A stretch of DNA of 64,000 bases from contig JANCIK010000010.1 of the NCBI GenBank assembly GCA_028532985.1, positions 2,542,001-2,606,000 on the forward strand. Direction: 5' to 3'. Position numbers and translations under genes: made by a program. The stretch comes from Stropharia rugosoannulata. Lineage: Eukaryota; Basidiomycota; Agaricomycetes; Agaricales; Strophariaceae. The first letter of the stretch is position 1. Each line of letters starts with the position of its first letter. A model generated the notes under the pieces. That model did no database searches. It saw nothing but the letters and a program-made list of their open reading frames with translations, and had not been told where the DNA came from. Shown here one piece after another: positions 1 through 64,000 of the stretch.

Positions 1-868
1 TCATCTCTGTGTGAGTTAGGTTTGCTCTCTGCATCCGTAAGCAGTCTGCTTTCTACACAGTTTGTCAAACTGAGGTGTTGCAAAGAAACTCATGGTTGCA
101 GGTGAAGCAAAGTGGTGATAGACATGAAGTGGTATGAGGTGGTAGCTAGTAATGGCATAAACGATGTGGCAAAGTTGCAAGGCAAGCTGGGCTGAAATGC
201 CCGAGCAGTGAACAGCACACTTGCAGTATCACAATTAGGCCAAGTTGAGCACTTGCAGTAAAACATCAATTGCATGAGCAGCACTGAACCGATTGACACA
301 AGATTGAATAAAGGTATAGTTCAATGATGCAGAACGTGTGTGATGGAGTTGTGCAAACAACAGTGACGATGTGCGAGTGCAGTGAGCAAAACTGTTTCAG
401 AGTGTCAATTGGACAGAGTTGAGCACTCTGGTGAAGAACAGTGTATTGCGAGTGAACGGCTGAGCGTGACGACTTGTGAGTGGGCAAGTGACGAGAGGCA
501 CGTGTAATGATGAGGTCCTCGAAAGGACCATGTGTTTCGACGATCAGGGAAGCCCAGGGAGCGAAGTCTCTGGTGAACACCAAGAGAGTGCTATTGACCT
601 AAATCCAAAAGAGGCAGATTGCTCGATAACCGTGCAAGCTGGCAGAATGCAGGTGGTACCAGAACAACGGTCGTGACGTGGCAGTCGTGCTCACAAAAAA
701 ACAAGGCAAAACGAACGACGATGAGTGTTAGGTTAAGTACCAAGCCACTCAGTGGAGAAAGGACAGTATAGAAGTGATGAGTAGGATGCTCAGAGCACAA
801 GGCTCATAACCTATTGAAAGCAGACTGCTTACAGGCGCAGAGAGCAAACCTAACTCACACAGAGATGA
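1..868. mobile_element. Non-autonomous element with 53-bp terminal inverted repeats
   Basis: Bases 1-53 reappear as reverse complement at 816-868 with three mismatches (both ends read TCATCTCTGTGTGAGTTAGG inward). Each inverted repeat also contains a small palindrome, AAGCAGNCTGCTT. The interior has no ORF that resembles a transposase, only short unsupported ORFs. The left end coincides with the window edge, so a target-site duplication cannot be checked. Family unknown; a MITE or foldback-like element is the simplest reading. Confidence 0.7.
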
Positions 869-985
869 TGGTGGTAAGAGATCAAGAGGCATCTACACTA
901 GTACATGCCTTATATACTACCATAAGCGAGATTAACTATATATGGAGCATACTAAATATAGTATGCAATATCTAATCTACTGCTA

Positions 986-1429
986 ATGGTCAAGTCCAAT
1001 ACATGTAATCTAACAGTTGATGACAGTACTATGCACTTCAAGCAAAACAGCAAGACTCTGTTCACTGCAACAATTAAGGAAAGCTTCGACATACTTGACA
1101 TACCAGAAAAGGAGTGGATTTTCCAACAAGACAATGACCCAAAGCATACCTCAAAAAAGGCCACAAAATGGCTTGAAGACAACAATATCAATGTTCTTAG
1201 GTGGCCTGCTCAATCTCCTGACCTCAATCCCATTGAACACCTATGGAACCATATCAAACTCAAACTTAATGGATAGTCAACACCACCTAGAGGAGTACAT
1301 GAATTGTGGGACAGGTTGGCTGCAGAATGGAACAAAATTCCAGCAGAAGTATGTCAAAATCTTATTAGCAGCATGCCAAGGAGGATTGAGGCTGTTATCA
1401 AGGCCAAAGGGGGACATACTAAGTACTAA
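986..1429 (+). pseudogene. Tc1/mariner transposase, C-terminal half, with in-frame stop
   Basis: The translation contains the Tc1/mariner catalytic block. It includes the second Asp context FQQDNDPKHTS, the WPAQSPDLNPIEHLW motif with the third acidic residue, and a typical basic tail. A TAG at 1274-1276 interrupts the frame, which then continues in the same frame to a TAA at 1427-1429. The N-terminal DNA-binding region and first Asp are absent, because the upstream sequence is the 120-bp repeat. This is a dead fragment of a cut-and-paste transposase. Confidence 0.85.
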
Positions 1430-1666
1430 GTAGTTGAGTAGTTGGTAAATAGGGGGTCAAAAAACTGTCCCAATGCTTCATTATTTCATTTATTTTATTG
1501 TGACGCAAGTTCTTCTTAAAATCACGTGATATCACTTGTTTTGGCTAGGTCACATGTCCAACTACCTATGTGTGAAATTTCAGGTCCTTACATAATCTGA
1601 TTGTTCTGCTATTCACTGATATGTCCAAATGTCCCAAACATTGGGACAGTTTTTTGAGCCACTGTA
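1430..1666 (+). repeat. Right terminal region of the Tc1/mariner element
   Basis: TCAAAAAACTGTCCCAATG at 1457-1475 is repeated as its reverse complement at 1639-1657. The sequence ends CCACTG followed by a TA dinucleotide at 1665-1666, as expected for a Tc1/mariner end at a TA target. The matching left end is not present. Confidence 0.65.
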
Positions 1667-1962
1667 CACTAGTACATGCTATATATACTACCAGAAGCAA
1701 ACTAAGCTAAATGTGGAGTGAACTAATTATAGTCTGCACTATCTAATCTTAACTGCTGATGGTGATGATTACCTATGTAATCTAACAGTACATGCCTTAT
1801 ATACCACCATAAGGGAGATTAACAATATATGGAGTGTACTAATTATAGTACGTGATATCTAATCTACTGCTGATGGTCAAGTCCAATCCATGTAATCTAA
1901 CACTCCCCTGTGACCAAGGCAGTCTTTATACTACAGTATATACACTATGGTCAAACTCCCAT

Positions 1963-2152
1963 CACATAGGACAGTGCCTGGGTACCGTAATCTATAGTGC
2001 TACAGTGAACTATTATTATATTGTGGATCACAGAGTTATTTTGAGCCATTGCAGAACTAGTATACTACCGTGTCACATGGGACTAATAGCTTTCTAGTAT
2101 ATTACCATGTTTTACAGGGCCATTGTCAACAAATGGTGATGGTTGTCAGGGC
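1963..2152 (+). mobile_element. Remnant of a KDZ transposon terminus
   Basis: These ~190 bp closely match the left end of the complete KDZ element at 35,734-35,921, starting at the same CACATAGGACAGTGCCTGGG. CpG positions of the intact copy are mostly TpG or CpA here (for example ACCGTAGATC versus ATTGTGGATC). The match stops where the AT-rich element begins. This is an old, CpG-decayed terminus. Confidence 0.85.
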
Positions 2153-2153
2153 A

Positions 2154-3191
2154 AGCATCAGGAAAAACACTTTTTCAGAAAAAGTCTTTTAATTTTTTAA
2201 AAAGACTTAAAAAGACTTAAAAAGACCCCAGGAGACCTGGGTCTCTAGGAGACTTTTAAAGCAAAGTCTCCAGGTATCAAATTTTTAAAGACTTTTTTAT
2301 GTCTCTAGGAGTCTCTTAAATGTCCTTTTATGTATCCATAATGTCTCTAGATGTCTCTAAATGTCTTTTAATGTTACATTTTTGCTTCATAAAAACATGA
2401 AAAACATGACCTCATCTTAACCAAATCACTACTACATAGATTGGATTGTATTTGTAAGTAGGTAATTAGGTATATTTAAATGTACTTAAGATTTGTCATG
2501 AAGTAACTATATTAGTCAGCACCTTACATAAACATACAATGGCAAATAAACCATCACATTAACTTGGGTACAATGGGGAGAGAAACTTATGTTAAGGAAA
2601 TAATTTGCATTTGCCAGGAATTGAACCAACAGCTTCATGTATGACTTAAAACCAGCATACTCTCCCCTACACCATGTGCCTGTGTGTATAATCTAACTAC
2701 AGGTCAAATATGATGGTAATGCTCTAGACTACATTAATTTATTATATTACAAGTCATTGAATTTAGTCATGTTCAGATGTATTTTATATAAGACCTACAA
2801 TTTAGATTACAAGTAATAGTTGACAATAGCTATTCATAAGTCAATTTTTTTCCAGGTTTTTATGTCTTTAAATGTCTTTTTGAGTCTTTTTGTAGCCTTT
2901 TAATACACTTGATGAGACATTTTTAAAATCTTTCAGAGACATAAAAAGATTTATACAATTACATCAATACATTTAAATACTTAGAAAATTTGAAAGACTT
3001 TAAAAGACATAAAAAGACCTAAAAAGACATTGGAAGAATTCCATATTTCCCTAAAGTCTCTAGGAGACCTTTAAAGTATAAAAAAGACATAAAATTCACC
3101 AAAAGACATATTGATGTCTCAAAAAGACACTAAATTTCCCAAGAGACACATAGATGTCTCAAAAAGTCTCTTTTCAAAAAAGTGGTTTTCC
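2154..3191 (-). mobile_element. AT-rich motif-repeat element, copy 1 (reverse orientation)
   Basis: About 1.04 kb of AT-rich sequence bounded by inverted ends of the form CATCAGGAAAA...TTTTCCTGATG. It is packed with variants of AAAAAGACAT and GTCTCTAGGAG. It has no ORF. The central part (about 2605-2690, reverse strand) is a tRNA-like segment with a B-box GGTTCAATTCC. Related copies lie at 7894-8798 and at 20,425-21,142 plus 33,319-33,637. No convincing target duplication was seen at any copy. Confidence 0.8.
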
Positions 3192-3571
3192 TGATGCATG
3201 CTCACATGATGTGTGGACTTAGGCAAATTCTGCCTTTGCAATGCATGCACATGAGATGTGCACACAGCCCTTCATACCACCCTTGGTACTTGCTCAGCTG
3301 TACTCACACTGCACTTTGCTGGTGCTTAACTGTTCTGCACCTTCTCGATTGCTTGCACAGATGGCCAGACTATGCACTTTAGGCTGTGCAGCTCACTGAC
3401 CAATTGCTCTCATGATATGGTGCACACAGGCATTTATAGTCATAAAGCATGCTCATAGCTATAGACTACAAGTCAGGCTCTGCTCTAGTCCCTCTGTGTT
3501 TCCCATGTGCAGTCATCCCACTAATGGAACTTCTGACTGTTTACACCCATAGCCAAAAAGCAGCCCTGTCA
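3192..3571 (-). mobile_element. Gypsy-family LTR fragment (LTR start portion)
   Basis: This matches the reverse-complement LTR family seen at 18,364-19,577 and 63,083-64,000. It ends at 3571 in CCTGTCA, which on the minus strand is the LTR start TGACAGG. The rest of this LTR is missing on the left, where the AT-rich element abuts. The complementary portion of an LTR lies at 8804-9058 in the opposite orientation (see findings). Confidence 0.8.
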
Positions 3572-4742
3572 GCAGGTGCCAGGAAGACAGAGGAGGGGCA
3601 GAGCATTGACCCCGCCCCTCTGCATCCTGTGGTCACTTTGGTGGCCGCAGGATGTTCCAAGAGCACCCCCATCCGTCCTGGACAGGGGTTTGCTATTGCA
3701 GGTGCCAAAGAGGAGGGGGACAATGTTCTGTTTGGTGTTGTTGAGGCAACATATGTAGTTGATTGTTTAATTACTCATCCAAGCAATATCAATATTTTCA
3801 CTCACCATTTTGAACTTCAACCAACCACATCATCAACATCAACAACCTTCATACCATCTAAAAAACATGGCAGCTAGTCATATTATAGTAAGTTAATTGA
3901 TGTTCAAGGATTCTATACCTCTCTGATTAATTATCTTTCAATGACAGCTGCTCTTAATTTTGTAAGCCTGGACATATAGTTTTGGATGTCATAGTATCTT
4001 ACTTATTATGCCATTCTTAGGACCCTTTCAGCCATTTGTTTCTTTGCCATGAGAGGAAATCAGTACAGCAAGCCCATCAAGAATGATAATAAAGCAATCT
4101 TCGTGTATAAAGGCAGACAGACATAGTGAGTTGTATATTCCCCCTCAGTGACTGTGGTACCAATTAATTTTTACAGGTCATTGATGGCAAAGACCATTCT
4201 TTCAGTGTCACAAGTTTCTTTAAAGTATATTTGAATATCTGTATATAAAAATGTATTCATGCCCACAATCATTATTCTACCAAAATTGTAAAAGACTTGA
4301 AATACTGTTATGAGTTTGCAATGCACTACTTAATTACTAAAACACTGAGCAGCTATTAGCTTTACCATAAAACATCCTTCGGTGCTTAATCTTTCATAGA
4401 CTAATCATACTACACTATAAACACATTACCTTCTAGCCTAATGATTTTAATGTAGTATTTCCAGCGGGAAAACAACTTATGACAACATTATATATATATT
4501 TTTGAAGCAAATCCGGCAGAATTAGTGTGCAGTGTGAGATAATGGATTGTAGTTGATGACTTTTAATATTTCCGCCGGTTTTTGAATATTTCTGCCAGAT
4601 AGATGGTATAGTATAAATTTAGTACTTTGTTGCTGCCGATTTGTGCATTTAAAATTATTTTTATGGGTCAGTAGAATTCAAATACTTGATTACACTTTTT
4701 GCTTTGTAAAAAAGTAGATATTGTATGGTTTACATTTTAAAA
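3572..4742. other. No gene recognised
   Basis: AT-rich sequence after a short GC-richer start. The first 300 bp contain a self-complementary stretch AGGGGC...GCCCCT near 3596-3626 and a weak reading frame to 3877 with no recognisable family. Nothing else supports a gene. Confidence 0.5.
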
Positions 4743-5945
4743 ATTTTGATTGTGAAGTCTGGTGGCTAAAATTCCTATAGTACATTTATTTGATGTACCA
4801 GGGTGCAGGCCTATAGAGGTACCAAATTTCCGGTGGCCTCTGGGCATAAGAAATGATTTTTACAAGTAGAAAAGATTGAAACCTGGATTTATCAAGGATA
4901 AAGATTGTTCATTTAATTGTGAGGTTTGTATGCCTCTGTAGATGCTTTATAATGCACCTGGGGACCACCAGTCCACCGGAATATAGAGGCAACAAGTCTC
5001 TTGCAGCCTCTGGGCTAATAAATGAATGTTATGATTATAAAAGATTAAAAGCTAGATTTCTGAATGATAAAGATTGTTTAATTAATTGTGAGGTCTGGCG
5101 GCTTTGGTACGTGCCTTGCAGTGCACCTGGCCGCCGGATTTTATTACCAACAAGTCCTCAAGAGCCTCTGGACACAACAAATGATTTTTACAATCAGAAA
5201 TGATTGAAACCCAGATTTATGAAGAATGAATATTGTTTAATTAACTCTAAGGTCCAGCAGCTTTTCTACACGCCTTATTGTGCCCCTGTTCAATACCTCG
5301 TTGCCAACCTATAAATACAACAAGTTTCCGGCGGCTTCTGGGCCCAAAAAATTATTTTTACAAGTAGAAAAGATTGAAATCTGGATTTATGAAAGATAAA
5401 TATTGTTTACTTATCTGTGAGGGCCTGCGGCTTTTTTACACACATTATAGTGCATTTGGGTACTACATGGTTGCATACTTGTACAGTCAATAGATTTCCG
5501 GCAGCCTATGGGTATAAAAAGAATTTTACAATTAAAGAAGATTGAAAGCCGGATTTAAGAAGGATAACAATTTTTTTAATTAATCATGAGGTATAGCAGC
5601 TTTTCTAGACATCTTGTAGTGCACCTAGCTGCTGTATTGTATAGCCAACAGGTTTCCGGCGGCTTTTGGGCATAAAGAATTGTTTTTATAGTTAGAAAAG
5701 ATTAAAACCTGGATTTACAATGAGTAAAGATTGTTTAATTGATTGTGAGGTCTGGCAGATTTTTTTACACATCTTGTAGTGCACCTGGCTGCTGTCTTGT
5801 ATGGCCAACAAATTTCCGGTGGCTTTTGAGCTCAAAAATTGATTTTTACAAGTAGAAAAGATTGAAACATGAATAAAGATTGTTTAATTAATTATCAGGT
5901 CCCCCAACCTCAAGGCATGACTTGTAGTGCACCTGGCTGCTGCCT
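4743..5945 (+). repeat. Diverged tandem array, ~162-bp unit, about eight units
   Basis: The landmark GTGCACCTGG (with variants) recurs near 4794, 4956, 5127, 5284, 5456, 5621, 5783 and 5932, at intervals of about 150-171 bp. The companion landmark TTTCCGGCGGCTTCTGGGC recurs once per unit. Units also share AAGATTGAAACCTGGATTTA and ATTGTTTAATTAATTGTGAGG. There is no ORF. It behaves as a satellite-like array and runs straight into the Copia integrase fragment. Confidence 0.85.
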
Positions 5946-6962
5946 CAGGCTGCCAGGTCTCACCTGCCCATTTGCAAATCAGCATGCTCTGCTTTGTTGT
6001 TGTCAACTCTACACCTCAATGCTGAGCTCTGGCACCATCATTGTGGATATCACAGCCATGCACATATCAACAAGCTGCTGTCCAAGGGTCTGGTCACTGG
6101 CATGCTCGTAACATTGAAAGAGCAGCCAGATCCGATTTGCGAACCATGCTTAGCTGGCAAGATGACATCTGGCACATTTCCGAGCTCAACTCACAAATCG
6201 ACCAAACTGCTGGAATTGGTGCATTCTGACTTGCACGGTCTGCTCTCAGTGCCTACGCCTGAGGGACATCACTACTGGATCACATTCATTGACGACTGCA
6301 CTCACCTGCATGCTGTCATGTTCCTAAAGCGCAAGTTGAACACATTCAATGCATTCAAGGTGTACAAGGCACATGCAGAGAATCAGCTGAACCCGAAAAT
6401 CAAGGCCATGCAGGATGACAAGGCTGGTGAATACATGTCAAATGAGTTTATACGGTTTATGGAGCAATGCAGCATTCACAGGCGCCACAGCACACGCAAT
6501 CGGCCTCAGCAGAATGGTGTTGCTGAATGCGCCAATCACACCATTGCTGAGCATGTCACTGCAATGCTTGTAGAGGCAAAGCTCTCACTCTTGTTTTGGC
6601 AACTTCCAGTTATGGCTTACATTCACGTGTGGAACAGGCTTCCTATTTTGTCTCTGACTGACTCTGTGCCCTACACTGAGTGGCATGGCAAGAAACCTGA
6701 TATGAGCCATCTCTGTGTTTTTGGTTGTGCTGCATACATCTTTGTGCAGAGAGACAAACACAAGTCACTGCAACCACACATTGAGAAGTGCATCTTCATT
6801 TGTTATCCTACAGGCTACAAAGGCTGGCAGTTCTACAATCTGTCCACTAAGAAGTATGTGATCTCAGAACGAGCTATCTTTGATGAACACAGCTTTCCTG
6901 GTTTGAAGGTCACTCTGCAGTTCTCCCTAGTCCGGAGTCTACAATGGCACCGTGAGAACTAA
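5946..6962 (+). pseudogene. Copia-type integrase fragment (GAG-pre-integrase plus integrase core)
   Basis: The frame from about 5994 shows a degenerate zinc-binding region (H/C residues, then CEPCLAGKM). It is followed by an integrase core with first Asp in VHSDLHG, second Asp in DDKAGEY and the Glu region RPQQNGVAE, and then the typical FGCAAYIFVQ and GYKGWQFYN blocks. Protease, reverse transcriptase and RNase H are missing and no LTRs flank it. It is a truncated Ty1/Copia pol fragment; the frame stops at 6962 just after the integrase. Confidence 0.88.
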
Positions 6963-7156
6963 TGCTTTTTAAGGGCAGGAAGAACTGAAAGAGATTAAGG
7001 TGTCCGGAATATGCTGTGGCCGAGCTGCCGCGCATTTAAACGATTTTCGTGTTGGACAAAACTGAAGATTTCTCTCCCCTTCAAAGACTCCTCAAGAGAG
7101 AGAGGAAATTTTTCTAGTGCCTTACGTCACAACTTTCCACTCATATCTTCTTCTCC

Positions 7157-7893
7157 ATGCCTGCTGGCACATCCTCCAAGTCGTGCAGTTGCACGGGCAG
7201 CCTTGTTGCTGTACAAAATAATCCATTGTCCACCATAACCGAGGATGATGGCATCACCCAACCAGGCAACACCGGGGTTTTGAAGTCTTCCACGACCATG
7301 CCACTTTTGGCTGTCACCGGGGTGAGTTCTCACAGTCCCCACTTTCTTTCCTCCTCTCACATTCCTTTTCCTCTTCACAGTCTTGTCCACCTAACACTTC
7401 CTAGACCCTTACATCTGGCGAGGAGAGTACTACAACATCTGACCCGACCAATTCCCAGGTGAGCTTGCCAGCTTGGCATCACTGTTCTCTCTATTCAAGA
7501 CACATATTCCCAGACTTCTATTTCCCCACAAACAGTTGACATGTCAACCATGAATATCTCGGCTGAGACACCTTCATCTCTCGATATTTCACAGGAGCCT
7601 GATGTTCATGACCAATCAGCTATTTCTCCTCCTCATACCTCCATGTGACGTGCCAAGCTGATCACTGCCTTTGCACATCTGTCATCCGAAGAATGCCAGA
7701 TGCTCTTTTCTTCATTCAACTTCGCGGGACCAACTACATCTGAGTCGACTGTCACAGACTCCATCACTTCCTCGCACTTGGCCATCTTATTCCCGGATGA
7801 AGCTGAACTTCCTGCTGAGGACAACTACTCACAGGACCACTATGACATCTGTGGCCACCCCATCTATGTTGACCTGGCTCGACAGGGCTACTA
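7157..7893 (+). pseudogene. Spliced ORF fragment of unknown function, truncated by AT-rich element
   Basis: An ATG at 7157 opens a Ser/Thr-rich frame. Candidate introns begin at GTGAGT (about 7321) and GTGAGC (about 7459), each followed by a pyrimidine tract and CAG. The downstream frame around 7630-7893 reads as a coherent acidic protein segment (for example LSSEECQMLFSSFNFAG) and is cut at 7894 by the AT-rich element. I do not recognise a domain. The exon structure and codon pattern look like a real gene, and a retroelement or transposon accessory ORF is possible. Confidence 0.4.
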
Positions 7894-8798
7894 CATCAGG
7901 AAAACCACTTTTTTGAAAAGAGACTTTTTGAGACATCTATGTGTCTCTTGGGAAATTTAGTGTCTTTTTGAGACATCAATATGTCTTTTGGTGAATTTTA
8001 TGTCTTTTTTATACTTTAAAGGTCTCCTAGAGACTTTAGGGAAATATGGAATTCTTCCAATGTCTTTTTAGGTCTTTTTATGTCTTTTAAAGTCTTTCAA
8101 ATTTTCTAAGTATTTAAATGTATTGATGTAATTGTATAAATCTTTTTATGTCTCTGAAAGATTTTAAAAATGTCTCATCAAGTGTATTAAAAGGCTACAA
8201 AAAGACTCAAAAAGACATTTAAAGACATAAAAACCTGGAAAAAAATTGACTTATGAATAGCTATTGTCAACTATTACTTGTAATCTAAATTGTAGGTCTT
8301 ATATAAAATACATCTGAACATGACTAAATTCAATGACTTGTAATATAATAAATTAATGTAGTCTAGAGCATTACCATCATATTTGACCTGTAGTTAGATT
8401 ATACACACAGGCACATGGTGTAGGGGAGAGTATGCTGGTTTTAAGTCATACATGAAGCTGTTGGTTCAATTCCTGGCAAATGCAAATTATTTCCTTAACA
8501 TAAGTTTCTCTCCCCATTGTACCCAAGTTAATGTGATGGTTTATTTGCCATTGTATGTTTATGTAAGGTGCTGACTAATATAGTTACTTCATGACAAATC
8601 TTAAGTACATTTAAATATACCTAATTACCTACTTACAAATACAATCCAATCTATGTAGTAGTGATTTGGTTAAGATGAGGTCATGTTTTTCATGTTTTTA
8701 TGAAGCAAAAATGTAACGTCTCCTGGGGTCTTTTTGAGTCTTTTTAAGTCTTTTTTAAAAATTAAAAGACTTTTTTCAAAAAAGTCTTTTTCCTCATG
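7894..8798 (+). mobile_element. AT-rich motif-repeat element, copy 2 (forward orientation)
   Basis: Same family as 2154-3191 but in the opposite orientation. It starts CATCAGGAAAACCAC and ends GTCTTTTTCCTCATG. It is shorter than the other copies because roughly 135 bp near 8716 are missing. A tRNA-like segment with B-box GGTTCAATTCC lies at about 8405-8480. Repeated GTCTTTTT and GTCTC words fill both flanks. Confidence 0.82.
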
Positions 8799-8803
8799 TG
8801 GTG

Positions 8804-9058
8804 ATGTGCATCAAAAGACGTGCAAAAGCCCAAGGGAACAAACAACATGCACACAGCAAATGCCAAGGGACCAGGACACTAGAAGGGGAGCCCAGATGCG
8901 ATGCACGGACCTTTGGCCATATGTTGCTAGTATTTACTTTACCTGATTATTAGTACACATGTGTGTATCAGGGAGTCAGTACAACTGTGTACAAAAACTT
9001 GCACTGTAGTGTTTAGACTGTGAGACTGCACTGCTGGGTGAAAGACTTTGGAGAGTCT
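8804..9058 (+). mobile_element. Gypsy-family LTR fragment (middle portion)
   Basis: Matches the LTR at 63,468-63,909, from CATCAAAAGACG through GAAAGACTTTGGAGAGTCT. About 200 bp around the equivalent of 63,620-63,820 are missing. CpG sites of the younger LTRs are mostly TpG/CpA here. It adjoins the AT-rich element at the LTR position where the 3192-3571 fragment stops, on the opposite strand. Confidence 0.75.
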
Positions 9059-9059
9059 G

Positions 9060-9920
9060 CTGATAGGGCACCTAAGTGCCTGGCCATGAAATTTTGTGAT
9101 TTTACTATAAATCCTATGATTTCAGTAGTCTAGACTATTAAAGTCATATTAAAGACTTTGGCATGACCCAATGAGAGACAGAGAATAATGAAAACAAGTG
9201 TAGACCTCCACTTAATCAATCAAGCAGGCTATTTTAACTATAAGCAAAACCACACTGAAAGCTTAAGTAAAAGTGATGACAGTAACTGTTCACATTAAAA
9301 AACTTAACTGAAGAGTAAACCAAGAGACTTTAAAACAAGCAGGTTAATAAACCTTTAAGGTTGGACTTACTTGCAGGACCAGTATGGCTTATAAGCACAT
9401 CTGACTGGCTTAAAAGTTTAAAATAATAATAAACCTGGCACAAAGGAGAGCATAGGTACACTTTGCATTTAACCCAGTATAATTATACCGGGCTAAATGT
9501 AAAGTTACTACCCAAGAAATACACTTAGTAATGTCTTCAATTTCAAGGAAGTCAGATAAGCAGGTTAAGCAGAGTGCAAAGGCAGAGGCATTATACCAGG
9601 CTAAATTATACCGGGTTATTTGACACCAACCATGACAATGAAACTTGACTAGAGATTTATAGCAGGTCAGTCTTCTAAAAAGCCAGCCATTAAAAATGAG
9701 AGATTAGGAAAAGCAGATCATTATTGCAGGTTATTTAACTCGAGTAATTATACCGGGCTATTTGACTTAGGCATTATACCAGGCTAAATGATTTAGTCAT
9801 TATACTGGGTTAATTAGCAAAAGGTCAATAAGCCGGGCTAATAAACTTAGACAGTTACTGGCCATACAGAGGGAATATAGCGGGCTATTTGGCAGGAGCC
9901 TGATAGACCCTGAAGAGCGG
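9060..9920. repeat. Cluster of dispersed TACCGGGCTA-like words
   Basis: Variants of ATTATACCGGGCTAAATG recur at about 9225, 9340, 9487, 9557, 9597, 9609, 9725, 9751, 9779, 9801, 9831 and 9880, mostly in direct orientation with irregular spacing. The segment has no gene. A short hairpin GGCAC-CTAA-GTGCC lies near 9068. It may be the regulatory or subterminal part of an unidentified element. Confidence 0.55.
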
Positions 9921-10252
9921 GTACAGCCAGAGGCGAGATGACTCACCAGTGGGGTAACTCTGTCCCGGCTTACATGCCAAAAAGCCAAGGCATAGTAAAA
10001 CTGACTGTACTCAGGAGGCAGACAGACGCCCAGGCACCAAAAGACAGTTTAACCATTCTAAAAATAGGCTTGTTCCTGACAAGTCTTCAGAATCTATCCT
10101 TTTTCAGTTATTTCAAATTCTTACTCCACTCATCTAGAACGACTAAAATGTAATTAAACGGGCAGAACTGTATGGACCTACAAACCAATCAGGTGCGAGG
10201 TTTTAGTAGAGAACACCTCCGGGCACCTACGAAAATCCGTCTCCCAGAAACG

Positions 10253-10260
10253 TATAAATA
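10253..10260 (+). promoter_or_regulatory. TATA box candidate
   Basis: TATAAATA lies in a GC-balanced context after a CCGGGC-rich region and upstream of a repeat and an A/T-rich leader. It could be the promoter of an LTR-like or element-derived transcript reading right. No start codon of a convincing gene follows closely. Confidence 0.35.
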
Positions 10261-10394
10261 CCCCAGCATGTAATGTAGAATAGTAGGTTCCCCTGAGTAG
10301 ATTTACCTAGAGTGAATATATATGGTTTAAAGTCCTCACTGCGAGTTTAGAGAGAGTTCAAAGCTTTTGACAGATTACTTGACTAAGTCTTGAG

Positions 10395-10575
10395 TCTGGA
10401 AGCAGTTTTGCAAGCAACATTTAATGTATACCTGGAATGGTTTAATTTTGCAGACAGTGTCATTGCACACATACCTGGAGCAGTCATTTTGCAGGCAACA
10501 CTATGTGTATACCTGGAGTGGTTATTTTGCAGGCAGTGTTGTCACATACATACCTGGAGCAGTTAAACAGTTTTC
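10395..10575 (+). repeat. Tandem repeat, ~41-bp unit, four copies
   Basis: TACCTGGA recurs at 10,429, 10,472, 10,510 and 10,551, each preceded or followed by TTTTGCAGGCA-type sequence. Alternate units are closer to each other (TGGAGCAG versus TGGAGTGG). No coding role seen. Confidence 0.75.
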
Positions 10576-10916
10576 AGTTCTCTTTCTGATTGTCGTGTCA
10601 GACTAAGTCTCATTCAAGCACCTCACATTATATGCATACAAACTACACTTATCACACTATACCACCACGCCCCTTGGGCTGAGTCTTTGTGTTAAGAAAA
10701 TGTTTACCTGGCTTATATTATAAAAGACAACTGTGTCTTTCTTTTGTACATAGACCCCCGACTTCGCATTAAAGAAGCATTTGTTTGAGATTGGTTGTGT
10801 GTTTTTGTTGTGGTTGTTGGTTGTGTTGTGTTAGATCATTTCTAGCAGGACATACAAATGGCCCATCACTGAGCACTTGACCAGACCCAAACAAGGTCCT
10901 TCAGCGAGGATCAATC

Positions 10917-12458
10917 ATGGCCTTCTCAAGTTCTTGCAAATTGCAGCACTCTGAGGGCACAAAAAATTCAAAAAGCAGGACCAAGTGGCTCATTCATGTA
11001 CCATGGACAAATGTATTCTGCCAATGGATGTCTTTTGGTCAAACTGAGCAAGATATCTGTGCTTCCATTGCTGGAACCTCTTCTGACCTCTTTAGAATTG
11101 CAGTTACTATTCCATTCAACATCACTACTCTCCAACACAACATCAAATAGGACTAAACAATGTATCGTGCAGTCATGCATAAAGAGCAGGGATAGGCTGA
11201 AAGTTGTGTCTGGGATGCACTACAGTTTGATTGGTGAGGTATGGGCAACCAATCAAAATGTGATCACTGTCTATCTGCCTTTGCTAGGCATCATGGAAGA
11301 AATGCCTTCCAATACTTTGCGAGCTGTGTATTCTGTAGGAGACCAAGTCAAAGTGGTTAATGGTGAACACACAGGCTTTGTAGGTTGGGTTGTTGGCATT
11401 GTAAAGGACCAATTGTTTGTGGTAGACATTCCAGCATCCAAAGAGGTAAATGCAGGCCACTTTTTCATGCTGACACAAGATGCATTACTTATTCAAACTG
11501 CTACTTATGTGTAGATCAAAGTGCTTCAGTCGGATGTTGAGTTCCATAGTGTGGATTACAGCTTGAATTGTCAAACCCAAACTTCCCATCTGAAATGGAG
11601 CAAACTAGGCGAGAGGAATCCCAACAACATTTACAACTCCAAGCATATAGTGGTGATCAGAAACCATGTACTGAAAGGCTACAGAGGTACTATCACATCT
11701 ATGACCCCAGATGGCTATGCATTTGTTGAGCTGGACAGCTGGATCAGAACATCTGTCAAAGTTAATTTACAGGATTTGGCATGAGTTTGTTATCATGTAT
11801 TCAACTCGCATATATTTACATATCTCCAAGGACAACTCATGAGACAGGCAGTTATCAACTTCTGAATGAAAAATATCTAGACATTCAAGTCCCTGCTTTC
11901 AAATCATCAAGTTTGTTGTCATCTTTGCTGCTGCTTGAGCAGATGCCAGGATGGGATCCCTCTGACTTGTTAAACAACCTGAGCCCTGCTTGGAATCCTT
12001 CTTCTCAGACTCTGCCTTGGATCCCTCTGCCTTTGTCTTCTTTGTCACGGTTAGCATCTTCTTTGTCCTCATCCTCACCATGTCCCATTCACTGGCTGGA
12101 TGATCCACGTTTACAAAGTCTCAGGATCAAGTTGCAAGTAAACAATGCTTCAGTTCAGAGTCCATACATTGAATTCCTTGGGCTAGAAAATGACCTGGTC
12201 AAGGTGAGGGATAAAATGGGGCATGTGTTTGTTCCATTAATTTCCGTTACTCCTCTACTGCCAACATTGGAAGGTGATCTTGTTGTACCACTAGTGGGTG
12301 ATATGCAAGGCTATTACTTAAGAGTTGTATGCATCGAAGAAGATGTCTGTATATTACAAAAGCTGGGAGTTAATAGGCCGACCAAGAAGAACCCAGATAT
12401 ATGCCTTGCTATGTCAGACATCACACAGGTGTATCCAATTATTCATCATACTAGATGA
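10917..12458 (+). pseudogene. KOW-motif (SPT5-like) protein, decayed
   Basis: Frames at 10,996-11,514, 11,521-11,784 and 11,781-12,458 together encode several KOW-like beta units, such as GDQVKVVNGEHTGFVGWV and VVIRNHVLKGYRGTITS. KOW folds bind nucleic acid or ribosome/RNA polymerase partners, and SPT5-like KOW proteins are expanded in agaricomycete genomes. A TAG at 11,512 interrupts one continuous frame and a frame change occurs near 11,784, perhaps a missed intron. The last segment has the Trp-Asp-Pro and HWL-type linkers common in this family. The start is uncertain. Just downstream lies the Plavaka pseudogene; co-membership of one element is possible but unproved. Confidence 0.5.
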
Positions 12459-12800
12459 TGGGACTTTTCAGAACATTGGAATTTGGCCTACAGACTGTAA
12501 TTAAATATGTAAATGACTGATCATTTAGCGATACAAGTAGAACCCACCCATTGTATTGCACTAGGTTGCTTTTAACTACAACATATTAAGTTAGCATCCT
12601 AGTTAGAGTGTTATGCATGTGTTATGTACACAAAATCAGTCTATTCATGTCTCTGAGTCAGTTCAGCTAATATCACAGCCACAACAAATTCTTGGTATGA
12701 ATTATACCAACTGTACTGAGCTATTTTCTGTGACTGAGTATTCCTTCTCAAGCATCAGAAGCTTCTTCACCTTCACACACTTTGGCAGATATACTTCTAT

Positions 12801-15800
12801 GTGGACTTGCCTACTATTGTAATGGAGCAACTTTCTTGTGTAACAGGCTGCAACTGCAGATTTGCTTCAAGTCCAGGACTATCTTGCCACAAGAAAAGTT
12901 GCCTGCATGTTCAGCACCTATGCCATGCTGCTAAAGATGTGCACAAGAACAATTCAGATCGCATGTGCAACCTTTTTAGCCAAGTCATAGCATTGGATAG
13001 AAAGCACTGATTACAGGCATGTGCTTCAGAGTGCTTTTTTTTTTCATGTGTGGCACTGTACTGATTGGACACTTACTAGGCAGCTGTTGAATCTACATAT
13101 AAAGCTTACAACAATTCCAGCAACAATGATATTCAGATTGATCTAGTGTTGGAAGATTCACGAATCAAAGTAAATGAATCAATGCTTGTTGATGAAACCC
13201 ATGATACAGAGGCCACAGTCTATGCAGATCATGTTGATGTCATTCCAGCTCCTAGTTTGACATGAGCAGAACAGCCTCAACAGAAATACCAGCTACTGCA
13301 TTGCTTTGAGGACTTTGTTCCAGAACCTACATCACCTGCGGAATATGAGCCTGAGTTAGGCCCTGTCTGATGTGTTGTGTTAATTGTATGGGACCAACTA
13401 GTAATGGGTGCTAATGTCTTCGGTATTTGGAGAGATTACCCTCAAAGACCGACAAGGGATCCCAATGCATCACTGTCCATAGAAGACCTTGCAGCAAACA
13501 CCCCAACTGACTTACCCTTGCACCCCACCTTACCATGGTTATCCACCTTGTCATTGAACTCACCTTTTTGGCCCTTCACAAATGCAACAATATATCATGT
13601 TATGCAATAGTTGAACAATGGTAACACTTCAAAATCCAAAAGTCAAGTGAATAAGCTTGTTGAGAAGGTTATACTTGCACCAGACTTTGAACAACAACAT
13701 TTGATTGGCTTTAATACCCATAGTGAAAATATGTGCCTTGATGACACCCTGGAGAAGTCCTCTTTTCATGAACAGTTCATGCAGAGCAAAGTTGACATAT
13801 TGATCCCATCCGGAGCACACGGAATCCCTCCCAAAATTTTCTCTGTGCCTGGGTTATTCCACCACAAGCTGACCACAGTAATATCCAAAGCTTTTAAGGG
13901 CCCTTTGGCACATTTATTCCATTTCTCTCCCTTCAAATTATATCATACATCCCCCATCACAGAAAAAGTGGAGCATATTTATGGAGAGATCTACAACTCA
14001 GATTCTTTCTTGGATACACATGAAGACATTCAACATCACTCAAAGCTTCCCCTGGACAACTTGGAATGCAAACACAAGAAAGTTGTAGCAGCTTTGATGT
14101 TCTCATCGGACACAACCCATTTTACAAATTTCGGAACTGCAAAGGCCTGGCCAATTTACCTTATGATAGGCAATATGTCTAAGTACACTTGGGCAAAGCC
14201 TAACTCTGGCACTATGCATCACCTGGCCTATATCCCACCAGTAAGTGCTGTATCATATTTTCTACACAGAATAATTAATGGGTCTTGTTTCAGTTGCCAG
14301 ATTCCTTTCAAGATTTTGTTTCAATGTTTCATTCCAAGTGGCAGACTCAAAAACAAACTATTATGGCACATTGCCAACAAGAGCTCATGCAGGTAGTCTG
14401 GAATTTGATCTTAGATGATGATTTCATTCATGCATTTACATATGGGATGGTCATTACATGTATAGATGGAATTGAGTGCAGAGTTTATCCAAGAATATTC
14501 ACTTACTCTGCTGACTATCCTGAAAAGTTGGTGACATGTTGTTTTTCACATATATAGCTAACATCTAATTTGTCATTTTAGAGTTCTTTTGGCTACCATT
14601 CAAGATAACAGGCTCTTCCCTTGCCCGTGATGTCTAATACCCAAGACATCTCTACATAACCTTGGGTGTCCTAATGACACTGCTATTTGCGAGCCCTGCA
14701 TTTGTATTCCTTCAACTAATGTTGTCAAACAAGCACAGAGGCATATTTATAAAGGTGCCAAAGCAATTAACAGCAAAGCTGTGAAGGTGTTACTCAAAAA
14801 CATTTCTGGTGTCTCAACAGTGGTAAGACTTTTAAACTATCCCCATATTGTTCTATTGATGTTGTTGTAGAATGCTTTTGTGGCCTGATTGGGACCTGAC
14901 TTCAACCTGTTGAAAATGTTGACTGTGGATCTATTACATGAGTTTGAACTTGGTATTTGGAAAGGGCTATTTATACATCTCATTTGTTTACTTTATGCTG
15001 CCAGGAAAGGCACAGAAACTCTAGTCAGCACTCTTGATTCAAGGTATACTTATGTATCTATTTTCTGCTTTTTAAGAAAACAATTTGATGCACCATCTTT
15101 TGTAGATATCGTCAAATATCAACTTTTGGCTCTGGGACAATACAAACTTTTACAGAAAATTCTTCAGAAATGAAAAAATTGGCTGCACATGATTTTGAAG
15201 ATTTATTACAGGTTTGAGGACTTCCAGATCATTAGTATTTTCTGGGTCTTGGCTCATATATTTCATTTCACAGTGTGCAATCCCTGCATTTGATAGCCTC
15301 CTTCCTGATAACTGGTCACTCCGAGAACCCTGTGTCTCAGGTTGCTACCAATGGTCAAAACTCGGAAGATAATGTGGAGCCAACTGCTAGCTTGTATGGT
15401 AGGTGTCGGGTTATCAAAAGCATGCTTTCACTCACAACAGACTTTAGTGATGCCTGTTTGCTCATCTAAAGAACAACAAGCAAAAACACTTAATATGTTG
15501 ACAGTTAAGTTCCATTTCCATGGAGACTATGTCCGACATATTTGTCTGTGGGGAACCACAGATTCTTATTCAACCCAGCTGGTAAGATTTATTTCTCTTG
15601 CAGCAATACCCCATCCACTTAACGAATGCAGGGTGAGGTAGCCCACCATGTAGTGAAGAGGCTATATGGCCTTTCAAATAAGTGAAACACTATCCAGCAG
15701 ATTGGCAACAAATATTGCTGCATACAAGCTCTGCTACCAACAGAACATCAAGAGATTGAAAATGCTACTCAAGCTTCCATCAAAGACCATTATCACATAT

Positions 15801-16814
15801 CAAATTCTTGTAATGCTCCCATAAACCTATATGATTTTGTCCTTAAAAATCTAGGTGATCCTTCAAAAAAGGTGAGTATATATATCATGGTACTTACTAT
15901 ATTCACTAATCGGTCATGTTGTAGAACTTCATATCTTTGTTAAAAGATCACTTACTAGGACAAATTCTTGGGAATGATGGAGATATAGAGAAGCAGTTTT
16001 CTCTGCAGGATCATCTTACCATTCAAATTAAGAACAAGACAATATATCGTGTATGCACTGCACGAATTAATTACACCACATATAATATAAGAAGAGATTA
16101 TGATATGATTAATCCCTGAACTCACCCCTTCATCATGCTTGTGTCACAGTATGCTGCTGTCTTAGGAATATTTCATGCAGATGTCTAGCATGTTGGTAAA
16201 GACTCCCTTGATTACCATGTCTGTTGAATGGAATTTCTCTGGGTAAGATGGTTTGGCACAATTCCTGATGAAGCCTTTGGAAGATAGCAAGGACTTTTGC
16301 CAAAAATTGGTTTTGTTCTGAGCTCCGACAAAAATGTGTTTGGTTTTTTGGACCCTTCACTTGTGTTGCAAGGGTGTCATCTCATACTGGCATTTGAAGA
16401 CGGAAGAACTACTGAACTGCTTTCCACCACCTTGGGCAGTATCACTGAAGCTAGGCAGCCTGACAAACAAGATGACTGGAAGACTTATTATGTTGGAATG
16501 TAGGGCTACCCTCTGATCAGATAAGCTTACTAACTTATAAGCTTCTCAGATTCATTGACTGTGATATGTTTATGCAGTACTTAGGCCATGGAATTGGTCA
16601 CCAGGGCCAAATTAATGTAAATTGCTATAAGGAAGGCAATGACAGCCACTCCGGAAAGGATGACTCTGCATCAGAAAATTCACAGAGCTTGCAGCCACAA
16701 CATACTCTACTATCTCTGAACAATATCAATGAAGAAGACCTTGATAATTACCAAGATGTGTCAGATTCTGACCCCCAATCAGATGGTGAATTAGATTTTG
16801 ACGTGGATTTGTAG
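12801..16814 (+). pseudogene. Plavaka-family transposase, copy 1, decayed
   Basis: Plavaka is an agaricomycete DNA transposase family related to CACTA/EnSpm. The N-terminus has a degenerate C2H2-like finger (12,825-12,905, CRFASSPGLSCHKKSC). The core follows in several exons: VPGLFHHKL, the Asp context ALMFSSDTTHFTNFGTAKAW, the FTYSADYPEK block, VDLLHEFELGIWKGLF, and the C-terminal FLWVRWFG, LPKIGFV, GCHLILAF and QYLGHGIGH blocks. It ends in an acidic tail at 16,814. Introns with GT-AG ends are visible near 14,240-14,292 and 14,820-14,871. In-frame stops at 13,608 (TAG), 14,628 (TGA) and 14,886 (TGA) fall where Gln or Arg is expected. Exon boundaries between 15,050 and 16,560 are uncertain. 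Confidence 0.85.
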
Positions 16815-17209
16815 TATTGACAACAGATACAACTATGGTGCTCAATCTATATCAATGCTGCAAGCACAGTTGGTACAATTTATCATCTATGCAAGTCTGA
16901 CTTAGCATATTTTTCTCTATTTTACTCAGGATGTTTTATTTTCTCAGACTTTGCATAGATTAAGATTAGCAGCAGCTGCCATTAGTGTAAGTGAAGATCA
17001 GCCTTCTGATTAAATCAAATTGCTCAAGGACCTTTAAGGACTACTACTAATATTAGGGCCTGGGTTCAGAACCCCAATGGTCTACTACTACATGGTTCTC
17101 CAGGGTTTTCTACTACATACTATCAGAACCCACACTTTAAAGTTGTTACAGCAGTCTTAGGAGATTTTTGGCATAGTACTGCTGACTGTGATGCAGACCT
17201 AGTCAGACC

Positions 17210-18363
17210 ATGACTCCACCATTATCCACACACTTTGCACCCTTTCATACCCCAGCAAAGCTGCCAACTGTATGTGCTGCCAGAACCTTGGCAGAATCCA
17301 TGATGTCCTGCACATTTTTGTCACGCAGAGATACTGCATCATATCGCCTCGATGTTCAAATGAGATCACAGACTAACCCTGAACCTTCAGGCCTCATAAC
17401 AGTAAGTTTCAAACATAATTGTGCCATGTACATGCACCTCACATTATCATGTTCACTGCAGCATTTGCTGCAGTGAATGTAATCATTCCCATTTCATGGA
17501 GTCACCACATCTGTATATTTTTAGCAGCTTAAACATGGCTTTTGCCATTGCTTGTAGGAAGATTCTCTCCTTACTCCCTCCCACTACACCAATCAAGCAT
17601 CTCCCATGGATTGCATTTATCAGGCAAACCAGGCAACTGCAGCAGAGTTTTCTGTGCATTGTCTGAGTTTCCAAGCTGGGGGCCACAGGTCCACTGCAGC
17701 TCAAATGGTCTCGGCTGACTCTGGAGAGTCGTCAGACTCTATATTTGAAGTGGCAGTCGGGGACAATTGCTACAATTTGAATGATGGTGATAGTCCTTAT
17801 GACAAAGTTGCCCTTAGTCATACCTAGCATCAGACCCCAGAAATATCAGTCCTCTTCTCTGCAGCTATCTTGCTGCCCTTCGACTCCAGTTCCGAGTTGC
17901 CAACTGGCATCCAGCACTGCATCACATAGTTGGCAAGAGCCACCCCCAGTTCCACCAGTAAGCCCATATTATTCTATGAGCCACCAGCATCCTTCACACA
18001 TGCAAGCATTGAGTGCCATGGGAATACAACAAGGCCCTTACAGTTATCAGAATTATCATGACAGTCCTGGTCAAGGTTTCATGACATCACCTCCCCGGAG
18101 TCCCTACAGGCATGGTTCCAACCTGCATCGGCTATCGCCTCTCAGCCCACACAACTACTCTCAACCCTTGCCACTATCTGCAAATCCACCCTTACACTTG
18201 CTTCCTGTATTAGCACAGCAGCACCTAATGTCGCCCTACTACCAGCAAGTTCCAATTCAGCAGGCTCATAGGAACCACATACCAAGCATGTTTTTTTTTT
18301 TTACAAGTAAATACATCTATTCGACAACTGACCAGATTGTCAATGCAGGCACTTCAAACTTGC
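17210..18363 (+). pseudogene. 5' part of an interrupted proline/glutamine-rich gene
   Basis: An ATG at 17,210 starts a frame (to about 17,402) with a plausible GTAAGT donor. Later frames at about 17,560-17,826 and 17,830-18,363 look like further exons. The last is rich in Pro, Ser, Gln, His and Tyr (low-complexity tracts such as PPVPPVSPYYSMSHQHPSHM). It is cut at 18,364 by a Gypsy LTR, and a Ser/Pro-rich frame resumes after the LTR at 19,578. No known domain. It follows the Plavaka pseudogene directly and may be an accessory ORF of that element. Confidence 0.45.
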
Positions 18364-19577
18364 TGAGAGGTCTACTGTGTAGCTAGACTCGAAATTGCGA
18401 AACACAACACACACACACACCCAGCGGAGCGAGATCCTATCCCTTAGATCGAGCGAACACCCTCAACTAAATGGCTAGTATACTCTATGCTCTGCTCTGG
18501 TTCCCGGTCTGGGCATGCGATGCGCACACCTCGTGTCCTCTAGTCTTTGTAATAGCAAGTAGTGCCTGCAAGTTCGTTTGTAAGGAGGGGTTTAATTCTA
18601 GTAAATCTCAGATAGAGCCCGGTTGCTAGTGGCGTGTGCTAGGCAAAATGATAAATGAAATAAGTTGTTTTTAGCGAACAGCTTCGCTGCACGCACTTCT
18701 GGGTCCGGTGACCTTGTGCGATGCGCGGACTCTCCAAAGTCCAACAATCCAAGACTCTCCAAAGTCTTTCACCCGGCAGTGCAGTCTCACAGTCTAAACA
18801 CTACAGTGCAAGTTTCTGTACACAGTTGTACTGACTCCTCACTGAGCTCTCCAAATGACCCGGTGGCCAGAAGCTATCCAAAACTCCTATGATTCACAAA
18901 TACTTCACAGTTAAAACCCTAACAAAAGCTAAACACAGCCTGCTGACGGCCTGGGACAGAACCCAGCACACAGATCTAGTGGGTAGACAATTGCTTAAAT
19001 TACTATAGACAAGGATACAGGTTTATATGCGATGTATGCATGTGTACTAATGATAAGGTAAAGTAAATACTAGCAACATGCGACCAAAGGTCTGTGCATT
19101 GCATCCGGGCTTCCCTCTAGTATCCTGGTCCCTTGGCATTCACTGTGCACACATTATTTGTTCCCTTGGGCTTTCATGCATCTTTTGATGCGTGCTGCCA
19201 CAGTCACATGATGTGTGGACTTAGGCAAATTCTGCCTTTGCAATGCATGCATATGAGGTGCACACACAGCCCTTCACACCGCCTTTGGTACCTGCTCAGC
19301 TGTACTCACACTGCACTTTGCTGGTGCTTAACTGTTCTATGCACACCGGATTGCTTGCAGAGACAGCCAAACTATGCACTTTCGACTGTACAGTTCGCTG
19401 ACCAATGCTTCCCGCGATATGGTGTGTGCAGGCGCTTATAGGCATGATGTTCGCGTGCTGATAGCTATAGACTATGAGTCAGGCCCAACTCTAGTCTCTC
19501 TGTGTTTCCCGTGTGCAGCTATCCCACTAACAGACCTTCTGACCGTTTACACCCGTAGCCAAAAAGCAGCCCTGTCA
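18364..19577 (-). mobile_element. Solo LTR of the Gypsy family (older copy)
   Basis: The 1.2-kb segment has TG...CA ends: on the minus strand it starts TGACAGGGCTGC at 19,577 and ends CTCTCA at 18,364. It is colinear with the LTR at 61,272-62,653 but has lost many CpG sites (CCCGCTGAGC there, TCACTGAGC here). It is much closer to the copy at 63,083-64,000. No internal retroelement sequence adjoins it. Flanking TTGC and TCGC could be a decayed 4-bp target duplication, which I cannot confirm. Confidence 0.85.
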
Positions 19578-20427
19578 TCGCCTGCATCACATTCTTCATC
19601 TCCTCAACCTGCTTCGTCTCAACATGGCTCTCCTCGAAGTAATCTTGTTGGCTCGAATTATGGCTCCTCTCCTAAAACACATCAAGACCAGCCAAAACAC
19701 ACAGATGCTCTCTAGCTGTCAGGCTGAGCTTGGAAGGTCAAAACGGGCTCAAGAGAAGTCAGATAAACTCCTCAACGAAGTATCTGTGTCTCTAAAACAA
19801 TCTCAAAAGGACCATGCCCAAGATGAGAAGGACTGTGCCCAAGCTGAGAAGGACTGCACCCAAGTAGTAGCATCCTGCGCACAAGCAGAAGCATCTTGCA
19901 CGAAAGCAGAAGAGGATCATGACAAGGCAATCACAGCCCTTCAACAATCCTTGAATACCATTTCAGAGACTAAAGCTGCCCTCAAGAAGACAGAGGCAGC
20001 CCTTGCTGAATGTAAGGTCGGTCGTTCCCATACTGTTAAATCCCTCCAGTTGCAAATCAACTCCATCAACAAGGCTAATGAGAATAGGGACAAGAGTCTT
20101 GAGATAATCAAAGAACTTGTTTTAGTAGTATGTATACATGTTTTTTAAAGCATTGGGTTACTCATGTACTCTAGAACCCTTGGTGCCTCCCAAGACTTTA
20201 TGCCCATGCAATGATAGATTGGGGCTGCCAAACAACTTGTCACTACATTGGAAAACCAGCCAAAAGTACCAAATCAGAAAATGATACCAAACCTACCCAA
20301 GGAATTAAGAAAGGCAGGAACATGAAACACTTTGACTTAGGCACTGAGTGGGGTATGAAGGCATGGTTGAATGCAGTATTAGCACCCTCTGAAGATGAAA
20401 TACAGGCCATCAAGAAGAGATTAGGCA
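19578..20427 (+). pseudogene. Middle part of the interrupted gene: coiled-coil region
   Basis: After the LTR, a Ser/Pro-rich stretch shifts into a long charged helix region at about 19,720-20,070 with short repeats (DCAQAEKDCTQ, SCAQAEASCTKAEEDHDK) and heptad-like Leu/Ile spacing. A probable intron begins after 20,128 (GTATGT). The next exon (20,211 onward) is cut at 20,428 by an AT-rich element within IQAIKKRLG. The apparent continuation lies at 33,638-34,028. Function unknown; the helix suggests oligomerisation. Confidence 0.5.
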
Positions 20428-21142
20428 TCAGGAAAACCACTTTTTGGAAAAGAGACTTTTTGAGACATCTATGTGTCTCTTGGGAAATTTAGTGTCTTTT
20501 TGAGACATCAATATGTCTTTTCATGAATTTTATATCTTTTTTATACTTTTAAAGGTCTCCTAGAGACTTTAGGGAAATATGGAATTCTTCCAATGTCTTT
20601 TTAGGTCTTTTTATGTCTTTTAAAGTCTTTCAAATTTTCTAAGTATTTAAATGTATTGATGTAATTGTATAAATCTTTTTATGTCTCTGAAAGATTTTAA
20701 AAATGTCTCATCAAGTGTATTAAAAGGCTACAAAAAGACTCAAAAAGACATTTAAAGACATAAAAACCTGGAAAAAAATTGACTTATGAATAGCTATTGT
20801 CAACTATTACTTGTAATCTAAATTGTAGGTCTTATATAAAATACATCTAAACATGACTAAATTCAATGACTTGTGATGTAACAAATTAATGTAGTCAAGT
20901 GTATTACCATCATATTTGACCTGCAGTTAAACTATATACACAGGTACATGGTGTAGGGGAAAGTATGCTGGTTTTAAGTCATGCATGAAGCTGTTGGTTC
21001 AATTCCTGGCAAATGCAAATTATTTCCACAATGCAAGTTCCCCTTCCTATTGTACCCAAGTTAATGTGATGGTTTATTTGCCATTGTATGTTTATGTAAG
21101 ATGCTGACTAATATAATTACTTTGTGACAAATCTTAAGTACA
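20425..21142 (+). mobile_element. AT-rich motif-repeat element, copy 3, left part
   Basis: Begins CATCAGGAAAACCAC and is colinear with copy 2 (7894-8609) down to CTTAAGTACA. It contains the tRNA-like segment with GGTTCAATTCC near 20,994. It is interrupted at 21,142/21,143 by the Helitron-like element; the remainder is at 33,319-33,637. Confidence 0.85.
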
Positions 21143-21153
21143 CTAGCAAGTGA

Positions 21154-21171
21154 CCTGTGCCAAGGCATGGG
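21154..21171 (-). other. Helitron 3' hairpin
   Basis: CCTGTGCC and GGCATGGG flank a 2-nt AA loop, 8 bp from the terminal CTAG on the minus strand. Two mismatched pairs would be perfect G-C/C-G pairs if two CpA/TpG sites were restored to CpG, so the stem appears to have decayed by deamination. Confidence 0.7.
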
Positions 21172-22368
21172 CTTGTATGTTAACAATTGTAGGTATTAAT
21201 TTGTTTGCATTGCATCCAAAAGATCAGTGGGGTTTCTATTTGCACAATCAATACTACGATGAAGAAATATATAGTAAATACTGATTACTGACAATAGTAA
21301 ACTAAGCATTTTGAAGAACATACCTGGATTTTGCTGGTCATGATGTTGTGTACGTGAATTCACTGTCGACAAAGTGACATCTTGCAAAATGGGTCCAGTT
21401 GAAATATGCCTAATACAAATAATATGCCTGGCAATGCCAGTTTGATAAAACAAAAGAGGTCAAGGCTCACCTATCTGGTCTGTTTGTGTGGATATTATCT
21501 GCAGCAGCAATATTATTTTCGGCATTGGAATGTCTCCAAGGACAACATTAATGCAGACTTGTAGGAGTTTGTAGGCAGAAAGCACATTCATCATTTCGTA
21601 GGACTTGTCACTTCCATTCTACTTCTCCACTGGAAGACATAGTAACTGGTGAGCCAATACAACTGCAGAGTATACACTATGAATTAGTGTACTTACTATC
21701 CACCTTCGAGAACATTCAATAGGGCTGTAAGATCAAGGCCATCATTGCCAAGGTCGTCACAGACCACAACAGCAACTAAGTATGAACTTGATAGCAGCCA
21801 GTGCTAACAGTGCTCCCAGGCCTTGGAGACAAAGATTGGTATTCATGGGTGTAGTACTACATAATGTGAATCATGTGCAGAAAGGAAATAATGATGCATA
21901 CATTGTCATTTCCTCAGAATCCCGAGGATTCTGTCAGCTGGTAACTCATTGACTACATCAGCATACATCTGGAAAAACCTGATTTTTCAATTAGTGTAAA
22001 TTAACAGGACTTAGTTTTGTGCAAGTTTGAATTAGCCCCGGTGATAAATGACCAACATTATTGGCCATTATCTATTGGTTATTTCATACTAATTGACATA
22101 CAATACTCTCAATAAATACTCTGACTACTACCCTGTAAGTAATAAAAATTGTATTTAGCATTATTCCATGATAAAGACATTGCACCAGATGTACACAAGC
22201 ATGATCACCTTAGTCTACTACTTGTGCAATATTCATGATAAATATAGACAATTACATAACACAAGTGTCACTCAGGCTATATCCATCCAATCTTCATTCA
22301 ATAGAAGAATAATAACAATGTCAGATAAATAAAATTCACATATACTGATTACTATATAACTTGTACAT
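21172..22368. other. Helitron 3' region without recognised gene
   Basis: AT-rich sequence with only short unsupported frames on both strands. No family match and no clear repeat structure. Confidence 0.5.
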
Positions 22369-23114
22369 TTAAACTGATTCTAGGAGCTTTTGAACATCAT
22401 TTGTAAGTCTGCAAACATCATCCAACACCTGGCAATATTTAGCAGACTGCGCATCAAGTTCTTTCACCTTAACACAAAGTAAAGTTAGTTCTTCCTGCTC
22501 TGACAGTGACACCACATTCTCCTTGTCTGAGTGAACAGGCTTGTACTGCTTTTCAAGGCTAAGGCAGCGCTGATCATGAATGCAATCATACATTGCATGG
22601 AAATCCCACTCTTCATCCGATGATTGGTCTTCCAAAATCCAATCCGACTCACTACCTTTGTCTGAACCCTTGCCCGCCTGTGTCGCAGTTTCGATCCCTT
22701 TGCCATCCTCTCCTTCATTCTCTGGGTACAGGACACGCTTGTCCAACCAGTCCGGCATCCCAGGTGAAAGGAAATAAACAGTAGGCTTTGGCCTTGGACC
22801 AATGTAGCGACGTTGAATGCAAGTAGCTGCACTGCTGTGGCTCTGAATACTGTAGCTCAGTGAGTACCTGAAAGACACAGCTGGGCTAGTTGAAGAACTC
22901 AGTAACTGCTCAACAAGGTACCTAGACTGCACACATACCTAGACTCCGATGATTGATCCTCACTCAATGCTGCTGCCAAGCCATGTGATTTAGACACATC
23001 AGGCTGATCCCCTTCCTCCCTCATATCTCCCTGCTGGTCTTGCAAGGTTGGTGTAACTGGGGCAGCTGGTGTTTGGCCACTGGTAGCCCCTGCAAAAGTC
23101 AATCTAGTGACCAA
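22369..23114 (-). CDS. Coiled-coil accessory ORF A
   Basis: Two or more minus-strand exons (frames 22,899-23,114 and 22,369-22,932). The protein has a Gln/Pro/Asp-rich N-part, an acidic middle (SDWILEDQSSDEEWDF) and a C-terminal heptad region of about 50 residues ending QKLLESV. No known domain. Similar layouts (low-complexity N-part, C-terminal coil) occur in the ORFs at 24,132 and 25,040, suggesting a repeated accessory gene type in this Helitron. Splice sites near 22,870-22,910 are inferred from GT-AG signals, and the start is uncertain. Confidence 0.45.
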
Positions 23115-23484
23115 TAGAATGTGTTATGTTAGCACTGAAGACTTGACATAAGACCACAAAAAGACTCACTTCGGAATAGGCAGGTCCTTGACGTTCTTTG
23201 ATTGAACACTACAACCACCTTGTTCATTGTGGTTGGTGTGGCTGCGCTTAGGAGCTGCCGGTGTGTACCGGCTCTGGCAAGGGCTAGAGGAAAGGCAACA
23301 CTTGTTAACCATTATGCAGATGTTGATGGCCAGTGGAATGTGTTGGACTCACCAATGCCACTTTCAAGAGAGACACAGTGGTGCTCGGCACTCCAATGTG
23401 TTTCAGTGTGATGCAATTTCAGTTCACCAGGACCATCTGAAATCTGTCCCTGCTTATACTCATAGCCAAACCGCAATCAGTCTC

Positions 23485-24083
23485 CTCACAGAATGACAAG
23501 CAATAAGAAGTCTGGCTGTAAACAGAACAATGCTCGTGTTGTAATCAGGACAACTGCCAGGCGTACATCCAGTACAAGAGCTTTGACTGCTCAAACCAGG
23601 TGAGCAACAATACCTGCTTTTTCCAGCCACATTGGTGACATAATGTTTAAGCATACACACAGCCATGCCAGGTGCAAATCCAGGAGAAGGACAGTTGATT
23701 CAAGAAGGCAGCGAGTGGCCTGCAGGCAGGGGCATCATGGACTCCAACGACGATTCGAGTTTGTCGAGCAATCCCAACATCCACGGCCATGATGAGGCAT
23801 TTTCGGTGGACGCCGCTGATGAATATGCGGCCGCTATTCCGATGTTCAATGATGCTCAAGCTGTCTTTTGCTGACTTCAAAGGAAACATGCTTCAGAGCT
23901 TTGAGAGTTCTCCTGTCTGAAGGAGTCTATTCAACAGAGACAGGAAGTGTTAGACATAGACCATGCAGAACTGGAGACACTACACCAGAAGGTCCAGGAA
24001 ACTGGTTTGGATCTGTTCAACATGCAGTGCAGTCTTTCTCTTTTTTTGGGATTGCACAGCAAACAAGGCGAGTAGTGAAGTGA
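23485..24083 (+). pseudogene. Coiled-coil accessory ORF B, broken by two TGA codons
   Basis: A plus-strand frame from 23,665 has an Asp/Ser-rich part (IMDSNDDSSLSSN). After TGA at 23,872 it continues in the same frame as a coiled coil with the local sequence ESIQQRQEVLDIDHAELETL. A second in-frame TGA lies near 23,908. The layout resembles the minus-strand coiled-coil ORFs beside it. Upstream exons in 23,200-23,660 are possible but unresolved. Confidence 0.4.
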
Positions 24084-24131
24084 GAGTTTAGTACTATTGT
24101 AAATGTTAGTAGCCAATGTTACATCCATATG

Positions 24132-24569
24132 TTAATGCCCAATCATTCTGCTAATGTGTTCAGTTATGCTTTGGGTTTTAGCATAGAAGTTCTGTACATT
24201 AGTAAGCTTGTCAAGTAGGTGTCGTTCCTTGTTATTCTCGGCCTGCTTCGCTGCTGCATACTGTTCCAATAGAATCCTGATGTGCTTGTACTGCTTAGCC
24301 TGTTCGTTGCATAAAGCCTGAAGCCCATCAACTGCTGTTTGTATGTCTGATAATATTTGGTAAGGACAGCGGGCCTCTCCAGATTGAATACAGGAGACGT
24401 GAGATGGAGTGTTTTCAGCAGGTTCTGAGTGTGACCTGGGGGATCTTCCAAACGTTGGCTCAATAGCTGCAAGGGTCAACTGGTTACTGCTGGTGTCACT
24501 CCCACTCAGTGCTTTGCTCTGTGCCCGCTGATTTTCCCAGAGCTGCTTTCTTGTGGGCATGCACCCCAT
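24132..24569 (-). CDS. Coiled-coil accessory ORF C
   Basis: A minus-strand frame of about 145 residues opens with a basic stretch (PTRKQLWENQRAQSK), passes through a Ser/Pro-rich part and ends in a coiled coil (about residues 75-145, LCNEQAKQYKHIRILLEQ onward). It may be the last exon of a longer gene, since upstream sequence to 24,760 contains splice-like signals. No domain recognised; likely of the same kind as ORFs A and D. Confidence 0.45.
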   Translation of the reverse strand: MGCMPTRKQLWENQRAQSKALSGSDTSSNQLTLAAIEPTFGRSPRSHSEPAENTPSHVSCIQSGEARCPYQILSDIQTAVDGLQALCNEQAKQYKHIRILLEQYAAAKQAENNKERHLLDKLTNVQNFYAKTQSITEHISRMIGH

Positions 24570-25039
24570 TCCTTGGTGCTTTCAAGAGTCACTTCAGGGA
24601 TGTCCGGCCTAACAAAGGCAAAAAAGAATGGGTGAGCTTGATTGCACGACTGAACTGGTACACGAGCTCACCGAATATGCTGCATTGGAGAGGTAGTTAC
24701 CTGGTGCCTCAACTTTGGACTCCGAGTTTGCCAGGCAGCTTTGACATGCAGGGATGAAGTTGGAAGTATGCATGCATGACATTCCGACCTAGTAGGTGTA
24801 TGCCCCTTTTTCGAAGGAGTGGAGACCTTCATTGATTATCTTCAGCAGTCACAACACATTGGGAAAGATGAGGCGAGTTGGAAGGGGAGATGTGAGAGAG
24901 AGAGAGGGAGTTTGCCATCAAACAAAAAAAGGAGCAAATTGGATGCGTGTCCAAACAAGTCACGCATACAATTTACGAAGGTAAATTCAAGTATCCTAAG
25001 TACATAATAAAAAACCATAATTATTCTGTATAGCTCAGC

Positions 25040-25763
25040 AGACTCTCAGTAGTGAGATCGAGATCTTGAATTATGCTGTGAATGCCAGCCTGAAGATTGT
25101 CTGCATTGGCAGACAACTTAGCAATGTCCGCATGTATGTTACAGGAAGCTTTACGACCATCTTGGAGATGCCTTTGATGCTTCTGGACCTCCTCCGTTAG
25201 TTCATTAATGCGCCTTGCATCCCGTGCACACTGTTCCTGAAGCTGCTAGATGAGCACTTTGTCGGCTGTGCTAGCAGTCTCAAGAAACATAGATAAGATG
25301 TGCTGGATGTCATGCGATACTGCGGGGCCTGAGGTGTGACCAACAACTGAGTCCACAACTGTTTGGCCATTGGAGACCTGATCGGATGCAACTGCAATGC
25401 AAGCAAGTGTAGAGGGACCTGGCCCATGTGCCTCTCTGGCCGAATATGGTGCAGTGCCAGATACAGAGGCTCTGTTGCCTACTCTGTTAGCAGTGGCAGA
25501 TCCAGATGAACCACCTTGGTTGTGTTTGGCTGGGGAATGGGCCTCGGGATCGCTGCAGGTGTCAAGGCTAGATATCTTCTGTAAGATAAGGGTATGCAAG
25601 AACCTGTCTGTGTATCAACATACCTCCGATTGTCCAGATTAGTGCCTTTAAAAGTGTTTGCGACATAACTTAGGTCGGGTAGAGATGAGATGAGATCCTG
25701 CACTGCAGACTCTACATAAGAAGGGTAAACATACCTGTGTACAGTACCAGACGGGTCAACTGC
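25040..25763 (-). pseudogene. Coiled-coil accessory ORF D, with in-frame TAG
   Basis: Minus-strand frames at 25,479-25,703 and 25,246-25,599 give a Gly/Ser/Ala-rich protein with Pro segments. After a TAG near 25,243 the same frame continues as a clear coiled coil (QLQEQCARDARRINELTEEV onward) to about 25,040. Exon junctions near 25,580-25,640 are inferred. Function unknown. Confidence 0.42.
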
Positions 25764-26272
25764 AACTTCATGGACATCTTTGCTGTCATTGCAGCTGCTG
25801 TCCTCCGAGGATGCCCTGTTCCGAGTCAGTATAGTGTTAATGACAGGAGAATACTCGAAACATTGTCAAAGCTTACCTTCTGCGCACAGTGTGTTGTTTA
25901 CCAGCGGCCTTTGCAGATAGAACTTTGTGCTTGGAGGCTGCATAAGATGCCACTGCAGCAAGGCAGCAGTGGTGGGCAGGGGTGGCGGAGACAGTCCGGG
26001 GCAAATGACTGGAGGAAGTACGCATGAGAACAGATATAAGGTTGTATGGCTTCACAGTGTGAGAGGGCGGTATTTTATACCAATCTGAAGGTCCGGGTCA
26101 TGTTTATAGACATGGTTCAGATCATATACATGGGATTAACTTTGAATAAATCAATTTCACATACTAGCTGCTGGCGGAATAGGTATACACCTGGCACAGC
26201 AACTTAATAACGGTCACTCTGAAGAAGAGAATCGTATGGCAATACACTCCGTGATCTGCATGTAAGACATCC

Positions 26273-29200
26273 CTAAACAAGAGTGGGATAGAGAAACCTG
26301 CTAGCAAAAGAATTCACATAAAACAATTGGGCCTCATCCATGACATTGCTGGGACACCAGCCGGCGGGTGCTACAGGTCTGAATTTGGGAAACAAATGAA
26401 TACTAGCCCGAATTGTAGACACAGGGACCACGCTGCACGTGCATATGCCGTTGCACCTCATGGCCCGGTTGACGTGGTATAGCCGGGAATTCTTGTCCAA
26501 AGCCTGCAGGGTGAACACACTGAACCATTCAACATAGGCAAGATGTTTGTGGGGAAAGCCATGAGGAAACCATCATTCCACTTGCTGCAGGGGCAAACTG
26601 AATATGCAGCACACTTGGGCCACTCAGTAACCTAAACTGTAAATTAGAATTGCTTGTGTGTTATGAAGCCGGATATACTTACCTTTGATGCCAATGTCTC
26701 CCCTGCAGTTGTGATTTACCAGGACGGTGTCAAAGTGCCCAGGCAGCTCGTTCTTGTCTTTATCGCAACTAGGGGGCTTGCAGTGTACTGAGTCAACAAC
26801 AGATGTGCCAGCACCATCCAAAGCATAAGGTTTGCATCTAGTCCATTTGATCCGATGAAATACAGGCAGTCAATATAGATCAACATGCAGGGCAGATGCA
26901 GCATCGTGAATCGCGGAAATGCTCCAGTTGGGGTGCTGATTTTGGGCCACAAACAACTGCAGAGCCTCCACAAGATCAACAGCCCCATATCTCTGTTCTA
27001 TATCCCTTAAAGAAACGGCATGCAACAAGGGATGTTTGGTCATCTGCTGTGAATGCAGTGGGATCAGTGCAGGTACGACCTGGATAGGGGGTATGGAAAC
27101 GTCTAGTAACGACACATTTGAACGGCAGCAGATGAACTTTTCATGGTATGCAACCTTCTCGACACATATTAGCCAAAGTGTCATTTGGATGAACTCATCT
27201 TTGTGATTTGTCGCCTTGTAGGCATGTTTGGCCATGTTGATATGGAGACACTCTGTGTATTTGGTGTTGAAATTATCAGTGGTCCCCAGCTGCACCACAA
27301 AGTGCCGGTAATGTCCTATGACGTGGAATTTGGGTATGTCAAAATGTTCACAGATGCCCAACTGATGAAAGACTTTGATATGTTCATGAAAATCAGCAAG
27401 AGCCTGGTCCAAAGAATTCAATGTGCCTGACAAGTGAATGGAATATTTGGCCAGATACATGAAGTCCAGCAAGGCATGTACAGCTCACACAACTGAGTTG
27501 CTGACTGCTGCCGACTGACTGCAAATCTTGATGTCCTGGACTATGCCGAGTATGATGCAGCCAATTTGCTTGTGCTCCTGCCCTGTGACTCTAGTCGTGC
27601 CGGTTATGCCCTTCATGAACAGGTGGATGTTGTGGTTTGGTGGAAAGTGTCGACAGCACACATCAATCTCAGCTGGCCTGCAGATGGCTGTAATCCACTT
27701 CAGCAGGTGCTTGAACATGCCCTGATATAACTGGTGCAAGATGTCCGGGGTGATGGACTTGTAGATGTTCATGTACGGGAGTTTCTCCCAGAAGGCATCC
27801 TGAATTGGCTGCAGCCCTGCATGGTCGCATGCTGCATAAAACGCTGCTGCCCTGTTGCGAGATTGCCCCAGTGCTGCCAGGACGGCTTCTGCATTGCAGG
27901 GATCCTCGATTGTATGCCCCATACCGACAGGGGGAGTTGGACAAATTGGGCAACGCCTGTTGGGGGTTAACGTGACCAAAGCTTGCTCAGGATAGTTGCC
28001 CACATATGCTGCTAAGATGGGATGTCCTCTCCTGACAGACCCATCCCCACAAGCACAAGACAAACCGTGCTTTCCAGCCCAAGCCAGGGGCACCAATAGG
28101 TATCTCATGCAATGATGAAACAGGTTGGCTATGGAGTGCCTCTGCGACTTGTCATTTTTAACATGTTCTAGTTTTGTTGTAGGGAGATATGCAATGAGTA
28201 CTTGTCCTTGCCGCAAAGGCTTGTAGCAAACGTGCTTAGGAAGATTCCCCAGGGTCAAATAGACGGGATAGGCCGTTTTATTGCGAAATTGAGTCAGCTG
28301 TGTCTTGTCCGAGGAGATTATGACTGGTAGAACGGTAACATTGTTGCATTGGGTGTCCTTTTCTACCAATGTCTACGTCCAGTGTCAGCCATGACACGAT
28401 TGGGCTCAGTGCTTGCTATAGGTGGAACACTCACCTGAGTCTTCCACCACCAATCACCAGTGTGCATGTCATGGTAAAGGTGCATTGTCTGGTCTGCATC
28501 AGTGTAGTGCCTCTCAGGCTCGTAGATCAATTCTGACGCAAAATCGGGGTCAGCCAAGAGAGTGTGTATGCATTCCACAACATCACGGTAGTACACTGGA
28601 AAACTTTTGCCCTGCACCATCACATTTCTACTCTTAAACTGGGGACATTCTGGTAAGTGCATGTCCAAAATGTTATTGAGTTGGTTTGAGTTCTTGTAAG
28701 ACAGACCCAATACATCTTGTAGCTAGTACATCAGGATGCAGATTAGTAAATATCAGGAAAAATAGCAAGTATAACCGACCTCTTCTATACCCAGCAAGTC
28801 CGAAAATGCTGTCAAACCGGCTCCCCTCAATTTGGCCCATTGGGCCAAGTCCCAGTCTAGCTTCGACGCAAATGGGGCCCATTCATTATCTTGACTGCCC
28901 ACAATCTGTGCATATTGTTCATCTGACATGGTTTCTGTCTTCATGGAATGTCCTGCACACGAATTTGAATGTGTTTCAGTGTATTTAACGGTTGATACGG
29001 GCTTTGTGCCATGGCTGCAGGCTGCTAGTACCTGATCACAAGCCACTCGAGACTCAAGCTCTTCCAACATCTCTTGAGCTTGAGTGTACTCCCATGGATC
29101 ATTGACATCCATGGCCTGCTGGCCTTCAATGATTGGAGCAGCAGGTGCCACATCCCACTCGGGCTCAAAAACATCTGCCTCCAATTCGGCAACGACCTGA

Positions 29201-29583
29201 TCTTCGTTGTCAGAATCTGCGAAAGGGCCTAGTTCCTCACCAATGCCAAAGTCATGCCCTGATAAGTCACTATCAGTCTCAAGATCAGGCTCGCCCAAGG
29301 GCTCTGTATCCTGGCCAAATGTCTCATTTGCGTAGAATTCCTGGTCGCCAAAGTAATCTCCCTTGAAAGGTTGAGCAACAGGCATGTTATCCTGGGCGGA
29401 TGTTCAAGCAGAAGATGATTGACTGTCGGATTGTGAAGCTTCTGATGCTGTATCTTCGAGATTCTGTTTGTGGATTGCCAACTGAGCTTGAACACACAGT
29501 TTGTCCTTGCTCTGGCAAAGATGTGAGAGATGCCCACGGACTGTTGGGAAAATATTATGGCATCCAAGACATTTGGTGGACAT
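26273..29583 (-). pseudogene. Plavaka-family transposase, copy 2, nearly complete but with in-frame TGA codons
   Basis: Start at 29,583 with a C2H2-like finger (CLGCHNIFPTVRGHLSHLC), then an acidic region. The core blocks are GLSYKNSNQLN, YHDMHTGDWWWKTQ, the catalytic-Asp block VIISSDKTQLTQF, IAYLPTTKLEH, the Cys pair in RRCPICPTP, ALLDFMYLA, IPKFHVIGHY, LGTTDNFNT and the C-terminal HLAYVEWF and FPKFRPVAP. Introns are visible at about 28,373-28,437, 28,725-28,783 and 26,630-26,690. In-frame TGA codons at 29,404, 27,485, 26,870, 26,624 and 26,573 stand where Arg (CGA) fits the family; no other stop type is needed. It lies inside the Helitron, as captured or nested cargo. Confidence 0.88.
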
Positions 29584-29796
29584 GATGTATGGGTAAGCCA
29601 AGGTATACTTTGTTTGTGCTTGCTGGTTGCATATTTGGCTGACATTGACAAAACAGCAGGTCTGTGGAAGCAAATAATGCATAAGACAAACAACACACCA
29701 CATCAAGATTTTTGTTGTAACTTGTCCCTCTCCTTCACACAGCTTCCATCCAGCAAAGCAGACAATTGTTGCTGTATCAGATCTGCTAGCCCAAAA

Positions 29797-32594
29797 ATGC
29801 TGACAGACAAGGCAGCCGAAGCAGATGCTCAACAAAGGGCTGTCTGTCGTGCACAGAAGCGTAGCCACAATCAGGCCCAAGCTGAAATTTTAATCGAGGC
29901 TGGAAAAGGTTCGTCAATCGCTCAACCGGTTGCCCCATGCACATACAGACACTCACCTTCTAATAGGGATGTGTACAGCCAAAGCAAAGGCTTCACAAAA
30001 CAAACATGTGTGACTTTGTATCCGTTGAGTCCATTGTAATCCTGCCTGACTGCATCCCAATGTCATGACACAGTCTGGTTGCAAGCTGAAGGCAAACACA
30101 GACCTACAGAGCCTGTCATGGCAACGACACTCAAGCAGGATGATCTGTCTGAAAGTCCCAGTAAGCCCACTTCAGTACTAACAGAGTTAGGTATGACTTT
30201 TTTACTGCATACAGTGCCAAAAAAGTGCAAGGCCCCCAGGATAACACCTGCAAAGAGTCAAGGTATGTAGCAAACGAAACAATGCAGTGATCCGTAAACA
30301 GCTTACCCCAGTTAATTCCCGAAATAGCATCATCATCTCACGCCACCCGACGTGTTCACAAAAGCAAACAAGGTGACTTGATGGTAACCATATCTTGGAA
30401 CTGCCCATCTCATCTCTAACACAGCTCCAGCTTGCTCACTACAATCCCCTCATGCAAGCCCCGAGTCTAAAGAACCCCTCTCTCCCATTGAAGAGTTTGA
30501 AGAAGTCCAGCATACCTGTTTTAACCATGAAACTCAGCCAGCACACCGTGACCAATCTGCGGATAGTTTGCATCTTGCACGTTCAGGTGAGCTAGTCTTG
30601 GTTTTTCTTCTTGTCCTTTTTGCATGTTACTATGTTATTCGCCCACATCTAGCTGAAGACTCACCTACACCTATCCATCGGCCATGGCCACGACCTTGCA
30701 CAGCGTCAACCCGTACCAAATACTCAAATGAACAAGTACTACCCCCTGAAATTACAGCAGGTTTTCTAGAATCCGACTACTCCTCTGAAAGTGCACAACT
30801 CAGTGCAAATGGAGGTGAATCAGATGGCAAAGGGTCATCAGGGGAAGCTGATCAAGATCTGAGGCACTTATCTGACAATGCTTTGGAGGATTTAATGCTG
30901 GCCGAGGTATGTCTTTCTTATATAAATTCATTCGTAATACTGAGGATACATATGATAAACAATCACCTCGCAGGGATCTTGTATGCAGACTCACTCACAA
31001 TGCGATTGTTTGCTGTCCCTGGTCAAAGGAACTTGAACCTGCCATGGAGGTTCTTCATCTGCCGGCTCTGCCTCCCGCCTGCCTATGTCTGACTCCGAGC
31101 TGCCTCGCCAGAGCAATTCCTCAATAAACCTTGAAGATGAACACTCTGACTCATCTGCTGATGAGGACATTGCCGTTTGTGTGCCTGCCTATGTTGAACG
31201 TCATTCCAAAGATTTTGAGGGCCGAGCAAAAAAGAGACACTCGAGGAGCAAGGTTACACGAAAGGTATGTCTGTCTTTGCAATTCATCCCCTCCAAAGTT
31301 ATAAACTGCATCATACTTGACCAGGCTAGTAAGCAAGTGTTGAAGCAAGATACTAAACGTGATCTCAAGTTTGGAACTGAGGTATTAGGTCCCATCTTTG
31401 CTGAAGATGTGTTACTTACCCATCAACTACGTGCAGCACGCCGAGATGGGTACTGACGAGAGTGAACCCCCTACTGGACGCCCTCGATGCACCTCCAAGG
31501 CTAGGTGTACAATGCAGCAAGAAAATATTTGGCCAGAATATATGAATGTTCGTGAAGGTACTCTAACTGATCAAGATCCATTCCTCTGCCTTGTGTGCCG
31601 TGACGTGCTGACCATAGCCAAAACCGACCTTGTCACGAAAGAAGCCTGGCCCGAGCTCCACTGTCACTCTGATTATCGAGTAGAAGTGCTTACAAAAGCA
31701 CTCAGAAAGTTGGAAAAGAAGGATGAGAAGTACTGTGCTGTCTGAAAGCATGTACAGAGTGACAAATGCTACACCCACAATCTGGGGCGATGGGTATGTG
31801 CTCTTTTTAGTCTATACAGACCTGCTAACCAGATATATATGCAGGTCATTGATTGTCTTGCTATTCACCGCAGCCCTGCTCGGACTCATGCATTATTGCA
31901 CATTGCTGTCTTCCAGCTGGGCATATATGCTATATGTCAGGAGTGCATCAAGGCTCTTTTCAAAAACAATACTTATGTATATCCTGGTCATTGGGCAACA
32001 GACTCCAACAGCAAAGTAAGTCAGATCTTCTGATATACGTTTCTTGACTCACGCATTTGAAGCCCATGTGGATGGTCAAGGGCAAAGAAATTTATCTGAA
32101 TTCAGCTATAATCGAAACATTACAAAGTGCTTACTTTTCTAGTCGCACAGTGTTTGGCTTCAACTTCAGGAAGTGCTACATTAGTTCCCATCCAGATCAC
32201 CCTGAAATGGAACTAACAATTCCTTTGGTGGCCTTGGGCGCCACTGGTGTATGTTTTGGTTTTGATACAGTTGTATATATTAATAAGTGCACTTTTGAGT
32301 AGGTCCATGCCGCCTTGGACACCTGGAAAAAAGGAACAGAAGACAAGCACCTTCACTTCCGCGGCAACCTTTACAAGACCGTGTACAATAGTCACATACA
32401 TATGTTGGAAGAATTAAAGAGCAAACATCCATTGCTCTTTTATCAAGTAATGTCGAAGTTATACTTGGCTGTATTGTAAGTCCCTGTTGCAGAGTGATAA
32501 GCTGTCATAACTGACTTGGGTGTAGGCAGTCATCAGATGACTCTCAAAATGCTCATGCGGATGTTGATCCCCTAGTGCTGTTAGACTTAAGCTA
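29797..32594 (+). CDS. DUF6532-like protein, multi-exon
   Basis: Starting near 29,797 (MLTDKAAEADAQQ), plus-strand exons with GTATGT/GTGAG donors give a Ser/Pro/Asp-rich, disordered N-terminal half (30,060-31,440). The C-terminal domain (31,450-32,460) resembles DUF6532: a VIDCLAIHRSPARTHALLHI segment, then ELTIPLVALGATGVHAALDTW and a final helix block HIHMLEELKSKHPLLFYQVM. One intron at about 32,250-32,302 joins the last two blocks. DUF6532 proteins are numerous in agaricomycetes and have no assigned function. The start lies ~210 bp from the divergent Plavaka start, suggesting a shared promoter region. Some upstream exon boundaries are uncertain. Confidence 0.55.
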
Positions 32595-32599
32595 ATACA

Positions 32600-33318
32600 T
32601 TTCTTATTGTTTACTAATTACATGTTATTATGATATTGGAAGATTGTCATTGATATATAATGTTATATTATTGTGTGCAACAAAGCCATAAATAAGTTAA
32701 AAATCATTAGCCAGATGAACTGGCCTAGAACATATAAATAATGAACAAGAAATTTGTAATGGTGTGCAAGGTTCAATTATCACAGGAACAAAATTAACTA
32801 AGGATTGAGTAAAACATGGTAAAGGAAAATGCAATACCAAGCAAGAGAACACTATGGGCTAATAAGGAATGCATAAGTCTTCAATAACCAGCATACCAAC
32901 TTTATTTGGTCCTAATTAGATGTTATGCACCTAATGGAACTTATGAACATAATTCAAGGGTTATCATACTATTATCTGGGGTAGGTAGTACTTCATAAAC
33001 CTAATTGGAAAATGAGGTATTTCCAGATGTAGTGCATTCACATATCCGGTAAGCCAAGATTGACAGAGACTGGACTTGATAAGCAGCATAGATGGGAGGA
33101 TAGCAGCATTCAGTGGTAGTTTGCAGTTTGATTGCAGTGCGATGCAGACTCGAGTTGGGCATGAGGCCTTGGAGCCAAATATGCACATATACTAGGCTGT
33201 CCGGGCAGGTCATGCATAGACCATTTATAGTAAGTCTTTATCTTTGATGTTTGTCTCTGATGTTTGTCTTTGATGTTTGTCTCTGTGGGAAAAAACCACT
33301 AACAAATATTGTATTAGA
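32600..33318. repeat. Helitron 5' region with a short GATGTTTGTCT tandem repeat
   Basis: No gene seen. GATGTTTGTCTCT/TTT is repeated three times at about 33,246-33,285. The remaining sequence is AT-rich, ending at the TC terminus of the Helitron on the minus strand. Confidence 0.6.
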
Positions 33319-33637
33319 TTTAAATATACCTAATTACCTACTTACAAATACCCTTACAAATACAATCTAATCTATGTAGTTGTGATTTGGCTAAGATGAG
33401 GTCATGTTTTTAATGTTTTTATAAAGCAAAAATGTAACATTAAAAGACATTATGGACACATAAAAAGACATTAAAGAGACTCCAAGAAACATAAAAAAAA
33501 GTCTTTAAAAAGTTTGATACCTGGAGACTTTGCTTTAAAAGTCTTCTAGAGACTCAGGTCTCCTGGGGTCTTTTTAAGTCTTTTTGAGTCTTTTTAAAAA
33601 ATTAAAAGACCTTTTTCAAAAAAGTCTTTTTCCTGAT
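33319..33637 (+). mobile_element. AT-rich motif-repeat element, copy 3, right part
   Basis: Resumes at TTTAAATATACC, exactly where copy 3 stopped at 21,142, and ends GTCTTTTTCCTGATG. With the left part it totals about 1,034 bp, the same as copy 1. Confidence 0.88.
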
Positions 33638-34028
33638 GGGGGAAAAGAACATTGAACATTATAGTAATGAAGTCAACGAAATTCACTATCAAAAGTTGTG
33701 TGCATTGGTAACCAACCATGAAGTTAGTGTCAGTAATGAAGGCTTCAAGTTCCTTTCTACATCAGAAAAGGCTCTTCGGATACTATCCCAAGTAAATCCT
33801 GACCTGCATATCCTAGCAAACATTGATGCTTATTTGATTGTGGACCCTGACACCCTTCTTAGTGTGTTTGAAATGGCTCAGAAAATGGGGAAAAGGACAT
33901 GTATATGCAATGATGATGATGCTGATGGAATGATTGCACTTATTCAGTTTATGAAGACCTGTAACCCACCCCCCATGATTGGACCCAAAACCCTTCTGCA
34001 GAGGCTTGTAGACACAATGAATAAATAG
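33638..34028 (+). pseudogene. 3' part of the interrupted coiled-coil gene
   Basis: An open frame of about 130 residues runs to TAG at 34,026-34,028 with a helical, charged composition (MAQKMGKRTCICNDDDADG near the end). It begins at the right edge of the AT-rich element whose left edge cuts the frame at 20,427, so it is probably the last exon of the same gene. No domain recognised. Confidence 0.5.
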
Positions 34029-34331
34029 TCTATTGCCAGGTGTAAGGACATTCTATTAGGAGATTTCAAATACATATAGCACTAATATGTTTCTGAGGAG
34101 CAACATACTGACTTGGACTTTTTTGGACTATGAAAACTATATGATCACTAGATTTCGGAATTTCAGAGCCCTTGGAAGTAACTAGTACAAATCGACTCAT
34201 CTTGAGTCATACAGTCCACTATGCTGTGCTATATAAGTACTAACAGTGATAGCTGTCTGAGATACCCCAAAAGTTGCCACTCTCTCTCTGCCTATGACTC
34301 GGATGTCCACTCAATCTTCTAGCAGAACACT

Positions 34332-34504
34332 TGTTGGAATTTTGGGATGTTCGTACTTACTTGAAGCTATTACGCATTTAGGTACTTACATTTGACTTAC
34401 ATAATCTTACTTATATCTGCATGTATCTTGTAATGTACCCCCCATCTGTTTGTCCATCGAGCTCACTCGGACAAACGAAATTCATCCTCTTTTCCGCACT
34501 CCGT
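34332..34504 (+). mobile_element. Copia 5' LTR, left part
   Basis: Starts TGTTGGAATTTTGGG. Together with 62,658-62,671, which ends TTTCAACA, it makes a ~187-bp LTR with TGTTG...CAACA ends. The Gypsy element is inserted between the two parts, with CCGT duplicated on both sides (34,501-34,504 and 62,654-62,657). A Copia-type gag starts 305 bp after the LTR end. Confidence 0.65.
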
Positions 34505-35733
34505 TGAGAGGTCTGCCGCGGGGCTAGACTCGAATCACAAGAAACACAACACACACAACCCCAGCGGAGCGAGATCCTATCCCTTAGATCGAGCGACGCT
34601 CTTCAGCTAAACGGATTATAGATGTCTACGCTTCTCCTGGTACCTTCCCGCTGAGCGGAGTGTGATGTGTTTCGGGTCTCGTAAGTTCAGTCCGGATGTC
34701 CGCTGTACAGTGCCTGCAAGTTCGTTTTTAAGGAGGGGCTTAATTCTAGAAGTCTCAGATTAATGTCTGGGCGACCTCCGCTGAGCGCAGGGTATCGATA
34801 GTAATGTATAGTTTTGATGGTGGCTCCGCGGGGCTTATTCCGCTGAGTGGGTTTGAGGTCCGGTGACCGATGCAGATGCTCACACAAGCTGGTATTCCCA
34901 ATTGTGCCCCGCTCCGCTGACTATCCAAAGTCGTTCCGCTGGGACTGTCCAAAGTCCTGTTCCACTGAAGCTATCCAGAACCTCGTTCACCCGGTGGTGC
35001 AGTCTCAATTCACAAAACACTACAGCGCGAGTTTTCGTACATGGTTGTACTGACTCCCCGCTGAGCTCTCCAAATGACCCGGTGGCCAGAAGCTATCCAA
35101 AACTTCTATGATTCACAATACACTTCACAGTAAAGACCCTAACAAAAGCTAAACACAGCCCGCTGACGGTCTGGGACAGAGCCCAACACACAGATCTAGT
35201 GGGTAGACAATTGCTTGATTTCCGTAGTTACAATTACAAGTTTATATAGACGCGTGCTGTGTACTAATTTAGGTGGAGAGTAAATACTAGCAACGCCGGA
35301 CCAAAGGTCCGCTGGGCGCATGTACCTCCGCTGGGCGTTTTGATGACTACTCCGCTGAGCGCAACCTGATCCCGTTGCGTCGCCCGCCTCCGCCGAGAGA
35401 CGCCGTTAAACTCCGCTGAGCGATTCCTTCTTGGTTATTGAGGTCTGGTTACCGCTGTCAAAGTTCCCCAGCGGAGCCCGTGCTGTGCGCATTGTTCATT
35501 CCCTCGGGCATCACACGCTCCAGCGCGCGCGCCACGGTCACCTGACGAGTGGACTTAGGCAAATTTTGCCTTTATGATGTGTTCCGCTGAGCCCCTTGAG
35601 GCCTCGTCTACACACAGTCCTGCTCATTGCCTTTGATATTTTTACTCAGCTGTACTCCTGTCTTCCGCTGAGAAGACAGTAACCGTTATGTGCTCCGCTG
35701 ACAGCTATCCCGGGTACTTCAACTGTGTACTCA
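34505..35733 (-). repeat. Gypsy 3' LTR, portion left of the KDZ insertion
   Basis: Colinear with 61,272-62,467. On the minus strand this is the end of the LTR (…CTCTCA at 34,505). The KDZ transposon interrupts it after GTACTCA (35,727-35,733). Numerous CCGCTGA words are present. Confidence 0.9.
35727..35733. other. KDZ target-site duplication, left (GTACTCA)
   Basis: GTACTCA here is repeated at 50,034-50,040 on the other side of the transposon. The unoccupied site TGTACTCATGG is present once in the Gypsy 5' LTR at about 62,461-62,471, so the 7-bp duplication is directly demonstrated. Confidence 0.93.
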
Positions 35734-36195
35734 CACATAGGACAGTGCCTGGGTACCGTAATCTATAGTGCTACAGTGAACTATTATTATACCGTAGATC
35801 ACGGAGTTATTTTGAGCCATTGCAGAAGTAGTATACTACCGTGTCACACAGGACTAATAGCTTTCTAGTATATTACCGTGTTTTACGGGGCCATTGTCGA
35901 CAAATGGTGATGGTCGTCAGGGCAAGATCAACCGGCGGTTCTCTATGTTGAGCGGCGGTGTCAAATGGCAGATGGGCTGTGCTAGACCGGCGATTTCGAT
36001 CGTTGACCGGCGCTATTCAAATTCAATATACTACTATTTTTCAGGGGACCAGTGTGAGGCTAGTATATTACCGTGGTTCATGGCTGATTTTGAACAAATG
36101 ATTGTATGAAAACCGGCGGTGCATGATGAGAATCGCCGGTCTGGAATAATAAATGGTATGGGACCATAAATTAATATACTACTATACATCACGGG
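35734..36195 (+). repeat. KDZ left terminal inverted repeat
   Basis: Matches the reverse complement of 49,572-50,033 almost perfectly. Contains several ACCGGCG(G/A) words and TATACTACCGTG-type repeats spaced along the arm. Confidence 0.9.
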
Positions 36196-36254
36196 ACTAT
36201 TGTAAATCATTCTAAATTTGTCTATCGAGACCGCCGGTATGCACAAGGCAAGAT

Positions 36255-37560
36255 GTGGAAGACATGAATTTTCCTGTGGCCCGTTCGTTGACACCTTTCT
36301 TCTCAACCACCATGCAACCCACTTCTGACAATAGTCCTATTGATCTGACAGCCTCTGTATCCTCATTCATACAGACATCTGTCCGTTGCCGCATTAATCA
36401 GACTAAAATTAATTCCCCCCCATCGTCATGGGCTGCACAATTAATATGGGAATGTAATGATATTGTTGATACACTAGTTATGGCATATCAAAACCAATGT
36501 GAGCCTGGACTTACCTGTGTTTTAAAGGACATTACTGATATATGCTAGATTCAACTATATGGAATGTACATGACTACATTCAGAGCTTGACAAATAAACA
36601 GACTGGCAAGAATGAGGCTGTTGAGAAAAAAATGTTGAAGAAGTTTCCGCCTATATTTATGGAGGAGAGATACATTAAGACACCGTGCATTGTAACAGAT
36701 AGGGATGGGAATATTTTGGTATGGTATCTACCTAATGCCATGATGTCGTATATGCAGGTAGGTGATGACAATTGTTGCGCACAATGAGGTCTGACCGTCT
36801 GACCGCCGGCCAGTACGGTCTATGGGAGAATTTAGATCAACTGACCCCATTAATGAAGACCACAAGAAATAATTCAGACTGGAGAGGTGGCCTGGCCAAT
36901 TATCATCAGAAGGCAGCCTGGAGGAAGCCAGGAAATGTGAGTCTTGCCTTAGCATGGTTTGAAATGGGCTATGGGGTAGGTCTATCTATAATTGTAAATA
37001 CAAGAGTTGATGAATGTGTCCAGATGTCGTTACCGCCAGTTGTCAGCAAAAATATCCGTAAGGCCGCCGGTGTTACATGGCTTCGACAACAACATATGTT
37101 CTTTGCCCTTGTGGGTGGTCTACTAAGTGTGGTTAATCCTAGCCAATATGCCGCCGGTCTCAGGATGCTGACATGGCTAGGTGAACACCCGGACCAGGTT
37201 CGGCATGGACAAGAGCTGAAGAGTCTATTGGAACACTGGAATGTGCCTTTTGGCGTGCTCACAGTGATCAACAACAGAGACTCACCACCGCATCGTGACA
37301 CCGGCAGTCACTCGATGTTCGACATTGTCATCAGTTTGGGGACTTATAAGAAGGGGACAATGTCACTGCCTGGATTGGGCTTGGATCTTCATTATCGGCC
37401 CGGAACAATAGTTGCCCTATCGAGCAGGGTAGTTGTTCACAGTGCATACTGTAAAGGGGATCGGACTTGTCTTGTCTTTCACTCAAAGTCTACAATGGCA
37501 GACTATACAAATACTCATAGCACTTGGCCTAATGTGAATATGTTTAAAAGCATAAAATGA
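36255..37560 (+). CDS. TET/JBP-like 2-oxoglutarate/Fe(II) dioxygenase
   Basis: Three exons (36,255-36,498; 36,549-36,757; 36,814-37,560) give 399 residues. The N-part has a linker and the family's ILVWYLPNAM block. The catalytic core shows the iron-binding HxD in PPHRDTGSH, a glycine turn (SLPGLGLDLHYRPG), the distal His in VVVHSAY and the 2-oxoglutarate-binding Arg in KGDRTCLVF, so all expected ligands are present. TET/JBP enzymes oxidise the methyl group of 5-methylcytosine or thymine in DNA. Its location in a KDZ element suggests a role in relieving silencing or marking element DNA (inference). Intron 2 ends in CCGCCGGCCAG, with the element's recurrent word at the acceptor. Lengths and phases are consistent and no stop is seen; a further intron around 36,937-36,977 is possible. 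Confidence 0.88.
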
Positions 37561-37737
37561 TTAAATTGTATTTGTACATAACAAAAATTGGGCAAACGGG
37601 GAAATACAAAAAACTAATTAAAAAGAAGACGAGATGATGATACAACATGAAGAAGGGGACCGGCGGTGCAATGGATCGAAAATGGGATGTTGCCTGCCTA
37701 GACGTCTGAGTCTGGTTCCCCATCTGCATCTGCATCC

Positions 37738-39776
37738 TAATCATCATCATCAGAAGTAGAGGAGTCTGAGTTGGGGCTCCAGGTAGAAGGAAGTGATGTG
37801 CATACCGAGCTATTGTCCGAGTCATCGTCATCGGTGTGGACATCTAAATGCCACCGGCCACACCGCCGGTTGTTAGTACAGCTCGAATCTGTCATAAATA
37901 TTAAGACTTACACATCAGTGGTGAATCTTCATCCCCACTCTCATTTTGCAGGAGATGAAGTGTATCATCTCCTGGTGCGGGAACCTCCATGGGGGCCTCA
38001 TCATCCTCATCAATCTGTTCGAGCGCTTTATGACCGGCGGCGACAATTGTTGAAATCGAGGGCTCATCTTCCCCATCACTGATTTCCATGGGCGTCCCCG
38101 CCTCTTCATTGTCATCGGCCGTCAAATCGATGGGTTGATGCGGGGTATTGCCGTCAGGCATCCCATCTCCAAGTTGTGGCCTTTGCCCAATGAGACCGGC
38201 GGCCTGCAAATCAAGCTCCCTCTGGATCGGGAGTGTTGTGTCGACCAATTGTGGAGTGGGTGTCCTCCGCATTGGGGGTCGTCTCCCCTCCAGGCTAGCC
38301 CGGTAAGCCTCCATTTCTATGGCAGAGGCCCGTCCAGGTTTGGTGACATTGCATTTGGGGAGGGGTCTCGCAGGCAAGACCACCTTGTCCGCCGGTACGT
38401 CCATCGGGGGTTCATCTTCATCATCGGTCTCCTCACCATCTGTCGTGCACGCAGATTCATGTTCATCTGCTTCGTTGTCCCCTTCATCCTCTTCGGTTCC
38501 TTCACCTTCATCATCCACGTCCTCTGCGACTGGGACCTCCATTGGCGGCTCGTCTTCATCCAAGTCTGGCTGGATATTTGATGGACCGGCGATGTCACCA
38601 CCGGCGGTCGTTGGCTCATTCATGATTGTTGCAATGGTGATTTCTCGCCCCTTCCCTTTGCCAATGTGGGTATCCGCGACAGGCCTTTGCTGCACTGGGT
38701 CATTGATTATTAATCTGCCATTGGCGAATGGCTTCCCGGCGATGTATGCAGCCAGCTCTTCGACAGAGGCCACGCCTGAACGAAGTTGGAATGTGCGTGG
38801 GGCTGTCGTAGGACCAGCGGGTGAATTCGAGAATTCATCCGACATCGTGGAGCTTCCCTGAGATGATGACCCAACCGAGGGACTAGGACTGCTGTCTTCT
38901 GGCAGTGGGCTGATGAATCGCGGCAAGAGACAGTTGCGTCCTGCGATTCCGGGGAGAGGTTCCTGGGGGGGATAGGTGTAGGTGTTCTTGCCTGGCGGTC
39001 GAAGGTTCTCCCACATGCTCTCCCTGGGCTCTTGAGGCCCACCTCGCTGTCCCCGTTCGAACTCGCCCTTCAACATCTTGAAATAAAATTCAAGCCATTC
39101 TAACTTTTCATCCTTCTTCAAGCAGGATTCACAAACTTGATCGAGTGTTGGGTTGGACCCCGCCGGCCTTGCTGCGAGTCCTGGAATCTCGACCCATGGC
39201 ACCGGACTGCCAGGGAGATCTGGCATTTGGTGCATGTTGTCGTGGAAATCTATCATGAAAGTTAGAAGTATCTCGAAGTGGTGGCGGATGGAATCGGCGG
39301 TGACTTGGTAGTCCTCGATATCATCCACCGATGCGAGCCACCAAATAGGTGTTGTCTCCGTCATTGACATTAGCAGGACATCTTCTTTTCTCATGAACTC
39401 CGGGTTGTAGGCCGGCGGAATCAGAATGCCATTTGGCCGGCGGGCGATGCCGTAACCGTTGATGGCCAACTGATCTAGTAGATACGGCTGCCTCATTCGG
39501 TATCCTTTCATTACACATGTTGAAATGTGAATCAATGTGAATTCCTGAATAGAACTGTTAACTGTGAAGCAATAATCAATAGATAAAACTCACTATTTCC
39601 TTCATAAGCAGGCAGGCATAGGGGTTATCATGGTGAAGCTCGCCACCAGTGATCGAGTATCTGAGGCCACAGCGGATGCGAAACATGCAGAGGTAAAGAA
39701 GCAGGTTGCACTGCACATGATCGATGCGGGCATCTTCATCGAGGATCGGCATGGGGTTGGTGTTTGAAGAAGACAT
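37738..39776 (-). CDS. KDZ accessory protein with acidic DEPPMEVP repeats
   Basis: Exon 1 is 39,776-39,594, intron 39,545-39,593, exon 2 39,544 to about 37,906. A probable third exon (from about 37,839) adds an Asp-rich tail ending near 37,738; without it the frame stops at 37,901. The N-terminal ~230 residues look globular (WWLASVDDIEDY, a Cys pair in CESCLKKDEK). The C-part is disordered and acidic, with three copies of a DE(D/E)xPPM(E/D)VP motif and a separate IDLTADDNEE block resembling a SUMO-interaction-like patch. No known domain. Shared transposon location and conserved splicing argue that it is real. A role as a partner of the transposase or of chromatin is a guess. Confidence 0.7.
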
Positions 39777-39875
39777 TGTGATGAGAAGGAGTTTGAGTAG
39801 CCGTGGAGGTAAAAATGAAAGACAAGATCAACAGTGCAGAGATGGTTGATTGATAAGGTCACATGTATTCATTCC

Positions 39876-42800
39876 TCAGGCCACATGATACCAGTGGCTT
39901 ATATAATGTACATGTGCCTTACTAAATCTAGCATCTGCTACCCTACCTAATTCATTCCATAAGTTGATCTGTGCCTGTGCATAAGCCTGGAAACCTAGTG
40001 GGTGAGCGTTGAATTGGCCGGCGGCATCATTTGATGGGTTTTGAATGGCGGTTACTGCATCTGCCCAGACATTCCGCCGGTCTTTCCACATATTTGCCAT
40101 ATGCACATAGAACCGGACTGTCCAGTCCATTTCATGCTGACATAGCACAACCTCTTCCTCCCAGCGCATTTTCTGTGCTCTTGCTCGTAGCCAATGAATT
40201 CGATAGACTACAATTGTATTTAGGCACAGCTTGATGAATATCAATAAAACTTACAATCATTGATTCTTTCGCGATTGAGATTTCCTGCGACCGGCGGATT
40301 ATCATCCGGCGGATCCATATTATGTTCTATTCTCCATATCCAAGCCATTCGAGAACTGCTACCCCCCCTTGCATTCGGTTCAGTTATTGATGCACTAGTA
40401 TTTGTATCAGCTTTTGACATGATGGGGAATTGTTGTTCAATGGCAGCCCTATCAGTGTCATCCTTTGCAAGGCGTAGCATTGACAATCTGTTTTCATTAT
40501 ATTTCCGCCGGTGTGTACTGGTTGCCTGTGCCAACACGACCACACGATCCTGAGCTCTGGTGTGATGTGCACCATCTGTCCTCCTGACATCAAATGCATA
40601 TAGCCAAGATTTCTGAATGATTTCTCCACGAATAGATTCCAATAAATCATCAGCATGAGCTTTTCTGATCTTTAGCTCTGTTTTCTGTAACCGGCGGAGC
40701 ATAGATTTATCCTGGGCAGATGCACCGGCGGATGTCAAAATCTCTTCGGTGATTTCAGAAGGGAATGCCATTAGCTGCCTTTCTGGGTCAGCATTACTGA
40801 CTTCTTCATTGGCCACCTCTGCTTCTTCATCCGTTTGTGCACCATCCAGGATGGGAACATCATGTTCATCATTGAAAGAATTCAAAATATCAATGCCCAT
40901 GATGTCAACTGCATTGCGAGAAAATTTGTCCAGCTGCTTGCGAAGTGTGTGCCGGCAGCGTACAAGATCCTGACGCTGAGCCACTGTTGGGTCTCCAGGC
41001 ATATGGCGGACATGGGACCGCAATTCATTTCTAAATAATGAATAAATTGGCTGGTAATAATGATTGACACTACGCACTGCATTTGCTCAGCTTGAATACC
41101 CTGTGAGAGCCATACAGCTCGACCGCCGGTCTCTCCGTTTCGAATTTCATTCTCTGAAAGCTGCACCTCAATTTCTCGCATCGTTGCAGCCTTCTGAACA
41201 GCCGGTCGATAAATGTCCATTGCTTCTGGGTCCTCATCTCGGCGGCGTTCAGCAGCCTCGATCTGTTCCAACCATTCTGGCAGTTTATCCGCCGGCATAC
41301 TTGCGGTAATATCATTATAGTACACAATAGCATCAATTTCTTGATTCACTGCTCGAATATATTTCTTGATGATTGTAGATGGCATATTGACCGTCTTCTT
41401 CCAATTAGAATCGCCCATGTGATCATCGAGTACTTCAGCTCTATGGCCGGCGGTTGCAGTCCGAACACTGCGAGATGTCTTGTTTAGCAGGCTCCACAGG
41501 GTTTCCAGGATTTCTCCGTCTACCATGCCAACACCAGGGATATAGGTAGATGCCCATCTATATAGACATTCTGTCTTGTGGCCATGTACATGCCAGAGAC
41601 CCACTGCACGTATGCATCGAAGTCTTTGTGGCCAAGTGAGACCCTTCATTAGTCGAAATCGCCTAGTCATATTCTTGTAGAACTGACACATAATGTCATA
41701 AATGAACATGACAGTCTCGATGCCGCCGGTGTTGGTATGCTTGAGTGCTTCAGAAATACTGTAGTCCATGCACATTTGACATTCACCCAATTCGAAGTCA
41801 ACAAGGCTGCCTGGACAGAAGCAGCCGTGTCTTGCACATGCCTGTACACCAATCCCTCTGACCCGGCGGCCAGAAACAACCTTTTCACTGTCAAGCTGGG
41901 CACGATGAGAATGGCACGTCGGCGGCTCCTTGAATTTCCTGGAATATTTTTTGGCATCCTTCAAATGCTCCTGGTATGGACCGGCGGCTGTCATGAATGC
42001 CTGGCCGGCTGTCAGATCAATATCATCATGGGCATTCTTTTGATTTAAATGGTCAGCCTTGAAATTCCCATCAGCACAGTACTTGCGAATAAAAAGAAAC
42101 TTCTTGTCATTCTCTTTCCAGTCTTCAGGGAGGTTAATTTCTGGTTGAGGACAAGCAGGGCAAAATAGAGCCAGTATATCGCCGTACATCGATGGTGTCG
42201 TTTTAATCCCTCCGGCGGTGCCACCGGCGGCGTCTTCACTTGCCCCATCTTCACTGTCTGATTCAGACTGTTCTGCAACTGGTGGAGGCATAATATCCTC
42301 ATTTGGTATTTCATTGTCAGCCAGGATCCGGACATCGGGGATAGCTGGTGGGTCAGGTTCTGATTGCCATAGCCCATGTGCTCTGCCACGCATGGTCCAC
42401 ATCTTCATGTTCCGAAATTGTCTACTGAGCCGGCGGAGCTCACGATATCGATCCAATACTGCCTGTGGGAAGGCAGGGCAGGTCAACCGGCGGAGCTTCG
42501 TGTAATACTGATATGCAGATGTCTTGCACTCCAGGTTAGACAGCCTGAAGTCCCGAAGAACAGCAAATGTGAATACAGTCTTGATCACATCAAAGGAGGT
42601 TGGGAATAGTGCCAGCTGCATGTATTGGCTATCCTCCGGCGGCTGATTGTTGCAGTGACATTTGACAGCCGGCAGGTGATGAATGCCATTCACCTCGACA
42701 ATTGTGACAAATGGATTACCATGGGTATCATTTTGGGCTGGCCTCGGTAAGACTCGAGGGTAAGTAACATCAATATCAAAGACAATTGTGTCTTCATCGA

Positions 42801-43579
42801 TGTATTCATCAGCGACTTCCTCAGCTTCGGGTTGCAGACCGGCATTGTAAGCCCGGCGGAGATCATTTTCATGTTCATCGCCATATTCTCCCTCTTGCAT
42901 TTCCTGTACGTTGTTGTAGTCGACCATTGTATTAGGACATCTATTTCCTTGATGGCCAAGATGAAGCTTTACACCAACTTGCCATAGTGCCGCCGGTGTG
43001 AAAGCACTACCATCCCAACGAAGAATACGATGAAATGGCATGAAATCATGAATCTGCTGGCAACATGTCGTGCATAAGAGTCGTCCTCCAAAGCATGCCT
43101 TACACTTCCATTTGGCAGCAGGTGCATTGCAAGCATTGCATGTATCGATCCCTCTGGCAGGTGCATGAGATGCCATCACAATCTTCAAGTGGGTATCCCT
43201 TCTGACCAGCCATTCTCTAAGAAAATCGTTTTGCGACTGCACAATTTAATATATGCAGTGTGCAATTCATGTGGGTGATATAACATACCTTGCCTCTATA
43301 TACTGGTAAATCCAAGTTTTGTAGGTTTTCGATAACCTGATCCTCAGTTATATCTCCAGCATAGTCTAGACGGTCAGGTACTTCCTGTGGTTCAAAGCCT
43401 GGTGGAACATCTGGAATAGCAGGAATAGCAGGAATAGTCGGTGCTACATTCTCTGCAATGGGTTCCCCACCACGTTTGCGCTTCTTTGTAATGACCTTTC
43501 CTCTATGGTCCCGCTCTTCTATCTGGATGCCACCAGCTTGATTTGGAACATTGTGCTGGGTTATACGGACACGGCGCAT
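39876..43579 (-). CDS. KDZ transposase with CxC2-type zinc module; one frameshift
   Basis: Exons: 43,579-43,289, 43,236-40,255 and 40,207-39,876. The basic N-terminus (KKRKRGG) is followed by a CxC2-type cysteine cluster (CNACNAPAAKWKCKACFGG, then CTTCC and PFHRI). The KDZ catalytic region has Asp in GNFKADHL, Asp in FIYDIMCQF, the H-rich LWHVHGHKTEC and the Glu block VDGEILETLWS. The helical C-terminal domain ends in RWEEEVVLCQHEMDW-type sequence. The reading frame shifts by one base near 41,078 after GIQAEQMQ, downstream of the DDE residues. This is either an inactivating single-base deletion or a sequence error. The gene is divergent from the plus-strand gene at 43,738 and would mobilise the element by cut and paste. 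An alternative start is 43,642. Confidence 0.88.
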
Positions 43580-43737
43580 TGGGAGTAGACAGTTGCGTGT
43601 GCATTCAGTGTTCGACCTTATATTAAGAAACCAATGGCACATGTGTTCTGCCTCATGTCGTTATCAATAAATGTATCTATTTTAATCTACTTATAAGCAG
43701 GAATGCATCAGTCTATTTTTTCATCCCTTTCCCCATA
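43580..43737. promoter_or_regulatory. Divergent promoter region between KDZ transposase and DNA-binding gene
   Basis: Only ~160 bp separate the two start codons. It contains an ACCAATGG (CCAAT-type) box near 43,630 and AT-rich tracts, but no CCGGCGG word, making it one of the few motif-free intergenic gaps in the element. Confidence 0.5.
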
Positions 43738-46029
43738 ATGCCTACACCAGAAGAAACCCCGGCCTCTACACAGATATGGACAGCGAAGGAGTTGGAGATT
43801 TTGAGGGATCATGTCGAGGGATATCGTGCACAGGTCAAAGAGCGGAAGGGCACTTTCCTCGCTGAAAAGGTCATCAAAATGATCAAAGCATTGTGGGGAT
43901 CACGATACAAAAAAAGTAATCCCAATTTCGATGAAAAGATGCAAGAGGAATGGAAGAAGAAAAAAAGGGTATGCCCCAAGCAGTGTATGCAATGTAACGC
44001 CTAATGCTGTAACAGTCAATATGCAATTGGTTCAAGAATAATGCTAAGATGTCGAGGCGCATGAAAATTAAAGGTTTTAACATGGATGTTACCTTTGACT
44101 CTGTTGTCATTGCACGTAAAGGCAAGGAGATTGAAGAGGAAGCAAAGTGCCGTGCACGAAAGGCACTGGGTGGGAGTGATCAGGAATCTGATGGTGACGA
44201 CGACAGGGTCGCGGATGATGAGGCCGGCGGTGGGGCCGGCGGTTACAGTAGCCGTTCCTGGATCAAATATTATGCAGGGGCAAAGAAGTATATTAAGGAG
44301 ATGCTGACAGATGAGGAACGAGATGCAATCAAAATGGAGGTGATGGAATGGAAAGCGAAGGGTGTGCCACCAGAGGTTCAAGCCAAGTCAGTTTTTGATT
44401 ACACCGCCGGTCCATTACTAAGAGACTGTATAGACAAGCTGTGAAGCACTGTTCAGACATTTGTCGTGAAGTGGATAGGAAAATGTTTGAGAGCATGGGT
44501 GTGAGATCACTCTGGATCACAACTTTTGATAAACCAGACGGACATGCTACATTCACAATGTGAGCATCTCTGCAGTTGACATGAATGTTCCTGACCGCCG
44601 GTCAGCTACGATACCCAGGTAGTGCAGCCTAATGCGCCAATGAATTTTCCCAGCTTTCAAGAATTTGATCCGAATAGCTACACAGCAATTAGGACCAGTT
44701 ACATAAAATACATTGAGCACATCACTGCTCTCAAGCGTGGCGAGGCCGCCGGTGCCGAATCTGTAGAACACCAGGCCAGCTCTCATCCATCAGGGATGCC
44801 CTGGATGCCTGCCTATAATCCAAAGGGACGCAAAGAAAGTCTCAGGGTCATGCAGGGGATGATCCGCAAGTACTACGGATTGCACTTCGGTATGTGTATA
44901 TGTTTTCAACGTAATTTGACAATTAATGTATGTACCTGATTGAGTAGCACTAGCAACGAAATCATCCAGGGGCCCACCGTACACATCAATCAAAAACAAG
45001 CACAATTGGCAGGACTTCGTTGACCCTCTCTACATGCCTCATGGCATCTCGTTTCGGGACCCTTCATCATATAACAGGTCAACAGCATTTGATATTCTCA
45101 ATCTCATCCGCCGGCGCCAAGCGGCAAATGAAATTCCCTTCAAATTTCATGCCATTCCTAATGGCGCTGTTGAACTGGTGCCTCAGATGTACCCTGAAGA
45201 GTTATTCACATCATTCGCTATACCAGACCCAGACCTCGGGATGAATAGAGAGGATGATATCAGTTTGGCTGACCTTCAACAAATGGCAGAAGTCTACACT
45301 GATGACTCTATCACCACAAAGTTGCAGGATAGTGATGCACTGCCGGTCATGATTCTCGATCGGCGGCCATCAGATGATGACAATATGTCAGGAAGTCCAG
45401 CACCCCTGACGAGACTCAAGCACAAGGAGTCATCCATATCTGAAGACAATGTGGACCGCCGGCCTAGACAAATAACTAATAGGATTAGATCCAGGTCAAG
45501 ATTCATTGCAAAAAAGTTTATTCTCAAGAATCGTAAGGGTAAGAAGAAAGAATCAGTTTCGGAACATGATTCAGATGTGGAGGACCAGTCAGACAAGGTG
45601 GAAGAATTAAGAGACCGGCAGTTAACATCTGCATCAGGATCAGATGACGACCGCCGGTCTGACAGCAAAGATGAAGGACCCAGCAGAAGAAATACATTCC
45701 GTGCCCAGAAAGGCAGACCCCCTGGACTGCGGGATATATCGAATACAAGGGATAGAAATCAGTCAAGGGTAAGAATTGTCGAACCTGATGCAAAGGAAGG
45801 AGGAACAAAGCAGACAAAACACAAGACTGTTTCCAGAGGATGCTCACACAGCAAGAATGGAGATGGAGAAAGTGAACGCCGGTCTTCCAGACGAATTGCT
45901 TCAAGACCGGCGGTCTCGGATATCGAGAATGTGGTTGAAGTCAAGAGGCACCGAGGACGACCAAAGTTAAGGGAACATGTTGACAATGCTCACGGCATGC
46001 GCCATTCAGCTCGCCTAGCCTCGCGCTGA
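43738..46029 (+). CDS. Homeodomain-like and AT-hook DNA-binding accessory protein
   Basis: Five exons (43,738-43,968; 44,016-44,386; 44,425-44,559; 44,606-44,889; 44,948-46,029) give 700 residues in consistent phase. The third junction needs a short 38-bp intron, so a frameshift there is the alternative. Residues ~15-90 are helical and end in ICNWFKNNAKMSRRMK, resembling a homeodomain recognition helix (WFxNxxxK). The middle contains helix blocks also seen in other agaricomycete transposon-linked ORFs (MLTDEERDAIKMEVMEWKAK). The C-terminus is basic and disordered with an AT-hook-like KRHRGRPKLRE. Two of its introns contain CCGCCGGT, one directly at the acceptor. It is the best candidate in the element for binding the dispersed CCGGCGG word (inference). 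Confidence 0.75.
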
Positions 46030-46447
46030 CCAGCCTCGACTGACCACAACAGTGGCCACAAAAAATCTTCAACAAATAGACGATCGGGGAAATAATGAAA
46101 CCGCCGGTCTCACCGCCGGTCTCACATGTCACAATCAGTCGAAAATGTACATAAAGTTACCTAGGGATAGATATATTGTGATACATTTAAATTAACTTCT
46201 AACCTGACATGACGCCGCCGGCCACAATTTGCAACTTCGCATATTAAGGACTTCACACATTTTGCATCAATGTATATTTTTACCTGACTTCACTCAAACT
46301 GATGTTTACAAGCAAATGACAAAAAATTAATTTTACTTTGACTTCTGAAGTCAAAGTTTCAAGATATACTGATACATTAAATTGCCCTTGATCTAACTTC
46401 AAGGGGCGGTATATACAGACAAAAAAAATCGAGATGCAAGGAGGATG
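46030..46447. other. Convergent intergenic region of the KDZ element
   Basis: Between two convergent genes; AT-rich except for three CCGCCGG words at about 46,100, 46,113 and 46,212. No ORF. Confidence 0.6.
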
Positions 46448-48700
46448 TCACCGGCAGCCTTTGGTGCGAGTGCGCTTCGCCGGTGGCTCCTCGTTCTCCT
46501 CACCCTCATTCCCTCGCTTGGCACCGGCGGTCGTCCCTGCTGTCTTGCTCTTTCCTCCACCCTTCCCCCTCTGACTCCTCGTCTTCTTCACAGGCGCCTC
46601 AACCTGCGACACCGAGTCCAGCTCATCCTCCTCGCTGGCGCCCTCGTCATTGTCTCCCCCCTCAGCCTTCCCATCCCCCTGCTCGGTGGGCGACTCTGCA
46701 GCCACGACCATAGGCGTGTCGCTGTCAGTGCCCACGTTCTCCTCGTCTTCTTCTTCGTGTTCTGGGGACTCAGGAGGCGGTGTGCGCACCTCGATGAGAT
46801 CTTGGGCGGAGGGGGCAGGTGGGCGAGAAGGGACAGGCGAAGGGGAATGGGCAGGGGATGGAGACGGGGCAGGTGGACGGTGCGGGACCGGTGAAGGCGA
46901 TAAAGGAGGGGGAGTGGGGGCCGGTGGTCCTGATGTGGCGGCGGTCCAGTCGACACCGGCGGTGGCGTCTTCCGAGGGACTTGGATGTCGAACGGCGTCA
47001 TTGACCTTGACTTCGGCCGTGACGTCTGTGCGACGACCTGCTCCAGCAGGCTCCTCAGAGCCCGCTGTCCCTCCATCAACTCCGTCAGGGCTCGCCCATG
47101 CCCCTCAACCACCACCTTCAACTCCTGGACCTTGTCTGTCAGGTCCTGCGCATCAGCCCGTATCGTCGTCAGTTCCTCGACCGCCTCCGTTGTCTTCTCG
47201 AGCGTCTTCGAGCTCCTGGTTCTGGCGCTGGAGCGCCCGAACGTCTGTTGTCGCGTCGTCGAATCCGCGCTCGACGTTGCAGGTGATCACTCGCGTTTGC
47301 TCCAACGTCATCATAATGACGTCCCCAACGTTCTCGGCGTCCGCGAAGACTTTCTTGCGGTCCTCGTCGACGTAGCGACTCAGGTGGTGGTCCCAGGGGG
47401 CGACTTTGTCGGCCAGTGTCATGGCGCCCGGCGTCTTGAGGCAGGGCTTCTTGTACATGTATTGACATGTACTACAAGCCCTGACGGGGTTCTCCCGCAT
47501 TTCCTTCTCATGCTCCGGGGACTCGACGTAGCAGGGTGTGCCGCGATTGATACAAGACCAACAAGGCGTCTTGGTCTTGTAGCAATCGGCGGGCATCCGC
47601 CCCTTAGACGCGGTAGATCGCGCGCGTGCCTTCCCCTTGCCCTTGGCCGCCGGTTTCCCATCGGACTCGCTGTCATCGTCCACTTGCCTCGATTTCCTCG
47701 ACGCCGCTGTCCTCGCCTCTGGCTCGCTCTGGGTCGCCTTGCCCTTGCCCTTCTTCGTGGGACGCTGTACCTCTTCCTCCTCGTCCTCGTCGTCCTCGTA
47801 TTCGCTTTCATCGTCCGTGTCCACGACGAATTCATGTGATTTTGTTGCCGCCGGTTGTCTAGACGGGCCAGCCACCGGCCTGGTGGCTGGCCCCTTCGCA
47901 TTCTTGGCCTTGGGCTTGACAGTGGCCTCCTTCTCGCTGGCCTTGACACCGCGGTCGCCGCCTTCTTCTGCTTCGGCACCTTCTGCAAAGGCAGCGCCAC
48001 GACGACCTCAACAACGTCTTTGAACGCTGCTGGGTGTGCGCCCGTGGGGGACGGTGTCTTCTCCCGTGTCGCGATTTTCGATGACTTCGCCTTGGCGGCG
48101 ACAGGGGCAGGTGGTGCGGGAGGGGGAGAGGCAGGCGCAGGGGGGGGTGGGGAGGCCTTCTTCGCCTCTGTTGCTTTGGCCGCCGGTGCAGCCTTGACCG
48201 GCGGTGCAGGCTTCACCCCGACAGTCGCCGGTCGATTGACTAAGAATGTGTCAGAAATGAACAAAAGGTTATAATATTTATTACTCACCAATGATAGGCA
48301 TGCTGCCTATATCCACTTCCACCTTCCCCTGCTCCTGCCTCCGTAGGACGTATAGCCCCGTCTCCACCATCTCCTTGAATGCGTCCCAGCACACGTTGTC
48401 TGCGTCTCGGCCATCGGAATTCGCGTCCTTGGACAACAGCTTGCGCACATAGTTGTAGAGCGTGAGCCCTACAGTGCGCCCAGCAGCCGACTGCTTGCAG
48501 ACTTGAAGTTCAACCTATTGTTAATGAATGGTCAGTAAACTAAACATAGAACATGTAACAAAAAAACTCACCAAGGACTTCCAAAGTCTGGACCTCTCCT
48601 TCAAAAACAGTTGGCTCCCTCCCTCCCAAATTCGCACACAGTCGTGATGGAATGCGACGATTGCGTCTCGGATTTCAAGGTTGCTGTGAGACGAAGCCAT
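46448..48700 (-). pseudogene. KDZ accessory Cys-cluster/coiled-coil protein, with two apparent frameshifts
   Basis: Exon 1 (48,700-48,572) and exon 2 (48,514-48,289) encode a small helical domain (IVAFHHDCVRIWEGG, AAGRTVGLTLYNYVRKLL). Exon 3 from 48,239 is a Pro/Ala/Lys-rich linker, an acidic stretch, a Cys cluster (PCWSCINRGTPC ... RACSTCQYMYKKPC), a coiled coil (DLTDKVQELKVVVEGHGR) and a Pro-rich, then acidic/basic tail ending at 46,448. The frame changes by one base near 47,955 and again near 47,205. Both sides of each break fit one protein, so these are single-base indels or sequence errors. The Cys pattern resembles a fungal zinc-binding cluster; DNA or protein binding is likely but unproved. 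The segment is notably GC-rich. Confidence 0.7.
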
Positions 48701-48879
48701 GAAGAAAGGTAAAGGGAATTATTGAGAAGAAGAGGACGCGGGGTGTGGGAGAGAAGAGAAATGTTCCGTTGATGGCTGTGCGCTATTATAAAGTTCAACC
48801 ATCTACAAATAATAGTCAACATTCCCACGCAAAGCAATCAACAGACTTCAGCTTTTCAAAACCAAAGGCAACATCTGGA

Positions 48880-49571
48880 CATCGCCGGTCTTAGTAAAAC
48901 CGCCAGTGCATATCAATAATGTGCATTTTTATAAAAAATTTGTCACTGGTGTGGGCTACCATAGCATAATAATTAGGTATATACCTTTAGCCAACACACA
49001 TCGCCGGTCTCAGTTAGACCGGCGGTGCATAATATTGTTGTACGATAATCTGGGCAGGTATGGCCTCAATTGTAATGGTCTATAATATTGTTATTATGCT
49101 GGCTAATAGTCATATACTACACTTGCAACGGTCCCATTATGCATAGTAGTATATTCATTTCATGAGTATGAACATTGATCACCTGAGACCGGCGATGTAT
49201 ACAACACCTCTGGTTTCCAATTTCCAACAATCATATGTGCAACATGAGCCCATATACCATTGTAATATACCAGACTCACAGATGTATAGGAGTATCTTAA
49301 TTTATGGTCCCAGACCATTCATTATCCCAGACCGGCGATTCTCAGCGTCCACCGCCGGTTTTCATACAATCATTAGTTCAAAATCAGCCATGAACCACGG
49401 TAATATAATAGCCTCACACTGGTCCCGTGATGTATAGTAGTATATTAATTTATGGTCCCATACCATTTATTATTCCAGACCGGCAATTCTCATCATGCAC
49501 CGCCGGTTTTCATACAATCATTTGTTCAAAATCAGCCGTGAATCACGGTAATATACTAGCCTCACACTGGT
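48880..49571. repeat. KDZ right subterminal region with ~148-bp tandem repeats
   Basis: Landmark CCAGACCGGC recurs at 49,327, 49,475 and 49,623, a 148-bp period (the last unit lies in the inverted repeat). Each unit contains ACCGGCGA, ACCGCCGGTTTTC and a GGTAATATACTAGCC-type segment. The left end has only one such unit. No gene. Confidence 0.85.
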
Positions 49572-50033
49572 CCCGTGATGTATAGTAGTATATTAATTTA
49601 TGGTCCCATACCATTTATTATTCCAGACCGGCGATTCTCATCATGCACCGCCGGTTTTCATACAATCATTTGTTCAAAATCAGCCATGAACCACGGTAAT
49701 ATACTAGCCTCACACTGGTCCCCTGAAAAATAGTAGTATATTGAATTTGAATAGCGCCGGTCAACGATCGAAATCGCCGGTCTAGCACAGCCCATCTGCC
49801 ATTTGACACCGCCGCTCGACATAGAGAACCGCCGGTTGATCTTGCCCTGACGACCATCACCATTTGTCGACAATGGCCCCGTAAAACACGGTAATATACT
49901 AGAAAGCTATTAGTCCCGTGTGACACGGTAGTATACTAGTTCTGCAATGGCTCAAAATAACTCCGTGATCTACGGTATAATAATAGTTCACTGTAGCACT
50001 ATAGATTACGGTACCCAGGCACTGTCCTATGTG
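49572..50033 (-). repeat. KDZ right terminal inverted repeat
   Basis: Reverse complement of 35,734-36,195 with few differences; ends CACTGTCCTATGTG at 50,033, followed by the GTACTCA target duplication (50,034-50,040). Confidence 0.9.
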
Positions 50034-50040
50034 GTACTCA

Positions 50041-50225
50041 TGGCCTGTACAGTCCGCTGAACCCCACACAACCGCCCGCTGAACACACGCGTGATGATTT
50101 GTGATGCACGCGCTGAGCGCTGAGACGGCTGACCAGGCTAGTCACCGCTCCGCTGTACCCCTGCACTTCAGCCCAAAGCGCCCGCTGTAGCCACTTACAG
50201 CCTTGGTGTAGACGCAGGCCTGTCA
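50041..50225 (-). repeat. Gypsy 3' LTR, portion right of the KDZ insertion
   Basis: Colinear with 62,469-62,653. On the minus strand this is the LTR start, TGACAGGCCTGCG at 50,225. With 34,505-35,733 and one target copy removed, the LTR is about 1,414 bp. Confidence 0.9.
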
Positions 50226-50238
50226 TCTCCCCCTCACT
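50226..50238 (-). other. Polypurine tract next to the Gypsy 3' LTR
   Basis: On the minus strand AGTGAGGGGGAGA abuts the LTR start TGACAGG, the expected plus-strand primer position. This fixes the retroelement orientation as minus. A near-copy of the tract lies internally at 53,116-53,131. Confidence 0.75.
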
Positions 50239-50245
50239 AAAAATT

Positions 50246-50263
50246 TTGACTGTCCTCAGTCAA
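50246..50263. promoter_or_regulatory. Conserved hairpin, copy 1
   Basis: TTGACTG-TCCT-CAGTCAA, a perfect 7-bp stem with a 4-nt loop, a few bases from the polypurine tract. Copy 2 at 53,137-53,154 has a different stem sequence but is still perfectly paired. Confidence 0.55.
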
Positions 50264-50656
50264 GCTCCTCCTGTATTTTTAGGTCTAGTACTGTTCCTGT
50301 GTGCACTTTTAGCGCCTCATTTTCTATTTTCAGCCTTCCCCAGCGCCTATTTGCCTATTTTTAGTTCCCAGTCGTCTCCGTCGGTCACTTCCATTGTTAT
50401 CTGGTTCTCCCTCCGTTTAAGGATATTCCTTCCCTTTTTCAGCATTGCACCACCGCTTCTGAACCGCCGCTCTCCATGTAGATTACCTGAAAGTTTATGT
50501 GACGCCGCCACCCATTATTTTATCTTCCAGAAAATTCCTCTGCTGTGCGGGCGTTCTAGTTTATAAACGGACTGTCTGGCGTTCTTCTGATGCCCATTCC
50601 CTCTTTTTCCTCTCGTTGGCAGACCACCTGCACCCTCTCCTGCACTCTTCTTTGCG

Positions 50657-52756
50657 ATGTTCCTCCGAAATTTCGACCGCCGCCGCCGCGCACAAGAGCG
50701 TGCTGAGGCAGAATTAGATGCCCAAGACCGCTTCCGTCGTCTCCGCCCCACGCTCGCCATTTATCAAGAATTCGAGACCCTGGCCGGCGCTGACCGCTTG
50801 GACGAGGAGGGAATGACTTGCTTGGACGAGTTACGGGTGATCATCGACAACGCGGTCGAAGACCACCTCTCCCTTCATTGCTCCGATGGTCTTTACCACA
50901 CAGGTGTTCGAGAGCTGTGCATCCTCCTCTCCGCTGTAGCCGACATGCTCGTCGCCGATGACCCCTCGCTGGCCGCGACGCTACAAGCGCGTCGTTGGTT
51001 TGTAACCGGCTACAAACCCATCGCGTCCTATGTACATTTCTTTGCGACCGCCTTCCCCACGCAATGGGATGGTACCGACAATCCTGGCCCTCGCCCGCTC
51101 ATGAACTCCGCTGCTGGGGCGCCCGCTGCCACTACCACTTCCGCTGTTGCGACCTCCGCTGGCACAACCTCTACTGCCCAGCCCTTTATCGATCTAACTG
51201 CGCTCCCTCTTCCTGGAGACGATATCCAGATGATTTCCGACGACGACGACGCCCGCAGAGCTTCCCCATCCCCTATAGCGCGCAAGGACAAGCGCAAGCG
51301 CCTCCCTTCTCCCCCCATCGTGGTTCCGCCCGTCCCTTCCGCTGACAAGCCTCCCAAACGGGCGTGTCAGGCCGCCATCGTCGCCAATGCTGCAATTGCA
51401 GGTATGTTCCTCTTTTGCTTCTCGGCTCCTATTTTCTTAACTAACTTGGCTACTTTCCTCACAGCTGAGATGGCCGATCGCCTTTCTCCCGAGCCCCTTA
51501 CCCCCTTCCTTCGTCCCAGCGCTGGCGCCTCCGCCGTTATTACAGACAGCGGAATTGAAGAGATCACAGTCCTACGAGCGGACAGCAACAAGGTGGTTTA
51601 TAAGTCAACCTATCCTATTCTGAACGTCCTCCCCCCCGTTTACTCTGCCAAGTTGGCCCTCGCTGGCGTTCCCCTCCCCGAGTCCATCGGAATGGACTTA
51701 CTTCCTTCTGAAAATCGCCTCCAGGGCGCCATAATTGTACGTCTCTCCCTTTTCTCTCTTTTCCTCCCGCTCCGCTGACATCTTTCCTTCAGAAGGGCAT
51801 GGTGTGTAACCACTGCGCCCGCCCATTTAATGCCCAGATGAATGAGGGCTTGCATCAATGCATCTGTCGCGGTTGGGGCCGTAACTGCTGTACTTGCAGC
51901 AGTCAGCAGAAAGGCAAGTGCCTCTTCTGCTGTGAGCCCGCTGAGATCGACAAGGCCATCGAAGACACTACGCTGTGGCACCGCACTTCCTTAGCTAGTA
52001 AGTCCCTTTTGTCTTAATTACTCATTTTCTATATTAACCTCTTTCTAAGGTCTCCTTTCCGGGTTCTCTCGTCTCAGCGCCTTCTCTGAACAGGCGCGCA
52101 TTGCTGAAGAGCAGCGCCGCTCCGCAGAGCGCCTTTACTTTGCCCAACTGGTGGAATTGGTCCAGCTTGCCCGCGCTATGGCCCTCACCCTGCCTACTGG
52201 CATCGTCGTCGGCCCTCGTTTCCGCGATTGCGAGACCTTCGACGCCCTGCGCAACATGGACATAGAACGTCTCTGCGATGCGTATTCCTCACTGTGCAAG
52301 CCTGTCGATCTCGAAGATCCTGCGGTGGTAGCTCCGCTGGCCAAGTTCTACGACCCCCGCTTTCCGCGGTACGACCCTTCGACTTTTATCCCCGCTCCCC
52401 AACCTGATCAAGCGCTCACCCTGAGCACCTTTCACGCCACCGAAGAACAAGTCTTTGAGGAAGCCAGCGCGCGCATGGTCAGCGACACCGACCACCTCTT
52501 GGCCGAAGAGAAGAAGAAGAAGAAACGTTCGTCTAAGAAGGTTACAGCGGAGCGTCCTGCTGTTGCGCCCGCTGAGGTCCCCTTCCCCTCCTCTCCTGTC
52601 GCCGGTCCTTCTCGTCTTACTCCACTGACGGCTCCTTCCAAAGTACGGCCAACCCCATCTGCTCGCCCCACCCCCCAACTTCCTCCTCTGACCTTGACGC
52701 CTTCGCGCGTCCCCAGCGAGGCTGATGCCGATGAGGTTCCCGCGGAGGGCGTTTGA
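50657..52756 (+). CDS. Antisense-cassette gene 1: Cys-rich protein, four exons
   Basis: Exons 50,657-51,401, 51,465-51,736, 51,793-51,997 and 52,050-52,756 join in consistent phase to 642 residues. The N-part is basic then helical. A disordered middle contains DDIQMISDDDDARR and basic KDKRKRLPSP. Exon 3 encodes a Cys cluster (VCNHCARPF ... CICRGWGRNCCTCSSQ ... CLFCCEP) typical of zinc binding. The C-part has a helix and a Lys-rich stretch (EEKKKKKRSSKK), then Pro-rich sequence. A TATA candidate, TATAAAC, is at 50,562. No family name recognised. It lies antisense to the Gypsy pol; many TCCGCTG words fall in coding and intron sequence. Intact by reading frame. Confidence 0.72.
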
Positions 52757-53183
52757 ATTTGGGCGCGCGCTTTTATTTGTTTCTTTCAATTTTCTTGCCC
52801 TTCTTGTTCTCCTTACTTTACCTGGCATATGTAAAGTAGTCTATCTTTCTGTCACAATCTAAATATGCCTCTTTTATTCTTGTCTCTTCTGTGTGAGTCT
52901 GCAGTGAGTTTGAAATTTCTCAAGTCCCTTGCCATAGACTCCGCCCAGCTGAGCAACCTGCAGACCTCTGAGGAGGTGTCCTAATTGTTTACCCAGGTTC
53001 TTCTACACCTGACTCTCTCCTGCTGCGTGTCCCTGGTTTCTTTCTCTTCTTGTCATGTCCGCTCAGCGGACTTCTTTTCCCCACACATGCTCCGCGGCCA
53101 ATTTTTTTAGCGGGCTCTCTCCCCCTCACTATAAAATCAACTGTCCCCAGTTGACAGACTCTTTACTCCTCTTTTTCTCCGTC
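52757..53183. promoter_or_regulatory. Intergenic region with internal polypurine-tract copy and hairpin copy 2
   Basis: Contains TCTCTCCCCCTCACTA at 53,116-53,131 (same as the sequence at the 3' LTR edge), a TATAAAA at 53,130-53,136 and hairpin TCAACTG-TCCC-CAGTTGA at 53,137-53,154. The start codon at 53,184 is 30 bp further. It may act as the promoter of gene 2 and/or a central polypurine tract. Confidence 0.5.
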
Positions 53184-53655
53184 ATGCAACGCTACCAGCG
53201 TACGAATGTCGCCCGCCAGTTCACCACGATCCTCAAGCAGCTGGCCGTCCACACGGAAATCACAGAAGACTCCGCTGAGACAACAACCCACCTGCCATTA
53301 CAGTCCGCCCAGGCCGTTGTCCGCGCACTGGTAACGCTCAGTTTCGTAGAGTCCCCTCTGCTGACCATCTCCACAGGACCGCATCGCCCTTCCGCTGAGA
53401 TTCATCGACTTTAATCGCCAGTTCCTGGCGTTCCTCATGACCATCGTGTTTTACGAAGCCCGCGCTCAGCGGAAGTTCAGCGATGATCATTTTGATCCTC
53501 GCTTACTCAGTAATGCCGCTCTACGCATTCTTGACCGATACAGTCATCTGGGCATGCCCTTCCACCCGCTGCTTTCTTCCGAACGAAATGAGGCCGAAAT
53601 TCGCGAAGTCGATCCTGATGCCGCGCTCGTCGTAGACGACGTCAGCTCTGATTAG
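53184..53655 (+). CDS. Antisense-cassette gene 2, two exons, unknown function
   Basis: Exon 1 53,184-53,330 and exon 2 53,377-53,655 (intron GTAACG...CACAG, phase 0) give 141 residues. It is mostly helical, with a hydrophobic block FIDFNRQFLAFLMTIVFYEA and an acidic C-terminus (DPDAALVVDDVSSD). Size and single-intron layout resemble the next gene, suggesting distant paralogy. No domain recognised. Confidence 0.6.
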
Positions 53656-53718
53656 GATGTCCTGCTGCGCTGGCACTCTGCGTATATAATTCTATCCCCT
53701 GTATTTCTATACGCAAAC

Positions 53719-54262
53719 ATGCCTTCTTTGTCCGCTGAGAGTAACCTCTTGTTAGTTGCCCATTCAGATCCTCGCATCCTTCGTCTCGACGCTCTGCCCA
53801 GGCGTCCGCTGAGTGCTATCCTTCCCATCGACCTAGCTCGAGTCTGCCGAATATATGTAACTGCCCTTCATTATATCCTGGACTCCGCTGTGGAGGAACA
53901 GCTACCTATGAGCGTCTGCCTCCCGCTGCTCAACCGAGTTCAAGATCACGCCGTAAGCCCCTTTTCGCTGTCCATGTACTCCCACTGAGTAGTCCGCGCA
54001 GCGCGGCCTAGAGCTGACCGAGTCCACCTGTCATTCACCGCTTCTTTCTCATCTCTGCGCTCAGCTGTATTACACCGAACTTGTGCTTCGCCTGTGTGGT
54101 ACCAACGACGCTGAGCGCTACGGCGTTCTTAATCACACCGAACACTTTCAACGCCTCCATTATGCCGCCCAGCATTTCTACCAGGAGGACTTCTTCCCCG
54201 TCTGTCCCCTTCTCTCTTCCTTCTCCGCTGCACTGAGACCTGGATTATGTCAGGATGTTTGA
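53719..54262 (+). CDS. Antisense-cassette gene 3, two exons, unknown function
   Basis: Exon 1 53,719-53,952 and exon 2 54,065-54,262 (phase 0) give 143 residues of helical character (LARVCRIYVTALHYILDS). A TATA-like TATATAA sits about 35 bp upstream of the start. The intron contains PuCCGCNCAGC-type words. No domain recognised. Confidence 0.58.
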
Positions 54263-54714
54263 GGCATTGCACCCCTTCCTTGGTTTACTCCGTAGAGTAC
54301 CCTTGTTACAGTAACCAGAGTAAATGGCTCTACATGTGGTGCCTCCATAGCTATTTGAAATGACAAGTATCTAGTTAGGCACTATGTATTGTCGGTGCCA
54401 ATACCTGATTCGGACATAATTTTTCCAAATGCGGTAATCACACGATCAGCCTCCGCTGAGCGCTTCCGGCTAGGCGCGCCTCTCCGCTGGATCTCATTTC
54501 GTCTCTCAACTGCTCCCGCTCTGCACCCTGTTTTATGCGAGCTTGCATGTGGTGGTCTGTTTCTACCTCCAGCGTTCATACCATAACTCCGCTGGGAGTC
54601 TGGTCCGCTGGGATGCCACATTCCTCGCCACTGGCCGCCCCTCATTAGGTCCTCTGCACTCCGCTGAGCCTATATATATGCCCTACTCTCATACTTTCAA
54701 TCACTCAGCCACTC
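54263..54714. promoter_or_regulatory. Intergenic region with TATA box of cassette gene 4
   Basis: TATATATATG at about 54,669-54,678 lies ~40 bp upstream of the ATG at 54,715. Six or more TCCGCTG words (for example near 54,450, 54,480, 54,588, 54,603, 54,660) crowd this segment. Confidence 0.5.
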
Positions 54715-55285
54715 ATGTCCAATGCACCCGCTCCGCTGTACAACTTTAGTAATGTCAAGCATCAGCTGGCATTAATCCAAGATATCAGAGGCTTGGCTTC
54801 CGCCATGCCTTCCAACTATACCGGGAGCCTCGAGCTTCTGGCTATTGACTTAGTACGCACAACACTCAGCTGGTCCGCTGGGTCCTTTACTCCGCTGACC
54901 ACTCGAACTTTTTAGAACCGCTGGCGTGATCCCCACGGCGGCATTACTCGTATCATTAATAACAGCGAGGCTGTTGATATTCTCAACGAGATGCGTGCCA
55001 TCTACACCTCCTTAGAGGCGGATCACCACTTCCGCACTTTCTCTCCTGCTGCCAACGCTTTTATCACTCTGCATGAGCAAGTTTTAAAAGCGAAAGCCGC
55101 TGCCTCGCGTCAGCGCATGCATACTCCCACTGGACCAGTACGCTATGCGCTTGCTGCCTCTTATTATCTATTAACCGTCCGCTCAGCGCAACATTCGCCT
55201 CCTCTCGCGCTCCGCTGCCGATCCTGAGACGGTCTCTGCCCCTGGAGGTACCTCCTCCCCCGATTCCGATGACGACAAGGTGTGA
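54715..55285 (+). CDS. Antisense-cassette gene 4, three exons, unknown function
   Basis: Exons 54,715-54,852, 54,916-55,137 and 55,187-55,285 join in phase to 152 residues. Helical N-part, a central helix (EAVDILNEMRAIYTSLEADH), an Ala/Lys-rich stretch and a Ser/Asp-rich acidic tail (SSPDSDDDKV). Both introns contain the TCCGCTG word or its inverse. No domain recognised. Confidence 0.58.
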
Positions 55286-55346
55286 CTGACTTCCTTCACC
55301 CTTTCTAGATATTACTAACATGCAGCTGTACCTCCTCCTTAAAAAG

Positions 55347-56029
55347 ATGGCCCTCGATGACAAGATCGAGGCTGCCACTGAGGGCGGAGTTCCTAGCCGC
55401 CAGAATACCCCAGAGCCTAGTCCCTCGAAGAAGCGCTCAGCGCCTCCCCCCGACACTCCTCGTCAGGTTCGTTCTGTTGCGTTTTCCTTCCCTCGTCACT
55501 TTCTCATTTCTATGTCAGCGGGAGCGTACTGATGCCAGCGGACATCGCACTCGTGTGCTTGGCCGCGGCATGACACTCCGCTCTTCTGACAACCGGCGCT
55601 CCCCGCGCGACACACCATTCCATGACGCTTTCTCTAAGAAGGCCCGTCTGGGCGCTGACGGCGTTCCAACTTTCACCGATTCTCCTTTCATTGTACAGGG
55701 TGCGCTCTTTGCCCTCACTCTTCTCTGTTGCGTCCGCTGAACTATTTCATCCTCTTTTAGGTACCAATCTTACTCTCTCGAATGACAAAGTCAATGCCTG
55801 TCTCGACGCTGCTACCAACCTCATTAAGGAACCGCTGAACACCGGGAACCCGTCCGAGCTCGTCACTCGCCGTCTCATCGGAGACTTGCAAGCTGAGATC
55901 ATCTGTGACTTGCACAAGATTGACTTCATCCTGAAGCGCCGCGCTCTGCTCGTTAAAGAGTTAGAGACTTTACAGCGCAGCTTGGATTTGACTGGGACCA
56001 GCCCCGCTGAGGAGCCCGCCCCGCAGTGA
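55347..56029 (+). CDS. Antisense-cassette gene 5, three exons, unknown function
   Basis: Exons 55,347-55,466, 55,519-55,699 and 55,761-56,029 give 189 residues (or 198 from an upstream ATG at 55,320). The N-part is disordered with PSKKRSAPPP and Arg-rich segments (NRRSPRDTPFHDAF). The C-part is a probable coiled coil (IDFILKRRALLVKELETLQR) ending in an acidic/Pro tail. It converges on the integrase end at 56,150. Confidence 0.58.
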
Positions 56030-56149
56030 CGGCCCTCTTAATTATTCCGCTGAGCGCCTCAAAGTGGCCCTTAGCTAGTTTCCTTTGTACCTTTCCCTTT
56101 TAGTTTACCCAATATATCCTATTGTGGTCTCCTTTTCTACTTTGCACTT

Positions 56150-56944
56150 CTAAGCATCGGGCTCCGCCCACCCATCCTCATCATCATCTTCTTCGTCCGC
56201 TGAGACTTGGCCGCTGCCTGAAACCACTCCTGGTTCATCAAAGATATAGTCTTTAGGTATGGCCGGCTCGTAGTCTGGTGCCGACATCATCTTGTTGAGG
56301 TTCTCACGCGTTTGATCAATGATATCGTCTAAGTCCGCTGGCAGCTTCAGCTGACGCCTGGCAAAGTAGGGTATTAAACGGAATGCTGCGACTTTGTCTT
56401 TCAGCACCAACCCATCCAGCTCAGCGACCAGATAAGCGCCTCCTTCCTTCCGTGCGATGACGATGTATGGTCCATTCCAGCGCGCCAACATTTTGCGATT
56501 TAAGCTGGACTCAATGCCAGAGTTACGCATCAGTACGACATCGCCAGGTTTGAACGCATAGTCTCTGATCTTAGCGGAGTGTTTCAGCTTGAACTCTCTG
56601 ATAGCATCCCGCTTTATCTTTGACACCCGCTGACGCATCTCCTCCACTGTGTCCCTATGTTTGGCCAGCGCGCGCGCACGATACCCTACTAACTCCTCTG
56701 TGGTAAGTACCCGATCTGGTAACTTGACCAGCCACGTCGCTTCAGCGATGTCCAGCGGTAGTATCGGGTGCGCGCCAGTGACCATGAAGAAGGGTGAACA
56801 CCCAAATCCTCGGCGGACTGTAACACGATCCGCCCACAGCACATGGTAGAAGAACTTGCTCCAGTGCTTATGTGCGCCCTCGGTACCTCCACACGCTTTC
56901 CACAACATTTGCCTGATGTCCCAATGGGGCCGCTCTATCTTTCC
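56150..56944 (-). pseudogene. Gypsy integrase, C-terminal part
   Basis: The minus-strand frame begins at the hAT insertion with ERPHWDIRQMLWKAC, whose first residue is the third catalytic acid. It continues with the Gypsy-typical TGAHPILPLDIAEATW block, the GDVVLMRNSGIESSLNRKM and RWNGPYIV motifs and an acidic tail ending EPDA at 56,150. No chromodomain is visible. The frame is open throughout. Confidence 0.85.
56937..56944. other. hAT target-site duplication, left (ATCTTTCC)
   Basis: ATCTTTCC is repeated at 61,044-61,051. An 8-bp duplication is diagnostic for hAT elements, and removing one copy plus the element restores the integrase frame (NGKI followed by ERPHW). Confidence 0.93.
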
Positions 56945-57107
56945 TAGTGTTTTGCACGGCCCGGCTATGAGGCCGCAAGCCGTGCGGCTTATGGCCAGCT
57001 TAGCCGGGCCGAGCCGAGCCTTAATCACGGCCTTGTGCGGCCTATGGCTTGGGCTTGTATTTTTGGAAGCCGCAAGCCGTTCCCTAAGCCGCGGCTTAGT
57101 ATTACTT

Positions 57108-57184
57108 TTATCGGTCATGTAACACAGTGGTTAGTATCTACACTATGGGACCCGTGTGCCTGTGGTTCAATTCTCGATGACTGT
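57108..57184 (+). other. tRNA-like segment in the hAT leader
   Basis: CGGTCAT and ATGACTG would form a 7-bp acceptor-like stem. An A-box-like ACACAGTGGTTAGTA and a B-box GGTTCAATTCTCG are present, followed by a T-run near 57,190. The anticodon arm (TACAC/GTGTG) encloses a 10-nt loop and the T arm pairs poorly, so this is not a normal tRNA. It may be a tRNA-derived insertion or SINE piece. Confidence 0.4.
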
Positions 57185-57332
57185 ATCTATTTTTTTTTGC
57201 ACAGCATGGGGATCAAGCGGGCTAATTTTATAGCTCGCCTTGCCAAATACGTACCAATAGATAGATCTGTACTGTGCCAAAAAAAATACTCATCAAAAAT
57301 TCATTGAGCCATCACATCGTTATATTCTGACT

Positions 57333-60300
57333 ATGGAAGAGTCCCGAGGGAGTACAGGGGCTCCCCGGGCATCGGGAACACTAGCCTCAATGCGTACACC
57401 CAGAATTAGCATACCCTCGTCAAGATTGACAGATGGGAACAATCAAGAAGCACCTCTTACGTTAGGTCACCGCCAGGCCATTGCCGCTCAAGCCGCAAAA
57501 AGAACAGCTGATATTCACACAAACACCGCTCCCACAACCGCTCCCACAACCCCTTCCATCTCTTCCGCATCTCCCAGTCCATCTAATGTCGATTCCAACT
57601 CTCAGCGGCTTTCGAATCCGGCTGCGGGCACAGCATCAACCACAGAAATCTCGCCTACGATAGGCGAGACATTCCCAGTCAATTTACCAACGAAACGGCG
57701 TGCAGTTGTTGACGACATAACAGACGAGGATAATGGTGCTCAACAAGTCAAGCGTGTTAGAACAACGCAAGGGCATCCTGATGGAAAAACAACAGATAAT
57801 GGACTTGGGCAAGGTACGTCCTTATATTTGGTTCTTCTTATTCAGGACTTATTCATCGGTTGCCAAAGTTGATGCACAAGGTATGCACCCAGATGTAGAG
57901 GTCATTGAAATTTTTGAGCAAGGCGAGGAGACGAGCTCTACGTCCCTGAATAAGAAATCCCCAAGTGCCGATGTCGATTACTTTTTGAGAAAACACCTCG
58001 GGTGGCAGGAGACAAGAAAGGACGACGCCGCTGTAAGACATGCAAGTAAGTTATAAATTCCTCATAATATGGCTCTTCCACTTCTGTGTTCAAGATTCTT
58101 TGGATTCTAATAAACACTTTTATAGAGCAGGTAATGCATGCCCGAAGCAGGAGTCCATACTTGTTGATGAGGTTACTAGTCTACGACGGCACATGCAAGC
58201 AAAACATAAAGTAAGTTCGTTCTTATCCATTTTGTATTTACGTTCATACACATCTACTAGGGCATCTACCATAAGTGGTGTAAAAAGGCCCGGTTCGACT
58301 CTATGTTGCCTGATGATTCAAGGCGCGTCGAGCGGCGAGCTTGATATTCTTCTTCAAACACAAGTTGATGGACACTTCGCTGTAATGAAACCTGAAGACA
58401 AACCCGTGCCATATAGTGATGAGTTAATGACTGAAGCGGCTATCGAATGGTTGATTCAAACAGACCAAGTACGTATTAAGTGTTCTCAATTTGCATAATC
58501 TCATGGAACTCTAGCCGATTAGTGCATTCGAGCACCCTGCCTTCAAGAAAATGGTCGCTATTGCTGCCACTGCTACTAAGGGAGTCAAGCTACCGACCCA
58601 AGCAGCAACACGAGCATGTATTATTCAGATGTTTAAGGAGCAAATGAAGGCACTCTCTGAGCGCTTAAATGTGAGGTTTTATTTCTCTTTCTTTTCGATG
58701 ACTATCGACTAAATGGTGTACAAGGGGACCACTGTTACTGGCGAAGTCAGTCTTACCACTGATGCATGGACGGCATCGAATAATGATAGCTATCTGGCTG
58801 TCACCGGCCATTGGATTGAAGAGAACTCTCCAGGGGATTGGGTGCTCCAACATGCACTACTTGGCTTTGCAAAGATGAACACCGCTCACAATGGTGCCCG
58901 GCTTGGGCAAGCTTTGTTCAAGATATGTAGCCGTCTGCGAATTCTTCATAAGGTGCATTAAACTTACGGTATTCGGGTTCCCAAGAATCAAATAACTTAG
59001 ACGTCTATTAGGTCGGACATATTACTTGTGATAATGCGTCTAACAACGACACCATGCTCGAGGAGTTCGCCCGTTGCTGCAGAATCCACAATAACCAGAT
59101 ATATGATGTCGAAGAGCATCACATTCGGTATCCCATTTCTTTCCTTTTATATCTTGGTCTAACTGACGTTGGTTATCATGTAGGTGCTTGGCTCATATTA
59201 TTAATCTTGCTACGCAGGCGCTTATTGCTGCAAAAGTCGGGCAAAGTACTATGACCCTGGTGACGACGTAGAAAACATAGCAAATATGAACGAAGTTGGG
59301 ACTGAAAGAGACGAAATAGGGTTGGTTCGAGCTATATGCATAAAGGTATGTCTTACCATTAATGTCGCCTGCTTTACTTATATTATACATAGGCACGTTC
59401 ATCGTCACAAAGGAAGGAACTCTTTGCTATCGTTCAAGAACAACTCAAGGAGAAAGTCCTCCAGCTTCTTATTGATATGAAGGTCCGATGGAGTTCCACG
59501 TACATTATGTTATGTCGGGCTGAGTCTCGCATGAAGGTATGTTTTTTCTGAAAGATTGTTATTATGAAGAGTATCTATTGAATATATATATACTTACTAG
59601 GCCATCAGCCAGTTCGTCTACGAGCTTGGTTTACGAGAGAAGAATCTGGAAAAGAGGCGAAAGCTCGACGATCTTGCCTTGACAGATGAGGAATGGAGGC
59701 GGGTTGAGTTATTCTGCAATCTGCTTGGGGTATGTGCTCTAATCTTTCGATCTTAATCCCTTCTTATGACTATGTAGTATGCGGACGACGCCCAACAAGC
59801 GTTCTCTGCAGATAAAGCCCCTACGCTTTACAATGCGTTGCCCGCCATCGAGGCTCTGTATGCTGCGTGGGAGAAGGCCTCCAAAAAGTTGAAATATGCT
59901 GCCTTCGCACCTGCATTACACGTGGCCATGGACAAACTTAATAGCTATTATAAAAGGACGGCAGCATCAGACGCACATATCATGGCTATGCGTGAGTTGT
60001 TTGTTATTTAGGACATTGATTTATTGATAACATTTTATTATACTAGTTCTTCATCCAGTAAAAAAGCTGGCATACTTCGAGAAGAACTGGGATGCTTATC
60101 TCATTGACGATGTCAAGAAACTTGCTCAGGATAAGGTAAGTGGTTGCCGGTTAAGTCCTTGAATAATTATGGTGACATGACTGATATATTTGTAGATATC
60201 CGAGCGCTATAAAAAGATGTATTCAACGTCTACTACGCAGTATACCTCAGCACGGCCGGCCAAAAAAAGTAGGCATGCAGGTCGTCGAGTTATTGACACC

Positions 60301-60873
60301 GACTCGGAATCAGATGAAGATGTTCAAGATTCTTTCCATGATCCGTCGAAGCCTTGGCTCTCAGAGTTCAACCGCTATATTTCTACAGTAGAGTCAGTAC
60401 CTGATGACATGGGAATTGTTCATTGGTGGGGTGTACGTCTTTAATTTCTAGTACTGAAGAAAACTGCTAAGTTCTAACTTTGCTATTAGCTCAATTCTCA
60501 GCGCTATCCTGTCTGGGCCTCATTAGCTCGAGACTATCTAGCCGTGATGGCTTCCTCAGTGTCAAGTGAACGTGCTTTCTCATCCGCGGGTATCACCATT
60601 AGTAAACGCCGCAACCGGTTAAAAGGTGACATTGTCGAAGCCCTGCAGTGCCTAAAATGTATGTATCATGAAGATCTGATCTTCCGCAAGGTCTGTGCTT
60701 CGTCACAGATAGAGAAAGAGATGGAGAAAATGGAGTTTTGTGAGGAGGAAAAGGAGATAGAGGATGTATGTAAGGAAGCGGAAGTTTTTACATGGGATAA
60801 ATTAGTTACAGACCTTGATGATGATGAGAGCGACGATGATGCTGACAATGTAGATGATATAAATAGCTATTAA
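57333..60873 (+). pseudogene. hAT transposase, multi-exon, with one frameshift
   Basis: A Ser/Thr/Pro-rich N-terminus (57,333-57,790) is followed by a BED-like zinc finger region (ending VTSLRRHMQAKHK at about 58,200). Next comes the RNase-H-like core with Asp in SLTTDAWTASN, Asp in ITCDNASNNDTM and RCLAHIINLATQA, and the C-terminal hAT dimerisation block with VWASLARDYLAVMASSVSSERAFSSAG. An acidic tail ends at 60,873. About ten short introns are visible. Near 59,230 the frame must shift by one base between LIAA and KYYDPGDD, so this copy is probably inactive unless that is a sequence error. Confidence 0.85.
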
Positions 60874-61043
60874 TAATACTATCTAGCCTTTTTTGTGCAC
60901 AGAGCCGTGGCCTAAGCCAAGGCCGAGCCACGGCTTGGGCTTGCTATGGCCCACGGCTCAGGCTTGTATTTGAGCAAGCCACAAGCCGTCAGAGCCGAGC
61001 CAAAGCTGCGGCATTCAGGCCGAGCCGAGCCGTAGAAACACTA

Positions 61044-61271
61044 ATCTTTCCGTTCGCCTGAGAGTTGTACGCTGAGATTGTAATCCCTGTAATACCATAC
61101 TTCTTTTCTAAGTACTTGAGCGCTGCGCGGAACGGTCCCCCGTTATCCGTGATTATCTCTCTAAGGCATCCCCAGCAGCAGATAATATCCTCAAACATCC
61201 ACTGCGCTATTGCCCTTGCGTTCTCTTTCTTCAGCAGACGACCTTCCACCCATGAGCTCAGCGCACACGGT
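61044..61271 (-). pseudogene. Gypsy integrase, N-side part of the core
   Basis: Reading from 61,271 on the minus strand: integrase core with WVEGRLLKKENARAIAQWM, second catalytic Asp in IITDNGGPF and AYNSQANGKI, where the hAT (8-bp duplication 61,044-61,051) interrupts just before the catalytic Glu. Upstream the frame is cut at 61,271 by fusion to the LTR. Confidence 0.85.
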
Positions 61272-62653
61272 ACAAGAAACACAACACACACAACCCCAGC
61301 GGAGCGAGATCCTATCCCTTAGATCGAGCGACGCTCTTCAGCTAAACGGATTATAGATGTCTACGCTTCTCCTGGTACCTTCCCGCTGAGCGGAGTGTGA
61401 TGTGTTTCGGGTCTCGTAAGTTCAGTCCGGATGTCCGCTGTACAGTGCCTGCAAGTTCGTTTTTAAGGAGGGGCTTAATTCTAGAAGTCTCAGATTAATG
61501 TCTGGGCGACCTCCGCTGAGCGCAGGGTATCGATAGTAATGTATAGTTTTGATGGTGGCTCCGCGGGGCTTATTCCGCTGAGTGGGTTTGAGGTCCGGTG
61601 ACCGATGCAGATGCTCACACAAGCTGGTATTCCCAATTGTGCCCCGCTCCGCTGACTATCCAAAGTCGTTCCGCTGGGACTGTCCAAAGTCCTGTTCCAC
61701 TGAAGCTATCCAGAACCTCGTTCACCCGGTGGTGCAGTCTCAATTCACAAAACACTACAGCGCGAGTTTTCGTACATGGTTGTACTGACTCCCCGCTGAG
61801 CTCTCCAAATGACCCGGTGGCCAGAAGCTATCCAAAACTTCTATGATTCACAATACACTTCACAGTAAAGACCCTAACAAAAGCTAAACACAGCCCGCTG
61901 ACGGTCTGGGACAGAGCCCAACACACAGATCTAGTGGGTAGACAATTGCTTGATTTCCGTAGTTACAATTACAAGTTTATATAGACGCGTGCTGTGTACT
62001 AATTTAGGTGGAGAGTAAATACTAGCAACGCCGGACCAAAGGTCCGCTGGGCGCATGTACCTCCGCTGGGCGTTTTGATGACTACTCCGCTGAGCGCAAC
62101 CTGATCCCGTTGCGTCGCCCGCCTCCGCCGAGAGACGCCGTTAAACTCCGCTGAGCGATTCCTTCTTGGTTATTGAGGTCTGGTTACCGCTGTCAAAGTT
62201 CCCCAGCGGAGCCCGTGCTGTGCGCATTGTTCATTCCCTCGGGCATCACACGCTCCAGCGCGCGCGCCACGGTCACCTGACGAGTGGACTTAGGCAAATT
62301 TTGCCTTTATGATGTGTTCCGCTGAGCCCCTTGAGGCCTCGTCTACACACAGTCCTGCTCATCGCCTTTGATATTTTTACTCAGCTGTACTCCTGTCTTC
62401 CGCTGAGAAGACAGTAACCGTTATGTGCTCCGCTGACAGCTATCCCGGGTACTTCAACTGTGTACTCATGGCCTGTACAGTCCGCTGAACCCCACACAAC
62501 CGCCCACTGAACACACGCGTGATGATTTGTGATGCACGCGCTGAGCGCTGAGACGGCTGACCAGGCTAGTCACCGCTCCGCTGTACCCCTGCACTTCAGC
62601 CCAAAGCGCCCGCTGTAGCCACTTACAGCCTTGGTGTAGACGCAGGCCTGTCA
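61272..62653 (-). repeat. Gypsy 5' LTR, lacking its last ~32 bp
   Basis: Colinear and almost identical with 34,537-35,733 plus 50,041-50,225. Retains the unoccupied KDZ target TGTACTCATGG at about 62,461. On the minus strand it starts TGACAGGCC at 62,653. Differences noticed: CATCGCC here versus CATTGCC at about 35,625, and CCCACTGAA here versus CCCGCTGAA at 50,080. Confidence 0.92.
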
Positions 62654-62671
62654 CCGTTGCTTATTTCAACA
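62654..62671 (+). mobile_element. Copia 5' LTR, right part, with CCGT duplication
   Basis: CCGT (62,654-62,657) duplicates 34,501-34,504. The LTR then finishes TTATTTCAACA at 62,671, complementary to the TGTTG start at 34,332. Confidence 0.6.
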
Positions 62672-62975
62672 CACAGATCTCCTATTGCAGGATCACAGCA
62701 ATTGTCTGTCCACAACATAAACTGGTACATTCTCACGGCCTCTATCTTTGCAAAGATACACCGGAATCACGGTCACTGCTTGGCACACACTGGAATCACC
62801 ACGGTCACTGTTCACGGCAAATACACTGGAATTGTTGGGTTCACGGCCTCTGCTCAAGGAGAGTACACCGGAATAGCTTGCGAGCTTCACAGTCACTGCT
62901 GCGGCACACTGGAAACACCCTTGTACTCCTCACCATTCTTATCAGTTCACCCATCTCTTATCTGATTTTGTCACC

Positions 62976-63082
62976 ATGCACTCCCTACCCTTTTCCAAAC
63001 TAAACGAAACCAACTACGATGACTGGAAGCTTCAGATGGAGGCTCTATTGGAGCACAAAAATGTTTTTGGTGTTGTCAACGG
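62976..63082 (+). pseudogene. Copia gag, N-terminal fragment
   Basis: ATG at 62,976 opens a frame with the Ty1/Copia gag N-terminal signature (LNETNYDDWKLQMEALLEHK), ending FGVVNG where a Gypsy-family LTR begins. The 300-bp leader after the LTR contains several GGAATCACGGTCACTG-like repeats (62,762, 62,791) but no other frame. Confidence 0.82.
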
Positions 63083-64000
63083 TGACAGGGCTGCTTTTTG
63101 GCTACGGGTGTAAACAGTCAGAAGTCCCATTGGTGGGATAGCTGTGCGCAGGAAACACAGAGGGACTAGAGTTGAGCCTGTCTTGTAGTCTATAGCTATC
63201 AGCACGCGAGCATCATGACTATAAGCACCTGTGCACACCGTATCGCAAGAGGGATTGGTCAGTGAGCTGCACAGTCTAGAGTGCATAGTTTGGCCGTCTG
63301 TGCGAGCGATCAGGAAAGCATAGAACGGTTAAGCACCAGCAAAGAGCGGTGTGAGTACAGCTGAGCAGATACCAAAGGCGGTGTGAAGGGCTGTGTGCAT
63401 ATCTCATATGCGCGCATCGCAAAGGCAGAATTTGCCTAAGTCCACACATCATGTGACCGTGGCGGCGCACATCAAAAGACGCACAAAAGCCCGAGGGAAT
63501 GAACGACATGCGCACAGCGAATGCCAAGGGATCAGGACACTCGAAGGGAAGCCCAGATGCGATGCGCGGACCTTTGGCTGCGCATTGCTAGTATTTACTT
63601 TACCTTATTATTAGTACACATGCATGCATTGCATATAAACCTGTATCCTTGTCTATAGTAATTCAAGCAATTGTCTACCCACTGGATCTGTGTGCTGGGT
63701 TCTGTCCCAGGCCATCAGCAGGCTGTGTTTAGCTTTTGTTAGGGTTTTAACTGTGAAGTATTTGTGAATCATAGGAGTTTTGGATAGCTTCTGGCCACCG
63801 GGTCATTTGGAGAGCTCAGTGAGGAGTCAGTACAACTGTGTACAGAAACTTGCACTGTAGTGTTTAGACTGTGAGACTGCACTGCCGGGTGAAAGACTTT
63901 GGAGAGTCTTGGATTGTTGGACTTTGGAGAGTCCGCGCATCGCACAAGGTCACCGGACCCAGAAGTGCGTGCAGCGAAGCTGTTCGCTAAAAACAACTTA
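63083..64000 (+). mobile_element. Gypsy-family LTR inserted in Copia gag (runs off window)
   Basis: Starts TGACAGGGCTGC. It is the reverse complement of 18,665-19,577 at high identity over the whole visible length, but retains more CpG sites (GTGGCGGCGCAC here). The remainder and any target duplication are outside the window. Confidence 0.88.

Follow-up and report, generated by a model that had tools for sequence, protein, structure and literature searches.

The window, that is the whole stretch of DNA analysed here (64,000 nucleotides of Stropharia rugosoannulata), contains at 35734-50033 a Kyakuja-type KDZ DNA transposon of 14,300 bp, referred to below as subfamily A. It has the termini 5'-CA...TG-3' (ends CACATAGG/CCTATGTG) and is flanked on both sides by the target-site duplication GTACTCA (35727-35733 and 50034-50040). 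The terminal inverted repeats of 470 bp (35734-36203 on the forward and 49564-50033 on the reverse strand) are 99% complementary, and 3.2 copies of a 148-bp unit form a subterminal tandem repeat at 49281-49748. A lone piece of the same terminal repeat, 94-95% alike, is present at 1963-2160.

The first gene is an ORF for a TET/JBP oxygenase (36769-37560, forward strand; Pfam Tet_JBP, E 4.3e-14). It is followed on the reverse strand by an ORF for an acidic protein of 562 aa (37901-39589), which has relatives in subfamilies A' and B and gave no Pfam match at E<=1. The KDZ transposase gene (39876-43660, reverse strand) consists of several ORF pieces with inferred introns, and its main piece (40882-43245, reverse strand) carries the domains PF18758 KDZ (E 3.7e-43) and PF18803 CxC2 (E 3.6e-20). 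Gene W (43627-46029, forward strand) is made up of three ORF pieces and has relatives in A', B and the more distant lineages D, C59 and C53. Gene Z (46448-48700, reverse strand; start near 48700 placed by eye) encodes a zinc-cluster-like protein. Its frame is broken in the window copy, where 284 aa are open (46448-48306), compared with open frames of 613-622 aa in seven other copies of A; a block of seven cysteines (C142-C189 of the 284-aa piece) is encoded at 47441-47584 on the reverse strand.

The 48 Mb genome contains many relatives of this element. The transposase has 291 homologues at E<=0.001; among the 120 listed all but two carry KDZ and CxC2, as judged by reading, and the best named relatives are from Flammula, Psilocybe and Galerina. 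The element shares with the TET-bearing Kyakuja elements of Agaricomycetes the KDZ/CxC2 transposase, the TET/JBP gene, the 7-bp duplication and the 5'-CA...TG-3' termini (PMC12730594). Two Kyakuja families of Laccaria described there are without terminal inverted repeats, whereas those of the window element are 470 bp long; as the absence is stated for those two families, it perhaps does not define the group as a whole. The comparisons below cover six lineages (A, A', B, D, C59 and C53) of this genome, which also contains KDZ families with 40-44% identity in the transposase.

Number, distribution and form of the word

The element is filled with one short word. CCGGCGG and CCGCCGG occur 29 times each in its 14,300 bases, which gives exactly the number of heptamers (about 58, on both strands) that a preliminary description of this DNA had counted by eye. 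The 58 words extend from 35932 to 49835 (starts at 35932, 36113, 36231, 36803, 37064, 37151, 37660, 37863, 38034, 38196, 38389, 38601, 39160, 39412, 39437, 40018, 40074, 40291, 40306, 40505, 40691, 40725, 41123, 41289, 41447, 41723, 41863, 41981, 42212, 42224, 42430, 42487, 42636, 42853, 42990, 44224, 44236, 44404, 44595, 44746, 45108, 45456, 45651, 45907, 46101, 46113, 46215, 46524, 46956, 47647, 47848, 48180, 48198, 49019, 49352, 49500, 49648 and 49829). Among canonical 7-mers within the element the word ranks first, and ACCGGCGG on either strand, correctly named as its usual longer form, accounts for 40 of the 58. The remaining 49.7 kb of the window hold five words (4572, 5131, 5328, 5656 and 26361), two of them inside a 160-170 bp tandem repeat (5163-5868) and two more no farther than about 600 bp from it; about five, four of them at a satellite, had been noticed before. 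The word is thus confined by the ends of the element, as had been proposed.

About 1.8 words would be expected by chance according to 60 dinucleotide-preserving shuffles of the element, in line with the one or two estimated previously. Each terminal repeat has two words, the TET region three, the acidic-protein ORF seven, the transposase gene 20, W nine, Z six, and the gaps together with the subterminal parts nine; the density is roughly even along the whole element. Ten ORF segments contain 41 words, compared with a mean of 6.2 and a maximum of 14 in 1,000 synonymous-codon shuffles. When ORFs were chosen automatically, 38 words were found against a mean of 8.0 and a maximum of 17 in 300 such shuffles. 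Coding words of both spellings occupy all three reading frames. The earlier statements that the word runs through exons in several frames, gaps and terminal repeats, and that protein or codon constraint is insufficient to explain it, are borne out by these counts. Together with the comparisons below, they support the conclusion that codons or composition do not account for the enrichment, which is conserved and specific to the element.

Each spelling is the reverse complement of the other, and the two differ at the middle base alone. They can be written as CCG-S-CGG, that is two everted CGG half-sites with one base between them. In the A-A' alignment the middle base had changed in six of 28 sites, and every change was G<->C, whereas at G/C positions in general 6.2% G<->C and 14.8% other changes were seen (Fisher p 0.0007 for the middle-base bias). 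This bias was not significant in A-B and A'-B, with one and two flips, respectively, and one other change each. One-mismatch counts of ACCGGCGG in A never gave a middle A or T. The relation of the spellings and the G<->C swaps imply a site that is readable from both sides, with its half-sites pointing apart. Word doublets exactly 12 bp apart are present in the window (42212/42224, 44224/44236 and 46101/46113) and in B (L055: 933/945, 1885/1897, 5858/5870 and 7863/7875); the everted-N13 and direct-N9 peaks in A, A' and B reflect them. Such doublets could perhaps serve cooperative binding.

Conservation and lineage specificity

Sites were counted in A (window), A' (C1:2399915-2413052, L051+L052) and B (C11; L055+L056), where the left 1.6 kb with its G+C-rich inverted repeat was excluded. 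This repeat (L055 2-837) has 257-bp perfect arms and sits at the inner end of the left 857-bp terminal repeat. A has 58 sites (4.06/kb), A' 59 in 13.1 kb (4.49/kb) and B 60 (4.28/kb), against a shuffle expectation of 1.8-1.9 everted CCG-N1-CGG in each. A and A' are 80% alike across 8.2 kb aligned. In the aligned stretches CCG-S-CGG was kept more often than other all-G/C 7-mers, in A-A' (21/28 versus 7/22, p 0.004), A-B (21/28 versus 5/17, p 0.005) and A'-B (18/24 versus 6/23, p 0.001), and between A and A' 52 of 58 word CpGs were retained compared with 153 of 302 CpGs elsewhere. In decayed copies few words are left (L033 1/21, L038 1/16, L043 1/14, L041 2/17, L035 3/16, L045 3/20, L039 4/19 and L030 10/26), most having been lost via CpG to TpG/CpA. 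As the word is kept in live lineages but lost in decayed copies, it appears to be held by selection and not by a low mutation rate. A genome search with ACCGCCGGT placed 56 of the 100 matches listed in A or A' copies of C1 and C2, counted by eye. Another dispersed word, AAAAGAC, occurs around the decayed KDZ copies L038, L041 and L044 (14, 15 and 31 copies in 4.2-4.6 kb) and also at places in window 0-24000.

The base 5' of the half-sites differs between subfamilies: it is A67 C4 G29 T16 in A, A59 C7 G42 T10 in A' and A19 C5 G42 T54 in B. The flanks of A and B differ outside the transposase (chi2 55.9, p 4e-12) and do not differ within it (p 0.88); between A and A' no difference was seen outside it (p 0.17). 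The proteins are related in a corresponding way. The main transposase exon is 94% identical to A in B and 91% in A', which groups A with B, whereas Z (A' 65%, B 46%), the acidic protein (49% and 28%) and the long piece of W (49% and 37%) group A with A'. The element is a mosaic, in which the word flank tracks the accessory genes and not the transposase. W and the acidic protein follow the flank switch as well as Z does, which counts against singling out Z. The transposase region (window 39876-43660; L055/L056 about 6430-10214) is 91-95% identical between A and B and the other proteins 28-75%; near-identity within otherwise diverged elements suggests that elements exchange modules.

The more distant elements C59 (C9 copy, 20 kb of sequence around it) and C53 (C2 copy, 15 kb) contain no CCG-S-CGG. 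In the three distant elements CCGA/TCGG exceeds expectation more than any other tetramer does (201 versus 105, 171 versus 69 and 144 versus 66); in A it ranks 135th of 136 tetramers. A scan of CGG/CCG pairs with spacers of 0-30 revealed in D (C13, L060+L061) 39 inverted CGG-N3-CCG versus 2.0 expected and 17 inverted N7 versus 2.2; three partial copies of the D lineage have 8-9 N3 and 8-10 N7 versus 0.2-0.6 expected. Inverted N7 and N2 were found 19 and 15 times in C59 and 13 and 14 times in C53, with about 1.5 expected. They are outranked there by direct N15 and N3 (25 and 20 in C59, 21 and 26 in C53), and codons or tandem repeats may account for these peaks. Counted alike, everted N1 amounts to 5 in D, 0 in C59 and 2 in C53, the inverted geometries to 0-6 in A, A' and B, and a control stretch (window 6500-34000) gave nothing comparable. 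In 300 synonymous shuffles of the ORFs these words again exceeded expectation (D N3, 28 versus mean 3.6 and maximum 11; C59 N7, 19 versus 3.2 and 9; C53 N7, 10 versus 1.6 and 5). Their conservation was not established, with p 0.12-0.19 within D, 0.03-0.05 for C59 versus C53, and 0.04 and 0.31 for D versus C59.

As predicted, clusters of the palindromes also appeared in two copies that had for the most part not entered the analysis, judged among the 50 sites listed per pattern in the genome. Ten of the 50 TCCGSCGGA listed (326 in the genome) fall in a B copy at C1:2207300-2223363, with 0.11 expected, and seven of these lie outside the 5.4 kb analysed beforehand. Thirteen of the 50 TCGGNNNCCGA listed (558 in the genome) fall in a D copy at C1:2698173-2715449, with 0.20 expected, 12 of them outside the 4.6 kb analysed beforehand, and 13 of the 50 TCGG-N7-CCGA listed sit in the same copy. 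The KDZ copy C1:2382652 has none of the three patterns among the matches listed. Genome totals are close to those of reversed control patterns (326 versus 315 for TCCGSCGGA, 558 versus 570 for TCGGNNNCCGA and 477 versus 414 for TCGG-N7-CCGA), so the signal lies in the clustering only.

Candidate reader and possible functions

In A, A', B, D, C59 and C53 a cysteine-rich protein that resembles a zinc cluster with swapped halves is encoded at the same place, and for 12 of 15 C-family Z matches the distance to a C-family transposase match is about 13 kb or less. All seven block cysteines are invariant among the aligned A, A' and B sequences. The spacing is C-x2-C-x6-C-x18-C-x2-C-x7-C in A, with x6 in the second block in B, and C59 and D have C-x2-C-x6-C twice, the two blocks also present in Gal4-class Zn2Cys6 proteins. 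Compared with the canonical cluster the halves stand, by eye, in swapped order, with a linker of 18-24 residues. In natural order the blocks remained below the 21-bit cut-off of PF00172 Zn_clus (A 12.4, D 19.4, C59 11.3), and the whole C59 protein gave no match to it. With the halves exchanged D, and D alone, reached the cut-off (23.0-23.6; C59 15.1, B 14.4, A down to 10.0); of three hand-made controls for this exchange one scored 17.8 and two nothing. The structure model of Z was poor (pLDDT 54), a structure search with it matched nothing, and a helix behind the cysteine blocks is predicted in this weak model. CGG pairs are the usual target of the well-studied fungal zinc-cluster regulators (PMC5559640). 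Gal4-class proteins recognize them inverted or everted with lineage-specific spacing, like the element words, for which binding by Z is predicted; Gal4-class sites sit in promoters, whereas the words coat a transposon.

Judging from these sequence features, it is probable (about 0.6) that Z recognizes the words as its binding sites, so that Z-type proteins would bind the words of their own element. Such binding may act against silencing of the element. Anti-silencing is our first choice among functions, at slightly below even odds, and is preferred because the words cover the whole element including exons and would be needed along its full length, as with VANC. VANDAL elements of Arabidopsis likewise have an element-private short motif at high density, and related families differ in motif and in encoded protein, the pattern found here (PMC5735166). 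This parallel, drawn already in the preliminary description, has gained from the finding that the word changes together with the accessory genes in relatives. VANC21 motifs are found mainly outside coding DNA, where they form dense tandem arrays of a single orientation (PMC5735166), unlike the window words, which are 29/29 in the two orientations and for 41 of 58 in ORF segments. The word also differs in being a palindrome of CGG half-sites in a fungal host, with a transposase and a candidate reader of other kinds: among Pfam matches (E<=1) of ten ORFs there was no Mutator or VANC family, the transposase being KDZ. VANC binding and demethylation have been demonstrated, and the effect spreads across an entire VANDAL (PMC10398659), whereas Z as a reader is predicted. 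A private word system of KDZ elements was not found in the literature searched, and the main text of PMC12730594 has no occurrence of 'zinc', 'CpG', 'VANC' or 'accessory'.

Several other explanations have to be weighed against binding by Z. That the words address the TET/JBP oxygenase, with Z recruiting it and methylcytosine being oxidised along the element, would be a special case of the preferred reading and is rather unlikely. A carries a TET/JBP ORF with relatives in B (64-66%) and the C families (34-44%), and fungal transposon TETs have been proposed to counter methylation (Kojima 2025, PMC12730594), although section 4.2 of that paper speculates that those of Agaricomycotina act without a specific target. 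The role given to the oxygenase in the preliminary description fared poorly. The A' copies in which a transposase and a zinc-cluster-like gene are present (two on C1, 99.4% alike across 5,358 bp compared, and one on C8) gave no TET match except for a 30-residue remnant in copy C1:2399915-2413052. The full word density of A' implies that the oxygenase is not required in cis; TET from A or B elements could act in trans. CpG decay was no lower near words (213/615 within 25 bp versus 182/630 beyond 200 bp) in 37 of 50 loci, partly overlapping, from which the window's own, B, A', C59-type and duplicate own loci were left out (L047 and L048 kept, L049-L050 not used). It is an argument against lasting protection where copies are dying, but not where they are live. 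A use in transposition, in which the transposase (CxC2) or Z would coat the element against self-insertion or build a synaptic complex, could draw on the CxC2 cysteine cluster and on the sites in terminal and subterminal repeats. It is improbable in view of the even density, without concentration at the ends, and of a word flank that does not follow transposase relatedness; nor do we know of any eukaryotic transposase that coats its own element.

Even less is to be said for a host zinc-cluster protein or silencing factor that reads the words. Such regulators usually target CGG pairs (PMC5559640), but lineages within one host carry different words, and a silencing target would be selected against, yet the words are conserved. 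An artefact, whether caused by codon usage, by G+C content, by the expansion of satellites or by recombination between copies, is close to refuted. Three words (49352, 49500 and 49648) do lie in the 148-bp tandem repeat, some form 12-bp doublets, and A and B share a transposase module; against this stand both shuffle controls, the occurrence of words in each of the three frames and outside coding DNA, and a conservation exceeding that of composition-matched 7-mers. The pattern is real, conserved in three subfamilies and lineage-specific, and the mechanism based on Z is plausible.

The preliminary description had regarded related KDZ copies without the word as evidence against its view. The distant C59 and C53 do have none, whereas A' and B hold 59 and 60, and since the distant relatives carry other CGG-pair words of the same construction, the general idea is strengthened, not weakened; the earlier interpretation is thus partly supported. 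In a wider and more tentative form of the preferred reading, Kyakuja lineages in one genome would each have a private 'barcode' of CGG geometry (everted N1 with an A or T flank, inverted N3, or inverted N7/N2) that runs along the entire element, exons as well. A permuted zinc-cluster protein would read its own barcode only and steer the effectors of the element, the oxygenase where present; barcode and reader would co-evolve, and the barcode would constrain the proteins it runs through.

To our knowledge, the means by which a transposon distinguishes its own DNA from that of the host have been established for only a handful of elements. The lineages compared here supply, within a single genome, candidate pairs of reader and word for tests in vitro, with built-in controls obtained by swapping readers or words. 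If Z binds as predicted, they would constitute a natural experiment on the evolution of binding geometry where selection acts within coding sequence, and would help to find out what guides the TET enzymes borne by transposons.

The sequence into which the KDZ element is inserted (34560-35733, 50034-56600 and 60770-62600) is itself rich in TCCGCTGA/CAGCGGA and represents a second word-rich element. Its ORFs at 50591-51778 and 52049-52756 gave no Pfam match. CAGCGGA/TCCGCTG occurs 65 times in the window, and in the part counted 43 of 53 AGCGGA were on one strand.
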